61,349 nt of DNA from the NCBI GenBank assembly GCA_016927245.1, contig JAFGNA010000012.1, positions 1-61,349 on the forward strand. Direction: 5' to 3'. Below the pieces are notes generated by a model. That model made no database searches, had not been told where the DNA came from, and was given only the letters and a program-made list of their open reading frames with translations. The position numbers and the translations under genes are program-made. Origin of the DNA: Candidatus Woesearchaeota archaeon. GTDB lineage: Archaea > Nanobdellota > Nanobdellia > Woesearchaeales > WJKR01. Positions within the stretch are counted from its first letter, which is position 1, and every line of letters begins with the position of its first letter. Below, one piece after another: positions 1 to 61,349 of the stretch.

Positions 1-21
1 CTTTTTTAGCCCTTTCTCCCG

Positions 22-49
22 ATTGAAACTAAGCCCTGTTAGTTGAGGA
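22..49 (+). repeat. Xer/dif-like cassette junction site 1
   Basis: Left arm attgaaactaa, spacer gccctg, right arm beginning TTAGTTG at 39. The right arm is the inverse of CAACTAA at 667-673, the end of the cassette that starts here; the left arm would belong to a cassette lying outside the window. Confidence 0.7.
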
Positions 50-673
50 GACTGCAAGTCGACTGACCGAAGGGACAGTTTTGAAATTTTACGAACGAAG
101 TGAGACTATTGTTTAGAAAAAAGAGGGGTGAGTTTTTATTTTTTAATACCAATAAACCATGCTTTTTCATTATCATATTTGGGGTCAGTTTTCCAAACTT
201 TAAGAAAATATGTTAATTTATATTTATGTTCAGGTCCATAAAATGGATCTAAAAAATATATGTATTCATTATCAATATTTTTTACAACAACAAAATGATC
301 AACCTTTTCTTTATGAACATAATAAGAAGTTAAAATAAAATAACCTTCATTCATTATTTTTTTTAATTCCTCTATTGTTGAATTTCTTTTAACAATATAA
401 TTTAAATTATACTTTTCTGCTAATTGAGGATATAATTTAGCCCATGTTCCACGAATTTTATTTGTTCCCAATAACTTAACGATTTGTTTTTCTGACTTTT
501 TAATTCCACATGCTTCTAAAATCATTCTCATTGAAGCAGAACCACAAGTCCAACAAGTTTCTTGTTTGTGAAAAGGTATCATAATATTAATCAAAGTTTA
601 TTGATTTATATAAGTTTTTTTGTTTGAGCCCCTCTTTTTTCTTTATTATTTAAAATTTCAAAATTGCAACTAA
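39..673 (-). mobile_element. Cassette A (C39-like protease)
   Basis: The outer arm ttagttg (39-45) is matched inverted by caactaa (667-673). The inner 14-bp arm agaaaaaagagggg (115-128) is matched perfectly inverted at 629-642. About 70 bp between the left outer and inner arms contains the small hairpin gact-gc-aagtc. One gene, with its own TATA box, lies inside the inner arms. Confidence 0.7.
136..582 (-). CDS. Peptidase C39-like cysteine protease
   Basis: A 148-residue protein resembling the papain-like C39 peptidase fold, the family that trims double-glycine leader peptides and also occurs as stand-alone domains. Visible residues are Gln7 and Cys13 in a C39-like N-terminal motif (TCGSAS), His96 in DHFVVV and Asp112 in LDPFYG, in the order and spacing of the family. 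There is no signal peptide or transporter domain, so it is probably cytosolic. I chose the ATG at 582 rather than the TTG at 594 because the TATA-like box at 605-613 is centred 27 nt upstream of it, as expected for a leaderless transcript. It is the only gene of cassette A. Substrate unknown; a role in toxin or peptide processing is only a guess. Confidence 0.7.
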   Translation of the reverse strand: MIPFHKQETCWTCGSASMRMILEACGIKKSEKQIVKLLGTNKIRGTWAKLYPQLAEKYNLNYIVKRNSTIEELKKIMNEGYFILTSYYVHKEKVDHFVVVKNIDNEYIYFLDPFYGPEHKYKLTYFLKVWKTDPKYDNEKAWFIGIKK

Positions 674-691
674 GGTGCTGTTAAGTCGCCC
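663..691 (+). repeat. Xer/dif-like cassette junction site 2
   Basis: Left arm attgcaactaa, 7-bp spacer ggtgctg, right arm beginning TTAAGTCG at 681. The left arm pairs with the start of cassette A (39-45) and the right arm with the end of cassette B (1294-1301). A hairpin ggtct-gc-aagacc follows downstream, near 708-720. Confidence 0.7.
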
Positions 692-1301
692 CGAGCTTTG
701 GTGAGAGGTCTGCAAGACCGTGGGTTGAGGAGCGTAGCGACGAAGAAGTAAAATTTGAGCTCTTAATAAATATCGACCAAAGTGAGCCTATATGTCTGTA
801 GGACTGGAGTTCTTTTATTTTTCTTTTATTAGAATTGATGAAACTTTGAGTTTACATCTTTCAGAGTCTATCCTGCTATCAGTTATGGTTCCGTTTTCTA
901 CTATTAAGATTTCTCTTCCAAGGCATTCTCTTTCTATGTTAAATATTATTGTTGCGAAGTATATTCTTGGTTCTCTCCAGCATTTATTACAAGGTAGTTC
1001 TGTTATTCCTTCTTCTTGCGGAGGTCTACAATAAATCTTGTGACAGGCGTATCCTGTTTCTCTTTCTAATAAAAATACGTTTATTATTATTGCAAAAAGA
1101 AAGCCTATAAGAACATAGATTGCTACAATTAATAAGATCACTTTTTTTATTCTTTTTTTATTCACTGATTTCTTTTTTTGTTTATTTATATTTATAAGTT
1201 TCTATTTCTTTACCCTCACTTCCGATATAAAATTATATATTTAATACAAAACTAATAATTAGAAGATGAAATAAAAAGAGCTCAAATTTTATTCGACTTA
1301 A
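681..1301 (-). mobile_element. Cassette B (Cys-rich membrane protein)
   Basis: The outer arm ttaagtcg (681-688) is matched inverted by cgacttaa (1294-1301). The inner arm is a perfect 16-bp inverted repeat, taaaatttgagctctt at 749-764 against 1276-1291, the longest in the array. It encloses one gene and its promoter. Confidence 0.75.
815..1165 (-). CDS. Small membrane-anchored cysteine-rich protein
   Basis: A 116-residue protein with a basic N-terminus (MNKKRIKK), one membrane segment at about residues 8-32 and a C-terminal part with five cysteines (including CHKIYC and CNKC) that would lie outside the membrane. The spaced cysteines suggest disulfides or a small metal site. The start is GTG: the TATA-like box at 1190-1197 is centred about 28 nt upstream, giving a leaderless message. 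It is the only gene in cassette B. I do not recognise the family. Confidence 0.55.
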   Translation of the reverse strand: MNKKRIKKVILLIVAIYVLIGFLFAIIINVFLLERETGYACHKIYCRPPQEEGITELPCNKCWREPRIYFATIIFNIERECLGREILIVENGTITDSRIDSERCKLKVSSILIKEK

Positions 1302-1319
1302 ATCCTTGTTAAATGAGGG
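1291..1319 (+). repeat. Xer/dif-like cassette junction site 3
   Basis: Left arm attcgacttaa, spacer atccttg, right arm beginning TTAAATGA at 1309. The left arm pairs with 681-688 (cassette B) and the right arm with 1842-1849 (cassette C). The downstream structured segment contains ggct-gc-aagcc and ends in ccgcagagt at 1369-1377. Confidence 0.7.
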
Positions 1320-1849
1320 TGAGCGAAGCGAAAGGCTGCAAGCCGTCCCCGAGGATTTGCGAAGCAAACCGCAGAGTTTTATTTTCGGCACGGCAATTCT
1401 ATTTTTCCATCAATATATTTCTGACAAAAACCTTTCACATTTGGTGCGCAAGAATAATTTTGATATTGTTTCATAGGTAACCAGAATAATTTTTCAAATT
1501 TATCTGGTTCATTTACTTTAGGAATTTGATTATTTTCAATAATTCCTAAATATTTATGACTTTGAAAAGAACGACCATCAATATCAAAATTTTCATATTC
1601 AATATACTTAACAATTGTAACATCAACACCTAACTCTTCTCTACATTCTCTTTTGGCAGTTTCTTCCAAAGTTTCTCCGTCTTCTACTTTTCCACCGGGA
1701 AATTCATAGTGTTGATGTTTATTTTTCCAAAGAAGAAGTAATTCTTCATTGTCATTTACAATTGCGCATCCAGATAATTGAATTCTCATATATTGATGGT
1801 TATTGAAAATAGTATATAAAGTTAGTGCCGAAAATAAAATTTCATTTAA
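1309..1849 (-). mobile_element. Cassette C (Nudix hydrolase)
   Basis: The outer arm ttaaatga (1309-1316) is matched inverted by tcatttaa (1842-1849). The inner arm is a perfect 15-bp inverted repeat, ttttattttcggcac at 1377-1391 against 1825-1839. The left inner arm overlaps the stop codon and last codons of the gene, so the cassette is trimmed tightly around the coding region and its promoter. Confidence 0.75.
1379..1789 (-). CDS. Nudix hydrolase
   Basis: A 136-residue stand-alone Nudix protein. These enzymes hydrolyse nucleoside diphosphates linked to another moiety, often as house-cleaning of oxidised nucleotides (MutT-like). The Nudix box is perfect: Gly33, Glu39, then Arg47-Glu48, Glu51-Glu52 and Gly54, with the preceding EFPGG motif. 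The length is normal for a MutT/NudA-type enzyme; the substrate cannot be read from the sequence. The start ATG at 1789 lies 27 nt from the centre of the TATA-like box at 1811-1820. It is the only gene in cassette C and is AT-rich like the rest of the island. Nudix genes are also common integron cassette cargo in bacteria. Confidence 0.85.
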   Translation of the reverse strand: MRIQLSGCAIVNDNEELLLLWKNKHQHYEFPGGKVEDGETLEETAKRECREELGVDVTIVKYIEYENFDIDGRSFQSHKYLGIIENNQIPKVNEPDKFEKLFWLPMKQYQNYSCAPNVKGFCQKYIDGKIELPCRK

Positions 1850-1866
1850 TTCCTGTTAGTTTCGTT
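1839..1866 (+). repeat. Xer/dif-like cassette junction site 4
   Basis: Left arm atttcatttaa, spacer ttcctg, right arm beginning TTAGTTTC at 1856. It is followed by a perfect 8-bp stem gtttccag/ctggaaac (1864-1871 and 1882-1889) and the 15-bp sequence ctgcgtccgcagagt (1890-1904), which recurs exactly in island 2 at 36801-36815. Confidence 0.7.
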
Positions 1867-1975
1867 TCCAGTTACGAAGTTCTGGAAACCTGCGTCCGCA
1901 GAGTTTTTTCGAGGGCGTTCTATCAAGCTCGGAGAGCCTTCAAGAACATACATCTAGGGGTGGTTTCTATTTGAT

Positions 1976-2176
1976 TTAGATATTTAGTTTGGAGCAACAT
2001 TCTAAACAGAAATATTTTACATTACTCTCATCAATTTCAACATCGTAAGGATTTTCTTTAATAGATTCAGTATCCACAAGAACTTTACATTTATGTATGC
2101 TATCTATTTCTGCATTACAGTCTGCACAATTTACGGATTCCTTTATGTTGAAATATTGGTGAAGTCTTTTTGCCAT
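1976..2176 (-). CDS. Small zinc-ribbon-like protein
   Basis: A 66-residue protein with two knuckles, CADC at residues 17-20 and CLECC near residues 57-61, as in a small zinc ribbon; a further Cys30 lies between them. It starts 4 nt after the stop of the NucS-like gene, and the Shine-Dalgarno sequence ggtgat overlaps that stop codon, so the two are co-transcribed and probably translationally coupled. It could be a partner or antitoxin-like regulator of the nuclease, which is inference from the coupling only. No family recognised. Confidence 0.6.
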   Translation of the reverse strand: MAKRLHQYFNIKESVNCADCNAEIDSIHKCKVLVDTESIKENPYDVEIDESNVKYFCLECCSKLNI

Positions 2177-2180
2177 GGTA

Positions 2181-3146
2181 TCACCTTTTATCTTCTTTTA
2201 TAGATTCTACTTTTTTCACAAAATTTATTATATTTTCTATCATTTCGGAGGACTCAACTTTGCTAACTATTGCATATCTTTTTTCGTTAATTATACATTC
2301 ATCACCAACATATCTATCCCAGAAAATTTTAGAATTAAAATTACCGCCTAATCTACCACTATGTAAAATATATTTTTCTCGATTTGAATTTATAGCAATT
2401 AACCCTGCTGCTCTTAATTCTCCTTTAAAATTAAAATTTATTTCACAAATTATTGATTTTGATGTATTAGGATTTCCCAAGCCAAACGCATTCCAATATC
2501 TTGTAGGATTTTCTCTTGGTGAAACAGTGAACGAACCCCATGCATCTAATTCTTCTATGTAAAAAACATCATAAGTTCTACTGCTATGTTTTATTCCTAA
2601 CGTAATATTTTTAAAAATATTATTTTTTGCTTTAGTTATCCATATATCTTGAATTAATCTTTGAATGTTTGATATTTGGTATGGCTCAGTTAGAACAGTT
2701 AGATTTCTTGCGTTGTAATTTTTATTTTCATTCTTGATATTTTTTGGATTTGAAGAAGATTCTTGAAATAGATTTAAAAATTTGGTATCATGTTTTTTCT
2801 CAATAAATTCTTTCAGAGAATTATAAGTGATTTCTTTCCAAGCGATTCCATGATGGTCTAAACTTCTTTGGATATTTGGTGGAACCCTATTTCCAATAAG
2901 CATGACTCTTATTGTTGGGTCATCATGGGATAATAGCATTCCCTCATATGAAAGAATCTGCCCTATATTTTGGTCTTTTATTGGACCAATTTTTAATTCA
3001 ATAATGAGTTTTCTGTTATGAACATCTTTGAATAGAATATCTATCCTTCTTCCATATACTGTAACTTGACGACCTAAAAATTCTAAATTTTCTTCTATCA
3101 ATTCAGGATACTTAATCAGTATATCCTCAAAATCTTTTTCTTTCAT
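2181..3146 (-). CDS. NucS-like PD-(D/E)xK endonuclease
   Basis: A 321-residue protein whose N-terminal 110 residues match the catalytic domain of the archaeal NucS/EndoMS (DUF91) nuclease family: Asp36 in RRIDILF, Glu50 and Lys52 in IIELKIG, followed by the QILSYEG helix. NucS normally has its DNA-binding domain first and the nuclease domain last; here the nuclease domain comes first and about 190 unfamiliar residues follow. It is therefore a nuclease-fold protein but not a normal mismatch NucS, and a defence role is possible. The start ATG at 3146 is 27-28 nt from the centre of the TATA-like box at 3171-3180. It is the first gene of the two-gene cassette D. Confidence 0.7.
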   Translation of the reverse strand: MKEKDFEDILIKYPELIEENLEFLGRQVTVYGRRIDILFKDVHNRKLIIELKIGPIKDQNIGQILSYEGMLLSHDDPTIRVMLIGNRVPPNIQRSLDHHGIAWKEITYNSLKEFIEKKHDTKFLNLFQESSSNPKNIKNENKNYNARNLTVLTEPYQISNIQRLIQDIWITKAKNNIFKNITLGIKHSSRTYDVFYIEELDAWGSFTVSPRENPTRYWNAFGLGNPNTSKSIICEINFNFKGELRAAGLIAINSNREKYILHSGRLGGNFNSKIFWDRYVGDECIINEKRYAIVSKVESSEMIENIINFVKKVESIKEDKR

Positions 3147-3240
3147 ATTTTGAATAAATATTGAAATATCATATATAAATGTTGTGGGAAAAAATTGCCT
3201 TGAGAAACCACCTCTCTTTAATAATTAAGCCCTCGAAAAA

Positions 3241-3268
3241 ATTGCAACTAAGCCCTGTTATATTCGTC
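3241..3268 (+). repeat. Xer/dif-like cassette junction site 5
   Basis: Left arm attgcaactaa (identical to site 2), spacer gccctg (identical to site 1), right arm beginning TTATATTC at 3258. The right arm is the inverse of GAATATAA in site 6. Confidence 0.75.
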
Positions 3269-3989
3269 GTAGTGAAACGGAGACCGAGGGTTAGTGCAAC
3301 GGTCGGCGAAGCCGAAACCCGAAGAGTTGAGTCCTGCCCGTAAAAGTTATATACTAAAGACATATTATTTGTTTATAATGAAAGAAATATATAAAAAAAT
3401 CTTAGAGAAAGCCCTTCCGTTATACGAAAAAGGAAGAGAAGGAGATGTTGAACATATTAAATGGTTAGCAGAAGTGATAACAAAATATGTTAATGAATTT
3501 GAAGTTGATTATGATATACTAATTCCTGTAGTCCTTCTTCATGATGTCGGATATTCAAAAGTTCCTAAAGGATCAAATCCTTTTGATTTAGATATTAGAA
3601 AATTCCATTCAGAAGAGGGAGCAAAAATCTCAGAAGAAATTCTTGAAGAATTAAATTATCCAAAAGACAAAATCAATGAAATCAAAAGGTTGATTTTGAA
3701 ACATGATAACTGGGCTTTTGGAGACGATTTTGCGGATGAACCTGTATTAAGAATTTTCAATAATTTTGATTTCATGTGGATGGCAAGTGAAAAAGGATTT
3801 GATATTGTGAGAAAATTCATGAAAAAAGAACCAAAAGAATTTTACGAACAAATCAATGAATTCCAACGAAAAAATGAAGAAGAAGGACGTAAATGGTTCA
3901 ACAAAAACATCGAAGAATTCTATAATCAACTTATGCGAGAACGAAAGGAAGGGCTTTCTACATAAAGGGCAGGACTCAATTGAATATAA
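3258..3989 (+). mobile_element. Cassette E (HD-domain protein), next to the recombinase
   Basis: The outer arm ttatattc (3258-3265) is matched inverted by gaatataa (3982-3989). The inner arm ttgagtcctgccc (3327-3339) is matched perfectly inverted at 3967-3979. Its gene is the only one in island 1 that reads toward the recombinase gene. Its two junction sites have spacers in opposite orientation (gccctg against cagggt). Confidence 0.75.
3378..3965 (+). CDS. HD-domain phosphohydrolase-like protein
   Basis: A 195-residue metal-dependent HD-superfamily protein. The motif order is complete: His26, His55-Asp56 (LLHDVGYSK), His77, His109-Asp110 and Asp131. Such proteins hydrolyse phosphate esters of nucleotides or small metabolites; the substrate here is unknown. 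The open frame extends upstream to 3294, but I chose the ATG at 3378 because the TATA-like box at 3346-3353 is centred 27-28 nt before it and because the upstream part reads through the cassette repeat. It ends one base before the right inner arm of cassette E. Confidence 0.8.
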   Translation: MKEIYKKILEKALPLYEKGREGDVEHIKWLAEVITKYVNEFEVDYDILIPVVLLHDVGYSKVPKGSNPFDLDIRKFHSEEGAKISEEILEELNYPKDKINEIKRLILKHDNWAFGDDFADEPVLRIFNNFDFMWMASEKGFDIVRKFMKKEPKEFYEQINEFQRKNEEEGRKWFNKNIEEFYNQLMRERKEGLST

Positions 3990-4006
3990 CAGGGTTTATC
4001 AGCATC
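3979..4006 (+). repeat. Array-end site next to the recombinase (attI-like, site 6)
   Basis: Left arm attgaatataa, spacer cagggt, right arm beginning TTATCAGC. It marks the sharp border between the AT-rich array and GC-rich chromosomal DNA and lies about 130 bp upstream of the XerA-like start codon. The left arm and 6-bp spacer resemble the archaeal dif site bound by XerA as I remember it from Thermococcales. The same 11-bp left arm ends island 2 at 39720-39730. Confidence 0.7.
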
Positions 4007-4133
4007 TTTCGTTCTTCTCGGCTTTGAGCCGTTCTTTCCTTGTTTTCTCCCACCTCATTTTTTTCGTTTTCTCCGTATCGCTTCCGTCCATTTTTCCCGA
4101 ACCGTTTTGAACTCCTTTCTCTCCTTCCCGTGC

Positions 4134-4958
4134 ATGGATCTCGTCTTCCTCGCCCAGCGCAAGATGCGCAGAAGAAGGCTTTCCGAGCGCACGGTCAAGA
4201 CGTACTCGTATTGCTTGGGGCGCTTCCTCAAGTCTATCAGCAAAGACCCTCGTAAAATCACCAAGCATGACGTCCAGGAATACCTCTACTTTCTCGCAGA
4301 GAAAGGCGCCGCTGCGAAGTCGTTGAACGTGCACCTCATGGCCATCAAGTTCGCGTGCGAGGATATCCTCAACAAGCGCTTCTTCGTCAACCTGCCCTCT
4401 TCCAAGCGCCAGCAGCGCCTTCCGGAGGTGCTCACCCAAGAGGAGGTCAAGAAACTCATCCTGGCCATCGCTAATCCTCGGCAGCGGCTCCTCATCAAGC
4501 TCATCTACGGAGCGGGCCTACGCGTCCTTGAGGCCGTCTCGTTGCGCAAGGAGCACCTCTGCCTCGACCAGGGGTTCGGCTGGGTGCGTGGCGGCAAGGG
4601 TGGCAAGGACCGCCTCTTCATCATCCCCTCTGCCATCAAGGATGAGCTCTCAGCCCTCGCGAAGGGTCTCTCGGATGATTCCTTCCTCTTCTCTGGCCAG
4701 AAGCGCCGCCACTACTCTCCCAGGAGCGTCGCCGCCATCGTCAAGCGGGCCGCAAGGGACGCAGACATCAGGAAAGGCGTCCATCCGCACACGCTCCGCC
4801 ATTCCTTCGCCACGCACCTCGTCGAGCAAGGCTGCGACCTCGTCACTGTGCAATCGCTCCTCGGCCACGCCTCGCCGGAGACGAGCATGGTGTACGTCCA
4901 CCTCGCCGTTCCGAAGCTCCTCGTTGCGAAGAGCCCGCTCGACAGCCTCCCTGCTTAA
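4134..4958 (+). CDS. xerA: XerA-like tyrosine recombinase
   Basis: A 274-residue site-specific recombinase of the XerC/D/archaeal XerA type, which cuts and rejoins DNA at dif-like sites through a tyrosine-DNA link. The N-terminal SAM-like core-binding domain spans residues 1-90 and the catalytic domain 95-274. Catalytic residues are all present: Arg130, Lys155, His219-x-x-Arg222, His245 and Tyr254, with the SPLD tail typical of archaeal XerA. It lacks the extra helix between the second and third catalytic patches that marks integron integrases (IntI), so it is XerA-like. The ATG at 4134 is preferred to an in-frame TTG at 4107. It is transcribed away from the cassette array, with site 6 between them, as intI is in integrons. 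It may serve both chromosome-dimer resolution and cassette exchange. Confidence 0.85.
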   Translation: MDLVFLAQRKMRRRRLSERTVKTYSYCLGRFLKSISKDPRKITKHDVQEYLYFLAEKGAAAKSLNVHLMAIKFACEDILNKRFFVNLPSSKRQQRLPEVLTQEEVKKLILAIANPRQRLLIKLIYGAGLRVLEAVSLRKEHLCLDQGFGWVRGGKGGKDRLFIIPSAIKDELSALAKGLSDDSFLFSGQKRRHYSPRSVAAIVKRAARDADIRKGVHPHTLRHSFATHLVEQGCDLVTVQSLLGHASPETSMVYVHLAVPKLLVAKSPLDSLPA

Positions 4959-4999
4959 AGAGCCCCACCGCTACCTTAATAAACCACTTGTGACCCACG

Positions 5000-6520
5000 A
5001 TGAGCGTCATGACAGGCAAAGGGGATCTCATAGCGTGGATCACCAGGAAAGGGTTCGTGTGGGGACCAAGCCCGGAGATTTACGGCGGCAGCGCAGGCTT
5101 CTACGACTACGCACCCCTGGGCAAGCTCCTCAAGAACCGCGTCGAGGCCGTCATCCGCGAGACGTTCATCAAGCAAGGCTTCTGGGAGATGGAATGCCCT
5201 ATCGTCACGCCAAAGGCGGTGTGGGAAGCGTCAGGACACCTCTCAGGGTTCTCAGACCCGCTCATCAAGGACGAGCAAGGCAACGTCTACAGGGCCGATG
5301 ACCTCATCGAGGAACAGCTCGGAAAGGACGACTACGAGCTCGACGGCAAGACCATCAAGATAGACGGCGCCTCGCAGGAACAACTCCTCAGGATCATCAA
5401 GCAAGAAAAAGTGACCGCGCCCGGCGGCAAGAAACTCATCCCTGAGATAAAGCAGCACAACCTCATGATGCGCACCACGACCGGCCTCGACCAAGAAGCG
5501 TACAACCGGCCGGAAACCGCGACCACCACGTACTTGCCGTTCATCCGCTACCTCCACCACTTCCGAGACAAACTACCGTTCGGCGTGTTCCAGATAGGCA
5601 AGGCGTTCAGGAACGAGATCAGCCCGCGGCAGCACATCCTCCGGCAACGAGAATTCACCCAGGCAGAAGCCCAGCTCTTCCTCTTCAAGGAACAAAAGAA
5701 TGGGTATGAACCGTTCGACGGCGTCAAGGACAAGAAGCTCCCGCTCCTCCACCACGGCAAGGACGGCTACGAAGAACTAGACCTCACCCTCAAAGAGGCT
5801 GTCAAGCAGGAAAAGCTGAAGAACGAGGCGTACGCGTGGACGCTCGCGCTGGCGTACGACCTGTTCAGGAACATGGGCATACCGGAAAACAAGATACGGC
5901 TCCGGCAGCACGAACCAGAGAAGATGTCCTTTTACGCGGACGACGCCTGGGACGTAGAAGTAGAACTAAACAGCTACGGCTGGTTCGAGGTGTGCGGCGT
6001 TCATGACAGGACGGACTACGACCTGACGCAGCACGCCAAGCACGCCAAGCAAAAGCTCGAAGCAAGGAACGAAAAGACCGGGAAGAAAGAAGTGCCGCAC
6101 GTCCTCGAGATAGCGTTCGGCACTGACAGGCCGACGTACGCGTTGATGGACCTCTACTACCAGTACGACGAGAAGAAAGAACAAGACACGTTCACCATCC
6201 CGGCAAACATGGCACCCATACAAGCAGCCGTGTTCCCCTTGGTGAACAAGGAAGACCTCCCCTCCATTGCCAAGAACATCCAGGAAGAGCTCCAAGCGGC
6301 CGGCTTGGTAGCCGTGTACGACCAGTCAGGCACCGTGGGCAGGAGGTACGCGCGCATGGACGAAGTAGGGACGCCGTACTGCGTCACCGTGGATTTCGAC
6401 ACGAAGAAGGACGGCACCGTCACGGTCAGGAACAGGGACAGCACCAAACAAGTCAGGGTGAAAAAGGACGACCTCTTGCCTTTCTTGCGAGATCTCTTCT
6501 GTGCCAAACGAACCATTTAA
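5000..6520 (+). CDS. glyS: Glycyl-tRNA synthetase, archaeal/eukaryotic type
   Basis: Class II synthetase that charges tRNA-Gly with glycine in the cytosol. At 506 residues it has the compact archaeal alpha-dimer form, not the bacterial alpha2-beta2 form. Visible parts are the N-terminal GFVWGPSPEIYGG segment with the WEASGHLSGFSDP motif, class II motif 2 FRNEISPR followed by REFTQAEAQ at about residues 205-225, and a C-terminal anticodon-binding domain in roughly the last 110 residues. A TATA-like sequence cttaataa near 4974 precedes it by about 25 nt. It lies 41 bp after the recombinase and is probably separately transcribed. Confidence 0.95.
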   Translation: MSVMTGKGDLIAWITRKGFVWGPSPEIYGGSAGFYDYAPLGKLLKNRVEAVIRETFIKQGFWEMECPIVTPKAVWEASGHLSGFSDPLIKDEQGNVYRADDLIEEQLGKDDYELDGKTIKIDGASQEQLLRIIKQEKVTAPGGKKLIPEIKQHNLMMRTTTGLDQEAYNRPETATTTYLPFIRYLHHFRDKLPFGVFQIGKAFRNEISPRQHILRQREFTQAEAQLFLFKEQKNGYEPFDGVKDKKLPLLHHGKDGYEELDLTLKEAVKQEKLKNEAYAWTLALAYDLFRNMGIPENKIRLRQHEPEKMSFYADDAWDVEVELNSYGWFEVCGVHDRTDYDLTQHAKHAKQKLEARNEKTGKKEVPHVLEIAFGTDRPTYALMDLYYQYDEKKEQDTFTIPANMAPIQAAVFPLVNKEDLPSIAKNIQEELQAAGLVAVYDQSGTVGRRYARMDEVGTPYCVTVDFDTKKDGTVTVRNRDSTKQVRVKKDDLLPFLRDLFCAKRTI

Positions 6521-6523
6521 ATA
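6516..6523 (+). promoter_or_regulatory. TATA box of the first DUF4838 gene
   Basis: tttaaata centred 27 nt upstream of the ATG at 6547, so the mRNA is probably leaderless. Confidence 0.65.
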
Positions 6524-6546
6524 TTTCGTTCCTCAAGAAGGAATTC

Positions 6547-9495
6547 ATGCGTGTAACAATCTCCCTGTTCCTCTTGGTCTTGCTGCCGTTGGCATGCGCA
6601 GTGCCGCACGCTGATTATCCCTCGTTCTCCTCGGCCGAGGGTCGTTTCTCGCTAATAGACGGCGAGCTCTCGGTTGTCGATGATGTCCTCTTCAGAGGTG
6701 GGTATGTGAGCGTTGGCGGCGGTGCTTGGCAGCCCGTCACCCTGGCAGGGGAGCCGTACGGCTCCTCCGCCGACTGGCTGAGCAGCGGTGCTTCGCTTGA
6801 CTTGTCATCGTTCAGCTTCCCCAGTGATAAAGAGTCATACATCATCGTGTACAGCTGCTCGCAAGCAGGCGGCTGGGACTGTCACGCGACGACCTCCCAG
6901 CCAGACGGTTTCTGGCAATTATTCGTCATCGGCGAACCAACCCCTCCTTCAGGGACGCTGTACCTGGTCAAGGACGGCGTCGCCCAGGCGGACATCGTCA
7001 TCTCCCCAGAAGCGCCTAACCTGGTCGCCATGGCGGCCGACGAGCTGCAACTGCACGTCGAGCGCATGACTGGCGCTTCGCTGCCCATCAACAATGTTCC
7101 GAGCCAGGACTATGGCTTCCACGTCTACATAGGCCGATCAACGTACACCGACGCCTTAGGCGTCACGGATGAAAGTTGCCAGTACGGCAGCTACAAGAAG
7201 GTGTCCGGCGACGACTATCTCGTCCTCCTCGGCAACGACGACCTCCAGAGCGTGTCAGGACCACACAGCGTTCGTTGGAGTTCGGAAACGGCGACGGTCC
7301 TCGAGGAGTGGGACGACATCACCGGCGAGTACTGGGGCACGCCGTACCAGACCTACTACAAGGACCACGACCCTGACCACGAAATATGGGAGACCGACGG
7401 TCGAGGCACGATGAACGCGGTCGTCGGATTCCTCTACGACCAAGGCGTCAGGTGGTATTATCCAGGAGAAATAGGCACCATCATCCCTGACAAGCAGGAC
7501 ATCTTCGTCGAGACGATGGACGAGCACGTCCGACCAGACTTCGCGATGCGACAACTCTACGAATACTACAACCATTTCAACATGGCGTCCGAGGACGAGC
7601 TGTACTGGCAGTTACACCTCCAGCTCCATAAGGGCGATGATGTCATCGGACGATCGCACGGTCACGGCATCAGCCTCGTCACGGGCAGGGATGAAGTAAA
7701 GCAAGCCCATCCTGAGTACTACGCTATCTGGGGAGGAGAGCTCATGAACGGCGACAACCAGAAAGAAGACTTGTGCTCACAAGCATTGCTCGAGGAGAAC
7801 GTCGCGTTCGTCAGGAAGTTCTTCGACGTGTACGGCGACGTCGGCGTGAGCGTGATGCCCAGCGACGGGTTCACCTACGCCTCCGAGAGGACCGATGAGT
7901 GCAAGGCGCAAGAAACCAGGGAAAGAGGCTATGAAGGCTGGCTCTCGGACTACGTGTTCGAATACGTGAACAACGTCGCGTGGGAGGTTTACGAGACCCA
8001 CCCTGACAAGATCATCACGTGCGACGCGTACACCACCTACCTTTTGCCGCCGACAAGCCTGAGCAAGCCGATAGCCCCCAACCTCCACATCATCATGGCC
8101 CGGTGGCGGGCATGGTTCACCACTCCTGAGAGAAGAGATTTTTACCGGCAAGTCACCGACGACTGGCTCGAAATCCTGCCATCGAACCAAGTCTACGTCT
8201 GGGACTACTACCTCCACAACAGGCTCGACCGCGCAACAGAGTCCTACCCTGCAGTGTTCCCGCAGATCATCAGCGAAGACCTCAAGTACCTTAAGGGCAA
8301 ATCAGGCGGCGAATACATAGAGATACTGAAAAACTGGGGTGGCTGGAACCTCGACTACGACCCGTACGCCGCGAACGCGCTCAACGTCTGGGTCACCGCT
8401 CGCTTGTACTGGGATGCCGACCAAGACGTCGACCTCCTGTTAGAGGAATATTATGACTTGTACTACGGGCCCGCAGCTGACCAGATGCAAGCGTTTGTCA
8501 AGTACGCGGAGGAACACCTGGCAGAAGCGGGAGAAGAGTCCATACACCTCGTCAACCTCCGTAACATGGCGGAAGAAGCCAGAATGATAGCAGGCGACAC
8601 TGTGTATGGAGAGCGCATCGACCTGTTGTTAGGGTTGATGAACAGCCGCTACGTCGGGGAAGAAGCGCTCATCAGCAGCTGCCAGACGCTCGACTCACCA
8701 AGCACCACGTACAAGCTCTCAAAAGACGTCACCACCACGGGGACGTGCTTCACCATAGCCACGGACGGCGTCACGCTCGACTGCCAAGGACACACCATCA
8801 CCTATGGCACCGGCGGCGAAGGGCAAGGCCTCGTCATCGACGGGGAGAACGAGTATACCATCAAGAACTGTGACATCAGGAGCGGGAGCGCCACGGCGAG
8901 CAACGCGATCTACCTCCACGGCACCCGCACCGGGACCATAGCAGGCAACACGATAACCGTGGCGAACAACGGCATACGCATATCAGGAGCCGACAACACC
9001 ACCATCAAGGACAACACCATCGTCTCGACAGCAGGGATAGGCCTCTACGCTGGAGGACTGGCCTACTCAAACATCACCGGCAACGACATCAGCGGCGAAG
9101 GAGAACAAGCGTTCTACCTCTACGGCTCGCACGACGTCACCATAGAAGACAACGACGTCACGAGCAATAACGGCCGAGGCCTCTGGATGAACACGGGCGG
9201 CAACAACACGCTCACCAACAACAAGTTCACCAGCCAAACAACCTACGCGCTCTGGCTCTATCAAACCACGAACAACCACCTCGTCGACAACACGGCGACC
9301 TCGACCAACGGCATCGGGCTCAGGCTCTACTCAGGAGCCGATGACAACCTCGTCGTCGGGCAGAGCGCGACAGGAGCGAGCATCGCCATAGAAGTAGCCA
9401 ACAACGAAGGCAACACGTTCCAGGACTGCCGAGAGATAAACGGCGAGATACGAGACACGGCGACGGGCACGACGTTCATCAACTGTCCCCATTGA
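6547..9495 (+). CDS. Secreted DUF4838-type protein with beta-helix tail, copy 1
   Basis: A 982-residue exported protein. A Sec signal peptide (about residues 1-19, ending ACA) precedes a short beta domain, then an alpha-glucuronidase/GH20-like N-terminal fold (LAADELQLHVERMTGASLPI-type motif near 165-180), a DUF4838-like alpha/beta region (GVRWYYPGEIGTIIP, HPEYYAIW, WDADQDVDLLLEEYYDLYYG) to about residue 710, and a C-terminal right-handed parallel beta-helix of the NosD type starting LDCQGHTI. DUF4838 proteins are found among carbohydrate-active enzymes, so binding or cleavage of a glycan is likely, but I cannot assign catalytic residues. Many N-x-S/T sites fit a glycosylated surface protein. 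First of four tandem paralogues. Confidence 0.75.
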   Translation: MRVTISLFLLVLLPLACAVPHADYPSFSSAEGRFSLIDGELSVVDDVLFRGGYVSVGGGAWQPVTLAGEPYGSSADWLSSGASLDLSSFSFPSDKESYIIVYSCSQAGGWDCHATTSQPDGFWQLFVIGEPTPPSGTLYLVKDGVAQADIVISPEAPNLVAMAADELQLHVERMTGASLPINNVPSQDYGFHVYIGRSTYTDALGVTDESCQYGSYKKVSGDDYLVLLGNDDLQSVSGPHSVRWSSETATVLEEWDDITGEYWGTPYQTYYKDHDPDHEIWETDGRGTMNAVVGFLYDQGVRWYYPGEIGTIIPDKQDIFVETMDEHVRPDFAMRQLYEYYNHFNMASEDELYWQLHLQLHKGDDVIGRSHGHGISLVTGRDEVKQAHPEYYAIWGGELMNGDNQKEDLCSQALLEENVAFVRKFFDVYGDVGVSVMPSDGFTYASERTDECKAQETRERGYEGWLSDYVFEYVNNVAWEVYETHPDKIITCDAYTTYLLPPTSLSKPIAPNLHIIMARWRAWFTTPERRDFYRQVTDDWLEILPSNQVYVWDYYLHNRLDRATESYPAVFPQIISEDLKYLKGKSGGEYIEILKNWGGWNLDYDPYAANALNVWVTARLYWDADQDVDLLLEEYYDLYYGPAADQMQAFVKYAEEHLAEAGEESIHLVNLRNMAEEARMIAGDTVYGERIDLLLGLMNSRYVGEEALISSCQTLDSPSTTYKLSKDVTTTGTCFTIATDGVTLDCQGHTITYGTGGEGQGLVIDGENEYTIKNCDIRSGSATASNAIYLHGTRTGTIAGNTITVANNGIRISGADNTTIKDNTIVSTAGIGLYAGGLAYSNITGNDISGEGEQAFYLYGSHDVTIEDNDVTSNNGRGLWMNTGGNNTLTNNKFTSQTTYALWLYQTTNNHLVDNTATSTNGIGLRLYSGADDNLVVGQSATGASIAIEVANNEGNTFQDCREINGEIRDTATGTTFINCPH

Positions 9496-9514
9496 ACGGG
9501 CAACGCGCAATAAG

Positions 9515-9522
9515 CTTAAATA
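9515..9522 (+). promoter_or_regulatory. TATA box of DUF4838 copy 2
   Basis: cttaaata centred 28 nt upstream of the ATG at 9547. The stretch from here through the start codon is nearly identical to 12647-12684, so copies 2 and 3 share a duplicated promoter. Confidence 0.7.
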
Positions 9523-9546
9523 CTCTTGTTGCCAAGGACAAGCCTT

Positions 9547-12500
9547 ATGCGCGCCCTCCTACTATCACTCTTCCTGTGCTTGCTGCCATTGGTATGCGCG
9601 GTGCCTCATGGTGATTATCCTAGCTTCTCGTCGCCTGAGGGACGATTCTCCTTGCAAGACGACGTCCTTTCCGTGGCTGACGCGGTCATCTATGAGGATG
9701 GTTATGTGAGCGTTGGCGGTGAGGAGTGGCAGCCCGTCACCCTGGCAGGGGAGCCGTACGGCTCCTCCGCCGACTGGCTGGCAGGAGGGGCCTCGCTCGA
9801 CCTGTCATCGTTCAGCTTTCCCTCTGACAAGGAATCATATGTTATCGTGTACTCGTGCTCACAAACGAGTGGCTGGGACTGCCACGCAACCAACGACCAA
9901 CCAGATGGCTTCTGGCAATTATTCGTCATCGGCGAACCAACTCTTCCTTCGGGGACGCTGTACCTGGTCGAGGACGGCGTCGCCCAGGCGGACATCGTCA
10001 TCTCGCCATCAGCGCCGCCTTCAGTCTCCTTAGCGGCCGACTACTTCCAATTCTATCTCGAGGAAATGTCCGGCGCCACACTACCCATAAGCAACAACCC
10101 CGACCCCGCTTATGACTTCCACGTCTACATCGGCCAATCAACGTACACCGACGCCTTAGGCGTCACGGACGAGGATTGCAGGGACGGCGGTTTCAGAATG
10201 GTCACAGGCGATGATCATCTCGTCCTGCTCGGAGAGGATGACGAGGACAAGCTCCCTGGTTTCGAAGGCGTTCCTGGACCGGCAACGATTGCAGAGTGGG
10301 ATGCATACGTCAGCGACACGTGGGGAGGAGACTATCTCTGGGACAACGACTTTCTCCATTTCTATGACAAACAACGTAATAGCAATCACGACCTCAGGGA
10401 GACCGACAAGAAAGGATCACTGAATGCCGTCTTCGAATTCCTGCAAGAGCAAGGAATACGATGGTACCATCCAGGATGGCACGAATATCCTAATATAGGA
10501 GTGGTAATCCCTTCGAAGCCGACCATCGGTTTCCAACCAAGGGATGAGATCGTTAATCCCGACTTTCCCATGAGGGAATTCATGCTCTACAGCAAATCAT
10601 ACTCGCACCTAAGCCCCTACCATTACGACGGCCGGGCCGACGAGGAGCTGCGATGGGTATTGAGCCTGCGTTCCAACGCGTTTTACGAATTCCTGGTCGC
10701 CTCCTCAGGAGGCCCCGCCCACGGGATACGAGCGGTGATAATCAGGCAATCAGAGACGCACCCCGAATACTACGCTATGGACTCATCAGGGCAAAGGCAG
10801 CTTCCCGGCGTCGTCCCTTACCCCGCTCCTAACCTGTGCTATCCTTACTACACCGAGGAGAACACGTTGTTCGAGGAGAACGTCAAGTACGCCAAGACGA
10901 TGTTCGACCTGTACGACGTCCCCATCGTGAGCATCATGCCGAACGATGGCTTAGGGGTAATATCGAACGAGTGCGCCGACAAGGCGACGCCTGAAAGGGG
11001 AACTGAAGGCAGGTACTCCGATTACGTCTGGGAATACGTGAACAACGTCGCCTGGGAAATCTATAACGACCCTGAGTACCAGGGCAAGATGGTCTCCAAT
11101 TCAGCGTACACCCCATACAGACTCCCACCGCTCAGCTTGAGCAAGGAAGTAGCGCCTAACCTGGCGGTCTTCGTCGGGAGGTCGAGAAGGAGTTTCTCGG
11201 ATGAAGAGACAAAAGCGAGCAATGACGACCTCCTCGGCTCCTGGAAGGACGTGCTCGCTTCCAACAACCACCTGACTGGAGGAAAGGAAACGAACGTGCT
11301 GTTCACTTCTGACTACTACTTGAACAACCGCTACGGGTCATCAACCCAAGGAGTGCCCATGTACGCCCCACACTTCATCTCAGAAGACCTCAAATCCCTC
11401 AAAGGCGTCTCCAGCGGAGAATTCATGGAAGTGGGCACGACCTCCTTCTGGCCTCCCTATAACATCAAGACTGATGAATGGGATGTCGAGTGGGACGCCT
11501 TCGCCGCGAACGCGCTGAACATCTACGTCTTGTCAAGGCTGTACTGGGACGCCGACCAGGACGTCGACCTCTTACTAGAGGAGTACTATGACTTGTTCTA
11601 CGGTCCAGCAGATGAGGAGATGCGATCATTCATCGAATACTCCGAGAGCCACTCCTGGAAAGCGCTCATAGACCCGGACGTCGTCCCCACGATGAGGGAC
11701 CTGCTCGCCCACGCAAAAGAAGTCGCAGGAGAAACAATCTACGGTCACCGCATAGACCTGCTCATAGGACTCATGGACTCCCAGTTCAGTGAGCAAGAGA
11801 TTCTCATAGGCTCATGCCAAGACCTCACCTCCCCCCTGACCACGTACAAGCTCACGAACGACGTCACCTCAACAGGAACCTGCTTCAACATCGAGCAGTT
11901 CGACATCACGCTAGACTGCCAAGGACACACCATCACCTACGCCACCGGCGGCGAAGGGAAAGGAGTGCGCGTCGACAGGCACAACAGCTTCACCATCAAG
12001 AACTGCGACATCAGGAGCACCAGCCAAGGCATAAACCGCGGCATCGACGCCTACCGGTCAACAGGCATAACGATAAGGAACACGACCATCGTCACGAACA
12101 GTATGGGGATGGACTTCGAGGACGTCGAAGACGTGCTTGTCGAGGGAAACACCGTCACCACCACGGCACCCACCATCGCCCTGTACAGCGTGAACGACGC
12201 CACGATAACAGATAACCACTTCGCGGCACAAGAAGGGATGGGACTCTACCTCTACAACTCCTACAACGTCACCGCGACCGGGAACGACGTCACGAGCACC
12301 ACGAACTACGCCTCACACCTCCTAGAGAGCTCGGGCAACACGTTCAGCGACAACACGTTCACCAGCGAGACCACGCACGGGCAATGGCTCTACAAATCCC
12401 CGAACAACACGTTCATCAACAACCATGCGGCTTCACGAGACCGAGCCGGGGTACGGCTCTCCACAGGAGCGGACGGCAACCTGTTCGTCGGGCAAAGCGC

Positions 12501-12624
12501 GAGCGGCGGGACGTACGCCATCGACGTGGAGAACGCCGAGGAGAACACGTTCCAGGACTGCGGCGAGCTCGTCGGCGGCGTCAGGGACCGCGGAGCAAAC
12601 AATGAGTTCATCAACTGCCCTTGA
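9547..12624 (+). CDS. Secreted DUF4838-type protein with beta-helix tail, copy 2
   Basis: A 1025-residue paralogue of the preceding gene with the same order: signal peptide ending VCA, N-terminal beta domain, glucuronidase-like fold, DUF4838-like region and NosD-like beta-helix. It differs from copy 1 by an extra insertion in the middle region (residues about 230-290) and in the segment after HPEYYAMD. A 54-bp stretch (9727-9780) is identical to 6727-6780, showing recent duplication or gene conversion. I chose the ATG at 9547 rather than the upstream in-frame start at 9526 because it lies 28 nt from the TATA box and starts directly at the hydrophobic signal. Likely secreted or cell-surface; substrate unknown. 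Confidence 0.75.
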   Translation: MRALLLSLFLCLLPLVCAVPHGDYPSFSSPEGRFSLQDDVLSVADAVIYEDGYVSVGGEEWQPVTLAGEPYGSSADWLAGGASLDLSSFSFPSDKESYVIVYSCSQTSGWDCHATNDQPDGFWQLFVIGEPTLPSGTLYLVEDGVAQADIVISPSAPPSVSLAADYFQFYLEEMSGATLPISNNPDPAYDFHVYIGQSTYTDALGVTDEDCRDGGFRMVTGDDHLVLLGEDDEDKLPGFEGVPGPATIAEWDAYVSDTWGGDYLWDNDFLHFYDKQRNSNHDLRETDKKGSLNAVFEFLQEQGIRWYHPGWHEYPNIGVVIPSKPTIGFQPRDEIVNPDFPMREFMLYSKSYSHLSPYHYDGRADEELRWVLSLRSNAFYEFLVASSGGPAHGIRAVIIRQSETHPEYYAMDSSGQRQLPGVVPYPAPNLCYPYYTEENTLFEENVKYAKTMFDLYDVPIVSIMPNDGLGVISNECADKATPERGTEGRYSDYVWEYVNNVAWEIYNDPEYQGKMVSNSAYTPYRLPPLSLSKEVAPNLAVFVGRSRRSFSDEETKASNDDLLGSWKDVLASNNHLTGGKETNVLFTSDYYLNNRYGSSTQGVPMYAPHFISEDLKSLKGVSSGEFMEVGTTSFWPPYNIKTDEWDVEWDAFAANALNIYVLSRLYWDADQDVDLLLEEYYDLFYGPADEEMRSFIEYSESHSWKALIDPDVVPTMRDLLAHAKEVAGETIYGHRIDLLIGLMDSQFSEQEILIGSCQDLTSPLTTYKLTNDVTSTGTCFNIEQFDITLDCQGHTITYATGGEGKGVRVDRHNSFTIKNCDIRSTSQGINRGIDAYRSTGITIRNTTIVTNSMGMDFEDVEDVLVEGNTVTTTAPTIALYSVNDATITDNHFAAQEGMGLYLYNSYNVTATGNDVTSTTNYASHLLESSGNTFSDNTFTSETTHGQWLYKSPNNTFINNHAASRDRAGVRLSTGADGNLFVGQSASGGTYAIDVENAEENTFQDCGELVGGVRDRGANNEFINCP

Positions 12625-12646
12625 TTGAACAGGATCACCCAACAAA

Positions 12647-12654
12647 CTTAAATA
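12647..12654 (+). promoter_or_regulatory. TATA box of DUF4838 copy 3
   Basis: cttaaata centred 28 nt upstream of the ATG at 12679; the surrounding sequence is a near-copy of the copy 2 promoter. Confidence 0.7.
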
Positions 12655-12678
12655 CTCTTGTCGCCAAGAACAAGTCTT

Positions 12679-15642
12679 ATGCGCACCCTCTCCCTGTTCC
12701 TTCTATGCTTGCTGCCCTTGGCGTGCGCGGTGCCGCACGGTGATTATCCTAGCTTCTCTTCTCCCGAAGAACGTTTTTCCTTGCAAAATGGCCTGCTCTC
12801 CGTGGCGGATACGGTCGTGTATAAAGGTGGGTATGTGAGTGTCGGTGGCGGTGGTTGGCAGCCAATCACGTTTGCGGGTGAGCCGTACGGCGCTTCAGCC
12901 GACTGGCTGGCAGGAGGTGCCTCGCTCAGCCTGTCCTCGTTCAGCTTTCCCGGTGATGAGGAATCATATGTTATCGTGTACTCGTGCTCACAAACGAGTG
13001 GTTGGGATTGCCACGCGACGACCTCCCAGCCAGACGGTTTCTGGCAGTTATTCGTCATCAGTGAACTAACCCCTCCTAGCGAGACGCATTTCCTCGTCGA
13101 GGACGGCGTCGCCCAGGCGGACATCGTCGTCTCGCCAGAAGCGCCGAACACAGTATTGTTTGCCGCTGATGAGCTGCAGTTGCGCGTAGCTGACATGACC
13201 GGCGCCACCCTCCCCATCAGCGATGTTCCGAGCCAGGACTACGACTTCCACGTCTACGTCGGCCAATCAACGTACACCGACGCCTTAGGCGTCACTGACG
13301 ATGGCTGCGAGTACGGCAGCTTCAAAATGGTCAGCGGCGATGACCACCTCGTCCTCCTCGGCAGCGACGACCTCCAGAGCGTGTCAGGACCACATTCTAA
13401 AATTGGGTATTGGGAGGTTCCCGAGGCGCGTGCGGAGTGGCAGTCGCTCACCGGTGAGCACTGGGACACACCTTACAATATTTATTACAAAGATCATAAT
13501 CGCCAGTTCGAAATCTGGGAGGCCGATAGGCGAGGCACCCTGAACGCGGTGTTCGAGTTCCTCTATGAACAAGGCGTCCGCTATTACTACCCAGGCGACA
13601 TAGGCATCATCACCCCCCAGAAAGATGAAATGTCCGTCCCGTCAGGCCTTAACGAGCACGTGCAACCGGATTTTCCCATGAGAGAATTTTACCAGCTCCA
13701 CCACAAATTATTCGAAGCGTCAGAAGACGAGTTAAGGTGGCAGTTCAGCCTGCGCATCAACCCTGACGAATACACGGGCAGGTACATGGCCCATTCATTG
13801 AATTACATCACCTCCCTTTCTGAAACCAAACAAGAACATCCCGAGTACTACGCGATATGGAACGGGGTGAGGATGAACGGCGATAACTTCAAGCAAGACC
13901 TCTGCTCTGAAGGGTTGTACGAGCAGACCGTCGAGTTCACTAGGGCGGTGTTCGACATCTACGACCTCCCTGTCATGACCATCACTCCGGCCGACGGGTT
14001 CTCCTACGCCTCTGAATCCAGCGCTGAGTGCAAAGCGCAAGAGACTCCTGAACGAGGAATCGATGGCAGGCTGTCGGATTACGTGTGGGGGTTCGTCAAC
14101 AGGCTGGCATGGGAGGTCTACGACGAGTACCCTGACAAGAAAGTCAGGTGCTCTGCTTACGCTCCTTATTTGCTCCCTCCAGAGGACATCGACCAGTTCG
14201 CGCCGAACGTCGTCGTCTCCATAACGAGGTGGCGGGGATGGTTCGGCGAGGATCCTGACGAGGAGCAATTCTACAAGGACCTCACCAACGCGTGGCTGGA
14301 GAAACTCCCGTCAAAAGAAGTCTACATCAGGGAGTACTATCTCTACGGCAGGCCTGGCGGTGACTGGCAGTCAATACCTGTCTACTACCCCCATATCATC
14401 TCAGAAGACCTCAAATGGCTCAAAGGGAAGTCAAAAGGGGAATACATGGAAGTATTGAGGAACAGCAACTCGCAAGGCCCAGAATGGGATCTCTTCGTCG
14501 CCACCGGGCTCAACCTCTACGTCACTGCCAGGCTGTACTGGGACGCCGACCAGGACGTCGACCTCTTACTAGAGGAGTACTATGACTTGTACTACGGCTC
14601 CGCGGCGGAAGAGATGCAGACGTTCATAGAGTACTCCGAAGCGAATTACGGACGAGCGACAGATGACCCCGAAGTCCTGCTCAATCTTAGAGCAATGGCG
14701 GAGGAAGCGAGAGCAGTAGCGGGCGACACCGTCTACGGCGAGCGCATCGACCTCCTCCTCGGCATGATGAACTCGGAATACATTGGAGAACAAGTCACCA
14801 TTGACTCATGCCAAACGCTCGACTCACCAGCAACAACGTACAAGCTCACAAAAGACGTCACCTCTACAGGAACATGTTTCACCATAGCCACGGACGGCGT
14901 CACGCTCGACTGCCAAGGACACACCATCACGTACGCAACCACTGCAGGGACAAGCTATTACGGGGTGCACATCAACTGGGAGAACTACTTCAACATCACC
15001 AACTGCGTCATCAAGAATGGCAACTCCTTATCAGGGCCAGGCATCTTCGCGCGAGACACCACAGGAGGGGTTATCAAGGACAACGACATCTCCTCGTCCA
15101 GCCATGGCGTCTACGCCTTGAACGCTCACCACCTGGAATCCTTGAACATCCAAGTCCAAGGGAACACCATCACGAGCTCCTCTGGAGTCGCTCTCTACAC
15201 GAACGGCATGTCAAACGGCAGCATACGAGACAACGAGATGAAAGGCGCAACAGACCTAGGGTTGTACCTCTATAACACGCACGATTTCATCGTGGACAGC
15301 AATAGCTTCTCGAGCAACACAGATAACGGAGCAAAAGTCATGGAGAGCACGAGGAACCGTTTTACCATGAACAACTTCACAAGCGACTCCGGAAACGCCC
15401 TGTACATCACGCAATCCTCAGAGAACGCCTTCATCGACAACGCCGCAGTCTCGCAAGAGAAAAATGGAATAGCCCTGTACGTCGGCGGTGACAACACGTT
15501 CATCGGGCAGTCCGCGAGTGGAGGAATAAAAGCGCTTTACATCAGCGGCTCTTCAAGCAATACGTTCCAGGACTGCGGCGAACTCGTCGGCGGCGTGCAG
15601 GACAGCGGTACTAACAATGAGTTCATCAACTGTCCTTATTGA
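12679..15642 (+). CDS. Secreted DUF4838-type protein with beta-helix tail, copy 3
   Basis: A 987-residue paralogue with signal peptide (ending ACA), the glucuronidase-like N-terminal fold, DUF4838-like region and C-terminal beta-helix. The middle region is closer to copy 1 (for example NGDN and ECKAQETPERG), while the block encoding WDADQDVDLLLEEYYDL is identical in DNA to that of copy 2, a mosaic that points to gene conversion. The beta-helix is the most diverged part. The start at 12679 is set by the TATA spacing. It ends, like copy 2, with a FQDCGELVGGV segment and a FINCP tail, which may be a cell-surface or folding cap since it is kept in all three. Confidence 0.75.
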   Translation: MRTLSLFLLCLLPLACAVPHGDYPSFSSPEERFSLQNGLLSVADTVVYKGGYVSVGGGGWQPITFAGEPYGASADWLAGGASLSLSSFSFPGDEESYVIVYSCSQTSGWDCHATTSQPDGFWQLFVISELTPPSETHFLVEDGVAQADIVVSPEAPNTVLFAADELQLRVADMTGATLPISDVPSQDYDFHVYVGQSTYTDALGVTDDGCEYGSFKMVSGDDHLVLLGSDDLQSVSGPHSKIGYWEVPEARAEWQSLTGEHWDTPYNIYYKDHNRQFEIWEADRRGTLNAVFEFLYEQGVRYYYPGDIGIITPQKDEMSVPSGLNEHVQPDFPMREFYQLHHKLFEASEDELRWQFSLRINPDEYTGRYMAHSLNYITSLSETKQEHPEYYAIWNGVRMNGDNFKQDLCSEGLYEQTVEFTRAVFDIYDLPVMTITPADGFSYASESSAECKAQETPERGIDGRLSDYVWGFVNRLAWEVYDEYPDKKVRCSAYAPYLLPPEDIDQFAPNVVVSITRWRGWFGEDPDEEQFYKDLTNAWLEKLPSKEVYIREYYLYGRPGGDWQSIPVYYPHIISEDLKWLKGKSKGEYMEVLRNSNSQGPEWDLFVATGLNLYVTARLYWDADQDVDLLLEEYYDLYYGSAAEEMQTFIEYSEANYGRATDDPEVLLNLRAMAEEARAVAGDTVYGERIDLLLGMMNSEYIGEQVTIDSCQTLDSPATTYKLTKDVTSTGTCFTIATDGVTLDCQGHTITYATTAGTSYYGVHINWENYFNITNCVIKNGNSLSGPGIFARDTTGGVIKDNDISSSSHGVYALNAHHLESLNIQVQGNTITSSSGVALYTNGMSNGSIRDNEMKGATDLGLYLYNTHDFIVDSNSFSSNTDNGAKVMESTRNRFTMNNFTSDSGNALYITQSSENAFIDNAAVSQEKNGIALYVGGDNTFIGQSASGGIKALYISGSSSNTFQDCGELVGGVQDSGTNNEFINCPY

Positions 15643-15659
15643 TTGGTGCGCCCCATACT

Positions 15660-15667
15660 TTTAAATA
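15660..15667 (+). promoter_or_regulatory. TATA box of DUF4838 copy 4
   Basis: tttaaata centred about 26 nt upstream of the ATG at 15689; it shares the TTAAATACTC core with the other copies. Confidence 0.65.
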
Positions 15668-15688
15668 CTCCTGTTCCTGAGGAACGCC

Positions 15689-18472
15689 ATGAACTCGGCG
15701 GCGCTCATCATGGCAATGCTCATGGCCCTGCTCCTCCTCGCCGGCTGCGACGATAACATTGCTGGACAGGCGACGCACAGCCGCTTCCATGAGTTCAGCG
15801 AGGCGTACGACGTCTCCGTGCAGGGGCAGGCGTTGACGGTGCGCGACGACGCCATCTACAAGACCGGCTGGTATGCTTCTGACGGCGACAATCAGTGGAT
15901 GAGCTTCACGCTCAACGGGAACAGCTATGCCGATAGCGATGATTGGCTTGTTGGCGAAGCTACGTACACGCTGCCGATTTTTGGCAGCGGTGAGCATTAT
16001 GTCATCATCTACAGTTGCACCAATAATAATGGCTGGGACTGCCACGATAAATGGCAGCTACGCGTCATCAACAACGAGGAAGAAGGTCTCATCTCTCACT
16101 GGGCGTTCGACCAGGACGCCCGGGACGAGGAGGAGCGCAACGACGGCCAGCTCATGAACGGCGCAGCAATCGCAACAGACCCTCAGAGGGGAAGCGTGCT
16201 CATCCTCGACGGGGAGGATGACTTCGTACGCGTCCCCGACTCCTCCTCCCTCGACGTCACCAGCCAGATAACCCTGAGCGCCTGGATACGCCTGGACTCC
16301 TACGGTTCCAGCGAGAAGATCATCATCAAGCCAACCACTGGCGGAGCCGACCCGTGGGAGCTCTACGCGCTCGACCTCCGTGATGAGGGCATAAGGTTCA
16401 TCATCAGCGACGGCACCCCCAATGATGCAGGCGGCTGGCACGCAGTCCCCTCCTCCAATAAGCTCCCGCTGCACGAATGGCACCAAGTCGTGAGCACGTA
16501 TGACGGCGCTACCATGAGCATCTACATCGACGGCATCCTCAGCGGGACCAAGACCGTCACCCTGACCATAGCCACCAGCGATGAGGACCTGAGGATCGGC
16601 AACTTCATCACCGGCAGGAACACCATCGACGGCATGATCGACGACGTCATGATATACGGATACGCGCTCAGCCAATCAGAAGTCAAAGACCTCTACGACA
16701 GCCAGAAAACAACCGCTCCCACAAACCGCTACCTCGTCGAGGAAGGCGTCGGACAAGCCCAGATCATCATCTCACCAGACTCGCCGCCAGCTGTGCAACT
16801 AGCGGCTGACGAGCTGCAAGAAGGCATAGAGAAGATGAGCGGCGCCACCCTGCCCATCAACACCGTCGTCGACGAGCAAGTACCGTACAAGATCTACGTC
16901 GGCCAATCAACGTACACTGACGGCCTCGGCATCACGAGCGACGGCCTCTCAGGAGACGGCTTCAAGATGGTCTCAGGAGAGGACCACCTCATCCTCCTAG
17001 GAGACGACACCCCATTCCACCTGGAAGGGATAGTTCCCTATGACCCTTCCTACGAGGAATGGGACGCCCTGACCGGCACGACGTGGGGCAATCCGCTCGC
17101 CGGGTACGGCCAATTCTACAACCCCGACTATGACCTCTGGCAAGGAGACCACAAAGGATCATTGAACGCCGTGTACGAATTCCTCTACGACCAAGGAATA
17201 CGGTGGTACTACCCCGGAAGCATCGGAGAGATCATCCCGGAAAAGCCCACCATCACCCTTTCCCAAGTGGACGAGACGGTCATCCCGGACTTCTCCATGA
17301 GGAACCTCTACCACAGCTACGCCCGGTACGCCCATAGCTCGGGAGAGGAGAGGCAGAAGATGGTCAAATGGCAGCTGCGGATGCGGATGAACTACTACGA
17401 GGACGAGCTCGGCACCATCTGGTCACACGGCATCCAGTCAGTCATCAGCCGGGACGAGATGAAAGCAGCCCACCCAGAATATTATGCGGTCTATGACGGT
17501 GTGAGGATGAACGGTAGCAGTTACAAGCACAACCTGTGCTCGGAAGGGCTCTTCCAAGAACACCTGGACTTCGTCCGTTTCATGCTCGACACCTACCCGG
17601 AAATGTCAGCGATAGGAGTCTCGCCCGTCGACGCCTTCCACCGGGTCAGCGAGGAAGAACCGATATGCCGACCGACCATCAACGGCTCGAAAGGGCACGA
17701 CGGCTACCTATCAGACCACGTGTTCGAATACGTCAACAACGTCGCGTGGGAACTCTACGACGAGTACCCTGACAGAAAACTCCTCATCCACGCCTACTAC
17801 AACTACGTGTGGCCGCCAGAAGGCCTGAGCAAGCCGCTCGCGCCCAACCTAGCGGTGTTCATCACGCGCTGGCGAGGGCCCTACCGCTACCTGGACAACC
17901 AGTTCTACCTCCCCAACAGCCTTTTCCCGTACGAGGACAACCTGGAGTACTACCAGGCGATCACGGACAAATGGGTAGAGCTGCTCCCCTCGAAAGAGCT
18001 CTACATACGGGAATACTATCTCTTCAACGCGGCCTACATGCCGACAGAGAGGGCTCCCGCAGTCTTCCCCCACCTCATCGCCGAAGACCTCCAGTTCCAG
18101 AAAGGCAAGACGAAAGGGCAATACATCGAAGTCTTCTATCTCAGCGACGTGATGAAAGAACGACGGGACGTCGACTGGGACGTCTTCGCCGCGAACGCGC
18201 TCAACGTGTGGGTCAGCTCGAGGCTGTACTGGGACGCCGACCAGGACGTCGACCTCTTATTAGAGGAATATTACGACCTGTTCTACGGACCGGCGAGCGA
18301 GGAGATGCGAGCGTTCTACGAGTACGCAGAGGCCAATTGGCGAGAAGCGACCGCTGGTTCAGAAACCCTGCAGACGCTCATACAGATGGCGAATGATGCA
18401 CGAGTAATAGCAGGCGACACCATCTACGGGGAAAGGATAGACCTCTTGCTCGGCCTCATGGGCGCAGGATAA
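15689..18472 (+). CDS. LamG-domain DUF4838-type surface lipoprotein-like protein, copy 4
   Basis: A 927-residue relative of the three preceding genes with a different build. The signal peptide ends in LAGC, a good lipobox, so the mature protein may be lipid-anchored at Cys20. After the N-terminal beta domain comes a concanavalin/LamG-like domain (about residues 130-345; LISHWAFDQDA, LSAWIRLD, GMIDDVMIYGYALSQSEV), a jelly-roll fold that often binds sugars. Then follow the glucuronidase-like fold and the DUF4838-like region (GIRWYYPGSIGEIIP, HPEYYAVYDG, WDADQDVDLLLEEYYDLFYG). There is no beta-helix; the protein stops where the helix begins in the other copies. It may be the membrane-held partner of three released proteins, which is inference. 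Confidence 0.75.
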   Translation: MNSAALIMAMLMALLLLAGCDDNIAGQATHSRFHEFSEAYDVSVQGQALTVRDDAIYKTGWYASDGDNQWMSFTLNGNSYADSDDWLVGEATYTLPIFGSGEHYVIIYSCTNNNGWDCHDKWQLRVINNEEEGLISHWAFDQDARDEEERNDGQLMNGAAIATDPQRGSVLILDGEDDFVRVPDSSSLDVTSQITLSAWIRLDSYGSSEKIIIKPTTGGADPWELYALDLRDEGIRFIISDGTPNDAGGWHAVPSSNKLPLHEWHQVVSTYDGATMSIYIDGILSGTKTVTLTIATSDEDLRIGNFITGRNTIDGMIDDVMIYGYALSQSEVKDLYDSQKTTAPTNRYLVEEGVGQAQIIISPDSPPAVQLAADELQEGIEKMSGATLPINTVVDEQVPYKIYVGQSTYTDGLGITSDGLSGDGFKMVSGEDHLILLGDDTPFHLEGIVPYDPSYEEWDALTGTTWGNPLAGYGQFYNPDYDLWQGDHKGSLNAVYEFLYDQGIRWYYPGSIGEIIPEKPTITLSQVDETVIPDFSMRNLYHSYARYAHSSGEERQKMVKWQLRMRMNYYEDELGTIWSHGIQSVISRDEMKAAHPEYYAVYDGVRMNGSSYKHNLCSEGLFQEHLDFVRFMLDTYPEMSAIGVSPVDAFHRVSEEEPICRPTINGSKGHDGYLSDHVFEYVNNVAWELYDEYPDRKLLIHAYYNYVWPPEGLSKPLAPNLAVFITRWRGPYRYLDNQFYLPNSLFPYEDNLEYYQAITDKWVELLPSKELYIREYYLFNAAYMPTERAPAVFPHLIAEDLQFQKGKTKGQYIEVFYLSDVMKERRDVDWDVFAANALNVWVSSRLYWDADQDVDLLLEEYYDLFYGPASEEMRAFYEYAEANWREATAGSETLQTLIQMANDARVIAGDTIYGERIDLLLGLMGAG

Positions 18473-18533
18473 GAAAAAGGGATAAACTTTAAAAGAAGCA
18501 ATAATCCACCAAGAATCATTCGAGGTGTTATGG

Positions 18534-18821
18534 TTGAAAATCTCAGAACTGCAAGTACGACAAGGAAATGTGAACATCGACGAAGTGGAAGTCATCGAGA
18601 AGACCCCTGTCAGGGAGTTCCAGAAGTTCGGCAAGGCGGGCAAGGTGTGCAACGTCGTCATCAAGGACGATTCCGGCTCTGTCCAGCTGACCTTGTGGAA
18701 CGAGGACGTGGACAAGTACGACGTCGGGGACAAGCTCAAGCTGGCCGATTGCTTCGTCGGCGAGTGGCAAGGCGAGAAGCAGGTCACCACCGGCAGGAAC
18801 GGCACGATCGAGAAGCTCTAA
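18534..18821 (+). CDS. OB-fold nucleic-acid-binding protein (SSB/RPA-like)
   Basis: A protein of about 95 residues made of a single OB fold of the archaeal single-stranded-DNA-binding/RPA type: an N-terminal EVEVIEKTPVREF strand, GKVCNVVIKDDSGSVQLTLW and the closing GDKLKLADCFVGEWQGEKQVTTGRNGTIEKL. It resembles crenarchaeal SSB without the acidic tail. The start is uncertain: a Shine-Dalgarno gaggtg at 18522-18527 favours TTG at 18534, with GTG at 18525 as the alternative; the ATG at 18530 is out of frame. It probably acts alone in replication or repair, as no partner is adjacent. Confidence 0.75.
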   Translation: MKISELQVRQGNVNIDEVEVIEKTPVREFQKFGKAGKVCNVVIKDDSGSVQLTLWNEDVDKYDVGDKLKLADCFVGEWQGEKQVTTGRNGTIEKL

Positions 18822-18832
18822 CCACACAAGCT

Positions 18833-18840
18833 TTATAAAT
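18833..18840 (+). promoter_or_regulatory. TATA box of the tRNA gene
   Basis: tataaat-type box about 35 nt upstream of the first tRNA base. Confidence 0.6.
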
Positions 18841-18871
18841 GCGGCTCTTGTTTTCTTTTCTTGCTATAATT

Positions 18872-18943
18872 GGGAACGTAGCTCAGCGGGAGAGCGCATC
18901 GCTGAAGACGATGAGGTCGGGGGTTCAAATCCCCCCGTTCCCA
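18872..18943 (+). tRNA. tRNA-Phe (GAA)
   Basis: A full cloverleaf can be drawn: acceptor GGGAACG pairs with CGTTCCC, the D stem is GCTC/GAGC, the anticodon stem CATCG/CGATG encloses loop CTGAAGA (anticodon GAA), and the T stem is GGGGG/CCCCC with loop TTCAAAT. The length is 72 nt with discriminator A. No intron and no encoded CCA, as usual for archaea. Confidence 0.95.
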
Positions 18944-19072
18944 CTCTTCACCCACTATTCTTATTTTGCGCGTACTTCCGGCAAAAAAACCAGCCGTTAA
19001 AAACCCCTTGCATGCACACCTGCCCTCTGCTCTCTTCCGACAGTGACGGGCACTGTTCGCTTTTTCCCAACC

Positions 19073-21337
19073 TCACGTCACACTCGTAAGGGCGCCCGCG
19101 ACGAGCGAGAACAATAGCATGATCACGAACGCTATTATCACGTACGTCGTCGTGCTCTTGATGAGGTTGTTGCCGAGCAAGTAGCGCTCGTTCAGCTTGT
19201 CAGCGCCGTTCTGTATGCCGTTCACCAAGACGGTCAAGATGTACACGATCTGCACGACGTACAAGCCCACGATGATCTGGAAGTAGAACGTCGGTACGCC
19301 CGCGCCGAAGGAGCTGATGAAGCCTGCGCCGCTCATGCCAATACTTGATTCCGCCCCTGCCTCCCCCGTGACTTCATTAAGGCTGTTCGTCAGGTTGCCC
19401 AGAATCTGCGTGATCATGCTCGTGATGCCCACGACGATGCCCGCGATGGCAGGGGTGAGGAACTTGATCTGCGAAACCATGCTGCTGATGATGTCCGCCA
19501 TGAGGTCTCGTAAGCGTTCATCCACGCGGTGCATCTGCTTGATGTACTCGGAAACGTTGATGACCGCTTGGGACGCTATGAGCGGGCCCTTCTTCGACGA
19601 TTCTATGAGGACTTTCATGCTGCTCTCGATGAGGTTAGAGGGATAATACACCAACGCCCCCTTGTGCGGGTCGAAGATGGCCTTCTCCACGCCCATGCCG
19701 TTCTTCTGGATGTTCATGCTCACCAGCTCGAAGAACTTGCCGGAAATAGTCCCTTCCATGACTTCCGCCACCTTCTGGAACGCGATCTCCGAGGGGTAGC
19801 CGTCCCCTAGCCTGTTCCCGAGCTGGAACAACGCGGTAGCGAACTCTTGCTCCAGCTTCTTCGCTTTCTTCCTGATCTTGATAACATTCTTGCTTCGCAA
19901 CCGATACCACAACCCCCCGCCGACGCCGAACGCCAACGGCACGGTGAGGGAGAGCAAGGCAGCACCAAGGCCATAGGGGCCTATCTTGCCGCCAGTCCTC
20001 ACCTTGCTCCCGTCCTTGTCCTCTAGCTCATCGCGGTAGTCGAGGAGGGAGAACTTCACCTGCTGGTCTTTCCCTAGGTCGCAGCGGTTCATGATGCTCG
20101 TCGACCTATACGAGTCCTCCGCCACGACGTAATCACCGCACTCCCCCCACGAGGCCCACAAGAGCAAGGGCGTGATGCCGATGAGGAACAACACGGCGAA
20201 CACGAACACCGCGACGAACGCAGGGTTCAACCTGACCTCCTCCTTGCCCACCCTGATGATGATGTTACGGTACTTCTTGAACGCAGGGTTCGCCTCTGAG
20301 ATGTCGCTCTCACCGTACCCCGTGGGGCGCGTGGAGAGGATGTTCTTGCCCAAGTAGTACACGCCGAGGGGGAGCACGACGTTGTACAGCACGAACAAGT
20401 GATACCAACGGACGTTGCTCATGAACGACACCACCAAGGGCATGATGACGAGGCCGAGGATGGGCATGATGATGCCTAGCATGTGCAGCGTCGTCAACGG
20501 GGACTTGAGGTTGTGCGCGTAGTGCAGCATCTTCTCGTACGTCTCGTCAAGCATGACCTTCAAGGACTTGTCCAAGGCGTTCACCCTGCGGGACTCCGAG
20601 GACTCGTACAACGAGGACTCGATGAGGTGCATGCTCTCGATGAACTCCATGTTCCAGTTCCGCCACGACATCAAGTAGTTGTCGAGGGACTCCTTGACCG
20701 AGTCGTACTTCTCAGTCTCGATGTTCCATATTATCTTCTTCAGGTCTATCGACAAAGGGGGCGAGAGGTGCTCCGCCGCGAAGTCGATGGCGAGCTCCAA
20801 GTTCGAGGTGTGCCGCATGTACGTGACGACGTAGAAGACGCAGAGAACCATCTGGTTGGACGCCTTGAGCCGCCACGAGTTCGCGAGGAAGAACGGCAGC
20901 TTCTGCAACGGGATAGCTACGCTCGCCGCCACCAACAAGCCGAAGATGACGAAGAAGAACCCGGTGTACTCACCGCTGGTGAGCGCGTACGGCAGCATCC
21001 ATCCTAGCAGGAGGGAGAGCACGATGATGAAGACAGGAACGAGGAATGAGAAGCTCGTCACGCCCGCGGGCGTGACCTTGAGGTGGCAGATGTCAATCGC
21101 CTCCTCTATCTCGGGCAGCTTCTTCTTGTCAGGCGAGATCCTGAACAACTTCTCAGAAGCGTTGCACGCCTTCTCATACCAAGAGAGGCGCCGAGGCAGG
21201 TACTGCTTGCGGAAGTTGTCATAATCCTGTGTCTGGATGCCGCTGCTGGACCGCTGAGAGGATTTGTCGCCGAGCTCGCTGCTCAACCGATCAGCGTACC
21301 GCCGCTTGAAACGCTCCAACTCATCATCAACCCTCAT
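19073..21337 (-). CDS. Type II/IV secretion platform membrane protein (TadC/FlaJ-like)
   Basis: A 754-residue polytopic membrane protein, the inner-membrane platform that anchors the motor ATPase of archaeal type IV pili, archaella or related secretion machines. It contains two type II secretion F domains (cytoplasmic helices near residues 180-270 and 490-640), each followed by a pair of hydrophobic segments, plus a membrane-spanning linker. It is longer than typical FlaJ because the F-domain unit is duplicated. Its start overlaps the end of the ATPase gene by 11 nt, so the two are translationally coupled. No pilin or prepilin peptidase lies directly beside it. Confidence 0.85.
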   Translation of the reverse strand: MRVDDELERFKRRYADRLSSELGDKSSQRSSSGIQTQDYDNFRKQYLPRRLSWYEKACNASEKLFRISPDKKKLPEIEEAIDICHLKVTPAGVTSFSFLVPVFIIVLSLLLGWMLPYALTSGEYTGFFFVIFGLLVAASVAIPLQKLPFFLANSWRLKASNQMVLCVFYVVTYMRHTSNLELAIDFAAEHLSPPLSIDLKKIIWNIETEKYDSVKESLDNYLMSWRNWNMEFIESMHLIESSLYESSESRRVNALDKSLKVMLDETYEKMLHYAHNLKSPLTTLHMLGIIMPILGLVIMPLVVSFMSNVRWYHLFVLYNVVLPLGVYYLGKNILSTRPTGYGESDISEANPAFKKYRNIIIRVGKEEVRLNPAFVAVFVFAVLFLIGITPLLLWASWGECGDYVVAEDSYRSTSIMNRCDLGKDQQVKFSLLDYRDELEDKDGSKVRTGGKIGPYGLGAALLSLTVPLAFGVGGGLWYRLRSKNVIKIRKKAKKLEQEFATALFQLGNRLGDGYPSEIAFQKVAEVMEGTISGKFFELVSMNIQKNGMGVEKAIFDPHKGALVYYPSNLIESSMKVLIESSKKGPLIASQAVINVSEYIKQMHRVDERLRDLMADIISSMVSQIKFLTPAIAGIVVGITSMITQILGNLTNSLNEVTGEAGAESSIGMSGAGFISSFGAGVPTFYFQIIVGLYVVQIVYILTVLVNGIQNGADKLNERYLLGNNLIKSTTTYVIIAFVIMLLFSLVAGALTSVT

Positions 21338-23642
21338 TCTTCGCGCGCTCCTGCTCCTGTCGGTGCTTCACCGTCTCGTCGCGCGCCGCGACGCGCAACC
21401 ACTCCTCGTACTCGAAGAATATCCGCTCGGCGTCCAGCTTGCCCGTCTCGTCGCGCACCTTCTCGCAGATACGGTGAAACTCGTCATTGCAGCGGATGAC
21501 GAACGGCGCCTCCAACAACTCTTCCTCCTCCTCGACCTCGGCTATCCTGACAATCGCCTCCTTCGCCCGCGCTCGGAGCTCGATGTTCTCCCACACCGAG
21601 TCCCAGTCACCAGCCCACTCCCTCACGTTGCCGGCGATGGCCTTGAGCACGTCGCTATCCCCGTTTATCAGGTCGTCAGTAGGGATGAGCTCATCCTTGT
21701 CAGCGTTGTACTTCATCAGGTCGACGAAGCCGCCCTCGCGCATCGGATCCTCGTTCCAGTCCTTGCGCACCTCGGACACCTGGGTGACGCGCCGCCATCG
21801 TCGCAGGCCGTCGGCCGAGCGGATGGGATTAGCGACGATGATGATGTCAGTGGCCTTGAAGCTGGTGCTCGGGACCTCGAGGTCGTTCACGACGCGGTCG
21901 TACACGCCGTACGGGCTGTCGCCATGGATGGTGCCCGCGACCACGTTGGCCAGGGCGCCGACGCGCATCGCCTCGTACAACGCCCGAGCCTCGGTCGAGC
22001 GGACCTCGCCCACGATAAGGGCGGAGTCGCCGAGGCGCAGCGTGGTACGGATGCCCTCATCAGCAGGGACCTCAGAGGTCCCTTTCGACAACGCGGAGGC
22101 GACCTTCATGGATTGGATGTTGTAGCCGAGCTGGCGCAGGCTCCTCGTCGGGAGCTCCAAGGTGTCCTCGATGGTGATGACGCGGTACTTGCGCATGATC
22201 TCCACCAATAACGAGCCGAGCAATGATGACTTGCCCGCGCTCCTCGTCCCCGCGATGAGCATGGTCCTGTTGCCGTCCACGATGAAGCTGATGATGCCCG
22301 CGGCGAGGGGGTTGAGCATGCGATGCTTGATGAACAACGGCAGGGTCCACGGCCGGTCGCGGTGCCGCCTGAACGCGTAAGCGATGCCGCTCGGGTCGAG
22401 CGGGGGCGCGATGACTCCTATCCTCGCCCTGGCCACGTTCGGGATCTCTATCTCTGTGTCCAGTATCGGGTTGGCCTCGTCCAACGGCCTGCCTGACATG
22501 AGGCGCAGCTTGGACGCCCAGCTCTCAGAGTCGGTCACTGACGGGATGATGTTGGTCCGGCACTCGTCGTACTTGCTGTGCACGAGGAACATGGGAGAGG
22601 CGCCGATGGGGCTGTTGATCGTGATGTCCTGGACGCGGTCGTCTCGCAACAGGACCTCGATAAGGCCGAACCCGACCGTGTAGCGGATGAGCACCTGGGT
22701 GAGTTCCTCCAGATCGTCCTGGGACACCTTGAGGTTACGGTAGTTAGCGAGCTCCTCGAGGAGGTCGTGGCCGACGTTGTAGAACACCTCGCGCATCCGT
22801 TCGGGGTTGACAAAGTCTTGTTGCTCCGGCTTGTGCTCGGCCATGATGCGGCGAGCCATGTCGAGGATCTCGTACTTATCCTCGTCCAGCTTGAACTCCG
22901 GCGGCGTGACGTGATAGAGGTACTGTACGGTGTCCGGCAGCCGGAAGATGATGACTTCGGTGTCTCCCACCTTGTAGCTGTCAATCTCCTCGGCCTCCTT
23001 AGGATAGGTGGCCATGAGCTTGGTGAACATGAAGTCAGGCCTGATGAGCGGGGAGAATATCTTGCGATAGATGCTCCTATCCCCTACCTTATGGCCTGGG
23101 AGGTAGGGGCGCGCGACGGCGATGAGCCTGGTGCGCTCCAACTGGTCGGTGATGTAGTCCAGGACGTTGATATACCCCTCGCGCGCCTTGGCGTAGACGG
23201 GGTCTATCTCCTTCTCGAGGTCCACCCGTTCGTGCCGGAGCATGCGGTGCACGAGGACGTAGCACCCGAGCGGGTCCTTCTTGAGCTGGTCGAAGATGAT
23301 GGTGTGGATCTCGTTGTAGCGCTGCGCCAGGTTGTACTGGTTCGGGTCGAGCTGCAAGGCTTGGTAGCTGAACAATTCCTTGTTCTTGATGAGCAGGCCG
23401 TAGATCTTAGCGACCTCTATGAGGAGCCTGGTCTGCGTGTAGTCGTACTCGTAGTGGTGCTTCTGTGCGAAGATAATCTTCGTGACGGAGGGGTTCTTGA
23501 TGAGCAGCTCCATGGTCTGCGCCATGCACGTCTCATCGTCCTCCAACGAGGGGACTCGCGGCACTTCCTGGTAGTCGATGCGGAGGATGGTGTCCTCTCC
23601 TTCCCTGACCACCTCGTACTCTTTCCTCGCCTTGTCGAACAA
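21327..23642 (-). CDS. Type IV pilus/secretion motor ATPase (TadA/FlaI/VirB11-like)
   Basis: A 771-residue cytosolic ATPase that powers pilus assembly or secretion. The long N-terminal domain (about 1-370) precedes a RecA-like core with Walker A GTRSAGKSS near residue 465, an Asp box (VITIEDTLELP), Walker B (SALIVGEVRSTEA) and a His box (VVAGTIHGDSPYGVYDRV). It starts with TTG at 23642, with a Shine-Dalgarno gaggtg seven bases upstream and a TATA-like cataaaaa near 23673-23682. It is the first gene of a two-gene operon with the platform protein. A divergent coiled-coil gene starts 118 bp away and may be co-regulated. Confidence 0.9.
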   Translation of the reverse strand: MFDKARKEYEVVREGEDTILRIDYQEVPRVPSLEDDETCMAQTMELLIKNPSVTKIIFAQKHHYEYDYTQTRLLIEVAKIYGLLIKNKELFSYQALQLDPNQYNLAQRYNEIHTIIFDQLKKDPLGCYVLVHRMLRHERVDLEKEIDPVYAKAREGYINVLDYITDQLERTRLIAVARPYLPGHKVGDRSIYRKIFSPLIRPDFMFTKLMATYPKEAEEIDSYKVGDTEVIIFRLPDTVQYLYHVTPPEFKLDEDKYEILDMARRIMAEHKPEQQDFVNPERMREVFYNVGHDLLEELANYRNLKVSQDDLEELTQVLIRYTVGFGLIEVLLRDDRVQDITINSPIGASPMFLVHSKYDECRTNIIPSVTDSESWASKLRLMSGRPLDEANPILDTEIEIPNVARARIGVIAPPLDPSGIAYAFRRHRDRPWTLPLFIKHRMLNPLAAGIISFIVDGNRTMLIAGTRSAGKSSLLGSLLVEIMRKYRVITIEDTLELPTRSLRQLGYNIQSMKVASALSKGTSEVPADEGIRTTLRLGDSALIVGEVRSTEARALYEAMRVGALANVVAGTIHGDSPYGVYDRVVNDLEVPSTSFKATDIIIVANPIRSADGLRRWRRVTQVSEVRKDWNEDPMREGGFVDLMKYNADKDELIPTDDLINGDSDVLKAIAGNVREWAGDWDSVWENIELRARAKEAIVRIAEVEEEEELLEAPFVIRCNDEFHRICEKVRDETGKLDAERIFFEYEEWLRVAARDETVKHRQEQERAKNEG

Positions 23643-23759
23643 GCGCTCCCACCTCTCACGAAAAACACAAGCTTTTTATGTCTGCGATGTGCAGTCCTCC
23701 TCATCCTCGGTGTTATTTAAAGGTTTGGTTATGTTTTTTTCCCTCGAGAGGTGCTTGCC

Positions 23760-24218
23760 ATGAATGATTCCCCTTACTCCCCGCAGCCGCCGCGACAAGA
23801 CCCGTCCCCGCCGCACCACCAGAAACAGGACGACCAGTTCCTCTCGCTCTCGCGCCAAGTGTCGGACCTGCTCAGCAGGCTACGGTTGTTAGAGGAGCGC
23901 TACGCCAACCTGCGGCGGGAGCACCAGACTACGAGCCAGAACATGATCGAGAACCACCAGCACCTCTCTAAGCAGCAGCGGCGCCTCAATGACTCCTTGC
24001 TCGAGCTCAAGCGAGGCGTGCATGACCTCCAGGAACAGCTCGGCATCATGCAGGGAGAGTTGGTCGACGCGGCGAGGAGCCATGACCTCAAGGTGTTGGA
24101 CCGCTACCTCGACTTCTGGAAGCCCTTGTCCTTCCTGACGCGCGCGGAGGCGGAGCGTCTCGTCGAGGAGGCCACCGCACGAAAGTTTTATAAAGACCGG
24201 GAGCGGTCTGAGGAGTAG
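23760..24218 (+). CDS. Coiled-coil protein beside the pilus motor
   Basis: A 152-residue soluble protein: a Pro/Gln-rich disordered start (1-22), a long heptad-rich coiled coil (about 25-115) and a short charged tail. There is no signal peptide or membrane segment. A Shine-Dalgarno gaggtg sits six bases before the ATG at 23760. It is divergent from the ATPase gene and three bases ahead of the next gene, so it is likely a cytosolic accessory protein of the same machine. This link rests on position only; no family recognised. Confidence 0.65.
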   Translation: MNDSPYSPQPPRQDPSPPHHQKQDDQFLSLSRQVSDLLSRLRLLEERYANLRREHQTTSQNMIENHQHLSKQQRRLNDSLLELKRGVHDLQEQLGIMQGELVDAARSHDLKVLDRYLDFWKPLSFLTRAEAERLVEEATARKFYKDRERSEE

Positions 24219-24220
24219 CC

Positions 24221-24802
24221 ATGGCGCCGCCCGGTCTCCCCCTCGAGCAGGTGAAGGCTATGCAATCGCAAGGCCTGAGCAACAACCAGGTCATCCAGGC
24301 GTTGCAACGGGACGGCTACACGTCCACGCAGATATTCGACGCCATGAACGAGGCGCACCTGACCACGGGCGCGCCCGCTCCAAGAACAGGTGATACCATG
24401 CAGCAACCCCCTTTCCCCCCGTCAGCGTCCCCGTCGCCCAGCGCTCCTCCAACGCCGCCAGCGGGCAGCGGCAGCTCGGTCGAGGAGACCGTGGAGGCCA
24501 TCATCGACGAGAAGTGGAACGAGCTCGTCAAGGATATCACCACGATTATCGAGTGGAAGAACCAGGCGCAGAACACGATCATCAGCATCGAGCAGCAGTT
24601 CAAGGACCTCAAGGACCAGTTCGACAAGTTGCACCAGGCGCTCATCGCGAAGATAGGCGAGTACGACAAGAACATCCTCGACGTCGGCGCAGAGGTCAAG
24701 GCGATGGAGAAGGTGTTCTCGAAAGTGCTGCCCGTGTTCACCGAGAACGTGGCGGAGCTCTCCAAGATCACCAAGGAGATGCGTGGCGATCAGCCGCAGT
24801 AA
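24221..24802 (+). CDS. UBA-like/coiled-coil accessory protein
   Basis: A 193-residue cytosolic protein. Residues 5-45 form a compact helical motif (VKAMQSQGLSNNQVIQAL then GYTSTQIFDAMNEA) resembling a small UBA-like or DNA-binding three-helix unit. A Pro/Ser-rich linker (50-88) and a long amphipathic coiled coil (90-190) follow. The second half of the preceding gene carries a TATA-like sequence about 30 nt before the ATG, so it may also have its own transcript. I have seen this domain order only in archaeal pilus neighbourhoods by memory, so I treat it as a probable pilus accessory protein without assigned function. Confidence 0.6.
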   Translation: MAPPGLPLEQVKAMQSQGLSNNQVIQALQRDGYTSTQIFDAMNEAHLTTGAPAPRTGDTMQQPPFPPSASPSPSAPPTPPAGSGSSVEETVEAIIDEKWNELVKDITTIIEWKNQAQNTIISIEQQFKDLKDQFDKLHQALIAKIGEYDKNILDVGAEVKAMEKVFSKVLPVFTENVAELSKITKEMRGDQPQ

Positions 24803-24898
24803 TGCTTGTTCTTATCACTCGCCATTATTCTTTCCGCCGCTTCGGCCGCTCAAGGGCCGCAGGGACTATTCGAGCACTGTTAGTTGGTGCTTTTCCTC

Positions 24899-25498
24899 TC
24901 AGTCGCTCAGGAAGAACATGGCGAACACCGCGACGAGCAAGATGAGCATGAGCCCGAGGACTTTCGGGTTGAACAAGGTGTTGACCACGTTCGTGGCGAA
25001 GTCGCTCGTGGCGACGCTGCTCCCGTCAGTGCCCGTATTCTTCAGCCCGGTCGGGTCGTCCTCGCCGCTATTGGTGGTGTTCACGGGCTCCGTGCCGTCC
25101 CACCCACCCTGTTCCAGCTTCGACTGACCGAACGCGTTGCCGATGCCGAAGAGGAGGACGACGACGGCGAGCACGATGATCCACGTGGATATCTGCTTCT
25201 TCCTCGCCAGGTCGCTGAAATCAACACCCTGGCCGAAGATGCCCAGCGCGAACAGGATGAAGAACACGATGAGGGCGATGATGAGGAACCACGGGATGAT
25301 GTAGTTGACCAGGCTGACCATGGGTCCTGATACCACGACGAGCACGGCGACCGCGGTGCCCAGCAAGGCGTTCAGGTTCCTCTTGTCAGCGCCGAACGGC
25401 TTCCTCATCTCGAGGATGCCGTAGACGATCACGTACACGAGGAGGAACGTGAAGATGATGCTGAAATTACCGAAAAAGCCCAGGTCTATGCTCGCCAT
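24899..25498 (-). CDS. Membrane protein of the pilus-linked triplet, member 3
   Basis: A 199-residue protein with about five membrane segments. It shares a pattern with the two genes upstream: an N-terminal hydrophobic segment reading FTFLLVYVIVYGILE, a basic turn (KPFGADKRNLNALLG), a second segment of V/A-rich character and VNYIIPWFL. A soluble 45-residue loop with two NxT-like stretches lies between the last two segments. It starts 11 nt after member 2, with gtgagg as Shine-Dalgarno. Function unknown; the placement suggests a membrane part of the pilus or secretion machine. Confidence 0.65.
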   Translation of the reverse strand: MASIDLGFFGNFSIIFTFLLVYVIVYGILEMRKPFGADKRNLNALLGTAVAVLVVVSGPMVSLVNYIIPWFLIIALIVFFILFALGIFGQGVDFSDLARKKQISTWIIVLAVVVLLFGIGNAFGQSKLEQGGWDGTEPVNTTNSGEDDPTGLKNTGTDGSSVATSDFATNVVNTLFNPKVLGLMLILLVAVFAMFFLSD

Positions 25499-25508
25499 GA
25501 CTGATGCC

Positions 25509-26153
25509 TCACTTCTGGTCAGAGTCCTTGAGTGATTCTGAGAGCTTCTTCAACCAATTGCTCTCCTTGTCCTTGTTCTTCTTCTCGCTAGGACCGACGA
25601 TGAACCGTATGATGAGGCCGAACACGAGCACGACGATGATCAACGCCTGGGTCTGCGGGTCGATGAGCCAGCGCGGCCAGTACTGCGCGCGCCACCCAGC
25701 AGCGATGGCGAAGATGAAGACGATCGCGATGATGCTGAAGACGGTCACGATGCCGCCGAGGCTGCTGCTGCCGATGTCGATGTTCTTGCCCCAGATGCCG
25801 ACGATGATGAGGAACATGAGCACGGCCACCACGACCAATGATACTGAGGGCAGCGCGTTGTTGATGATGCACACCACGTCGATGAAGCCGCTGGCGAGGA
25901 ACCGGTTGCATTGCGCCCCTGGCAGGCTACGATACCCCCAGAGCACGTGGGGGATCACGGCGGCCAACGCCATGACGAGCGCGATGACCACGTTGAAGTT
26001 CTTCATCGGCTTCCCGTCCTCGTCCTTGCCCAGCACCTTGGTGCGCTGCAGCACGGCGAAGATGACCGTGAATATGAGCATGAACGGGAGCAGTATGTCC
26101 AGGATGCCCACGTCATAGTAGAGGCTTTGTATCGCGGAGTCGAAAATACCCAT
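25509..26153 (-). CDS. Membrane protein of the pilus-linked triplet, member 2
   Basis: A 214-residue protein with about five membrane segments and the shared start (ILLPFMLIFTVIFAVLQRTKVLG, then KNFNVVIALVMALAAVIPHVL). Two cysteines (CNRF and CIIN) lie in the loop before the third segment. It has its own promoter: TATA-like tattataaac near 26188-26197, then a Shine-Dalgarno aggtgatg just before the ATG at 26153. Related to its two neighbours by pattern, probably through old duplication. No known family recognised. Confidence 0.65.
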   Translation of the reverse strand: MGIFDSAIQSLYYDVGILDILLPFMLIFTVIFAVLQRTKVLGKDEDGKPMKNFNVVIALVMALAAVIPHVLWGYRSLPGAQCNRFLASGFIDVVCIINNALPSVSLVVVAVLMFLIIVGIWGKNIDIGSSSLGGIVTVFSIIAIVFIFAIAAGWRAQYWPRWLIDPQTQALIIVVLVFGLIIRFIVGPSEKKNKDKESNWLKKLSESLKDSDQK

Positions 26154-26207
26154 GCATCATCACCTGTGTTTTCTTGGTTGGTTGCTGTTTATAATACTTG
26201 TTTTTTA

Positions 26208-26804
26208 TTAATCTTCGCTTTTTTTCGCTGACCTCTTGACAGGGTCCTGGGTGACCCAGAACATGAAGCCCACGATGAGCGCGATGAGGATGATGGTCGC
26301 GACCGCCTCGCTGGACCACACGCTCGTGACGAACCGCCACACCACGTCGAGCCAGCCGAGCGCGTTGAGGAAGATGAGCGCGATGGCGATGAACGCGATG
26401 ACCATGAAGATGCCTTTCCACGGCTTCTCGAGGAAGAACCCTTCGTCTGTCTGTTTCTGGAAGCTCCCCGCGACGAGGATGAAGCAGAACACCAGGACGA
26501 GGAGCAAGACCATGTGCGACAAGGTCTGGTTGATGACCGCGACGAGCTGGGAGGAAGCGATGACGAAGAACGCCACGACGAAGCTCATCATCGCGTTAAG
26601 GTTCTTGCGGCTGCCCTTGAAGCCCTTCTCCCGGTGCGTGTCCCCCTCCGCGTAGTACGTCTCGACGCCGAAGATCCTCGTCTTCTCCAAGAAGGCGTAC
26701 ATGAGCGTGAACACGAGGAGGAATGGCAGTACGACGTCGTACACGCCGAGCTTGCCCAGGAACTCTATAGCGCCTCCGAAAGCAGATGCCATACGTCCTC
26801 TCAA
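26208..26804 (-). CDS. Membrane protein of the pilus-linked triplet, member 1
   Basis: A 198-residue protein with about five membrane segments, starting VYDVVLPFLLVFTLMYAFLEKTRIFG, with a charged loop (TYYAEGDTHREKGFKG) and then KNLNAMMSFVVAFFVIAS and VINQTLSHM. The motif F-hydrophobic-A-F-LE-K..IFG...NLNA is common to all three genes. It is the most upstream of three co-directed genes. The start may be the ATG at 26804 or the second Met four codons later. Role unknown. Confidence 0.65.
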   Translation of the reverse strand: MRGRMASAFGGAIEFLGKLGVYDVVLPFLLVFTLMYAFLEKTRIFGVETYYAEGDTHREKGFKGSRKNLNAMMSFVVAFFVIASSQLVAVINQTLSHMVLLLVLVFCFILVAGSFQKQTDEGFFLEKPWKGIFMVIAFIAIALIFLNALGWLDVVWRFVTSVWSSEAVATIILIALIVGFMFWVTQDPVKRSAKKSED

Positions 26805-26887
26805 CCCATTCCGTCCTATTTAAAGCTTGTGTTTTTTTTGGGGTGACCGGCAGCTATTTAAGCGCCCCAACCCTTTCCCTAAGTAAG

Positions 26888-27457
26888 ATGGCGACCATCC
26901 CTCACGACCAGTTCGCGCGGCTCCGCAAAGAGCTCGCCGCCCGTGACGAGGAACGAGAACAGCTCATCAAGCAGGCCCGAGCGCTCAACGTGCTCGCCAA
27001 GCAAGCAATGCACGCGACGCACCGCGGAGACCTAGAAAAAGCGAAGCGAGTCCTCGCTGAGGCCGACCCCGTCGCGGCGGGCTTCATCAAAGGGTATGAG
27101 GAGGAGCCGTGGCGCAAGGTCGGCGCGGTCACCGCCGCGCTGCAGGAATGGGGGGAATGCAAGGCGTACTACGTGTACGCCACTGAGGGGCGGCTGGCCG
27201 CCCAGGACGAGCTGGGATTAGAAGCAGAGGACTACTTGTTGGCGCTGGCTGACCTGACCGGCGAGTTGACGAGGAAGGCGGTCATGGCGAGCATCGACAA
27301 GGACGCCGCGGCCGTGCGGGACATTCGCTCCTTCGTGGACGAGCTGCTCGGCTTGTTCCTCTCCTTCGACTTCAGGAACGGTGAGCTGCGCAAGAAGACC
27401 GACGCGGTCAGGTGGAACCTGCAGAAGATCGAGGAGCTCCTTGCAAAGCAAGGATAA
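26888..27457 (+). CDS. Translin family protein
   Basis: A 189-residue all-helical protein of the translin/TRAX family, which forms octameric barrels that bind single-stranded DNA and RNA; archaeal members can act as RNases. Typical features are the N-terminal helix with many charged residues, EGRLAAQDELGLEAEDYLLALADLTGELTRKAV spread over 103-136, and the signature DFRNGELRKKTDAVRW..LQKIEELL near the C-terminus. The ATG at 26888 is preferred over the upstream open frame because a TATA-like ctatttaag near 26853 lies about 31 nt before it. It lies next to, and in the same direction as, the SpoIIM-like gene. Confidence 0.85.
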   Translation: MATIPHDQFARLRKELAARDEEREQLIKQARALNVLAKQAMHATHRGDLEKAKRVLAEADPVAAGFIKGYEEEPWRKVGAVTAALQEWGECKAYYVYATEGRLAAQDELGLEAEDYLLALADLTGELTRKAVMASIDKDAAAVRDIRSFVDELLGLFLSFDFRNGELRKKTDAVRWNLQKIEELLAKQG

Positions 27458-27490
27458 CCTTTATAAACTTCGTTCTCGCTTGAGGGACGC

Positions 27491-28516
27491 ATGGTCCTCG
27501 AGCACCTCTTCCCCGAGAACTGGCTGGAGCGGAAGACGGGGTACGCATTCCTCCTCGGATCGCTGTACTCCCTCATAGGCATCTCCCTCGCGCGCTTGCT
27601 GTTCGGGGCGAACTCAGGGTTGGCGAGCGTGATGTTCGTCAGCATCCTCCTCATACCGTCGTTGAAGAAGCTGTTCGCCCGCGAGGAGCGGTTGGAGGAG
27701 CGGGAGCGGAAGTTCTCCCTGCGCGAGTTGTACAAGGACAACAAAGACCTCCTCCGCGCCTACTTCGGCGTGTTCCTCGGCGTGTTCCTCACCTACTACG
27801 CGATGAGCTTCGTCGGCATGGCCCTCGGATGGGACGTGCACAGCATCTTCAAGGAGCAGGTGTTCCTCGACCCTGTCATGGGCGGCCGAGCCTCGTACCA
27901 GTTCCACACGTTCTGGAGCATCCTCGGCAACAACTGGTGGGTGCTCTTGGCGTGCTTCTTCCTCTCTCTCATCTCCGGGAGCGGCGCCACGTTCTTCATC
28001 GTGTGGAACGCTTCCGCGTGGGGCGTCATCTTCGGGTTGCGGTCCGTCGCGGCGGGGGCCGCGCTCGGGCAATCACCCCTCATCGTCGGCGCGTTGCTGT
28101 TGCTCATGGTCATCTGGCACGTCATCCTCGAGGGAGGGGCGTACATCCTCGCAGGCACCGCGGGAGCCGTGATCAGCGACGACGCCATCACCAGGGCTGG
28201 GAGCCTACGGCGGTTCATCTGGATACTCCTAGGATTGCTCGTCGCCTACGCGGGCGTGGACGCGTTGCTCGACCTCCTCGGCCTCGGCGTGGCCGGTTTG
28301 CTCATCAAGATAGGCGTCGCGCTGTGGTTCGCTTACCTGCTCAAGCATGCCTTTGATGACCAGAAGCACCGCGAGGTGTTCGTGTACAACTACTGGTTGT
28401 TCGTCGTGGCGTTAGCGGTGTTCATCATCGGCGCCTTGGTCGAGACAGGCGTGCTCTCCTGGTCCGGATTGCTGAACACGTACTACGTCTCCGCGATGTC
28501 ATTGTTCGTCGCGTGA
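27491..28516 (+). CDS. SpoIIM/DUF95 family membrane protein
   Basis: A 341-residue polytopic membrane protein of the stage II sporulation M (DUF95) family. In bacteria SpoIIM is part of the peptidoglycan-remodelling complex of sporulation; archaeal members have no assigned role. Visible parts are a charged cytoplasmic start, two membrane segments near 20-60, then seven or so segments from residue 90 on with ISGSGATFFIVWNASAWGV and WHVILEGGAYILAG, the conserved core. A TATA-like tttataaac at 27460-27470 lies about 27 nt before the ATG, so it has its own leaderless transcript although it starts only 33 bp after the translin gene. Confidence 0.8.
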   Translation: MVLEHLFPENWLERKTGYAFLLGSLYSLIGISLARLLFGANSGLASVMFVSILLIPSLKKLFAREERLEERERKFSLRELYKDNKDLLRAYFGVFLGVFLTYYAMSFVGMALGWDVHSIFKEQVFLDPVMGGRASYQFHTFWSILGNNWWVLLACFFLSLISGSGATFFIVWNASAWGVIFGLRSVAAGAALGQSPLIVGALLLLMVIWHVILEGGAYILAGTAGAVISDDAITRAGSLRRFIWILLGLLVAYAGVDALLDLLGLGVAGLLIKIGVALWFAYLLKHAFDDQKHREVFVYNYWLFVVALAVFIIGALVETGVLSWSGLLNTYYVSAMSLFVA

Positions 28517-28517
28517 G

Positions 28518-29315
28518 TCACGCCCGCAGTGAGAGGAGCAGTTCCTCCGCTGAGAAGTTGCCATATTTCTTTTTCGCGCGTTCCCCTGCCTTGCCGTTCA
28601 GGTAGGCCGCGTTGATGGCTGATCGGAGCGGCGTGACCCCTTGGGCGAGGAACCCTGCGGCGAGGCCTGCGAGGACGTCGCCCGTGCCCGCCACGGCCAT
28701 CTCGGGCACGCCGGTCCGGTTCTCGTAATGATTCCTCCCCTGGGTTATCACGTCAGTGCTGCCTTTCTTGAGGATGACGACGCGGCCCGGGATGGCTTTG
28801 TTGTTCTTGACGAGGGATTCGTACTCCTTCCCGTGCGGGGTGCAGACGACCAGATCGCTCCTCACCTCGTCGAGGAACGTCGCGTGGAGCGCGTCGGCGT
28901 CGATGACGACGGGCTTGTCCAGCTCTCTGAGCAGGCCGCGGACGAACGCTCGCTGCGCGGGACTCCGCCCCAGGCCGTTACCGAGGAGCACCGCGTCTGC
29001 GCGCTTGGCATGGGCGAGCACGCGCGGCACCTGCGCCTCTGAGAATGCTTTGCAGCGCAGCTTGTGCGCGATGATGCTCGCGTCGTGCGTGTTAATCGCC
29101 CACGCCACTTTCCAGGGAGCGGCGACCTCGACGACGTCGCACCCTGCGCGGAAGGCCGCCTTGGCGGCGAGGACGGGCGCGCCGACGAGGTCCTCGGAGC
29201 CCCCGACGATGAGGAGGCGGCCTTGCTCTCCTTTGTGCGCGTTCCTCCGCCGTCTCGGGAGCTTGACGTCCTTGGCCGTGACGAGGGTCATATAGCTCTC
29301 ATTCCTCGCAGGCAT
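28518..29315 (-). CDS. nnrD: ADP/ATP-dependent NAD(P)H-hydrate dehydratase
   Basis: A 265-residue ribokinase-like enzyme (YjeF C-terminal domain) that repairs damaged NAD(P)H hydrates. Key motifs are HKGEQGRLLIVGGS near residue 27, GNGLGRSP near 110, VVIDADALHA near 135 and AGTGDVLAGLAAG with its catalytic Asp near residue 213. The N-terminal epimerase domain found in fused bacterial forms is absent. The start could be the ATG at 29291, since LVTAKDVKLPRRR is the usual beginning of the family and a purine-rich stretch precedes it; the annotated ATG adds eight residues. It is convergent with the SpoIIM gene and divergent from the metallo-hydrolase gene. Confidence 0.85.
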   Translation of the reverse strand: MPARNESYMTLVTAKDVKLPRRRRNAHKGEQGRLLIVGGSEDLVGAPVLAAKAAFRAGCDVVEVAAPWKVAWAINTHDASIIAHKLRCKAFSEAQVPRVLAHAKRADAVLLGNGLGRSPAQRAFVRGLLRELDKPVVIDADALHATFLDEVRSDLVVCTPHGKEYESLVKNNKAIPGRVVILKKGSTDVITQGRNHYENRTGVPEMAVAGTGDVLAGLAAGFLAQGVTPLRSAINAAYLNGKAGERAKKKYGNFSAEELLLSLRA

Positions 29316-29378
29316 AAAAACGTTACGAAAAATACAAAAAGCCTGCTCCCTTCTCCTGTATTAGAGGTGTCTTATCCC

Positions 29379-30032
29379 ATGGAATACAAGCAAGTCACGT
29401 TCGAGCTGTTGGCGCACGACACGGTGCGCGTCACGACGATGAAGCCGCGCAACCTCGTCATCTACTTCGACCCGTTCAAGTTGCCGCGAGAGGGCTCTTT
29501 GCCCAAGGCGGACGTCTTGTTCATCACGCACCCGCACTATGACCACTGCAGCGTCGAGGACGTCCGGCGCGTCGTGCAGAAAAAGACGGAGATCGTCACA
29601 GTCCCTGATACCCAGAGCAAGCTCTCGCGGCTCGACGTCGCGGCGGTGCACCTCGTCAGGCCTGGCCAGGAACTCTCAGTAAGAGGATTATCGGTGCGGG
29701 CCGTGCCCGCGTACAACAACGATAAGGAGTTCCACCCGAAGGAGAACGAATGGGTCGGGTTCGTGGTGTCCGTGGAGGACGTGTCAGTGTACTTCGCCGG
29801 GGACACCGACCTCACCCCCGAGATGCAGCAGTTGCCAAGGATAGACGTCGCGTTCCTGCCAGTTTCTGGCACGTACGTCATGACCGCCGAGGAAGCGGCG
29901 AAGGCGGCGATGTTGATACAGCCGCAAGTCGCGGTGCCGATGCACTACGGCAGCGTCGTCGGCTCGTCGCAGGACGCGGAGCGGTTCAAGTCGTTGCTGG
30001 AGGGAGAGGTGCGCGTGGAGTTGCTCCACTGA
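29379..30032 (+). CDS. Metallo-beta-lactamase-fold hydrolase (UlaG-like)
   Basis: A 217-residue MBL-fold hydrolase. Metal ligands are in THPHYDHC (His51, His53, Asp55, His56), with an Asp in FAGDTD and His in MHYGS further on. The compact build without extra domains resembles the UlaG/L-ascorbate-6-phosphate lactonase-like group, but substrate cannot be told. The open frame extends far upstream to 29064, but the ATG at 29379 with a Shine-Dalgarno gaggtg at 29364-29369 is the natural start. It is divergent from the NAD(P)HX dehydratase gene. Confidence 0.8.
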   Translation: MEYKQVTFELLAHDTVRVTTMKPRNLVIYFDPFKLPREGSLPKADVLFITHPHYDHCSVEDVRRVVQKKTEIVTVPDTQSKLSRLDVAAVHLVRPGQELSVRGLSVRAVPAYNNDKEFHPKENEWVGFVVSVEDVSVYFAGDTDLTPEMQQLPRIDVAFLPVSGTYVMTAEEAAKAAMLIQPQVAVPMHYGSVVGSSQDAERFKSLLEGEVRVELLH

Positions 30033-30389
30033 TATTGACCGCGAAGATGCCGCGAGAACAAAAAAGAAAAAATGCTTAGTTCTCGACGACTTCTTCGAGC
30101 TCTGTCGAGATGACCTTGCCGTCTCTGTCGTACGTGAACGTCGCTGACGAGGTCCTTGCACAATAGACGAAGAAGAACGTTATACAACATGGATGCTTGT
30201 GTGCAAATGGTTGCGGATGTCCTTCTCCTTGTCTAAGTGTTCGCTATAACGACATCGAACCATGCCCTGCGGCATCGCCACGGAAGGAATAAATGATTTC
30301 CTGTTTTTTGCGCATCACGAAAGCCAACCTGTTTATAAGTCTCAATAGACCAAACCTATAAAAACAACCCTTCACTTTTCTCATCTACC
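30033..30389. other. Gene-free stretch with possible gene remnant and promoter
   Basis: No convincing gene. On the minus strand a frame from about 30235 to 30074 codes for a plausible C-terminal tail (TYDRDGKVISTELEEVVEN) but has no ATG, GTG or TTG start after the preceding stop, so it may be a decayed gene end. On the plus strand, two TATA-like sequences (tttataag near 30332 and cctataaaaa near 30355) precede the AspRS gene; the second is about 30 nt from its ATG. Confidence 0.4.
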
Positions 30390-32087
30390 ATGTACCGAAC
30401 CCATACCTGCGGAGAATTACGGGCCGGCAACGCCGGCGAGAAGGTGACACTGGCAGGCTGGGTGCAAAAGATCCGCACCCACGGCAACCTGTGCTTCATC
30501 GACCTCCGCGATCGTTATGGAGTCACGCAGGTCACGTTCAAAGACAAGCTCGCGGCGGAAGCCCAGAGGCTCCACAAGGAAGACGTCATACAAGCGAAAG
30601 GAGCGGTCATCAAGAAGCCGGAAGCGAACAAGGCCCTCGCCACGGGCGAGGTCGAGGTCGCCGCAGCAGAGCTCGCCGTCCTCAACAAGGCGAAGCCTCT
30701 CCCCCTCGACCTGGACAACCCTGACACTACTGAGGAAACACGGCTGAAATACCGTTATTTAGACCTTCGGCGGCCAGCGATGCAAGAAAAGCTCATGCTG
30801 AGAAGCAAAGCAGCAGTCGCCGTCAGGGAGTACTTCGACCGGGAAGGATTCATCGAGGTAGAGACGCCCATCCTCGGCAAAAGCACGCCCGAAGGCGCTC
30901 GCGACTACCTCGTCCCCAGCCGCGTCAATCCCGGCAAGTTCTATGCCTTGCCGCAGAGCCCGCAGATCTTCAAGCAACTCTTCCAAGTGGCAGGACTTGA
31001 CAAATACGTCCAGATTGTTAAGTGCTTCCGGGATGAGGACCTACGGGCCGACCGCCAGCCGGAGTTCACCCAGATAGACCTGGAGATGAGCTTCGTTGAC
31101 GAGGAGGACATCTACCGCGTCATGGAAGGCATGATCAAGCACGTCTGGAAAAAAGCCCTCGGCGTTGACGTCAAGACTCCCTTCCCGCGCATCCCCTACG
31201 ACGAGGCCATGTTGAGATACGGCTCTGACAAGCCCGACCTCCGCTTCGGCCTCGAGCTGCAGGACGTCACGGCCTGGGCGCACAAGACGGACTTCGCCAT
31301 CTTCAAAGAAGCAGCAACTGTCCGCTGCCTCAAGGCCAACGGCGAGTTCTCACGGAAACAGATCGACCAGCTCACGAGTGTCGTGAAGACGTACGGCGCA
31401 GCAGGACTCCTCACCCTGAAGCAGACCAAGCAAGGGCTCGAAGGAAGCATCGCGAAGCACGTCAACGAACCGCCCGTCCCCCTCAAGGAGAACGACCATC
31501 TCTTCCTCGTCGCCGGCACCGAACGCTTCGTCGCGCCAGCCCTCGGCGCCCTCCGACTCCACCTCGGCAAGACGCAAGGCCTCATCGACAAGGACCAGTG
31601 GCGCTTCCTCTGGGTGACCGACTTCCCCCTCATGGACTGGAGCGAGGAAGACCAGCGATACGTGGCCATGCACCACCCCTTTACCAGCCCAAACCTGGAA
31701 GACCGCCATCTCCTCAAGAAGGCGCCGGAGAAGGCCCGGTCGCGCGCGTACGACCTCACCCTCAACGGCGTGGAGCTCGGCGGGGGCAGCATCAGGATCC
31801 ATGACCCTGAGCTGCAAGCAGAAGTCTTCGACGCTTTGAAAATCTCCAAAGAGGAGCAACAAAGAAAGTTCGGCTTCCTACTCGGAGCCCTAAGCTACGG
31901 CGCCCCGCCGCACGGCGGCATCGCGTTCGGGTTCGACCGCGTCATCATGCTCCTCGCAGGAGCTGACAACATCCGAGAAGTCATCGCGTTCCCCAAGACG
32001 AAAGACGCGGAAGACCTCATGATGGACGCGCCGAACACCGTGTCAGAAGAGCAATTAGACGAGCTCGGCATCAGCACCAAGAAATAG
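30390..32087 (+). CDS. aspS: Aspartyl-tRNA synthetase, bacterial type
   Basis: A 565-residue class II synthetase that charges tRNA-Asp (and possibly tRNA-Asn). It starts with an OB-fold anticodon domain (RTHTCGELRAGNAG, FIDLRDRYGVTQV), followed by the catalytic core with motif 2 (VKCFRDEDLRADRQPEFTQIDLEMSF) and, inserted at about residues 290-415, the GAD domain that defines the bacterial form. The C-terminal motif 3 is GIAFGFDRVIMLLAG. Most archaea have a shorter GAD-free enzyme of about 430 residues, so this is likely an ancient bacterial acquisition. An AsnRS gene in the same window suggests that Asn is charged directly. Confidence 0.92.
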   Translation: MYRTHTCGELRAGNAGEKVTLAGWVQKIRTHGNLCFIDLRDRYGVTQVTFKDKLAAEAQRLHKEDVIQAKGAVIKKPEANKALATGEVEVAAAELAVLNKAKPLPLDLDNPDTTEETRLKYRYLDLRRPAMQEKLMLRSKAAVAVREYFDREGFIEVETPILGKSTPEGARDYLVPSRVNPGKFYALPQSPQIFKQLFQVAGLDKYVQIVKCFRDEDLRADRQPEFTQIDLEMSFVDEEDIYRVMEGMIKHVWKKALGVDVKTPFPRIPYDEAMLRYGSDKPDLRFGLELQDVTAWAHKTDFAIFKEAATVRCLKANGEFSRKQIDQLTSVVKTYGAAGLLTLKQTKQGLEGSIAKHVNEPPVPLKENDHLFLVAGTERFVAPALGALRLHLGKTQGLIDKDQWRFLWVTDFPLMDWSEEDQRYVAMHHPFTSPNLEDRHLLKKAPEKARSRAYDLTLNGVELGGGSIRIHDPELQAEVFDALKISKEEQQRKFGFLLGALSYGAPPHGGIAFGFDRVIMLLAGADNIREVIAFPKTKDAEDLMMDAPNTVSEEQLDELGISTKK

Positions 32088-32181
32088 AAGGGCGCGCCTT
32101 CCTGTTCTGAACCGCGACTCTACCCTTCTCTCACGAAGCAGAAGATAACCTTTAAAATAACCGTCTTTCACCAACCATACC

Positions 32182-32673
32182 ATGACCGAAGAAACCCGCG
32201 ACCGCATACTGAGAATCCTCGATGAGCACGGCGTCGCGTACGAGCACCTCCGACACGGGCACGTCCACCGTAGCACGGACGCCGCGAAGGTGCGAGGCAC
32301 CAAGCTCGAGCAAGCAGCGAAAGCCCTCGTCCTCAAGGAGAAGAAATCAGGAGCGCTCGTCATGTTCATCGTCGCCGGCGACCGACGACTGGACCTTAAG
32401 AGCATCAAGAAGGACATCCTCTGCGTCAAGAACGTCTCACTCGCCCCGCCAGAAGAAGTCCTCGAAAGGACCGGGTGCACCATCGGCAGCGTGCCCCCAT
32501 TCGGCAACCTCTTCAACATGCAAACCTACTTCGACGAACACCTCAAAGACACGCAAGAACACATAATCTTCAGCGCGGGCACGCACCACGACAGCATCAA
32601 GCTCAAGACAAAAGACTTCCTCCACGTCACCGACCCAGAGGTCAAGTCGTTCTCGAAGCCCGCAGGTGCGTGA
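32182..32673 (+). CDS. YbaK/ProX-type aminoacyl-tRNA deacylase
   Basis: A 163-residue member of the YbaK/ProX/INS editing-domain family, which hydrolyses mischarged aminoacyl-tRNAs in trans. Visible features are the LDEHGVAYEHLRHGHVHRSTDAA start, EQAAKALVLKEKKSG with the conserved Lys, and VPPFGNLFNMQTYFDE with the GxxP-like turn of the family. The amino acid specificity is not evident. A TATA-like tttaaaata at 32151 lies about 27 nt before the ATG. Its last 32 nt overlap the end of the convergent membrane protein gene. The AspRS gene lies directly upstream in the same direction. Confidence 0.8.
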   Translation: MTEETRDRILRILDEHGVAYEHLRHGHVHRSTDAAKVRGTKLEQAAKALVLKEKKSGALVMFIVAGDRRLDLKSIKKDILCVKNVSLAPPEEVLERTGCTIGSVPPFGNLFNMQTYFDEHLKDTQEHIIFSAGTHHDSIKLKTKDFLHVTDPEVKSFSKPAGA

Positions 32674-33181
32674 TGTGACGGGCGTACGCGCCGATTGTGA
32701 GCAGCAAGTACGCCAGGAACAATAACGACACCAACGCCAAGTCCTCCCGGTACCCGAAGAAGTAGCACGCGAGGAACAACGAGCTCGCCGCCAATGACCA
32801 GTTCGTCTGCACAGGCATCGACTTCCCCCGCTTACGCATCGGATCGTCATGGAACGCGAAGATGATCTTGATGAAGAAAGCGGCTACGAAGACGGCGGCG
32901 AAGAGCTCAGGGATGCGCTTACGAGCGACCAACAGCACGAAGACCATCAACAAGACCACAGAGGACAATAACGAGGAGTACTGGTACTCGTTCCGGTGCA
33001 ACCCGCCACGCCGGCCGACACGGTGAGCGAACCAGTGCAGCGCGATGAATGCGAACGCGAACGCCAACGCGAGCAAACCACGGTCCACGAGCACGGCGTA
33101 GAAGAGGAACACGCCGACCAAGACGCGGAGCGTCGTGAGCTGCAAGTACGAGAAGCCCATACCACGAGAAGCCAGACTCAT
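32642..33181 (-). CDS. Polytopic membrane protein coupled to tgt
   Basis: A 179-residue protein with five or six membrane segments separated by short basic loops (RVGRRGGLHRNEYQYSS, DDPMRKRGKS). Its ATG overlaps the TGA stop of the transglycosylase gene (ATGA), so translation is coupled. A role in queuine or precursor uptake is tempting from that coupling but unproven; it lacks the features of known YhhQ-type queuosine-precursor transporters that I can recall. It overlaps the 3' end of the convergent deacylase gene by 32 nt. Confidence 0.65.
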   Translation of the reverse strand: MSLASRGMGFSYLQLTTLRVLVGVFLFYAVLVDRGLLALAFAFAFIALHWFAHRVGRRGGLHRNEYQYSSLLSSVVLLMVFVLLVARKRIPELFAAVFVAAFFIKIIFAFHDDPMRKRGKSMPVQTNWSLAASSLFLACYFFGYREDLALVSLLFLAYLLLTIGAYARHITHLRASRTT

Positions 33182-34299
33182 GATTTATATAACTTTGGAA
33201 TCCTGCCGCCGAACCACCCCTCCAAGAACGACTCCTTGAATGATGGGAAAGAATCCTCCTTGATGGCCGCGCGCATATCCTCCATGAGCCGCGCCATGAA
33301 GCGCAGGTTGTGCGCCTGGCGCAACCGCTTCCCCTCAGCCTCGTCCACCGAGGAGAGGTGCCTGAGGTAGGCGCGCGAATGGGAACGGCACACCCAACAA
33401 TCGCACCCCTCCTCCAACGGCCCGCTATCACGGGCGAACCGCGCCTTCTCCAACTGGTAAGGACCCTTCCGCGTGAAGACCATGTTGTGACGGGCGTTCC
33501 TCGTCGGAAAGACGCTGTCGAAGCAATCAACGCCGAGCGACACCGCCTGCACCACGTCAGGCGGAGAACCCACACCCATGAGGTACCGCGGCTTGTCATC
33601 AGGCAGGAACGGCGTGCTGCTCCTCACGGCTCGATACATGTCAGGCTTGGGCTCGCCGATAGCGCACCCCCCGATACCATACCCATCGAAATCAAGGCCT
33701 GCAAGGTACTCTGCCGACTCCCGGCGGAGCGAAGCATCATAACCGCCCTGCACGATGCAGAACAACAGCTGCTTCTTGTCCCCATGCGCGTCCTTGCACT
33801 CACGCGCCCACCGATGCGTGTTCCGCAACGACCGCAAATACTCCTCACGAGAAGCGTCGGCGGGCGCCATGTCATCGATGACCATGGCAGCGTCGCTCCC
33901 CAAGCGCTCCTGCACCTCCACCAATCGCTGCGGCGTCATCACCGTCACGCTCCCGTCGAACGGGCTGCGCAGGTGCACGCCCCTCCGAGAAGCCTTCACG
34001 AACAACTCATCGCTCCCCGCCTGGAACCCGCCGCTATCCGTGAACACGGCGCCGCCGAAGCCCATGAACCGTCCCACGCCGCCGAGCCCCTCGACCACCT
34101 CGATACCAGGCCGCAACGAGAGTAAGAAAGCGTTGCACATCACCGCCCGCGCCCCCGCCGCCCGGTAATCCTGCGGCCCGACGCCCTTGCCGGTGCCGAA
34201 CGTCGCGACGGGCATGAAGAACGGCGTCGCCACCTCCCCCGCACGGGTCCGGAGCACCCCTGCGCGAGCACCTCCTGAGACCTCCTCGAGCGAGAACAC
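33178..34299 (-). CDS. tgt: tRNA-guanine transglycosylase, bacterial type
   Basis: A 373-residue enzyme that swaps guanine 34 in tRNAs with GUN anticodons (Asp, Asn, His, Tyr) for queuine or its precursor. It has the FTDSGGFQ motif with the active-site Asp88, the GVGSPPDV and DSVFPTRNAR segment with the nucleophile region near residue 280, and the zinc site CDCWVC plus a later His. The length and the FPTRNAR motif match the bacterial enzyme; archaeal ArcTGT is larger and carries PUA domains. The start is GTG at 34299, four bases from the end of the upstream gene; the longer frame to 34521 is only the antisense of that gene. It sits between aspS and asnS, whose tRNAs are its substrates. Confidence 0.88.
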   Translation of the reverse strand: MFSLEEVSGGARAGVLRTRAGEVATPFFMPVATFGTGKGVGPQDYRAAGARAVMCNAFLLSLRPGIEVVEGLGGVGRFMGFGGAVFTDSGGFQAGSDELFVKASRRGVHLRSPFDGSVTVMTPQRLVEVQERLGSDAAMVIDDMAPADASREEYLRSLRNTHRWARECKDAHGDKKQLLFCIVQGGYDASLRRESAEYLAGLDFDGYGIGGCAIGEPKPDMYRAVRSSTPFLPDDKPRYLMGVGSPPDVVQAVSLGVDCFDSVFPTRNARHNMVFTRKGPYQLEKARFARDSGPLEEGCDCWVCRSHSRAYLRHLSSVDEAEGKRLRQAHNLRFMARLMEDMRAAIKEDSFPSFKESFLEGWFGGRIPKLYKS

Positions 34300-34300
34300 G

Positions 34301-35140
34301 TCACGCCACCTTAGGCTTGTACCGTAGGTAGAACGACCGGAACACGAACACCATCGACCAGATGCTGATGATGATAGAGAGGGCTGAGCCGATGAAGGAG
34401 CCGGCGGAGGCCCAGGCACCCTCCCCCATGACCGATGGTAATGACAGGACGAACGACACGACACTCGCCGCGACGCCCAGGCCGAGCTGGATGAGGAAGA
34501 CGACCAGGACGAACCTGGCATCGTTCCAGAGCAGCCGCCAGCACGTGCCGATGATGCTCCAGGCGTCCTTGCCTGTGTATGCGAGGAGGGGCCTCGCGAA
34601 CAAGAACCACGCTTGGTAGAACAACGACAAGGGGATGAGCGCGATGATGAGCACGCCGACCAGCCCCGCCGCGAGAGCGAGGGCGCCGCCCTTGATTGCC
34701 ATGACCGCGGCCAGCACGAGCAATCCTAGGATGACGAGCAAAGGGAGCATGACGACTAAGGAGGCGAAGAACAGGCCGATGACGCGGCGGTACAACCCGG
34801 CAGCGTCGCGGAACGCGAGGAGGAGCGAGGCCTCCTTGCCAGCGGCGACGCGCGAGAACACGCCTATGGCGAGGGCGGCTGCGTGCATGAAGAACAGGAA
34901 TGAGACGATCGCGATGAGGACGAGGAACGCCACCCCGCCACCCAGCGTCGCGTCGGCCAGGCCTTCGAGGCCCTTGCCGTACGACACCACGCCGAGACCG
35001 GCGAAGACGAGTATGAGCACCGCCACGCCGACAAGCATGTACAGGACGGGGAGGAACGCGATGGGATGACGCCACACCAGCCGCCCAGCGTCGCCGAGCA
35101 CCTCACTATACCCGCTGAACCGCCTCTTCGGGATGTCCAT
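34301..35140 (-). CDS. Polytopic membrane protein upstream of tgt
   Basis: A 279-residue protein with about six long hydrophobic segments: a short basic start (MDIPKRRFSGYSEVLGDAGRL), then segments near 25-45, 60-85, 120-145, 150-175, 205-230 and 240-265. The family is not recognised, although the shape resembles membrane domains of glycerophosphodiester phosphodiesterases or DUF975-like proteins. The start ATG at 35140 is fixed by the TATA box at about 35163-35170, centred 27 nt upstream. It is the first gene of a three-gene operon with tgt and the small membrane protein. Confidence 0.65.
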   Translation of the reverse strand: MDIPKRRFSGYSEVLGDAGRLVWRHPIAFLPVLYMLVGVAVLILVFAGLGVVSYGKGLEGLADATLGGGVAFLVLIAIVSFLFFMHAAALAIGVFSRVAAGKEASLLLAFRDAAGLYRRVIGLFFASLVVMLPLLVILGLLVLAAVMAIKGGALALAAGLVGVLIIALIPLSLFYQAWFLFARPLLAYTGKDAWSIIGTCWRLLWNDARFVLVVFLIQLGLGVAASVVSFVLSLPSVMGEGAWASAGSFIGSALSIIISIWSMVFVFRSFYLRYKPKVA

Positions 35141-35162
35141 CACGGCACGCAAGGAGCGGTCA

Positions 35163-35205
35163 CTTAAATACTTTTTTGCGCTCCCGAGCCGCGAACCTTT
35201 ATATA
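35163..35205. promoter_or_regulatory. Divergent promoter pair
   Basis: Minus-strand TATA (tatttaag, about 35163-35170) serves the membrane protein starting at 35140. Plus-strand TATA (tttatata, 35198-35205) is centred 27 nt before the ATG of a 22-codon frame at 35228. Both spacings match the leaderless pattern seen elsewhere in this window. Confidence 0.6.
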
Positions 35206-35227
35206 GATGGCTTGTTTCCCGCCGACT

Positions 35228-35296
35228 ATGTTCGCCTACTACCGCGTACAGGACTGCGCAAAGGAGTACGAAACGTCGTACTCGCTCATCAACTGA
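35228..35296 (+). CDS. Possible 22-residue small protein with its own promoter
   Basis: A 22-codon frame (starting MFAYYRVQDC, ending YSLIN then TGA) whose ATG lies exactly at the expected start point of a strong TATA box. It has four tyrosines and one cysteine and no hydrophobic segment. It lies 72 bp upstream of asnS and could be a small protein or a leader peptide; it may also be the start of a small RNA. Too short to recognise a family, so its reality is judged by the promoter alone. Confidence 0.35.
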   Translation: MFAYYRVQDCAKEYETSYSLIN

Positions 35297-35368
35297 GCCA
35301 GGCAGCATTCTCCACACGCAAAACATTTTTATTATCCTCTTCATAACCATCACGAGGACTGATACCGC

Positions 35369-36679
35369 ATGACCTTCGACAAGCTAGCATTCAAGACCAT
35401 CAAGGAAGCCCTGGCGCAAGGCACCGGCAAGGTCGCACTCAGAGGATGGGTGTACCGGGAGCGTGGCAGCAGCAAGCTCAAGTTCGTCGTCCTACGAGAC
35501 GGCACGGACATCATCCAATGCGTGATTGACCGGGATAAGGTCGGCGACGAGCAGTTCTTGCTCGCCGACAAGCTCCAGATAGAGGCATCGCTGCGGCTGA
35601 CAGGAGAGCTGACCAAGGACGACCGCGCGCCGACCGGCCACGAGGTAAAGGTGGACGCGTTCGAAGTCGTCGGGTGGAGCCACGAGTTCCCCATCCAGCA
35701 AGACCAGTCACCAGAGTTCCTCCTGGACAAACGGCACTTATGGTTGCGCAGCCGCAAGATGCAAGCGGTGCTCAAGATACGGGCAACCGTCTTCAAGGCG
35801 TTCAGGGAATACTTCGACGGCCAAGGGTTCATCGAGTTCCACAGCCCGATATTCCAGGCGACGCAATGCGAAGGCGGCAGCTCGTTGTTCCCGGTCAAGT
35901 ACTTCGAAGCGGTCACCTACCTCGCGCAGACCTGGCAGATGTACGCCGAAGCAGGCATATTCTCCTATGAGAAATTATACACCATCGCGCCCTCGTTCAG
36001 GGCCGAGAAGAGCGTGACCAGCCGCCACCTCACCGAGTACTGGCACGCCGAGATGGAATACGCCTGGTCTGACTTCAAAGGCATCCAGGACCACGGCGAA
36101 GGCGTCATCAAGCACATGGTCAAGCGCGTACTGGAAAGCCACCAGGAAGAGCTCGCCCTCATCGGAAGGGACGCGAGCAAGCTGCGGCCAGTCGTTGACA
36201 AGCCGTTCGTGCGGATGACTTATGACGACGCCCTCAAACTGCTCAAGGAGAAGTGCGGCATGGACATCCCATGGGGGAAAGACCTCCGCACCGTTGAGGA
36301 GGACAAACTGTCCAAGCTCTACGACGTGCCCATCATCGTGACCGAGTACCCCGCGCAGGTTAAGGCGTTCTACATGAAGGAGGCAGAGGGACGCTCGGAC
36401 GTCGTGCAAGGATGTGATTTCATCGCGACCGAGGGCTACGGCGAGCTCATCGGCGGCAGCCAACGAGAAACAGACCTCGACGTCCTGAAGAAAAGGTTGC
36501 TTGATGACGGAGAAGACCTCGCCGGGTACGAGTACTACTTCGAGACCAGGATGTACGGCTCAGTACCGCACGGAGGGTTCGGCCTAGGCATGGAGCGCGT
36601 CGTGAGCTGGATATGCGGATTGGACACCATCAAAGACGCCATCCCGTTCCCGAGGACGCCGACGAGGTGGACGCCATGA
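35369..36679 (+). CDS. asnS: Asparaginyl-tRNA synthetase, archaeal type
   Basis: A 436-residue class IIb synthetase that charges tRNA-Asn directly, so no tRNA-dependent amidation is needed for Asn. OB-fold anticodon domain at 1-110 (VALRGWVYRERG), catalytic core with RHLWLRSRKMQAVLKIRATVFKAFREYF, motif 2 (LYTIAPSFRAEKSVTSRHLTEYWHAEMEYA) and motif 3 (GSVPHGGFGLGMERVVSWICGL). The Ser/Arg pattern after motif 2 and the GCDFIATEGYGELIGGSQRETD stretch are those of archaeal AsnRS. It ends 10 bp before the start of the second AT-rich island, so the island lies immediately downstream of an intact housekeeping gene. Confidence 0.92.
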   Translation: MTFDKLAFKTIKEALAQGTGKVALRGWVYRERGSSKLKFVVLRDGTDIIQCVIDRDKVGDEQFLLADKLQIEASLRLTGELTKDDRAPTGHEVKVDAFEVVGWSHEFPIQQDQSPEFLLDKRHLWLRSRKMQAVLKIRATVFKAFREYFDGQGFIEFHSPIFQATQCEGGSSLFPVKYFEAVTYLAQTWQMYAEAGIFSYEKLYTIAPSFRAEKSVTSRHLTEYWHAEMEYAWSDFKGIQDHGEGVIKHMVKRVLESHQEELALIGRDASKLRPVVDKPFVRMTYDDALKLLKEKCGMDIPWGKDLRTVEEDKLSKLYDVPIIVTEYPAQVKAFYMKEAEGRSDVVQGCDFIATEGYGELIGGSQRETDLDVLKKRLLDDGEDLAGYEYYFETRMYGSVPHGGFGLGMERVVSWICGLDTIKDAIPFPRTPTRWTP

Positions 36680-36741
36680 GATCCTCCTCTCGTTCATTGT
36701 TTAGTTTTTAGAAAATCACCCCTTTGTTAGCCCCTGAAATT

Positions 36742-36815
36742 ATTGAATAGAATGATGTTAAGTTCGTTTCCAGCTACGAGCGAAGCGGAGTTAGGGGAAA
36801 CTGCGTCCGCAGAGT
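36742..36815 (+). repeat. Junction site 7 and hairpin at left end of island 2
   Basis: Degenerate site with left arm attgaatagaa, a 5-bp spacer and right arm TTAAGTTC at 36758. It is followed by the stem gtttcc/ggaaac (36766-36771 with 36796-36801) and ctgcgtccgcagagt (36801-36815), identical to 1890-1904 in island 1. Confidence 0.65.
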
Positions 36816-37061
36816 AATTTTGAGAGGCGTCCAATCCCATAGAACGAAGTGATACATAAAGGGCAAGAATCATGGGGACAATTTTAATACATCGAAGCTG
36901 AAGGCTCTCTACATCAATACATTAAGAGGAGTTCCGAGAATAGACCAGAATAAAGTAAAATATATAAACTATCTTAAACTTATATTCTTATAGGCAATGA
37001 AGTCTGCCTTCGTTTATGCGTAAACTGCTTCAGCTGATGACTTCTTCTTAAGGTGATATGT
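36816..37061. other. Gene-free upstream region of the island 2 operon
   Basis: No gene seen. It contains a purine-rich stretch with a cgaag motif (36843-36849) like those in the island 1 junctions, a TATA-like aaatatataaac near 36958-36969, and about 70 nt of leader ending in the Shine-Dalgarno aaggtgat at 37050-37057. Confidence 0.5.
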
Positions 37062-37481
37062 ATGCAATGGCAGCATTACAGCAGTGTTAAGTCAGCAATG
37101 TGGTATATTGAGGGGTTGCTTCATGAGATAGAGTTATCCTTGAGGGAAGGAAATCTATCTTACCATGCTGTTGAAATTGACCTGACTAAAAAGCAGATTA
37201 ATGATATAATGAAGCAGGTGAAAGCATTGTATTCCATCCTAAAAAAAGCAAAAAAGGATTTCAATCTAAATTCAGAGCCCGTCAAGCTGTCGAGAATAAT
37301 AGATGTAAATACAGGATATATTTGGAAAACAGTCGAGGATTCGTGGTCTTCTGAGATCGAGAAGAAATCAGGCAAGATAAGTTCTGCTGAGCAGAAGAAA
37401 CAACTTGATATCTTGCTTAGTAACATCTTAGAATTGACCAATAAAATAAGGTCGGTAGCAAATGAACATTCACTGGGATAG
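37062..37481 (+). CDS. Helical protein, first gene of island 2 operon
   Basis: A 139-residue soluble, mostly helical protein (MQWQHYSSVKSAMWYIEGLL, then charged helices and a C-terminal coiled segment SSAEQKKQLDILLSNILELTNKI). No membrane segment or motif is recognised. The ATG at 37062 is favoured by the Shine-Dalgarno aaggtgat; a GTG at 37053 is possible. The end overlaps the next gene by 20 nt. It may share ancestry with the third gene, which has a similar helical start, but this is weak. Confidence 0.55.
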   Translation: MQWQHYSSVKSAMWYIEGLLHEIELSLREGNLSYHAVEIDLTKKQINDIMKQVKALYSILKKAKKDFNLNSEPVKLSRIIDVNTGYIWKTVEDSWSSEIEKKSGKISSAEQKKQLDILLSNILELTNKIRSVANEHSLG

Positions 37482-37740
37482 AGAACCTGAAAAGGTAGAG
37501 CAGAAGATTCTTGCAGACTATCTTTACGGCCACCGGATGATATTGGAGAAGGTGATTGAATTAAGCTCAACGAATACTTTGCTGACAACTTCAGCCACAC
37601 ATAAATCCTTACGTAGCGGATTTTTTACCCATGACGTTAGGGAAGAACAGTCCTCTAATAATTGCATCTCCGTGGCATGGAGGGGGATTCGGACTGGAGA
37701 TGCAAGGCCTCTGCTCTACGGATGGCTTGAACAAGAATGA
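37462..37740 (+). CDS. Small soluble protein, second gene of island 2 operon
   Basis: A 92-residue protein that starts inside the end of the preceding gene (20-nt overlap) and ends with ATGA overlapping the next start. The first 35 residues are helical and charged; the rest (THKSLRSGFF to ARPLLYGWLEQE) is of mixed type. Translational coupling on both sides argues that it is real despite no family match. Confidence 0.5.
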   Translation: MNIHWDREPEKVEQKILADYLYGHRMILEKVIELSSTNTLLTTSATHKSLRSGFFTHDVREEQSSNNCISVAWRGIRTGDARPLLYGWLEQE

Positions 37741-38138
37741 GATCGCCAAAAAGAAACAAAGAGTATTTACTGGATTTTCTGATGAAAAGCAATAGTCTGC
37801 ACGATTTGCTAGGCATATTATCGAATATTTGTGAGAATTTGGATTTAAGCTACCTAAATCCTAGAATAAAGCATTTTAGATATTTTCAATTTACCTTTTT
37901 CGGACTGATGGTCAAAGCCAATAGTCTGCTTGAGCTGATGGTTTTCAGAGCAGAATTTTTAAAAGAGTCGATGCCAGAATTTGAAAACACACATAACAAA
38001 CTTATCACGCTTCAAAAAAGAATGCAAAAAGCATATTCATTTATTCATTCAAATAACATGATTGAAGGGAAAGCTCAAATAATAGAATGTTCCAAAGAAT
38101 ACCAAAACATATTCGAGGACATGCAGAAAACGGATTAA
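37737..38138 (+). CDS. Helical protein, third gene of island 2 operon
   Basis: A 133-residue basic helical protein (KSNSLHDLLGILSNICENL, FRYFQFTFFGLMVKANSLLELMVFR, HNKLITLQKRMQKAYSFIHS). The hydrophobic stretch in the middle is broken by charges and is more likely an amphipathic bundle than a membrane span. It starts in an ATGA overlap with gene two and is followed seven bases later by the toroid-repeat gene. Family unknown. Confidence 0.5.
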   Translation: MRSPKRNKEYLLDFLMKSNSLHDLLGILSNICENLDLSYLNPRIKHFRYFQFTFFGLMVKANSLLELMVFRAEFLKESMPEFENTHNKLITLQKRMQKAYSFIHSNNMIEGKAQIIECSKEYQNIFEDMQKTD

Positions 38139-38145
38139 AGTTGCT

Positions 38146-38889
38146 ATGAGCATGAAAAAAGATGAGACTTATTCGTTTGTGCTGAGCAGAAAGCAATCAG
38201 ACGGAGGATTTAGTTTTGCAGAAATGACTCCTTCAACACTCGAAGATACTTATTATGCTCTGCAAATAATGCAAGAACTTCAACTACCGTATAAGAATGA
38301 AAAAACGATTCAATTCATACTTTCTGTGAATAGGAAAAGCTTGATGATAAAACACTTGTTTCAATTAGCGCATCTTAGTGAAACATTACATCTCAAAATA
38401 TCATGGCTAAACGAAGCGATTAGACATTATCCTTTTGAACAAGTTGCAGATTCACAATCATTGTATTATGCCGCTAAACTCGCAAGAATAAGCAATGACA
38501 ACAAGATAATTGAGGCGCTCAGAATGAAAAGAATAGAACTATCCCTAAATGAGCATCTTCTGAGCGAATTGTGCTCGAAAGCAATAGCTTTAAAGATTCT
38601 CAATAAAAAGTTTAATGAAACCAAGGTTTCTGATACGATTAAGCGATTTCAAGGATGTGATGGGGGCTTTAGCTTCACAGAAAAAGGAGCACCATCATTC
38701 ATAGAAGAAACATATCTCGCAATAGAAGCATTATCGGAGCTGCATCAAAAACCTAACAATAGTAAAGCGTGCAAATCTTTTGTTGCTATGTGCAAGGCTA
38801 ATACTGGTGGTTATGGAAGACAAATAACGACAGTACCAACGCTCGAAGGAACATATTGTGCAATTGCTATCTTAAAAATGCTTGCATAA
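38146..38889 (+). CDS. Prenyltransferase/squalene-cyclase repeat protein
   Basis: A 247-residue protein with three clear alpha-alpha toroid repeats of the prenyltransferase-beta/squalene-hopene-cyclase superfamily: QSDGGFSFAEMTPSTLEDTYYAL near residues 17-40, CDGGFSFTEKGAPSFIEETYLAIEAL near 172-197 and NTGGYGRQITTVPTLEGTYCAIAIL near 221-245. Real cyclases are over twice as long and have a DxDD acid or, in prenyltransferases, zinc ligands; neither is visible, so it is probably a short toroid scaffold or a reduced ligand-binding protein. It closes a coupled four-gene operon carried on the AT-rich island. Confidence 0.7.
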   Translation: MSMKKDETYSFVLSRKQSDGGFSFAEMTPSTLEDTYYALQIMQELQLPYKNEKTIQFILSVNRKSLMIKHLFQLAHLSETLHLKISWLNEAIRHYPFEQVADSQSLYYAAKLARISNDNKIIEALRMKRIELSLNEHLLSELCSKAIALKILNKKFNETKVSDTIKRFQGCDGGFSFTEKGAPSFIEETYLAIEALSELHQKPNNSKACKSFVAMCKANTGGYGRQITTVPTLEGTYCAIAILKMLA

Positions 38890-39045
38890 TGCCTTAGAGC
38901 TATACTCTTTTATGTTTGGGAAAGAAACGAAGTTTCGAGAATGCAACGTGCCCGAAAGGAAAAACTCAAAGTCGTCGTGTGTATATTTTTTTCTAGGGGT
39001 TGTTGCCGTTCTAGAATGTAATATATTTCTTACAAAAATAGGAAG

Positions 39046-39054
39046 ATTTAAATA
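39046..39054 (+). promoter_or_regulatory. TATA box of cassette F
   Basis: atttaaata centred 27 nt upstream of the GTG start at 39077, supporting a leaderless message. Confidence 0.65.
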
Positions 39055-39076
39055 GTAACATATTTTTTACATATAT

Positions 39077-39478
39077 GTGGCTAACATAAATAAAAAAAAT
39101 TCAGCATGGAGATATGGTTTTGCAATCATATTAGTTATCTCAGGACTAATTTTATCTTATCTAAATATTGGAGATGAATTTTTGGGATTTTCCTCAGTTG
39201 GTTCATGGTTAATATATGTGGGTTTCATAATGTTAGCAATTATAACATTACAGTTAATGTCGAATAAAAAAAGAATTGTTGATGAACGAATGCAGTTCGT
39301 AGCTACAAAAGCCGCAAGAATAACATTTATTGGAATAATCTTATTCGCGTTTGTAATAATGGTAATAGATGGAATCAAACCAATAAATATTGCTTATTCA
39401 TATTTTATGAGTTATCTAATATGTGGAATTGTTCTGCTATACTTAGTATCCTATAATATTTTACTAAGGTTCAATTAG
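39077..39478 (+). CDS. DUF2178-type membrane protein
   Basis: A 133-residue protein with four membrane segments (about 13-30, 40-60, 82-102, 107-128) and the signature [18 protein letters not shown] between the second and third, as in the DUF2178 family. These proteins are very often paired with a small Xre-type regulator, exactly as here, in archaea and firmicutes; their function is unknown. It starts with GTG at the position predicted by the TATA box. It ends one base before the regulator start. Confidence 0.75.
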
Positions 39479-39479
39479 A

Positions 39480-39686
39480 ATGAAAAATAATATTGCAGAA
39501 CTAAGGAAGAAAATCAAGATAACTCAACAAAAATTGGCTGACAAAGTTAATGTTACAAGACAAACAATTATTTCTTTAGAATTTGGAAGATATAATCCGT
39601 CTTTAGAGTTAGCTCACAAGATTACTAAAGCATTGAAACAGAAACATATAGAAGATGTTTTTGATCTGAAAACAATTGAGATGTAA
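39480..39686 (+). CDS. Xre-family HTH regulator
   Basis: A 68-residue single-domain helix-turn-helix protein of the Cro/C1 type ([45 protein letters not shown]). It is of the compact YgzD type that pairs with DUF2178 membrane proteins and probably represses its own operon. It is coupled to the preceding gene with only one base between them. Its stop lies next to the right inner arm of cassette F. Confidence 0.85.
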
Positions 39687-39719
39687 GGCAACAACCCCTT
39701 TTAATAAATCTATGCGACG

Positions 39720-39750
39720 ATTGAATATAACATCAGGGTTTAACGAAGTT
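39720..39750 (+). repeat. Array-end site 8 at right border of island 2
   Basis: Left arm attgaatataa identical to site 6, then a 9-bp spacer catcagggt (site 6 spacer with three extra bases), then TTAACG. The AT-rich DNA stops here and recombinase coding sequence begins. Confidence 0.65.
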
Positions 39751-39889
39751 TTTTCTCCTCGAATCAGGTGTTGACATCCGCTACATCCAAAAGTTCCTCG
39801 GCCACGCAGACATGCACACGACAGAAATCTACGCGTACGTCTCGAAGCAATCGTTGGCTGGTGTCAGGAACCCGCTCGATCACCTGTGA
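39749..39889 (+). pseudogene. C-terminal remnant of a XerA-like tyrosine recombinase
   Basis: About 47 codons encode the end of a tyrosine recombinase: FLLESGVDIRYIQKFLGH, then TTEIYAYVS with the catalytic tyrosine and a closing AGVRNPLDHL. The Arg/Lys/HxxR part is missing and no such sequence lies on the far side of the island, so the gene is truncated at site 8 rather than merely interrupted. It is not the same gene as the one at 4134 (the residues differ). It overlaps the end of the convergent NMN adenylyltransferase gene by 26 nt. Confidence 0.8.
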
Positions 39890-40412
39890 GGGACCCTCCT
39901 TCCTTCTCCTTCAACTCCTTGAGCCGTTCCTGCGTCTGAATCACTCGCAAATAATCAAACACCGCTTTCGGCAACCCTTTCGAGGACTCCTTCTCCAGCC
40001 ACTCGTCACGGATGGCGGTGGCGCTGATATCGCCGAACCGGTCCTTGTGCTCATCATAGGTGTGCAATTCCACTGCCGTCCCTCGGAACAGGTTCGTCAC
40101 CCACGGGTTCCCTGAAAAAACGACATCGATCGAGCCCACCATCCGCAACAACTTCCGCAGCCACCGCTGGTCGTCGGCCTCGTCCGGCAGGTAATACAAG
40201 GCGTACTCCTCGACTTCTGCCTCATCCAAGGCCAGCCGTATCATGTCATCCCTTTCTTCCATGGAGAACGGGTCCCGCATCCTCCTCGATTGCTTGATGC
40301 TGCCCACGACGATCTTGACGAAGAACCCTTGCTCGTGGTACTTCCTGATGATGTGCAGGTGGCCGAGGTGGAACGGCTGGAACCGGCCGACGATGAGCAG
40401 CGACTTCTCCAT
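39864..40412 (-). CDS. Nicotinamide-nucleotide adenylyltransferase, archaeal type
   Basis: A 182-residue nucleotidyltransferase that makes NAD+ from NMN and ATP. The start has GRFQPFHLGHLHII (ATP-binding HxGH at residues 15-18 region), then KIVVGSIKQSR, SMEERDDMIRLAL, FSGNPWV and the ISATAIRDEW motif (the ISxTxxR signature). The length matches the archaeal enzyme, with a 20-residue charged tail. The ATG at 40412 is the natural start of the fold; the frame beyond it is antisense to the next gene. A TATA-like gataaaaagc lies upstream near 40433-40442, shared divergently with the HAD gene. Confidence 0.88.
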   Translation of the reverse strand: MEKSLLIVGRFQPFHLGHLHIIRKYHEQGFFVKIVVGSIKQSRRMRDPFSMEERDDMIRLALDEAEVEEYALYYLPDEADDQRWLRKLLRMVGSIDVVFSGNPWVTNLFRGTAVELHTYDEHKDRFGDISATAIRDEWLEKESSKGLPKAVFDYLRVIQTQERLKELKEKEGGSLTGDRAGS

Positions 40413-40464
40413 GGCAACAAGGAAGGATACAAAGCTTTTTATCCCTTTCCTCGCCCCTGCCATC

Positions 40465-41088
40465 ATGCCCGCGTACCGGCTCGTGGCCTTCGACATGGAT
40501 GGCGTCATCTTCGAGCACAGGAACTTCTGGCTCGAGCTCCACAAGGCGCTCGGCACGTACGACGAGGGATTGGCGCTTACCGAGCGGTACCTCAGGACTG
40601 ATTATGAACGACTCGTCAAGGAAGTCCCAGGAAGGCTTTGGAAGGGCAGGGACGCTCAGCCGTATTTCGACCTCGTCCGCTCCCTTCAGTACACTCCGGG
40701 CGCGGCTGAGGCCCTCAAGGAGTTGAGGAGGAGGGGTTTCAAGACCGCCATCATCAGTTCCGGCCCGGAGCACGCTGCCCTTCGCGTCCGGGAGGAGTGC
40801 GGTCTCGACTATCATTACGCGCACGACCTCGTCATCGGCCCTGACGGGCGGTTCACTGGCGAGTACCTCCACGGCGACCCTGACGACAAGACTGCAGAGC
40901 TGCGGGGGTTCGCCGCGCGGGCGGGTTGCGCGCTGCAGGAACTGGTGTTCGTCGGCCATGATTACAATGACGTCGCCGCGCTCCGTGCCGCTGGCCTCGG
41001 CGTCGCGTACCGCCCGGAGGACGATGGTGCCAGGCGGGCCGCGGACAGGGTCATTGATGACCTGAAGGAGCTACTCAGCATCCTCTAG
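40465..41088 (+). CDS. HAD-superfamily phosphatase (SerB-like)
   Basis: A 207-residue HAD phosphatase. Motif I DMDGV has nucleophile Asp10 and acid Asp12, motif II is IISSGPEH near 93, and motif IV GHDYNDVAALRAAG near 170. The cap lies between motifs I and II, as in phosphoserine phosphatases, and the closest general likeness is to SerB-like archaeal proteins, but substrate is not certain. The ATG at 40465 is chosen over the antisense extension to 40243. The last 18 nt overlap the convergent Mre11 gene. Confidence 0.8.
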   Translation: MPAYRLVAFDMDGVIFEHRNFWLELHKALGTYDEGLALTERYLRTDYERLVKEVPGRLWKGRDAQPYFDLVRSLQYTPGAAEALKELRRRGFKTAIISSGPEHAALRVREECGLDYHYAHDLVIGPDGRFTGEYLHGDPDDKTAELRGFAARAGCALQELVFVGHDYNDVAALRAAGLGVAYRPEDDGARRAADRVIDDLKELLSIL

Positions 41089-42291
41089 TCCGAGGACCCT
41101 GCGCGCCTCGCCCACGATGCGGTCCTCATAAGCTGCGTTGGTCTCCCCTTCCGCTTTCTCCGAGCTCATCGATTGCAACAACGACTTCGCGACCCCTACT
41201 TCTCGCTCCCCGAACCTGGAGGAGACCTTGCCCGCGTACTCCTTGAAGATGTCCTCCTCTATCCTGTCCGCGCTTGAAGGCGTGACCTCCTGCGCGTCGC
41301 CGCGCTCTTGCACCAGGCCGGCGGTGTTGCGCATCACGAAGTACGCTCCTTTGTCGTAGCATGAGCGGAACACGCGGCGGAAGTCGATGTCGCCTGTCCC
41401 TCCTTGGGTGAGTGAGCCCTTGACGCGGAGCAGGACGATGGCGTCCTTGACTTCTCTTATCTCTGCGAGCAACCGTTCGGTCACCTGCTCCGGCGTCGAG
41501 TCCTCGGCCACTACCTTGACGGGCACGACGCGCTTCAGGACGAGCGGGACGTCCCGCGGCGTGCGGTCCTCCACGATGACCATGTTTCCGTTGCCGAGCT
41601 TCTCGAGCTCCGAGAACGATGCGGGGAAGACTGGTCCTGGGTAGACGACGTGCTCGTACCCTTCAAGAGAGACTTTTCCGACGACATGCACGTGCCCGCC
41701 CGCGTAGTAGTCGAAGCCTGGCGGCAGCATGCTCATCGGTGAGGAGTCCATCATGGACAGTTCTTTCGGGCGCAGCTCGGTGATGGCGGTGTGGAACAGG
41801 AATATTTTGCGTTTCGCCCCGCTCACTTTTGCCTGTAGGTCTTCCACGTCGAGGTCGTCGTAGTGCTCGCGCTCCAGCATGCCTTTCCTGCCGAGGATGC
41901 CTGCTATCGCGCACCCTGTCTTCTCGTCCTTGGTGACGCGCAGGCGTAGCTTGCCGTCCTCGATGTCGCCTTTGAACACGTCTATCAGCAGCCCGGCTTC
42001 TTCCAGCACGTGGAGCATGCTCTTGCCTGAGGGTGAGAAGTCGTGCGATCCTGGGATGACGTACACTGGTACCGATGCTTCCTTTGCTCGTTGTAGCGTG
42101 CGCACCGCCGCTCGCAAGTGGTCGATCCCGGGCAGCGCGGTGTTGAACAGGTCGCCTGCTATCACGATGAAGTCGACGTTCTCTGCGAGCGCGGCGCTTA
42201 CCGCTTGCTCGAATGCCTGGTCTGGCAGGGAGGCCATCTTTGGGTCGCGCCACACTCCTATGTGGGCGTCGGCGAGGTGGGCGAATCTCAT
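41071..42291 (-). CDS. mre11: Mre11/SbcD-like DNA repair exonuclease
   Basis: A 406-residue metallophosphoesterase of the Mre11/SbcD family, which trims DNA double-strand ends with Rad50. Metal-binding motifs are HLADAHIG (Asp8, His10), IVIAGDLFNT, IPGSHDF, FLFHTAITE and GGHVHV in the usual order. The C-terminal 170 residues are the capping and Rad50-binding region. No Rad50, HerA or NurA gene is adjacent, unlike in most archaea, so the partner must lie elsewhere. Promoter sequence lies in the 100 bp shared with the divergent DUF5320 gene. Confidence 0.88.
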   Translation of the reverse strand: MRFAHLADAHIGVWRDPKMASLPDQAFEQAVSAALAENVDFIVIAGDLFNTALPGIDHLRAAVRTLQRAKEASVPVYVIPGSHDFSPSGKSMLHVLEEAGLLIDVFKGDIEDGKLRLRVTKDEKTGCAIAGILGRKGMLEREHYDDLDVEDLQAKVSGAKRKIFLFHTAITELRPKELSMMDSSPMSMLPPGFDYYAGGHVHVVGKVSLEGYEHVVYPGPVFPASFSELEKLGNGNMVIVEDRTPRDVPLVLKRVVPVKVVAEDSTPEQVTERLLAEIREVKDAIVLLRVKGSLTQGGTGDIDFRRVFRSCYDKGAYFVMRNTAGLVQERGDAQEVTPSSADRIEEDIFKEYAGKVSSRFGEREVGVAKSLLQSMSSEKAEGETNAAYEDRIVGEARRVLGLEDAE

Positions 42292-42359
42292 GGTCGGTGG
42301 GAATCTTCAGGTGTATAAATAGCTTCGCGCAACCACCATTTATGAATATTTATGCAAAA

Positions 42360-42400
42360 ATTTAAATACTGATACTGATTACCTATGCAAAACAGGTGAT
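42360..42400 (+). promoter_or_regulatory. Promoter and Shine-Dalgarno of the DUF5320/DUF134 operon
   Basis: TATA atttaaata at 42360-42368 and Shine-Dalgarno ggtgat at 42395-42400, five bases before the ATG at 42406. Confidence 0.6.
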
Positions 42401-42405
42401 ATGAC

Positions 42406-42549
42406 ATGCCAGGAAGAGACGGCACAGGACCACAAGGAAAAGGACCAAGGACAGGAAGACAACACGGCGCCTGCGCGGAAGCGCAACCACAAGGAAGAGG
42501 ATTCGGCAGAGGAAGAGGAACAACGCTCGGACGAAGACGGAACGAGTAA
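42406..42549 (+). CDS. DUF5320-type small protein
   Basis: A 47-residue Gly-rich protein beginning MPGRDGTGPQGKGPRTGR, the hallmark of DUF5320 proteins, with a Cys at residue 23 and a Gly/Arg-rich tail. Such genes occur with DUF134 regulators and NifX/NifB-like iron-sulfur cofactor proteins; here only DUF134 follows. It is read in a different frame from the longer open frame that runs through into the DUF134 gene, and the good Shine-Dalgarno supports it. Its stop is one base before the DUF134 start. Role unknown, possibly metal handling. Confidence 0.75.
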   Translation: MPGRDGTGPQGKGPRTGRQHGACAEAQPQGRGFGRGRGTTLGRRRNE

Positions 42550-42550
42550 C

Positions 42551-42877
42551 ATGCCCAGGCCACGACGCAAGAGACGCATCCGCGGCGCGCCGAGAAGCGA
42601 CCACTTCAAACCAGCAGGGATACCGCTCCAACAGCTCGAAACCGTCACCCTCACCCTCGAAGAATTCGAAGCCATACGGCTCATAGACCTAGAAGGGCAC
42701 ACCCAAGAGCTAGCAGGAGCCCAGATGCGCACCAGCCAAGCAACCCTCTCACGCACCCTCAACACCGCCAGGAAAAAGATAGCAGACGCCCTCATCAACG
42801 GCAAAGCCATCAGCATCAACGACCACGCCCAACAAACTATAAATAGGACTGACGCCCCCACAACCGCCAAGGGGTGA
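42551..42877 (+). CDS. DUF134 family HTH protein
   Basis: A 108-residue DUF134 protein: MPRPRRKRRIRGAP, then LTLEEFEAIRLIDLEGHTQELAGAQMRTSQATLSRTLNTARKKIADAL spread over 40-90, a sigma-70-region-4-like HTH. Many relatives have Cys residues near the N-terminus that bind metal; those are absent here, since the usual Cys positions are Arg/Gly. Starting at the ATG at 42551 gives the standard length; an upstream frame would add a non-homologous extension that is in fact the DUF5320 gene read out of frame. Likely a regulator of its own small operon. Confidence 0.8.
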   Translation: MPRPRRKRRIRGAPRSDHFKPAGIPLQQLETVTLTLEEFEAIRLIDLEGHTQELAGAQMRTSQATLSRTLNTARKKIADALINGKAISINDHAQQTINRTDAPTTAKG

Positions 42878-42883
42878 TACCAC

Positions 42884-43039
42884 ATGCGGATAGCAGTCGA
42901 ACCAGGAGGGGAAACGCTCAAGATATCCTTCACCGGAGCGGCGAACATGGAACAATCCATAACGCTCACGAAAGACGACGCGCAACAACTCAGAGAACTC
43001 CTCAACCTCGACGAGGCAGGATTCTTCGAGACCGACTGA
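42884..43039 (+). CDS. Small conserved-looking protein after DUF134
   Basis: A 51-residue acidic protein (starting MRIAVEPGGETLKISF, ending LDEAGFFETD) with beta-strand-like N-terminal part and a helix with QQLRELLNLDEAG. A strong Shine-Dalgarno ggggtgat overlaps the stop region of DUF134, six bases before the ATG, so it belongs to the same operon. The family is unknown. Confidence 0.6.
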   Translation: MRIAVEPGGETLKISFTGAANMEQSITLTKDDAQQLRELLNLDEAGFFETD

Positions 43040-43093
43040 GCCACTAGCCAACCCTCCCCAAAGCTTAAGAATGGCCCTCGCCCCCCGCGACCC

Positions 43094-45259
43094 ATGGCCT
43101 TCTCCTTCAACAAGGACGGCAGCCTCGCCGCATCGCCCAAGCGGCACAGAGACCACCTCCCCCTCCTCCTCGCCCTCGAAGAAATCCCGTTCGGCATGGG
43201 AAAGAAACTCCTCATCGACCACCTCCGCGGCAAGCAAAACGCCCGGACCACGAAGCTCAGGCTCGACCGGTACACGACCAACGGCGAGCTAGGAGGCTAC
43301 CAAGACGAAGAAGTGCAAAAGCTCATCACACACCTCGAACAACGACAACTCATCACCATCAAGCGAGAAAAAGGCATCTACCCCGTCTACGCGCTCACCC
43401 CGAAAGGACAAGAAGAACTCCTCAACCCCGAAATCGAACTCCGCATCAACGACCTCGACCAAGCGACGGAGAAGCAACTCGCCATCAAGAACCCGTTCCC
43501 CCCGCCGCCAACGCCCACACCGCAAGAACGACAACTCATCACCGCCCTCGAAGACCTCTTCCCCGACTTCAACGAGCAGCAACGACTAGCGGTCGTCGCC
43601 ACAGGCAACCACGTCCTCTGCGTCGCCGGCGCGGGCAGCGGCAAGACATCGGTCCTGACCAAGCGCATAGCATTCCTCACCACGTACCGCTCCGTCGACC
43701 CGGAACGCATACTCGCCATCACGTTCACCAGGAAAGCGAGGAAGGAGATGCAAGAACGACTAGCAGCACAACGCCCGCACCACCCCGTCAGGATAGAGAC
43801 CTTCAACAGCTTCTCAGAGAAGACGCTGCAACGGCACGGCAACAAGCTCTACGGCAAGGAAGTCACCATGGCATCGTTCAAGGAACAACTACAACTCCTC
43901 ATCGACGTCCTCAAAAGACACGGCCACACGCAAGACACCATCATCGACGCCTACTTCACCACCAGGCAACGAAACGGGAAGGACAAGAAAACCCTGTTCT
44001 TCAGCTTCGCCTACGACTTCAACACCCTGATCGACAAGATCCGCATCACCCAGAAAGACACCACCACCCTGAAGAAAGCCATCAGGAGCAGCCAAGAACA
44101 CGCAGCGCTCGCCAACAAGCTCCTCGCCATGGCCGACGACTACCTCAAAGCCATGCGACAGCGAGGCATACGAGACTACACCGACCAACTCCTCGACACC
44201 ATAGAACTCTTCAAGAAACACCCCGACACCATCCCGCGCTACGACCACGTCCTCGTCGACGAATACCAGGACGTCAACGACCAGCAGATAGCGCTGCTCG
44301 ACCTCCTCGCACCCGAAAACCTCTTCGCCGTCGGCGACCCGCGACAAAGCATCTACGGCTGGCGAGGAAGCCGCGTCAACCACATCCTCTGCTTCCCCGA
44401 ACGACACCAAGAATCCCAAGTCATACAGCTCACCACGAACTACCGATCAGCACGGGAGATCGTCGGCGCATGCAACGATACCATCAGGCAGACCGGCTAC
44501 GAAGACCTCCGAGCAGCCACCGACGAGAAAGGGATCATCACGGTCAAGCACCACCCCACAGAAGACGAGCAGGCGAGCGCTATCATCAAAGCCATCAAGG
44601 AGCACGAAGGCGACCGGCACGAAGTGTTCGTCCTGAGCAGGACGAACAAAGGACTCGAGAAGCTGCAAGACTACTGCCGCGCGCATGGCATCGACTACCT
44701 CCTCCGCACCGACGAGCTCAAACGCCCCGGCGTCGAGCCGAAGAAAGACCAGGTCACCCTCGCAACGGTGCACGCCATCAAAGGGCTGGAAGCGGCGCAC
44801 GTCCACCTCATCAACGCGAACGCCACGAACTTCCCCTGCAAAGCATCAGACCACCCCGTCATGGACCTGTTCCGCCTCCAAGAAGACTACGACAGCTACG
44901 CCGAGGAGCTACGAGTCCTATACGTGGCGCTTTCAAGGGCCAAGAAGAGCCTGCACATCAACTACACCGGGGCTCCCTCGCCATTCCTCCCTGAAAGGCT
45001 CATCAAGCCGCCAAGGCAGCGACGACTCCCCAAACCACAGGACGCCGCCGCGGCCATGATGCGACTCAGGCAATGGCGCTACCAGCAAGCGAAAGAACGA
45101 GGAGTTCCGGCATACGTCATCTGCACCGACGCCACGCTCGAAGCGATCATACAGGAACGACCGGCCACCGAGGAAGAACTCTACGCCATCCCCGGGCTCG
45201 GCCCCTCACGAGTACAAGACTTCGGCACCGACCTGCTCGCCCTCATCGCCAAGCTCTGA
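43094..45259 (+). CDS. UvrD/Rep-type helicase with RQC and HRDC domains
   Basis: A 721-residue SF1A DNA helicase. Residues 22-112 form an RQC-like winged helix (LLIDHLRG, ELGGYQDEEVQKLITHLEQRQLI, YPVYALTPKGQEEL). The UvrD core starts near 145 with Walker A GAGSGKTS at 179-186, then ITFTRKARKEM, DEYQDVNDQQI (motif II), GDPRQSIYGWRG, TTNYRSAREI and VHAIKGLEAAHV. The last 70 residues form an HRDC-like domain. RQC and HRDC normally flank the SF2 helicase RecQ, so this looks like an SF1 helicase dressed with RecQ accessory domains and may replace RecQ/Hel308 functions. No operon partner. Confidence 0.88.
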   Translation: MAFSFNKDGSLAASPKRHRDHLPLLLALEEIPFGMGKKLLIDHLRGKQNARTTKLRLDRYTTNGELGGYQDEEVQKLITHLEQRQLITIKREKGIYPVYALTPKGQEELLNPEIELRINDLDQATEKQLAIKNPFPPPPTPTPQERQLITALEDLFPDFNEQQRLAVVATGNHVLCVAGAGSGKTSVLTKRIAFLTTYRSVDPERILAITFTRKARKEMQERLAAQRPHHPVRIETFNSFSEKTLQRHGNKLYGKEVTMASFKEQLQLLIDVLKRHGHTQDTIIDAYFTTRQRNGKDKKTLFFSFAYDFNTLIDKIRITQKDTTTLKKAIRSSQEHAALANKLLAMADDYLKAMRQRGIRDYTDQLLDTIELFKKHPDTIPRYDHVLVDEYQDVNDQQIALLDLLAPENLFAVGDPRQSIYGWRGSRVNHILCFPERHQESQVIQLTTNYRSAREIVGACNDTIRQTGYEDLRAATDEKGIITVKHHPTEDEQASAIIKAIKEHEGDRHEVFVLSRTNKGLEKLQDYCRAHGIDYLLRTDELKRPGVEPKKDQVTLATVHAIKGLEAAHVHLINANATNFPCKASDHPVMDLFRLQEDYDSYAEELRVLYVALSRAKKSLHINYTGAPSPFLPERLIKPPRQRRLPKPQDAAAAMMRLRQWRYQQAKERGVPAYVICTDATLEAIIQERPATEEELYAIPGLGPSRVQDFGTDLLALIAKL

Positions 45260-45337
45260 CCACGACCAGAAAAAGGAAAAAGCTTTTATAGAGATGCCGC
45301 CAAGAACTCCTACAACGAACCACGAACGAGAACCACC

Positions 45338-46636
45338 ATGGGTAACCACCAAGCGCAATCAAGCATCGGCGTGCTCATCCTCTTCATCTCAGCGCTCTTC
45401 GTCGCAGCCATAGGAGCAGGCGTCTTCATACAGACCAACAACGAGTTCCAGGCAAAGACGACGACCACCGGCGACCAGGCGAGGAAGGACGTCTCCTCCG
45501 CCTTCTTCACCATGGACATCTCCGCGTCGGACGGAGAAGACGGCGACGTGGAGTACTTCAAGCACATCATCAAGATACCGCCAGGGACTGAAGCCATCGA
45601 CCTCAACTACGTCACCCTGCTGTTCAGCACTCAGAACGACACGGCAACCCTGACCTACCATGGCGAGGGCAGCACGACCGACCTCGGCAGCGACGGCTAC
45701 AACACCTGGACGACGCAAGAAGCAGGAGAGCTCGGCGACTACTACGACCAGCTAGACCAAGCATCACCAATCCTCGACGGCGACCCACCAGTCGCCCTCG
45801 ACATCGACCTGGACTACGACGACGTCGCGGACACGGTCGTGGTGTGCGACAGCGGCTTCAGCCACTGCCCATCAGCCTATGACGGCGACTACCTCCAGTT
45901 CAGCCTCTCCACAGCAGGCATCATCTACGTCCGCTTCATCGACATCAACGGCCAACCAATGGACATCAGCGTGAAGAACGGCCAGCGATTCGGCAACTAC
46001 CTCACCCCTATCGACGACTACGGCTACGTCACCATCACGGGCAACGAGAACGACGCGCCCATCGCCAACACCATCCTCGGAGAGAGCATCCATATCTACC
46101 ACCAACCGCTACTGCTGGACGAAGACCTCGACGACGACGGCAGCGACGACAGCCTCGTCATCAACGACACCCACGTCATCCTCCACTACAGCAGCAAAGG
46201 CGACATCTCCTCGCAGCTGAACAACACCGCAGGCGTCGCGTACAGCATCGGACAAGACCTCTCCACGGGAGGACAAGCGATCCAAGCAACGATCGAGCTG
46301 CAGGACAACGACTCCTCAATCGTGTTCGGCGAGATCGACATCGACGGCACCACCACGCGCGCCTCCTACATCGACGCTGACGTCACGTTCACGATCGTGC
46401 CAGGACAACTAAACAAAGGGTACTACGCCATCAGCTACGTCCAGCGATCGCCCGACTACCAAGAAGGCGTAATCAGCGACGGCGACGTCGTCAGGCTCTA
46501 CTATGAGGCGCCCAGAAGCATAGGAGAAGACGAGGAGATCAACATCATGCTCGTCCCGCGCAACGGCGTCCCCACCCACCACCAGTTCTTCATGCCCAAC
46601 ATCATCAAGAGCGAGAACGTGCACGTCTACCCGTGA
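45338..46636 (+). CDS. Archaellin/type IV pilin-like protein
   Basis: A 432-residue protein with a class III-type signal: short polar start (MGNHQAQSS), then IGVLILFISALFVAAIGAGVFIQT, the archaellin helix, and the continuation KTTTTGDQARKDVSSAF. This fits cleavage by the prepilin peptidase and packing into a filament. The body is long and acidic with several N-x-S/T sites (DIDIDGT, NDDGSDDS-like), so it is probably glycosylated. Archaellins are usually about 200-250 residues; this one has an extended outer domain. A TATA-like cttttatag at 45283-45291 precedes it. No fla accessory genes adjoin it; the motor pair at 19073-23642 could assemble it. Confidence 0.78.
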   Translation: MGNHQAQSSIGVLILFISALFVAAIGAGVFIQTNNEFQAKTTTTGDQARKDVSSAFFTMDISASDGEDGDVEYFKHIIKIPPGTEAIDLNYVTLLFSTQNDTATLTYHGEGSTTDLGSDGYNTWTTQEAGELGDYYDQLDQASPILDGDPPVALDIDLDYDDVADTVVVCDSGFSHCPSAYDGDYLQFSLSTAGIIYVRFIDINGQPMDISVKNGQRFGNYLTPIDDYGYVTITGNENDAPIANTILGESIHIYHQPLLLDEDLDDDGSDDSLVINDTHVILHYSSKGDISSQLNNTAGVAYSIGQDLSTGGQAIQATIELQDNDSSIVFGEIDIDGTTTRASYIDADVTFTIVPGQLNKGYYAISYVQRSPDYQEGVISDGDVVRLYYEAPRSIGEDEEINIMLVPRNGVPTHHQFFMPNIIKSENVHVYP

Positions 46637-46647
46637 ACGACACCTGA

Positions 46648-48963
46648 TTATTTCTGCAAGAACGCCCTGCGCACGCGAGAAGCGCTCAGGAAGAGCAACG
46701 ACGCTACCACGGCGACGAGCCCTAGCAACAAGCCCTCATACGCGCTCCCCACGCCGCCAATGACGATGAACTCCTCCTCCTGGGACGTGGCGATATCGCA
46801 GCCAGCGACCGGCAACGAGGCGTCCAACCGCAACACATACCTGCCAGGCGCCAATCGATCAACTCTTGCCTCGTAGGAGCCATCGGCGCGCACCCGCTCC
46901 TCGACATCCGCCACGACCACGCCCTTCGCGTCCAGGAGCGTCACGTCAAGGTCAGCGGCGGGGACGCACGCCTCCCCTGAGACCACTGGCACATGCACGC
47001 CCGTCCTCGCGCCCACGACACGCGCGCGCACGGACAAGCTATCAGACAACAAGAAACGACGGCTCCCCATCTCGCTGATGATACGGATGCTGTCATTCCC
47101 GGACCGCTCCCCGCCGAACATCTCAGTCACCAACAGCGCGAGGTCATCACTGCTCGGCGCGTACGCATAAGCGCCGCACCCATGCACCTCCCATGAACGA
47201 CTGGCGACGTCCCTGAACAACGCCTCGTTCCTCCCATCACGCAGCAACTCAGTCCCATAGCCGATGACGAACACGCACGACCCGCCACTCACCAACCGGT
47301 CAGCCTCATCGATGATCCCCTGACGCCCCTCAGCGTCGTGCGGCATGCCATCAGTGAAGATGACCGTGACATCCCTGCCAGAGTCCCCTGAACCGAACAG
47401 GAGCCGCGCCTTCTTCAACGCAGGGATAAGCCTCGTCGTGCCCTGCGGCACGACCCCCCGCAAAGACTCTTCGAAGGACTCCTCATCCCTCGTCAACGGC
47501 TGCACCAATGACGCCTCGTCAGCGAACGTGATGAGCGCCCGCTCATCGCTCTCCGCAAGCAAGCGGTTCAGCCTCGAGACCGCGCGAGACACCTCGCCCT
47601 GGTACGGCCGCATACTCTCAGAGGAGTCCATGAGGACTGCCACCCTGCCAGGCCGCTCGCTCCTCGGGAACGAGGTCTCCCAACGAGTCGCAAGGTCGAA
47701 ATCCCCCAACTGCTCGAGAACGGCGTCGCAGGTCACCGCCGCGCACGTCCCCGAGTCGTTCAGCACCGTCACCACCCCCAACGATGACTCCCCCGTGAAC
47801 AGGCAGTTCCCCTCATGGTTGGACTGGAGTGACGCCTCCGCCCGCAAGCCGTACGTGCCTGGGCTGAGCGAACCGAGCGGGAGGCGATACTGGTAATCTG
47901 AAGAGACTAACGAGAAGTTCCTCTCCTCGCCGTCCTCCCCGGCCGCGATGATGGTCACCTCGAGCTGCGGCACGCACAACGAGTCCTCCTGCCGGCTCCC
48001 CGTCAACATGAGGCCTTGCATGCTAATCAGCACCCCGATGGCTTCCTGCTCCTGCTCCATGAAAGAGGTCCCCTCGAACGCCGGTTCGATAGTGATGACT
48101 TCCATGTTGGCGATCTCCTGCCACGCCTCATAGAACGCGTCAGCGATGCTCTGAGTATCTGTGAACGAACGGTACCAGCGGTTAGCCGACGAGCCCCCGG
48201 TCCCGTTCCCAGCCATCTCTCGCAAGATGTTCGTCTCTCCGTTGTCCTCGATGCCGAAGCTGATGGTGAAGACGGCGATGCCCTCGTCCCAGAGCGACCT
48301 CGCCTTGGCGACAATCGCTTCGTGGTTGTCAGAAGGGATGCCGTCGCTCAAGAAGATGATGCCTTTCTTCGCCTCTCGGGTCTGCTGCCGGAACACCTGC
48401 TCAGCCTCGGTCAGCGCGGGGAGATAGTTGGTGCCGCCGCTCACCGTGATGGACATGATGCCTTCAGTGAGGCTCATCTTGTCATCGGAGAAATCTTGCA
48501 CGACGGTCGCGTCATCGCTGAACGAGACGATGCCGATGCGGTCGCCCTCGTCCACGACGCTGATTAATCGCTGCGCGGACTCCTTCGCCGCGAGGAGCTT
48601 CTCGCCTTGCATGCTGTTCGAGGTGTCCATCACGAGGATGACGTCCGTGCCGAGCCCAGCGCCGCGCAGCGGGTCACCGGCCAGTTGCACGTCGTCGTTG
48701 CGCGCGCGCACGCGCTCGACGATAGCAGCGCAACTCGGCTCATCACAAGCCTCTTCATCCACTTCTCGCTCTGCCACGCTGCAGTTGAACCGGAACCCGA
48801 CGCATCTCGTACCGTACCAGAAATCGTTCCCGAAGCACGCGCATCGCGTGACGCCCTCATCTGTCTCGACGTGGATGGGCTTCGGGTAAATGATGAACAG
48901 GAGGGCGATGGCGGAGGTAGCGAGCACCACGAGCCATACCAGTCCTTGCTTGCTGATAGCCAT
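46648..48963 (-). CDS. Double von Willebrand A domain surface protein
   Basis: A 771-residue protein. Residues 8-28 are a membrane anchor or signal, followed by a Cys-rich stretch (40-80). The first vWA domain (about 106-290) has a MIDAS site DTSNS at Asp113, and a second (about 435-620) has DSSES; each is followed by a beta domain with Ig-like character. A last membrane segment near the C-terminus (LLLGLVAVVASLLFLSA) ends in a basic tail, so it is anchored in the membrane with most of the protein outside. vWA domains mediate metal-dependent adhesion. It is the last gene of a three-gene operon with the 52-residue protein. Confidence 0.8.
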   Translation of the reverse strand: MAISKQGLVWLVVLATSAIALLFIIYPKPIHVETDEGVTRCACFGNDFWYGTRCVGFRFNCSVAEREVDEEACDEPSCAAIVERVRARNDDVQLAGDPLRGAGLGTDVILVMDTSNSMQGEKLLAAKESAQRLISVVDEGDRIGIVSFSDDATVVQDFSDDKMSLTEGIMSITVSGGTNYLPALTEAEQVFRQQTREAKKGIIFLSDGIPSDNHEAIVAKARSLWDEGIAVFTISFGIEDNGETNILREMAGNGTGGSSANRWYRSFTDTQSIADAFYEAWQEIANMEVITIEPAFEGTSFMEQEQEAIGVLISMQGLMLTGSRQEDSLCVPQLEVTIIAAGEDGEERNFSLVSSDYQYRLPLGSLSPGTYGLRAEASLQSNHEGNCLFTGESSLGVVTVLNDSGTCAAVTCDAVLEQLGDFDLATRWETSFPRSERPGRVAVLMDSSESMRPYQGEVSRAVSRLNRLLAESDERALITFADEASLVQPLTRDEESFEESLRGVVPQGTTRLIPALKKARLLFGSGDSGRDVTVIFTDGMPHDAEGRQGIIDEADRLVSGGSCVFVIGYGTELLRDGRNEALFRDVASRSWEVHGCGAYAYAPSSDDLALLVTEMFGGERSGNDSIRIISEMGSRRFLLSDSLSVRARVVGARTGVHVPVVSGEACVPAADLDVTLLDAKGVVVADVEERVRADGSYEARVDRLAPGRYVLRLDASLPVAGCDIATSQEEEFIVIGGVGSAYEGLLLGLVAVVASLLFLSASRVRRAFLQK

Positions 48964-48979
48964 GCCGCGTCCTCACCTT

Positions 48980-49138
48980 TCATCGCCGCAGCCGCTCGAA
49001 CTCCTCTTTGAGGTGCCCGAGCAGTCGTCTGAGGAACGCTACGTCCTCCCGCAGGCGCCTGACATCGTCCCTGAGCGCCGCTACCTCGTCCTGCTCCTTC
49101 ATGGGGTGGCTTGGCGGTCTCGGTCGCTCGACGGTCAT
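48980..49138 (-). CDS. Small coiled-coil protein coupled to the vWA gene
   Basis: A 52-residue charged protein with a heptad pattern (ALRDDVRRLREDVAFLRRLL, HLKEEFERLRR). It starts in an ATGA overlap with the upstream membrane protein and ends 16 bp before the vWA gene, whose Shine-Dalgarno aaaggtga overlaps this gene's stop. A longer frame in this phase runs through the upstream gene but has no meaning. Probably a small cytosolic partner of the coiled-coil tail of the upstream protein. Confidence 0.7.
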   Translation of the reverse strand: MTVERPRPPSHPMKEQDEVAALRDDVRRLREDVAFLRRLLGHLKEEFERLRR

Positions 49139-50151
49139 GTGTTCCCTCCGTGCTGCTGCAGCCATCGCTCCGCTTCCTCTGCGAACACGCGGACGTCCTT
49201 GCCCAGCGAGGCGACCTCGCCGCGCGCGGCGTCCAACTCGTTGCGGAGCGCGATGAGCTCGTGGTCGGGGGCAGTTATATGCTTTTCCTTTCCTTGCCGC
49301 TTCCTCCTTCGCTTCGGCACGGGCAGGAACCACACGCCCGCCATGGCAGCGACGAAGGACACGACGATGATGATGCCGAGCGCGCCTTCCCATGCGTGGC
49401 CGCTCGCTGACGATCCTTCACGGGCCAGGGTGAAGCTCGATGAGACGCTTGGCGTCGTCTGGCTCGCGCCGTCAGCGGCGTAGACCGCTCGGACGGCTGC
49501 TTCGAACGAGCCGGTGCCGAACTCAGCAGTGTCCTGCCTGATCGTCAAGGGGTAGGTCTCTCCTGGCTGCACGATGACCGGTTGCTGGTACGTCATGTTC
49601 TTGACGGGCTTTCCTTCCTTGGTGATGGTCATCATAGGCCTGGCGAACACGACGAGATTGCCGGTGTTCTTGAGCTGCAGGGTGACGATGAGGGTTTCGC
49701 CCTCTGAGAGCTCCGCGGCGGCGTCCTCGAGCACGAGGCCGAGCCGTTGCTCGCCCGGCGGCCTGAACCGCAAGGTGAAGGTCTCGCTCGCGTCCCTGTA
49801 CGCGTGCACCACGAGCCTGTGCTCTTGTGGGGGGGATTCCGAGGGGAACGTGGTGGTTATCCGCACGTTCTGCTGCGCGTCCGGCTGGAGGATGAACCGT
49901 TCTGGCTCGAAGCTCACGTAGGGGAGCAGGTAGGTGGACGCGTACGCAGGGGTGAGCTCGCACCCTATGGGCTCGAACTGGTCGTTGTAGAACGTGATGA
50001 TTGTTTCCTGCGTGGACGCGTATTCCCTCAATGACGCTTCTTGCGGGGTGATGATGATTGCCTGGATGAATGGCGTGAGGGCTAGCGCGGCCGCGGCGAC
50101 GGCACAAGCGAGAAAGAACTGTTTCCTTGCCTTCCTGCTCACCCCTCCCAT
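49135..50151 (-). CDS. Membrane-anchored COG1361/Ig-like protein with coiled-coil tail
   Basis: A 338-residue protein: basic start (MGGVSRKARKQ), membrane or signal segment near 12-32, two beta-sandwich domains (35-140; 150-245 with the ELSEGETLIVTLQLKNTGNLVVFA pattern of COG1361/DUF11-like repeats), a second membrane segment near 260-280, then a basic stretch and a coiled coil (300-335). The ATG at 50151 is 27-28 nt from the TATA box at 50175-50184, so I prefer it to the start seven codons upstream. It heads a three-gene operon with the small coiled-coil and vWA proteins and probably forms a surface complex with them. Confidence 0.72.
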   Translation of the reverse strand: MGGVSRKARKQFFLACAVAAAALALTPFIQAIIITPQEASLREYASTQETIITFYNDQFEPIGCELTPAYASTYLLPYVSFEPERFILQPDAQQNVRITTTFPSESPPQEHRLVVHAYRDASETFTLRFRPPGEQRLGLVLEDAAAELSEGETLIVTLQLKNTGNLVVFARPMMTITKEGKPVKNMTYQQPVIVQPGETYPLTIRQDTAEFGTGSFEAAVRAVYAADGASQTTPSVSSSFTLAREGSSASGHAWEGALGIIIVVSFVAAMAGVWFLPVPKRRRKRQGKEKHITAPDHELIALRNELDAARGEVASLGKDVRVFAEEAERWLQQHGGNT

Positions 50152-50172
50152 GTGCTGTCCCCTCAACACCAC

Positions 50173-50357
50173 CCGTATTTAAATATTGCTTTTTCCTTGT
50201 GGGCGGCAGGCGCTCCTTGTCGTCGGCGCGGGCATTTTTCTCGTCTGCTGGCGTGCGCCCAAGACAGAAAGGTTTAAATACTATGACATTGAAGTGGGTG
50301 TAGGAAAAACGTATAGCACTATATTCATGCTTTACAATGGTGTGTGAGGTCAGACCT
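50173..50357. promoter_or_regulatory. Divergent promoter region
   Basis: A minus-strand TATA (atatttaaata, 50174-50184) serves the operon ending at 46648. A plus-strand TATA (tttaaata, 50272-50279) serves the surface protein starting at 50358. Between them there is no gene, only a GC-rich stretch. Confidence 0.6.
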
Positions 50358-52163
50358 ATGAGAACGATACGAACGATTGGCGTGCTCGCGCTCTTCCTCC
50401 TCGTACTAGGAGGCGCGGCGAGCGCTGCCCAGCCCACCAGGCTTCATATCAACATCACGGAAACCGTGAACCAGAACGTCACGTTCGCGGAGAACTTCGA
50501 CCTGGTCAGCGATACCAAGTCATGCCTCATCATCGGAAAGCTCAACATCTCCAATCCCGGCGCGGAGACGGTCTCTGACATCTACCTCACCTTCTCACAG
50601 ACCCTGAACATGTCCGGGAACTTCACCCATGAGTCAGGCCGCAGCGGTTCGCAGGTGTCAGGCGTCGCGCCCGGCGACAACTACGTAGTCCTCATCCCCG
50701 AGTTGCGAGGCGGCAACTACACCCTGTTCAACTACACCGTGAACTGCTCGGACGTCGAACCGCCGCTCGCCATCACGACCTCGTACTCATCACAGGTGGC
50801 CGGCATCGATAGGAAGGTGCTCGCCGGCAGCTCATGGACCATCAACCAGTCCATCGAGAACCAGCTCGGCATCGGCGAGACCATCAACGACATCAACATC
50901 ACCATCGAGACCTTGAACGTGACGTGGAACGTCACTTCCGACGACTTCCAATTCTCAGGATTGTACCCGCTCGGAGACTACGCCTACGTGACCGGTAACG
51001 GCACCAGCACGAGCCTGTGGTGGTGGAAGGTGAACAACGGCTCCCTCGCCTTCGGCAACTCGGCGTTCATCATGTACAACGTGACCGCGCCGGACAACAT
51101 CCCTACCTCAGCCACGTACGCCGCGTTGAGGGAGACCCTGCAGTACGAGATTTCCCGGTTGGCGAGCAACCTCACCCTGGAGAACGTCACGGCAATCGCT
51201 GACCTCGAGTTCTCCCTGGACAAGCGCATCGTCCGTCCCGCGGACAACGACCAGAGCAATAACGTCACCTGGGAGGTAGACGCGGATATCACCGTGCCGT
51301 TCAACGTCTCATACAACCTCACCCAGGTGTCGGTGTGGGTGACCAAGACGCTGGACCCCACGGACACCGATGTCAGCCCGTACGGCGACGGCGGCTACCT
51401 GAACCAGACCTATAACCCGCTGAGCGAGGTCAACCAGACAACCCCTTGGTCCATGACGGAGTGGTACTTCAACTACTCCGATGCGAGCGACAACGCCACT
51501 GCTCGCCCGCCCATCGTCTGGCTCAGGCCGTACTTCACCATCATTAACGCGCAGAACCAGATACTGAACTCGACCATCACGAGGAGCGGCACGGACATCT
51601 ACATGAAGTACATCTACATCGTGAACGGCTACTGGCTGCAAGTGGACAAGAACATCACCAGCGTCGGCGAGGACCGCTACCAGATAGACACGCTCGTCGA
51701 GAACATCGGCAACGCGTGGACGCCCGAGGGACTGGTGGTGACCGTGTACGACTTCGTCCCCTCAGAGTTCGCCCCGTACGGCTGGACCATGTCACCGGAC
51801 AGCAACTCACCCGTCGCGGGCGGTGATTTCAACGGTACCGCCTACCGCTGGACCATCGGCCTGAAATCGCCGCTGAACAGCTCGCTCGGCCCGAGCACGG
51901 AATCCTACCTGAACAGGACGTGGAACACGACGTACTACGTCAACGGCAGCGGGGACTACCAGGTGTCCGAGCTCTACATCGTAGGCCTTGATCCCCGTAA
52001 GGTGGACGGCGCGGGCACGCATGAGGGCATCACGGTCCTCGGCGCGTTCGGGTCTGCCTCTGCTGAGGTGTTCTACCTCACCATTGTCCTCTTCCTCATC
52101 ATCATCAACGTGGTCAACTTCGTGATGACGAGGAGAATCAACGACAAGCTGAACAGGAAATGA
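50358..52163 (+). CDS. Surface protein with DUF11/COG1361-like repeats
   Basis: A 601-residue exported protein. A Sec signal peptide lies at residues 1-24 (ending ASA), followed by several beta-sandwich domains with patterns like KLNISNPGAETVSDIYLTF and IDTLVENIGNAWTPEGLVVTVYDFVP, and a C-terminal membrane segment (VFYLTIVLFLIIINVVNFVM) with a basic tail. N-x-S/T sites are very frequent, fitting a heavily glycosylated cell-surface or S-layer-type protein. The start is ATG 50358 with Shine-Dalgarno gaggt ten bases before it; the ATG at 50337 is the alternative. A T-rich terminator follows. Confidence 0.75.
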   Translation: MRTIRTIGVLALFLLVLGGAASAAQPTRLHINITETVNQNVTFAENFDLVSDTKSCLIIGKLNISNPGAETVSDIYLTFSQTLNMSGNFTHESGRSGSQVSGVAPGDNYVVLIPELRGGNYTLFNYTVNCSDVEPPLAITTSYSSQVAGIDRKVLAGSSWTINQSIENQLGIGETINDINITIETLNVTWNVTSDDFQFSGLYPLGDYAYVTGNGTSTSLWWWKVNNGSLAFGNSAFIMYNVTAPDNIPTSATYAALRETLQYEISRLASNLTLENVTAIADLEFSLDKRIVRPADNDQSNNVTWEVDADITVPFNVSYNLTQVSVWVTKTLDPTDTDVSPYGDGGYLNQTYNPLSEVNQTTPWSMTEWYFNYSDASDNATARPPIVWLRPYFTIINAQNQILNSTITRSGTDIYMKYIYIVNGYWLQVDKNITSVGEDRYQIDTLVENIGNAWTPEGLVVTVYDFVPSEFAPYGWTMSPDSNSPVAGGDFNGTAYRWTIGLKSPLNSSLGPSTESYLNRTWNTTYYVNGSGDYQVSELYIVGLDPRKVDGAGTHEGITVLGAFGSASAEVFYLTIVLFLIIINVVNFVMTRRINDKLNRK

Positions 52164-52170
52164 TAACAAT

Positions 52171-52187
52171 CTTTTTTTCTTTTTTTC
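52171..52187 (+). terminator. T-rich archaeal terminator
   Basis: ctttttttcttttttt right after the stop codon of the surface protein gene, the usual form of an archaeal transcription terminator; the next gene starts 22 bp later and may be partly read through. Confidence 0.55.
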
Positions 52188-52208
52188 ACACAAGGGGTGG
52201 GTGATGAC

Positions 52209-52916
52209 GTGAAGAAAACCATAATCCTCATGGCGATACTCCTCTTGGCATTGCAATCCGCCGCCGCGGAGGTCGTCATCTTCGACCTGTACGAGACGGA
52301 CATGACCTATGAGGACGGCAAGCTCCTCGTCACCAAGCAGTTGCGCCTCAAGAACACGGGGACGAACCCTATCATCCCCGGCGAGATACACTTCAAGATA
52401 TCCCAGGAGTACAAGGACTCCTCAGTCGCCGCGGCGATCACTGACTTCGAGGTCGTGAACAAGTATGACAAGCGGCTCGACTCCCGCCAAGTCGTCACCG
52501 ACAAGGAAACAGACCTCATCTTCACGGTGTGGGACCCCCTCCTCCCCAATTTCTACTACGACATGACCATGACGTACGCGCTCGAGTTCGACCCGAAGGG
52601 CGTGCTCTTCTACCAGGTCATCCTGCCTGAGGAGCGCACTACCATCCCTATCAGGTCTGCTGCGACCACGTTCAATCTGCCAAAGCGCTACCACATCACC
52701 TATTTCTCGCCTGACGGTGACGTGGAAGCAGGGAAAGAGGTGAATTCGGTCAGTTGGGACGTGAAAGGCGCGTACCACGTGGAGTACTCCGTGGTACCCT
52801 TCCCCCGCCTCGGGTTCAAGGCGGTCAACGCTTTCTGGGTGCTGATCATCCTCCTCTTCCTGCTCAACCTGTTCTTCCGCATGAAGAAGAAAGCGCGAAC
52901 GGCACGATACTCATGA
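52209..52916 (+). CDS. Exported membrane-anchored beta-domain protein
   Basis: A 235-residue protein with signal peptide (KKTIILMAILLLALQSAAA), one COG1361-like beta-sandwich domain (LLVTKQLRLKNTGTNPIIPGEIHF) and a C-terminal membrane segment (AFWVLIILLFLLNLFF) with a basic tail. The start is taken as GTG 52209 after the Shine-Dalgarno ggtgat; GTG 52197 is an alternative. Its stop overlaps the next gene (ATGA). It is smaller than, but of the same design as, its neighbours on both sides. Confidence 0.7.
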   Translation: MKKTIILMAILLLALQSAAAEVVIFDLYETDMTYEDGKLLVTKQLRLKNTGTNPIIPGEIHFKISQEYKDSSVAAAITDFEVVNKYDKRLDSRQVVTDKETDLIFTVWDPLLPNFYYDMTMTYALEFDPKGVLFYQVILPEERTTIPIRSAATTFNLPKRYHITYFSPDGDVEAGKEVNSVSWDVKGAYHVEYSVVPFPRLGFKAVNAFWVLIILLFLLNLFFRMKKKARTARYS

Positions 52917-54838
52917 GAATCTCAGGCGCCTGGCACGTCCTCTCCCTCCTCTGCGCAGCCATCCTCCTCCCTGCGCTCGCAGCTGCAGAGGGGCCGCGCA
53001 TCACCATCTCAGAGGAAGGCAAGATCATCAGCTTCTACGACCAGTACTATGTCTACCAGCTCAACGGCACCCTCGAGATCAGCAACCCTTCTAATACCTC
53101 GCTGTACAACATTGACATCCCCTTGTACGTCTCCACGCTCGACATCAGGACGAACACGTCCGACCCGGAGAACTACTTGAGCGCCACTGAGCTCCACCTC
53201 GTCTCGCTCGGTCCGTTGAGCTCGCGGACGTTCGAGTACCGCGCAGCGGGCATCTCGACCGAGGATCTCTCGCCCAATGGCGGTTCCGTCCTGCACAACG
53301 GCATCGAGATGCTCCAGCCGAGAATCTACTCCAACCTCATGGGCACGCTCAAGAAGGCCGACTTCGAGGATGAGGTCATCACGGGCAACCCGAACACGCG
53401 TCTCATCTCGGTCGAGCTCAGCAACCCTACAGGCTTCGATTACACCGTCGCCAAGGTCGAGGTCATCAAGACTGCTATGATGGACCCTAACGCGGAAATC
53501 GACCGCTGGTCATTCACCGGTCAGAAGCCGAATCTTGACCCGCATGAGGGGTGGAGCTTCGACTTCCACGACATGAACGCCACCGAGGGCGAGATCTACT
53601 GGTTGTCGACCGACATCTACATCGACCACGTCACTATCAACGCCACCGCTAATATATCTCGCTTCGATGAGGAGGACTTGTTCGTGGTGGCCTCGAACGT
53701 CACGCTCAACGAGTCCTACGCCGACAACCTCTCCTTGCTCGCGGACAGGATTTACCTGCGCAAGCTGGTGAGCTCGAGCCTCGTCGTGCCCGGCGACGTC
53801 GTCAACGTCACCGTGGTCGTCAACAACCTGGAGCCCGAGGAGGTTGACTTGTTCGTGACGGACATCATCCCTCACGGGTTCGACGTCCTCAGCGTCGAGG
53901 GGGGTGAGGTCACAGGCGATAACATCTCTTGGGATTTCACGCTGTCGAGCGCTTCTGCCAAGCGGCTGCGCTACCAGCTGCGCTACGACGACCCCGACTC
54001 CCTCGGACTGGATTATTTCCGGCCGGCGCAGCTCGTGTATGATGGCAGGACCTATTATTCCCAGGCTATCCCGTTCGTGCGCAAGTATATCCCTGAGAAG
54101 CGCGTGTTCGTGCAGAAGAAGGTGCGCTTCCTCGGCGATGAGGAGGTGCAGGTCACCATCTCCTTGAAGAACCTGGGAGAGTCATCGCTCGATAACTTGA
54201 TGGTCAAGGAGTTCCTCCTTGAGAATGCCGAGTTCAGGGAGATAACGCAGCTCCCCTCGGAGCGCGGCTTGTGGAGCGTGGAGTCGCTCGGCTACGGCCA
54301 GGAGTGGTCGACGTCCTACATCACGGATCGCATGAGCGCGTTGAACACCTTGCCGGAGATCTATGGCGTGCCGCGCTCTTCCGTGCTGCAGAGCATCATC
54401 CTCTCTAATGAGGTGTCTTCGAAGCTCTCGCTTATCTCCACCGTGGCTGCGGAGGTCGCGGCCATCGTCATCCTTGCCATAATCCTCGTCCTGTACTTCC
54501 TCCCGGCGAACGTGTTCTCGCGCGCGAGGCGTGAGCAGTCGCGTGACCTCCGTCTCATGGCCAAGGAGATTGACGTGTTGCGTGAGCGTACCGATCGCCA
54601 TAACCGGTCGTTGCGGCGAGAGCATTCCTCTTCCGCGCTTCGTCCTCCCTCTTCTGAGGGGTCTCGTGAGTCGTCGCTACGGTCTCCTGAGCGCTTGGCG
54701 CGGCACGCTGCCTTGGAGCGCTCGGCTGAGCGGTTGGAGGTGGTCAAGGAGAAGTCCGCTGCGGATAAGGAGGAGCGGGTCAGGAGTGGTGAAGGTGTTG
54801 ATGAGCGGGTGAGTGATGACTTCCCGCGCGAGGAATGA
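52913..54838 (+). CDS. Surface protein with DUF11-like repeats and long cytosolic tail
   Basis: A 641-residue exported protein that begins in an ATGA overlap with the previous gene. Signal peptide 1-26 (ending AAA), extracellular beta domains with the DUF11-like pattern VVPGDVVNVTVVVNNLEPEE near residue 290, a membrane segment near 515-535 (VAAIVILAIILVLYFLPANV) and a 100-residue Arg/Glu/Ser-rich, coiled-coil-prone cytosolic tail. Such tails may contact cytoskeletal or signalling proteins, but nothing specific is visible. The last of two coupled genes in this direction. Confidence 0.72.
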   Translation: MRISGAWHVLSLLCAAILLPALAAAEGPRITISEEGKIISFYDQYYVYQLNGTLEISNPSNTSLYNIDIPLYVSTLDIRTNTSDPENYLSATELHLVSLGPLSSRTFEYRAAGISTEDLSPNGGSVLHNGIEMLQPRIYSNLMGTLKKADFEDEVITGNPNTRLISVELSNPTGFDYTVAKVEVIKTAMMDPNAEIDRWSFTGQKPNLDPHEGWSFDFHDMNATEGEIYWLSTDIYIDHVTINATANISRFDEEDLFVVASNVTLNESYADNLSLLADRIYLRKLVSSSLVVPGDVVNVTVVVNNLEPEEVDLFVTDIIPHGFDVLSVEGGEVTGDNISWDFTLSSASAKRLRYQLRYDDPDSLGLDYFRPAQLVYDGRTYYSQAIPFVRKYIPEKRVFVQKKVRFLGDEEVQVTISLKNLGESSLDNLMVKEFLLENAEFREITQLPSERGLWSVESLGYGQEWSTSYITDRMSALNTLPEIYGVPRSSVLQSIILSNEVSSKLSLISTVAAEVAAIVILAIILVLYFLPANVFSRARREQSRDLRLMAKEIDVLRERTDRHNRSLRREHSSSALRPPSSEGSRESSLRSPERLARHAALERSAERLEVVKEKSAADKEERVRSGEGVDERVSDDFPREE

Positions 54839-54839
54839 T

Positions 54840-55142
54840 TCAGATGACGGTGGCTTGCGTGTTGTCGTCCTCGTCCATGATGGTGGTGTTCTTGAGCGCT
54901 TCTTGCATGTCGTTGAGCGCCTCGTTGAATGATTCTCGTTCCGGTGTGAAGTCGTAGCCCATGAGGTCTGGTGAGCACTGGCTGATGGGGATGCCTTTGG
55001 TGGCGCACTCCATGGCGTTGTTCATGTCGTCGGCGAACGCTAACGCCTTGTCTGAGGTGTCGTTCGCTATGTCTTCGAGTTGCGTGGCGAATCCTATGAT
55101 GAGTGCCATGAAGAGGGGGATGGTGATGATAGCGGAATCCAT
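54840..55142 (-). CDS. Small membrane-anchored protein
   Basis: A 100-residue protein with an N-terminal hydrophobic stretch (AIITIPLFMALIIGFA) followed by an acidic soluble part with two cysteines (MECATKG, SQCSPDL) that could form a disulfide. The short N-terminus before the hydrophobic helix is pilin-like but lacks a clear cleavage site. A minus-strand TATA-like atttataaac near 55168-55177 lies about 30 nt before the ATG. It is convergent with the preceding surface protein gene, one base apart from it. Function unknown. Confidence 0.6.
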   Translation of the reverse strand: MDSAIITIPLFMALIIGFATQLEDIANDTSDKALAFADDMNNAMECATKGIPISQCSPDLMGYDFTPERESFNEALNDMQEALKNTTIMDEDDNTQATVI

Positions 55143-55258
55143 TTGTATTTACTGGAAAGTAGTTCTTGTTTATAAATATTTGTGGTTTGCTTATAAATGG
55201 GCCGTGCCCGCGCAAGCAGCCACCACTAGTTCCGTCACCAGTTATGAGCGGTCCGGAA
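55143..55258. promoter_or_regulatory. Short intergenic region with promoter
   Basis: Contains the minus-strand TATA box of the 100-residue protein gene (55168-55177) and a second TATA-like tttataagc near 55190-55198. The rest is unremarkable. No gene seen. Confidence 0.5.
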
Positions 55259-56317
55259 TCAGCCTCGCTTCCTGAGGAAACACGGCGTCAGGTCGAAATC
55301 GTCCACGAGGTCGAAGCGGAACTTCTCGACCAACACCCGGTCGCTCTCCTTAGTCTTGCGACGGTACTCATCCACGTAATGCATCTTCTCCTCAGTCGTC
55401 AACACCGACTTCAACCCAGGACCGCCGATGCACCCCCCAGGACAGAACAAGACATCGAAGAACACGACACCCTCAGGATAATCGCCGGAGAAGAGATCAT
55501 GGATGCTCAGCACGCCATCCCTCGCGACGAACTCCCCCTCCTGCAAGACGCCGTGCTCGACCAAGATACTGGACAACCCGCCAGAACGAGGATAAATCTT
55601 GTTGCGATTGTTATAGAAGTTGTCGAACGTCTCGCTCAACTCATCCCGCCCCACCACCACCTTGCCGCGATGCCCCTTGAGCAACCGGTCGAACTCGAGG
55701 AAAGTGAGCACAGCATCAATGACGTCATACTCCCTCGCCTCGACCGTCTTCGCAGGGCAAGGGCTGACGAACACTATCTTATGCTCAGGGAAGTACTTCC
55801 TCGTCGCCATGCCCATAGCCACCATAGGGGAGACGACGGGCGCGACGGCATCCACGTCGTCATCCTCGAACTTGAAGATGTAGTCGAACGTGACCGGACA
55901 GGTCGAGGTGATGTACCGAGGCCGATCCTTCGCCTTGACGAGCTCCTGGTACCGCTTCGTCACGAGCTTGGCGCCGTACGTAATCTCCGCGATCTTGTCG
56001 AAGCCGCAGCTTCGCCAATCCAAGAGCAAGTCAGCAACCCGGTCACCGTAGTGCACCACGAAGGAAGGGGAGACGAGCAGGAAAATCCTCTCATTATTGC
56101 TGAGCATCTCATCGACTTTCTTGTAATCGCTCGGGAAATCGATGGCATCAGTAGGGCAGACGACCGCGCACTTGCCGCAACTGATGCACTTCCCCCTGTC
56201 GATGCGCGCCTTGCCATCCACCATCGTGATGGCGCTCACCGGGCACGCCTTCGCGCACAGCGTGCACCCGACACACAATCCCTCGTCAACCGTTACGTCA
56301 ACCATGAAATTTCTCAT
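55259..56317 (-). CDS. [FeFe]-hydrogenase-like protein with two 4Fe-4S clusters
   Basis: A 352-residue protein of the iron-only hydrogenase large-subunit family. The N-terminal ferredoxin domain has two 4Fe-4S motifs (Cys15/18/21/25 and Cys44/47/50/54, each CxxCxxCxxxCP). The H-domain has the three motif cysteines expected to bind the 4Fe-4S part of an H-cluster: TSTCP (Cys140), SPCPAKTVEA (Cys187) and CPGGCIGG (Cys292, Cys296). In motif 1 the first of the two usual cysteines (TSCCP), which relays protons in active enzymes, is Thr, so it may be a sensory or low-activity type. It starts four bases after the end of the large surface protein gene, with Shine-Dalgarno ggtga, so they form one operon. 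No HydEFG maturases are in the window. Confidence 0.75.
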   Translation of the reverse strand: MRNFMVDVTVDEGLCVGCTLCAKACPVSAITMVDGKARIDRGKCISCGKCAVVCPTDAIDFPSDYKKVDEMLSNNERIFLLVSPSFVVHYGDRVADLLLDWRSCGFDKIAEITYGAKLVTKRYQELVKAKDRPRYITSTCPVTFDYIFKFEDDDVDAVAPVVSPMVAMGMATRKYFPEHKIVFVSPCPAKTVEAREYDVIDAVLTFLEFDRLLKGHRGKVVVGRDELSETFDNFYNNRNKIYPRSGGLSSILVEHGVLQEGEFVARDGVLSIHDLFSGDYPEGVVFFDVLFCPGGCIGGPGLKSVLTTEEKMHYVDEYRRKTKESDRVLVEKFRFDLVDDFDLTPCFLRKRG

Positions 56318-56321
56318 CAGG

Positions 56322-59300
56322 TCACCGCTTCATCCACAATCCCTTATGCCCTGCCGCCTTCCACGCGTGCATGAACTGGTCCTTCGTCGCCCTTAAGCCT
56401 TGGCGGCCATGGATGTAGTCATGATAATAGAAGTGCTCTTTGTCGAACGCGAACACGATAACCATGCTCTGCACCACCGTGTTCTTGTCGCCGAGCTCGT
56501 TCACCACGCACACCACCGGCCTGCCGTCCTGCAACGACGACTCCACGTCCACGCGGGAAGGGGCGTGGCTCCTGAACCTGAGACCCTTTGCCAGGAGCGC
56601 GTTGAGGTAGTTCACGTTCTCCGGCTGCGGGTCCACGTACGTGACCTGGACGCCGAAGCTCATCAGCATGGCCGCCGCGTCCAGCAACGTCTTCACGCTG
56701 TACTCATAGATGAGACCGAGCAGCTCATCCACAGAGCGCTTAGGGAAGAGGTTCTTCAATAACGAGATGAGGAGGAGGTGCATGGTCTTGCCCTGCGCGT
56801 CCACCTTGAAGTACTCCAAGCGCACCTGCCGCCGCATGCCCAGTAAGACGACGAGCCGGAACCAGTACTCCACCAGCACTCCCTTGACCAGCGCCCACGC
56901 CCTGACGAGCTCCTGCCTCGCCTTCGACCACCACAAGAGGAACTCCTTGAACGGAGACGTCTTGCGCGTCCACGACGACACCTTCCTCTTCAGGTCAGCG
57001 TATTCCTTGGACCAGCGATCCATCTGCTTGACGAACGAGGTCTTCTTCTCCTTCCCCCGCTCCAACCGGTACACGTAGCCCAATGAGGTGATGATCAGCG
57101 CGAGCAGCAACAAGGGGATGACGAAGAAGTACAGGAAGATGGAGAAGAACGTCCATCTGCTCTCCAACTCATCTACCGTTGCGGGTTCCTCGACGATAGG
57201 AGGCCTCAACGGCTCGTCAGGCCTCGACGGCTTCGAGCCGTCCTTGGAGCTTTCATCCGCCTCCTCGCCGCTCACGCACTGCTTGACCTCGAACAACGTG
57301 TAGGTGTTGCTGTCCGTCCTGTAAGCGACCTTGTACTCGCCAGCCTCGGTCGGGGTGTATGTGGCGTAGCCGTCCTGGTCAGCGACTAGTGTCGACACCT
57401 CCTCCCATTTATCCTCCTCCCTATCGATGAGGAGCGACACGATGAGGGTGGTGTCGCTCTCGTTGCCGCACACCTCCATCCCGTCGATGATGGTGCCCTT
57501 CACCTCGCACGTCGCCCGCTCCACCAGCGAGACCGCGCGGATAGTCATCTCCTCGTCGAGGCAGTTCCTCGGCTCCACCATGATGGCTTTGGATTCCCCC
57601 TCTCCGCAGATGCCGCAGTCCGGCTCGCAGACCGAGCAGTTCTCATGGCCGCTGCGGCACGTGCCGTCGCCGCAATACCCCACGGTGAAGAGGATGGACT
57701 CGTAGTCGAATCCTCCGTTGCCGTCGCTGACCGAGATGTTCACGGCGTAGGCGCCTCGCTGCTGGAACGACGGCGTGAACCCTATCTTTCCTGTCAGCCT
57801 GTTCAGCGAGAATATGGTCGCGTTCGTCGTGAACGACAGGACGTCGCCGTCCACGTCGGTGGCATTGATGGTGTAGTTGAAGAACACGTATTCCTGCGCG
57901 TACAGGTCCCCTATGCTTCCAAGGACTGGTTCGTCGTTGACATTGGTCACTGTCACGGTGAACAGCTCGCTGTCCGTCCAGGTGCCGTCTGTCACGTTGC
58001 ATGCCGCCGTGTAGACGCCGACGTCATCATTGGTGGGCGTCCAGCGCACCGTGGCGAACGTGTCGTTCGTCTTGGTGATGACCGCTCCTGACAGGTTGCA
58101 CGTGTAGGTGAGCGTGTTCTGGTCCTGGTCGTACGCCGTGAGGTTGAAGATCGTGAGATCGTCCTCGATCGAGTCGATGTCTGCTATGGGGTCGAGGATC
58201 GGCGGCATGGCCTGGTCGTCGATGAGCTCGTGCCGGGTGATGTTGTTCGTGCGGTTGTGGATGTCTGCTACGCGGACCTGGTAGGTGAGGTTCTCTCCTT
58301 CCCGCTCGAACCACGTGTTCGGGCTGGCCTGCTCCTCGATGATGGCGTAGTAGTTCCTCGCGTACCCGACGATCGACATGAAGATGAGGTCTTGCCATTC
58401 GCTCCATTCGTCCTCGCCTATGCGGTACCGTAGCGTTGGCGTGCCGTTGATGCCTGACACTTCCTCGAAGGTGACGTCCACCCGGAAGTTGCCTGTGTAG
58501 TACTTGTTGAGGTCCGCGGGTGTCTCCCCCCATGATTGGAACGATGGCGGCAGGGTGTCCACGATGATGTCGTCGTGCGCGGCCGCGCCGATGTTCCCTG
58601 CTGCGTCCACCGCCCATACGTAGACGTTCACCGCGCCTTGCGACGCGCCCGCGAGCTGTCCGGGCGAGGAGGCATCGTTGGTGCCGATGGTCGTCCCGCC
58701 GTTGTCGGAGAAGCTGTAGTAATAGGAATCTACTCCTGATCCTGTTCCGTCGCTGAACCCCGCCCAGTTAAAGTCGATCGTGGTGTCCAATGAGTAGGTG
58801 GCGCCGCCGTCGATGATGATGTTTGCGCCTGACGGGTCGGGCGGCGTGGTGTCCCTGTTCAGCGAGTATTCCTGGTCGATGACGTTGATGACGCCTGCCG
58901 TGGTGTTGCACTTGATGTAGAACGTGTTGGTCCCTTCCGTTCCTAATGGGATCGTTCCTGAGTGGTTGGTGGCGCCGGTGCTCGTGAAGGGAATCATGGT
59001 GTCGTATGCCGTTCCGGGATTGGTGCTGTATTTGCATTCAGCGTCGAGTTGTGTTTGGAGCAGGACTGCTTGCGTGGTGCTCCTGGTCCAGGTGCTGTTC
59101 GCCGGCGTCTCGTTGATGATGATCGCTGCGCCCGTGGCCACTTCGAATCTCATCAGGGTGGTGTTGTCGATGTTCGCGCCGGTGGTGTTGTGCGCGAGCG
59201 TCTTCCAGTAGTAGACGTCGTCCGGCAGCTCTTCAGCGTTGGTGAGCTGGTAGCCGAGGCCGGTGATGCTTGTTATAGTCCTGTCTACCGTGGTGAATGT

Positions 59301-59792
59301 CGGGTCGGTGCTGATGATGATGGTGAAGTTGTCCACGCCGAGGTAGTCGTTCGTCCAGTTGAACTGCGTCTCGTTCCCCGCGTAGGTGTTGTTTCCTGGT
59401 GCGATGCCGGCGAAGTCCGCGTTCAGGGTGATGTTCACTTCGATTTCTGTCGGCATCTCCATCGCTCCTCCTGAGCTGACGCCGTAGGCCATCATCGTTC
59501 CTCGAGCGCTCGGGCTGCAACCCGGGTTCTCCGCGGTGACGTTGACGTCGTAGAGTTGGTCGTTGGGCGGCTCGAAGTACACGCCGTAGCCCCCGTCATT
59601 GCCGGCGGTGAACGGCTGGGTCTGGTTGAGGTGGCCGGTGCTGTTGTAGAGGGTTATGTTGAGGCTTGCTCCTGCGCCGCAGTCGTTGAGCACGAAGCCA
59701 TAGACCGTGATTCCTTTCGCTTCCGCCGCGGTGGCGAGGAGCGCGAAGACTATGAGGATGAGGGCTGCCTTTGCATGGTGCTTCCACCTCAT
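56322..59792 (-). CDS. Very large Ig-like surface protein with cytosolic C39-like domain
   Basis: A 1156-residue membrane-spanning protein. Signal peptide 1-24 (AEA end), a carboxypeptidase-regulatory-like beta domain (30-120), several fibronectin-III/Ig-like and cadherin-like domains (for example YDQDQNTLTYTCNLSG near 555), a Cys-rich CGDGTC..CSVC repeat near 715-740, a membrane segment near 900-925, and a cytosolic C-terminal region. That last region (about 1010-1156) resembles a C39-type peptidase fold (GRPVVCVVNELG, FYYHDYIHGRQG, FMHAWKAAG) but the catalytic Cys and His positions are changed, so it may be an inactive sensor. The ATG at 59792 overlaps the TGA of the upstream regulator gene and has Shine-Dalgarno ggagg. 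Confidence 0.75.
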   Translation of the reverse strand: MRWKHHAKAALILIVFALLATAAEAKGITVYGFVLNDCGAGASLNITLYNSTGHLNQTQPFTAGNDGGYGVYFEPPNDQLYDVNVTAENPGCSPSARGTMMAYGVSSGGAMEMPTEIEVNITLNADFAGIAPGNNTYAGNETQFNWTNDYLGVDNFTIIISTDPTFTTVDRTITSITGLGYQLTNAEELPDDVYYWKTLAHNTTGANIDNTTLMRFEVATGAAIIINETPANSTWTRSTTQAVLLQTQLDAECKYSTNPGTAYDTMIPFTSTGATNHSGTIPLGTEGTNTFYIKCNTTAGVINVIDQEYSLNRDTTPPDPSGANIIIDGGATYSLDTTIDFNWAGFSDGTGSGVDSYYYSFSDNGGTTIGTNDASSPGQLAGASQGAVNVYVWAVDAAGNIGAAAHDDIIVDTLPPSFQSWGETPADLNKYYTGNFRVDVTFEEVSGINGTPTLRYRIGEDEWSEWQDLIFMSIVGYARNYYAIIEEQASPNTWFEREGENLTYQVRVADIHNRTNNITRHELIDDQAMPPILDPIADIDSIEDDLTIFNLTAYDQDQNTLTYTCNLSGAVITKTNDTFATVRWTPTNDDVGVYTAACNVTDGTWTDSELFTVTVTNVNDEPVLGSIGDLYAQEYVFFNYTINATDVDGDVLSFTTNATIFSLNRLTGKIGFTPSFQQRGAYAVNISVSDGNGGFDYESILFTVGYCGDGTCRSGHENCSVCEPDCGICGEGESKAIMVEPRNCLDEEMTIRAVSLVERATCEVKGTIIDGMEVCGNESDTTLIVSLLIDREEDKWEEVSTLVADQDGYATYTPTEAGEYKVAYRTDSNTYTLFEVKQCVSGEEADESSKDGSKPSRPDEPLRPPIVEEPATVDELESRWTFFSIFLYFFVIPLLLLALIITSLGYVYRLERGKEKKTSFVKQMDRWSKEYADLKRKVSSWTRKTSPFKEFLLWWSKARQELVRAWALVKGVLVEYWFRLVVLLGMRRQVRLEYFKVDAQGKTMHLLLISLLKNLFPKRSVDELLGLIYEYSVKTLLDAAAMLMSFGVQVTYVDPQPENVNYLNALLAKGLRFRSHAPSRVDVESSLQDGRPVVCVVNELGDKNTVVQSMVIVFAFDKEHFYYHDYIHGRQGLRATKDQFMHAWKAAGHKGLWMKR

Positions 59793-60364
59793 TGTCTCGT
59801 CCTCCATAGTCTCATGGCGAGCTGTTCCGCCTCGTAGCCCCTGCCTACGCTCTTGAGGTCGATGACGGTCCTGACCGCGTCGGTACTGCGGTCCTTTCCT
59901 GCGCTGACCTCTGTGTCGTAGTGGTGGAGCGTTATGTGCTGCTCTCCGCGGGGGAGGGTATCGAGGTATGTTCTTGTCTGCTCGTTGTCGATGATGGCGA
60001 TGCTTTGTGCTTGCCGGTCCTTGTCGTATTTGTTGAGCGCGGTGCCCAGGCAGAAGGTGATGTCGTGCTGTTCCGCTGCTCTTTCGAGCGTGGCTTGGTC
60101 AGCGGCGACCTTGTAGGTCCTGGTGGTGGTGATGACTTGCTGGGCGGCGATGAGGTCTGCCAGCCGGTTGGGTTGGGTGATGATGTACTTGCCTGCTTCC
60201 TTGCTGGCGATGTCTTTCTCTTTGAGCCAAGTGATGACTTTGTTGACGCGGCCGATGGAGGTGCCGGTCTTTTCTGCCAGGGCGGTCTGGGTGAACGCTA
60301 TGCTCTTGAGCGCTTCGAGAAGGAGGGGTAGTGTCTTCTTGCTGGTGAGCCGCAGGACCGCCAT
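59789..60364 (-). CDS. Winged-HTH regulator heading the surface/hydrogenase operon
   Basis: A 191-residue protein. The first 70 residues are a winged HTH (LLLEALKSIAFTQTALAEKTGTSIGRVNKVITWLKEKDIASKEAGKYIIT in parts), followed by a domain of alternating strands and helices with DAVRTVIDLKSVGRGYEAEQLAMRL at the end, reminiscent of the effector region of AbiEi-like or nucleotidyltransferase-linked regulators. It heads the operon with the Ig-like protein and [FeFe]-hydrogenase-like gene. A TATA-like aatataaaat at about 60386-60395 is centred near 27 nt before the ATG. Probably autoregulatory. Confidence 0.7.
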   Translation of the reverse strand: MAVLRLTSKKTLPLLLEALKSIAFTQTALAEKTGTSIGRVNKVITWLKEKDIASKEAGKYIITQPNRLADLIAAQQVITTTRTYKVAADQATLERAAEQHDITFCLGTALNKYDKDRQAQSIAIIDNEQTRTYLDTLPRGEQHITLHHYDTEVSAGKDRSTDAVRTVIDLKSVGRGYEAEQLAMRLWRTRQ

Positions 60365-60579
60365 CGGATTTTCACTTTTTTGCGAAAATTTTATATTTTA
60401 ATTATTTTTTTGTTAGTTATTAGGTTTTTTATATGAAAATCGGATATATCTTTTTTACCAAACAATATACTTTTTAGTAAACTATGAGCCAGGATATTTA
60501 TAAATTTTCTGGTTTTTCAGAATAGTGGCCGTATAGAAAAGAATTAGCTCTTGCCACCCCCACACCCCCAACCCAGAAC
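60365..60579. promoter_or_regulatory. AT-rich intergenic promoter region
   Basis: Very AT-rich with several TATA-like stretches (60386-60395 for the regulator; others near 60412 and 60495). No gene is seen. It separates two minus-strand operons. Confidence 0.5.
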
Positions 60580-61236
60580 TCAAACACGACGATGGTACAA
60601 CTCGTGACGAATGAGGAAGAAACAAAAAGCGATGATAACCACCGCCGCCAACTCCAACACGACCGGATGCACACCCCAGCTCTCGCCACGAGGAGGCGCG
60701 AGCAAGAATGTTGGCCGCTCCCCCACAGGAGGCGACGGCGCCCACGCATCGACCTCGACGCCATACTTATCCAAAAGCGCCGCGTCCGCCTCCCCATCGG
60801 TGAAGGCCGCGACGTCCCCCTCAAAAACCGGGTCGAACAAGGAACCCGTCGCCGACGGCGGAGCAGGAGCGGCCAGCACAGCATCCCCGATAGTGAGCGT
60901 GACGTTGTACGTACCCCAAGCTGCGGCGCCCTCGACGACCTCGACATAAGACTCCTCGCCCACCAACAAGACCTGCAGGTCCACGACCGCGCCGTCAGGC
61001 ACCGTCACGACCGCGACGAACAACCCCTGACCATCCACCGCCACCCGCTCAGAGCGCAGCTCCACACCACCAACAGTAGTCCACAACGACGCGGTCATGC
61101 CGTCCGTCGCCCCCTCAACCTGCCCGATGACCGTGATGGGCGCATAGCCCACGCCGCTCACCGCCGGCACCAAGAGCGCCAGGAGCAGGAAAAGCAGCCA
61201 TCGTTCCTCCCTTTGTTTGTTCGTTCCCATAGGCAT
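60580..61236 (-). CDS. Exported membrane-anchored protein of the surface cluster
   Basis: A 218-residue protein with a signal peptide (WLLFLLLALLVPAVSG), a beta-rich domain (ITVIGQVEGATDGMTASLW, VVTVPDGAVVDLQVLLVGEESYVEVVEG), an Ala/Pro-rich linker and a C-terminal membrane segment (VVLELAAVVIIAFCFFLIRH). It resembles dockerin/cohesin-like or carboxypeptidase-regulatory folds seen in archaeal surface proteins. Its ATG at 61236 overlaps the stop of the upstream gene (TGATG); a Met two codons later is an alternative. Confidence 0.7.
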   Translation of the reverse strand: MPMGTNKQREERWLLFLLLALLVPAVSGVGYAPITVIGQVEGATDGMTASLWTTVGGVELRSERVAVDGQGLFVAVVTVPDGAVVDLQVLLVGEESYVEVVEGAAAWGTYNVTLTIGDAVLAAPAPPSATGSLFDPVFEGDVAAFTDGEADAALLDKYGVEVDAWAPSPPVGERPTFLLAPPRGESWGVHPVVLELAAVVIIAFCFFLIRHELYHRRV

Positions 61237-61349
61237 CAATCGTTCTGGTACTCCAGGAAGACGTCGCTCTTCACGTTCACCCAGTAGCCTCTTCCCGGCG
61301 TTATGGTGTCGAAGTTCTTGAAGATGTTCTGCCCTACGACGAGGTAGAA
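61236..61349 (-). CDS. C-terminal end of a surface protein (partial)
   Basis: The last 37 codons of a gene running off the window edge. The tail NIFKNFDTITPGRGYWVN followed by VKSDVFLEYQND is typical of the end of large archaeal secreted proteins that carry repeated GRGYWV modules. It is coupled to the next gene (TGATG overlap). Confidence 0.65.
   Translation of the reverse strand, partial: FYLVVGQNIFKNFDTITPGRGYWVNVKSDVFLEYQND

Follow-up and report, generated by a model that had tools for sequence, protein, structure and literature searches.

A probable integron-like cassette array beside a XerA-type recombinase gene in a Woesearchaeota genome

The 61,349-bp stretch of DNA analysed here (the window; the whole of contig C22 in a 1.11-Mb Candidatus Woesearchaeota genome of 24 contigs) probably contains a chromosomal gene-capture platform, integron-like in its working, with a XerA-type tyrosine recombinase. 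Established at the level of sequence are the anatomy of the cassettes, their constant polarity, the attI boundary, differences in the first cassette between close relatives, an empty locus and linkage to a specific clade of XerA proteins. No description of XerA-linked arrays was found in the open-access literature.

Structure of the cassette array

Positions 1–3989 of the window are a run of cassettes, five of them whole (A1–A5) and a sixth (A6) broken by the contig end, with genes for an HD protein, a NucS_C/PDDEXK-like protein, a Nudix hydrolase, a 116-aa protein and a C39-peptidase-like protein. The end of the array coincides, as originally predicted, with a switch from AT-rich to GC-rich DNA, the GC content being 30.3% in 1–3989, 46.5% in 3990–4133 and 58.6% beyond (second AT-rich island excluded). 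The gene of the XerA-type recombinase occupies 4134–4958 on the plus strand (ATG at 4134; a TTG start is possible at 4107); it reads rightward and is followed downstream by glyS. Its start lies 127 bp after position 4006, in line with the approximately 130 bp that had been proposed, and its orientation, opposite to that of four of the five window cassettes, is also as proposed. Such an array of small cassettes beside an oppositely read tyrosine recombinase resembles integrons, which combine IntI, attI and attC (for archaeal ones, see PMC9668308).

All cassettes lie on the minus strand, on which each opens with an 8-nt arm, TTANNNNN, followed by AA and then by one arm of an outer stem of 11–18 bp. 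The gene comes next, and after it the complement of the outer arm, a GC-rich hairpin, the complement of NNNNN, TAAC and a short centre, directly after which stands the TTA of the next cassette. A1 (3252–3989, 738 bp) has R' TTATATTC, R'' GAATATAA, the centre CAGGGC, outer arms at 3967–3979/3327–3339 that pair over 13 nt, and an HD-domain gene on the plus strand (3378–3965). A2 (1850–3251, 1402 bp; R' TTAGTTGC; outer arms 3229–3241/1904–1916) carries two minus-strand genes, the NucS_C/PDDEXK-like gene at 2181–3146 and a 66-aa ORF at 1976–2176. The genes of the remaining whole cassettes are likewise on the minus strand: Nudix (1379–1789) in A3 (1302–1849, 548 bp; R' TTAAATGA; outer arms 1825–1839/1377–1391), the 116-aa ORF (815–1165) in A4 (674–1301, 628 bp; R' TTAAGTCG; outer arms 1276–1291/749–764, 16 bp) and the C39-peptidase-like gene (136–594) in A5 (33–673, 641 bp; R' TTAGTTGC; outer arms 651–663/79–91 and 629–642/115–128). 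The start of A6 (1–32) opens with TTAGTTTCAATCGGGAGAAAGGGC and is cut off by the contig end; its arms are identical to those of a cassette in another genome, G098, and a search of its own genome for the distal mate did not find one.

The inner arms match in full in A1 (TTATATTC/GAATATAA), A3 (TTAAATGA/TCATTTAA) and A4 (TTAAGTCG/CGACTTAA) and at 7 of 8 positions in A2 and in A5. Arms are complementary within one cassette and not between the arms that face each other at array junctions. The junctions are therefore chimeric, as in integrons, where the R'' and R' ends are likewise complementary within a cassette; a symmetric site would be restored only in a closed circle, so that the excised circle, and not the array, is predicted to fold as a hairpin. 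When folded in circle form, all six cassettes tested gave the same structure, composed of the outer stem, a branch and a hairpin with the centre as its loop. The circle form had a better folding energy than the array form in 50 of 51 cassettes (mean –26.4 versus –14.7 kcal/mol), a comparison that is not independent, since the cassettes had been picked for complementary ends.

The window sites consist of R''-(6–7 nt)-R' only and, unlike classical attC sites, have no L'' and L' boxes; they have instead the long outer stem after a 2-nt interruption. In known attC sites, self-pairing is not confined to the 7-nt R boxes but covers 9–11 nt altogether, and extrahelical bases choose the strand (PMC2727003), whereas here an 8-nt arm, a 2-nt interruption and an 11–18-bp outer stem are present.

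Inverted repeats flanking each gene would also be seen in terminal-inverted-repeat (MITE-like) elements, or in sequences that form panhandles at the RNA level, rather than in site-specific cassettes. This reading has almost no chance of being right: the elements follow one another directly, head to tail, all in one polarity and from one fixed start site, target duplications are absent and the repeats differ in each element.

The attI-like insertion site

The attI-like site (3990–4006, minus strand) comprises the centre ACCCTG (3990–3995) and the left arm GATGCTGATAA (3996–4006), with the predicted crossover between 3989 and 3990, at 5'-G|TTA on the minus strand. The original prediction had placed here a single 28-bp site, 3979–4006, which reads GATGCTGATAA-ACCCTG|TTATATTCAAT on the minus strand. 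Its location and attI-like character stand, and its unity does not: the site is chimeric, since the right arm (3979–3989) belongs to cassette A1, of which it forms the opening 11 nt, and fixed attI is confined to 3990–4006. Cassette ends do coincide with the site, as expected, in that TTATATTC at 3989 is matched by its exact complement, GAATATAA, at the far end of A1 (3258–3265).

In relatives, the attI motif consists of a conserved left arm resembling CGCATATA (CATAT-type), 4–8 nt (about 6) and then TTANNNNNAAT. In 24 of 62 loci it was found on the antisense strand, approximately 160–500 bp from xerA on the upstream side, and in none did it occur in the sense direction (mean of 1.05 in shuffles), which bears out the expectation that relatives would share the site. 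The window's left arm, GATGCTGATAA, is a variant of this conserved arm, whose dif-like sequence distinguishes it from integrons. G immediately precedes TTA at most attI junctions; a fixed insertion site beside the recombinase and a crossover at G|TT(A) are features shared with integrons. Between xerA and attI, four loci (L096, L099, L100 and L098) contain repeated motifs resembling TGTCCAGTG, possibly accessory binding or regulatory sites.

Close relatives differ in their first cassette, as the original prediction anticipated (L096/L097, L099/L055, L075/L098/L100 and others), and their alignment from the xerA side stops 3–15 nt past the crossover (...G|TTA). In two families the first cassettes have the same start, homology beginning exactly at the crossover; the first 53 nt and last ~138 nt of the first cassette are common and the interior is different. 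An empty locus is present in a same-genus genome (G001), in which glyS and the rio operon are adjacent, with neither xerA nor cassettes between them. In the window's own genome, contig C1 holds an array tail of the same polarity that runs into the rio operon; a single insertion thus probably has one end on C1 and the other on C22. Taken from sequence comparison, cassette insertion at attI is well supported.

Cassettes in related genomes

Further cassettes were sought with a finder requiring inner arms matching at 8 of 8 positions and an outer stem of at least 11 bp at a fixed offset. This strict rule was adopted because a laxer one gave noise (144 antisense against 122 sense matches and 81–85 in shuffles); an initial finder that needed TAA-N6/7-TTA on both sides had been dropped, as it missed relatives. 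Upstream of xerA, the strict finder returned 48 cassettes antisense to xerA and none sense, compared with 0–1 per shuffle (10 shuffles, 410 kb); the 48 fall in 24 of 67 loci. The arrangement is thus widespread within the order, in dozens of genomes related to this one. With pairs chosen by the outer stem alone, the inner arms were perfect in 42 of 67, and in 1.3% when paired with another cassette's arm. Among 50 arms, 31 are distinct, so that pairing is kept while sequence varies. In the own genome (1.10 Mb, one inner mismatch allowed), the finder returned the window's five cassettes, one on contig C21 (B1), one on C1 and one chance match; searching the genome for a 20-nt consensus pattern yielded two sites only, since the arms differ from cassette to cassette.

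Gene direction was part of the original prediction, and it holds within the window, where four of the five cassettes point away from xerA. Over 47 cassettes from the window and relatives, however, the longest ORF reads away from xerA in 24 and toward it in 23, and direction is thus no signature; the 48:0 site polarity is. Cassette genes here, unlike those of integrons, are therefore not oriented with the site. The cargo comprises toxin–antitoxin (TA), restriction–modification and other accessory genes, among them ParE-type toxins, an EcoRV-type endonuclease with methyltransferases, a Schlafen AlbA_2 protein and a pAgo-model match; TA and restriction cargo is another point of likeness to integrons.

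Near-identical whole cassettes common to two genomes were not found, only shared ends, which counts against the proposed platform; within one array (L104), a single cassette is present twice (9138–10032 and 13095–13989, 93% identical). A long array in genome G037 (L045) has sites with an extra hairpin of ~115 nt between the R boxes, which corresponds to a full attC-like R''-L''-L'-R' arrangement. Viral contigs with related recombinases (mostly ~30% identity; 1.09 Mb) contained no such cassette, the single finder match there being without the site signature. In 14 of 51 genomes the contig breaks off no more than 500 bp upstream of xerA, and in none does it do so downstream, as is expected of variable arrays in these MAG assemblies. 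Also against the platform, some XerA genes of the array-linked clade, for example L094, are preceded by a long stretch of DNA in which no array is detectable.

The recombinase

The catalytic residues R-K-H-R-H-Y are invariant among array-linked XerAs. The IntI-specific insertion of ~40 residues is missing, as had been claimed, and in this the enzyme departs from that of integrons: of 23 array-linked XerAs, 22 have 62–67 residues between the K patch and HxxRH and one has 80, compared with 107 in a true IntI. The nearest solved structure is that of Pyrococcus XerA; aligning IntI4 requires a gap at the IntI insertion. In the tree, nearly all XerAs linked to arrays or attI fall in one clade (support 100/93), apart from the clade of plain XerA (99/93). 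The own genome carries both, the plain copy lying on C5 without an array, and from its place in the tree this paralogue is the likelier chromosome dimer resolvase. A third lineage, to which the own C21 copy belongs, is also array-linked, and its position near IntI is a long-branch join.

A true integron with a divergent IntI is very unlikely. The recombinase does match the integrase_gron model, its C-terminal motif TTMVYxH is IntI-like, and full R''-L''-L'-R' sites occur in L045 and in the own B1. The integrase_gron score is, however, 183 bits, below the curated cut-off of 265, and the XerA model NF040815 scores higher, at 213 bits, just under its cut-off of 220 (relatives L045 and L046 reach 225 and 224 bits); the missing insertion and the tree position among XerAs also stand against it.

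Only marginally more probable, and still improbable, is that another recombinase moves the arrays in trans and that the adjacent XerA is coincidental. The role given to XerA is argued from linkage, and integrase-less arrays (CALINs) are common in archaea (PMC9668308). Against it, arrays and xerA occur together at 24 loci, always on the same side and in the same polarity and with the conserved attI between them, and this linkage is confined to one XerA clade and one further lineage. No IntI was found at E ≤ 1e-60 in 60 relatives, a threshold at which control genomes were also blank, although the same model gave 400 bits on a true IntI; a scan of genome contigs returned mainly bacterial relatives, and the two tested were IntI. 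From the linkage, we infer that XerA is the enzyme that recombines the cassettes.

Other loci in the same genome

A decayed second copy of the system lies at 36740–39886 of the window. It contains an attC-like remnant (~36740–36830), AT-rich genes, an attI-like site (~39723–39750) and, on the plus strand, a remnant of XerA (39755–39886) that consists of its C-terminal 44 aa and is 75% identical to the C21 copy. The AT-rich genes include one for an HTH_3 protein with a DUF2178-like membrane protein.

The second array locus, on C21 (L059, 8300–10988), has its own, distant XerA and adjoins the archaeal PolD large subunit. Its cassette B1 has arms in common with window A4, a different gene and a full R''-L''-L'-R' site; together with L045, it indicates that the loop-only and classical forms occur within the same order. 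A YoeB/ParE-like toxin cassette adjoins B1. On C13 (L060, 9880–10200), a XerA match in two frames is apparently a frameshifted pseudogene.

Proposed mechanism

Cassettes would enter singly at the fixed attI upstream of xerA, at centre|TTA. The free cassette would be a circle, one strand of whose site folds into the outer stem, the GC-rich branch and a short hairpin in which the two R arms pair and enclose a loop of 5–7 nt, to which some genomes add L''/L' stems, as in classical attC. XerA would then exchange one strand at G|TTA, joining the folded strand to the double-stranded attI, and replication would complete the event. Cassette circles, catalysis by XerA and the folded strand as substrate are the inferred parts of this scheme.

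Tyrosine recombinases that perform two exchanges require matching centres. Here the attI centre and the first-cassette centre match at 1.6 of 6 positions, which is chance level, and centres vary in length from 5 to 7 nt. Such unrelated centres favour an integron-like exchange of a single strand at G|TTA over a pair of matched exchanges, and a folded strand is indicated by the covarying arms together with the outer stem. Two observations count against this scheme: the right arm is also conserved in sequence (TTA..Y.CAAT), as expected of double-strand recognition, and the folded window hairpin keeps one paired arm, L''/L' being missing, with two recombinase monomers to accommodate.

The same centres bear on canonical double-stranded Xer/dif recombination, in which XerA would exchange dif modules at 28-bp sites through two exchanges and without folding. 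In its favour, the arms are dif-like (right arm TTATATTCAAT; 5–7-bp centre) and symmetric in circle form, and some archaea have dif sites close to xerA, as reported for Sulfolobales (PMC2958812). We nevertheless regard it as unlikely, for it does not accommodate unrelated centres of varying length and leaves no role for cassette-specific arm covariation or for an outer stem outside the 28 bp; polarity is, moreover, constant here, whereas Acinetobacter dif modules carry sites in XerC/D and XerD/C orientations (PMC6449649).

Discussion

The probable integron-like platform shares with archaeal XerA/dif resolution (PMC2958812) the recombinase family and the dif-like arms and centre. It differs in that its XerA clade is separate from the same genome's plain XerA, its centres are not conserved, and one locus holds many sites bounding accessory genes. 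In Acinetobacter, too, Xer-type sites bound accessory genes, the pdif/dif modules being shuffled between replicons (PMC6449649). Those modules are without an adjacent recombinase, mainly plasmid-borne and opposite in site orientation, with no cassette-specific stems reported (PMC6449649), whereas here xerA is adjacent and site polarity uniform.

A further reading, which we hold tentatively and at slightly less than an even chance, is that this is an ancient or independently evolved integron, in which a Xer without the IntI helix would recombine cassette sites, folded as single strands, with a dif-like attI, the loop-only and full R''-L''-L'-R' forms representing living intermediates between Xer/dif and IntI/attC.

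Xer recombinases are taken to be the origin of integrons, but how a double-stranded dif gave way to a folded, single-stranded attC has no explanation that we know of. If the proposed platform is real, a Xer without the IntI domain, coupled with cassette ends that covary as stems, would make the transition from dif to attC testable, and this archaeal lineage would have a common gene-capture system that searches keyed to IntI would miss.
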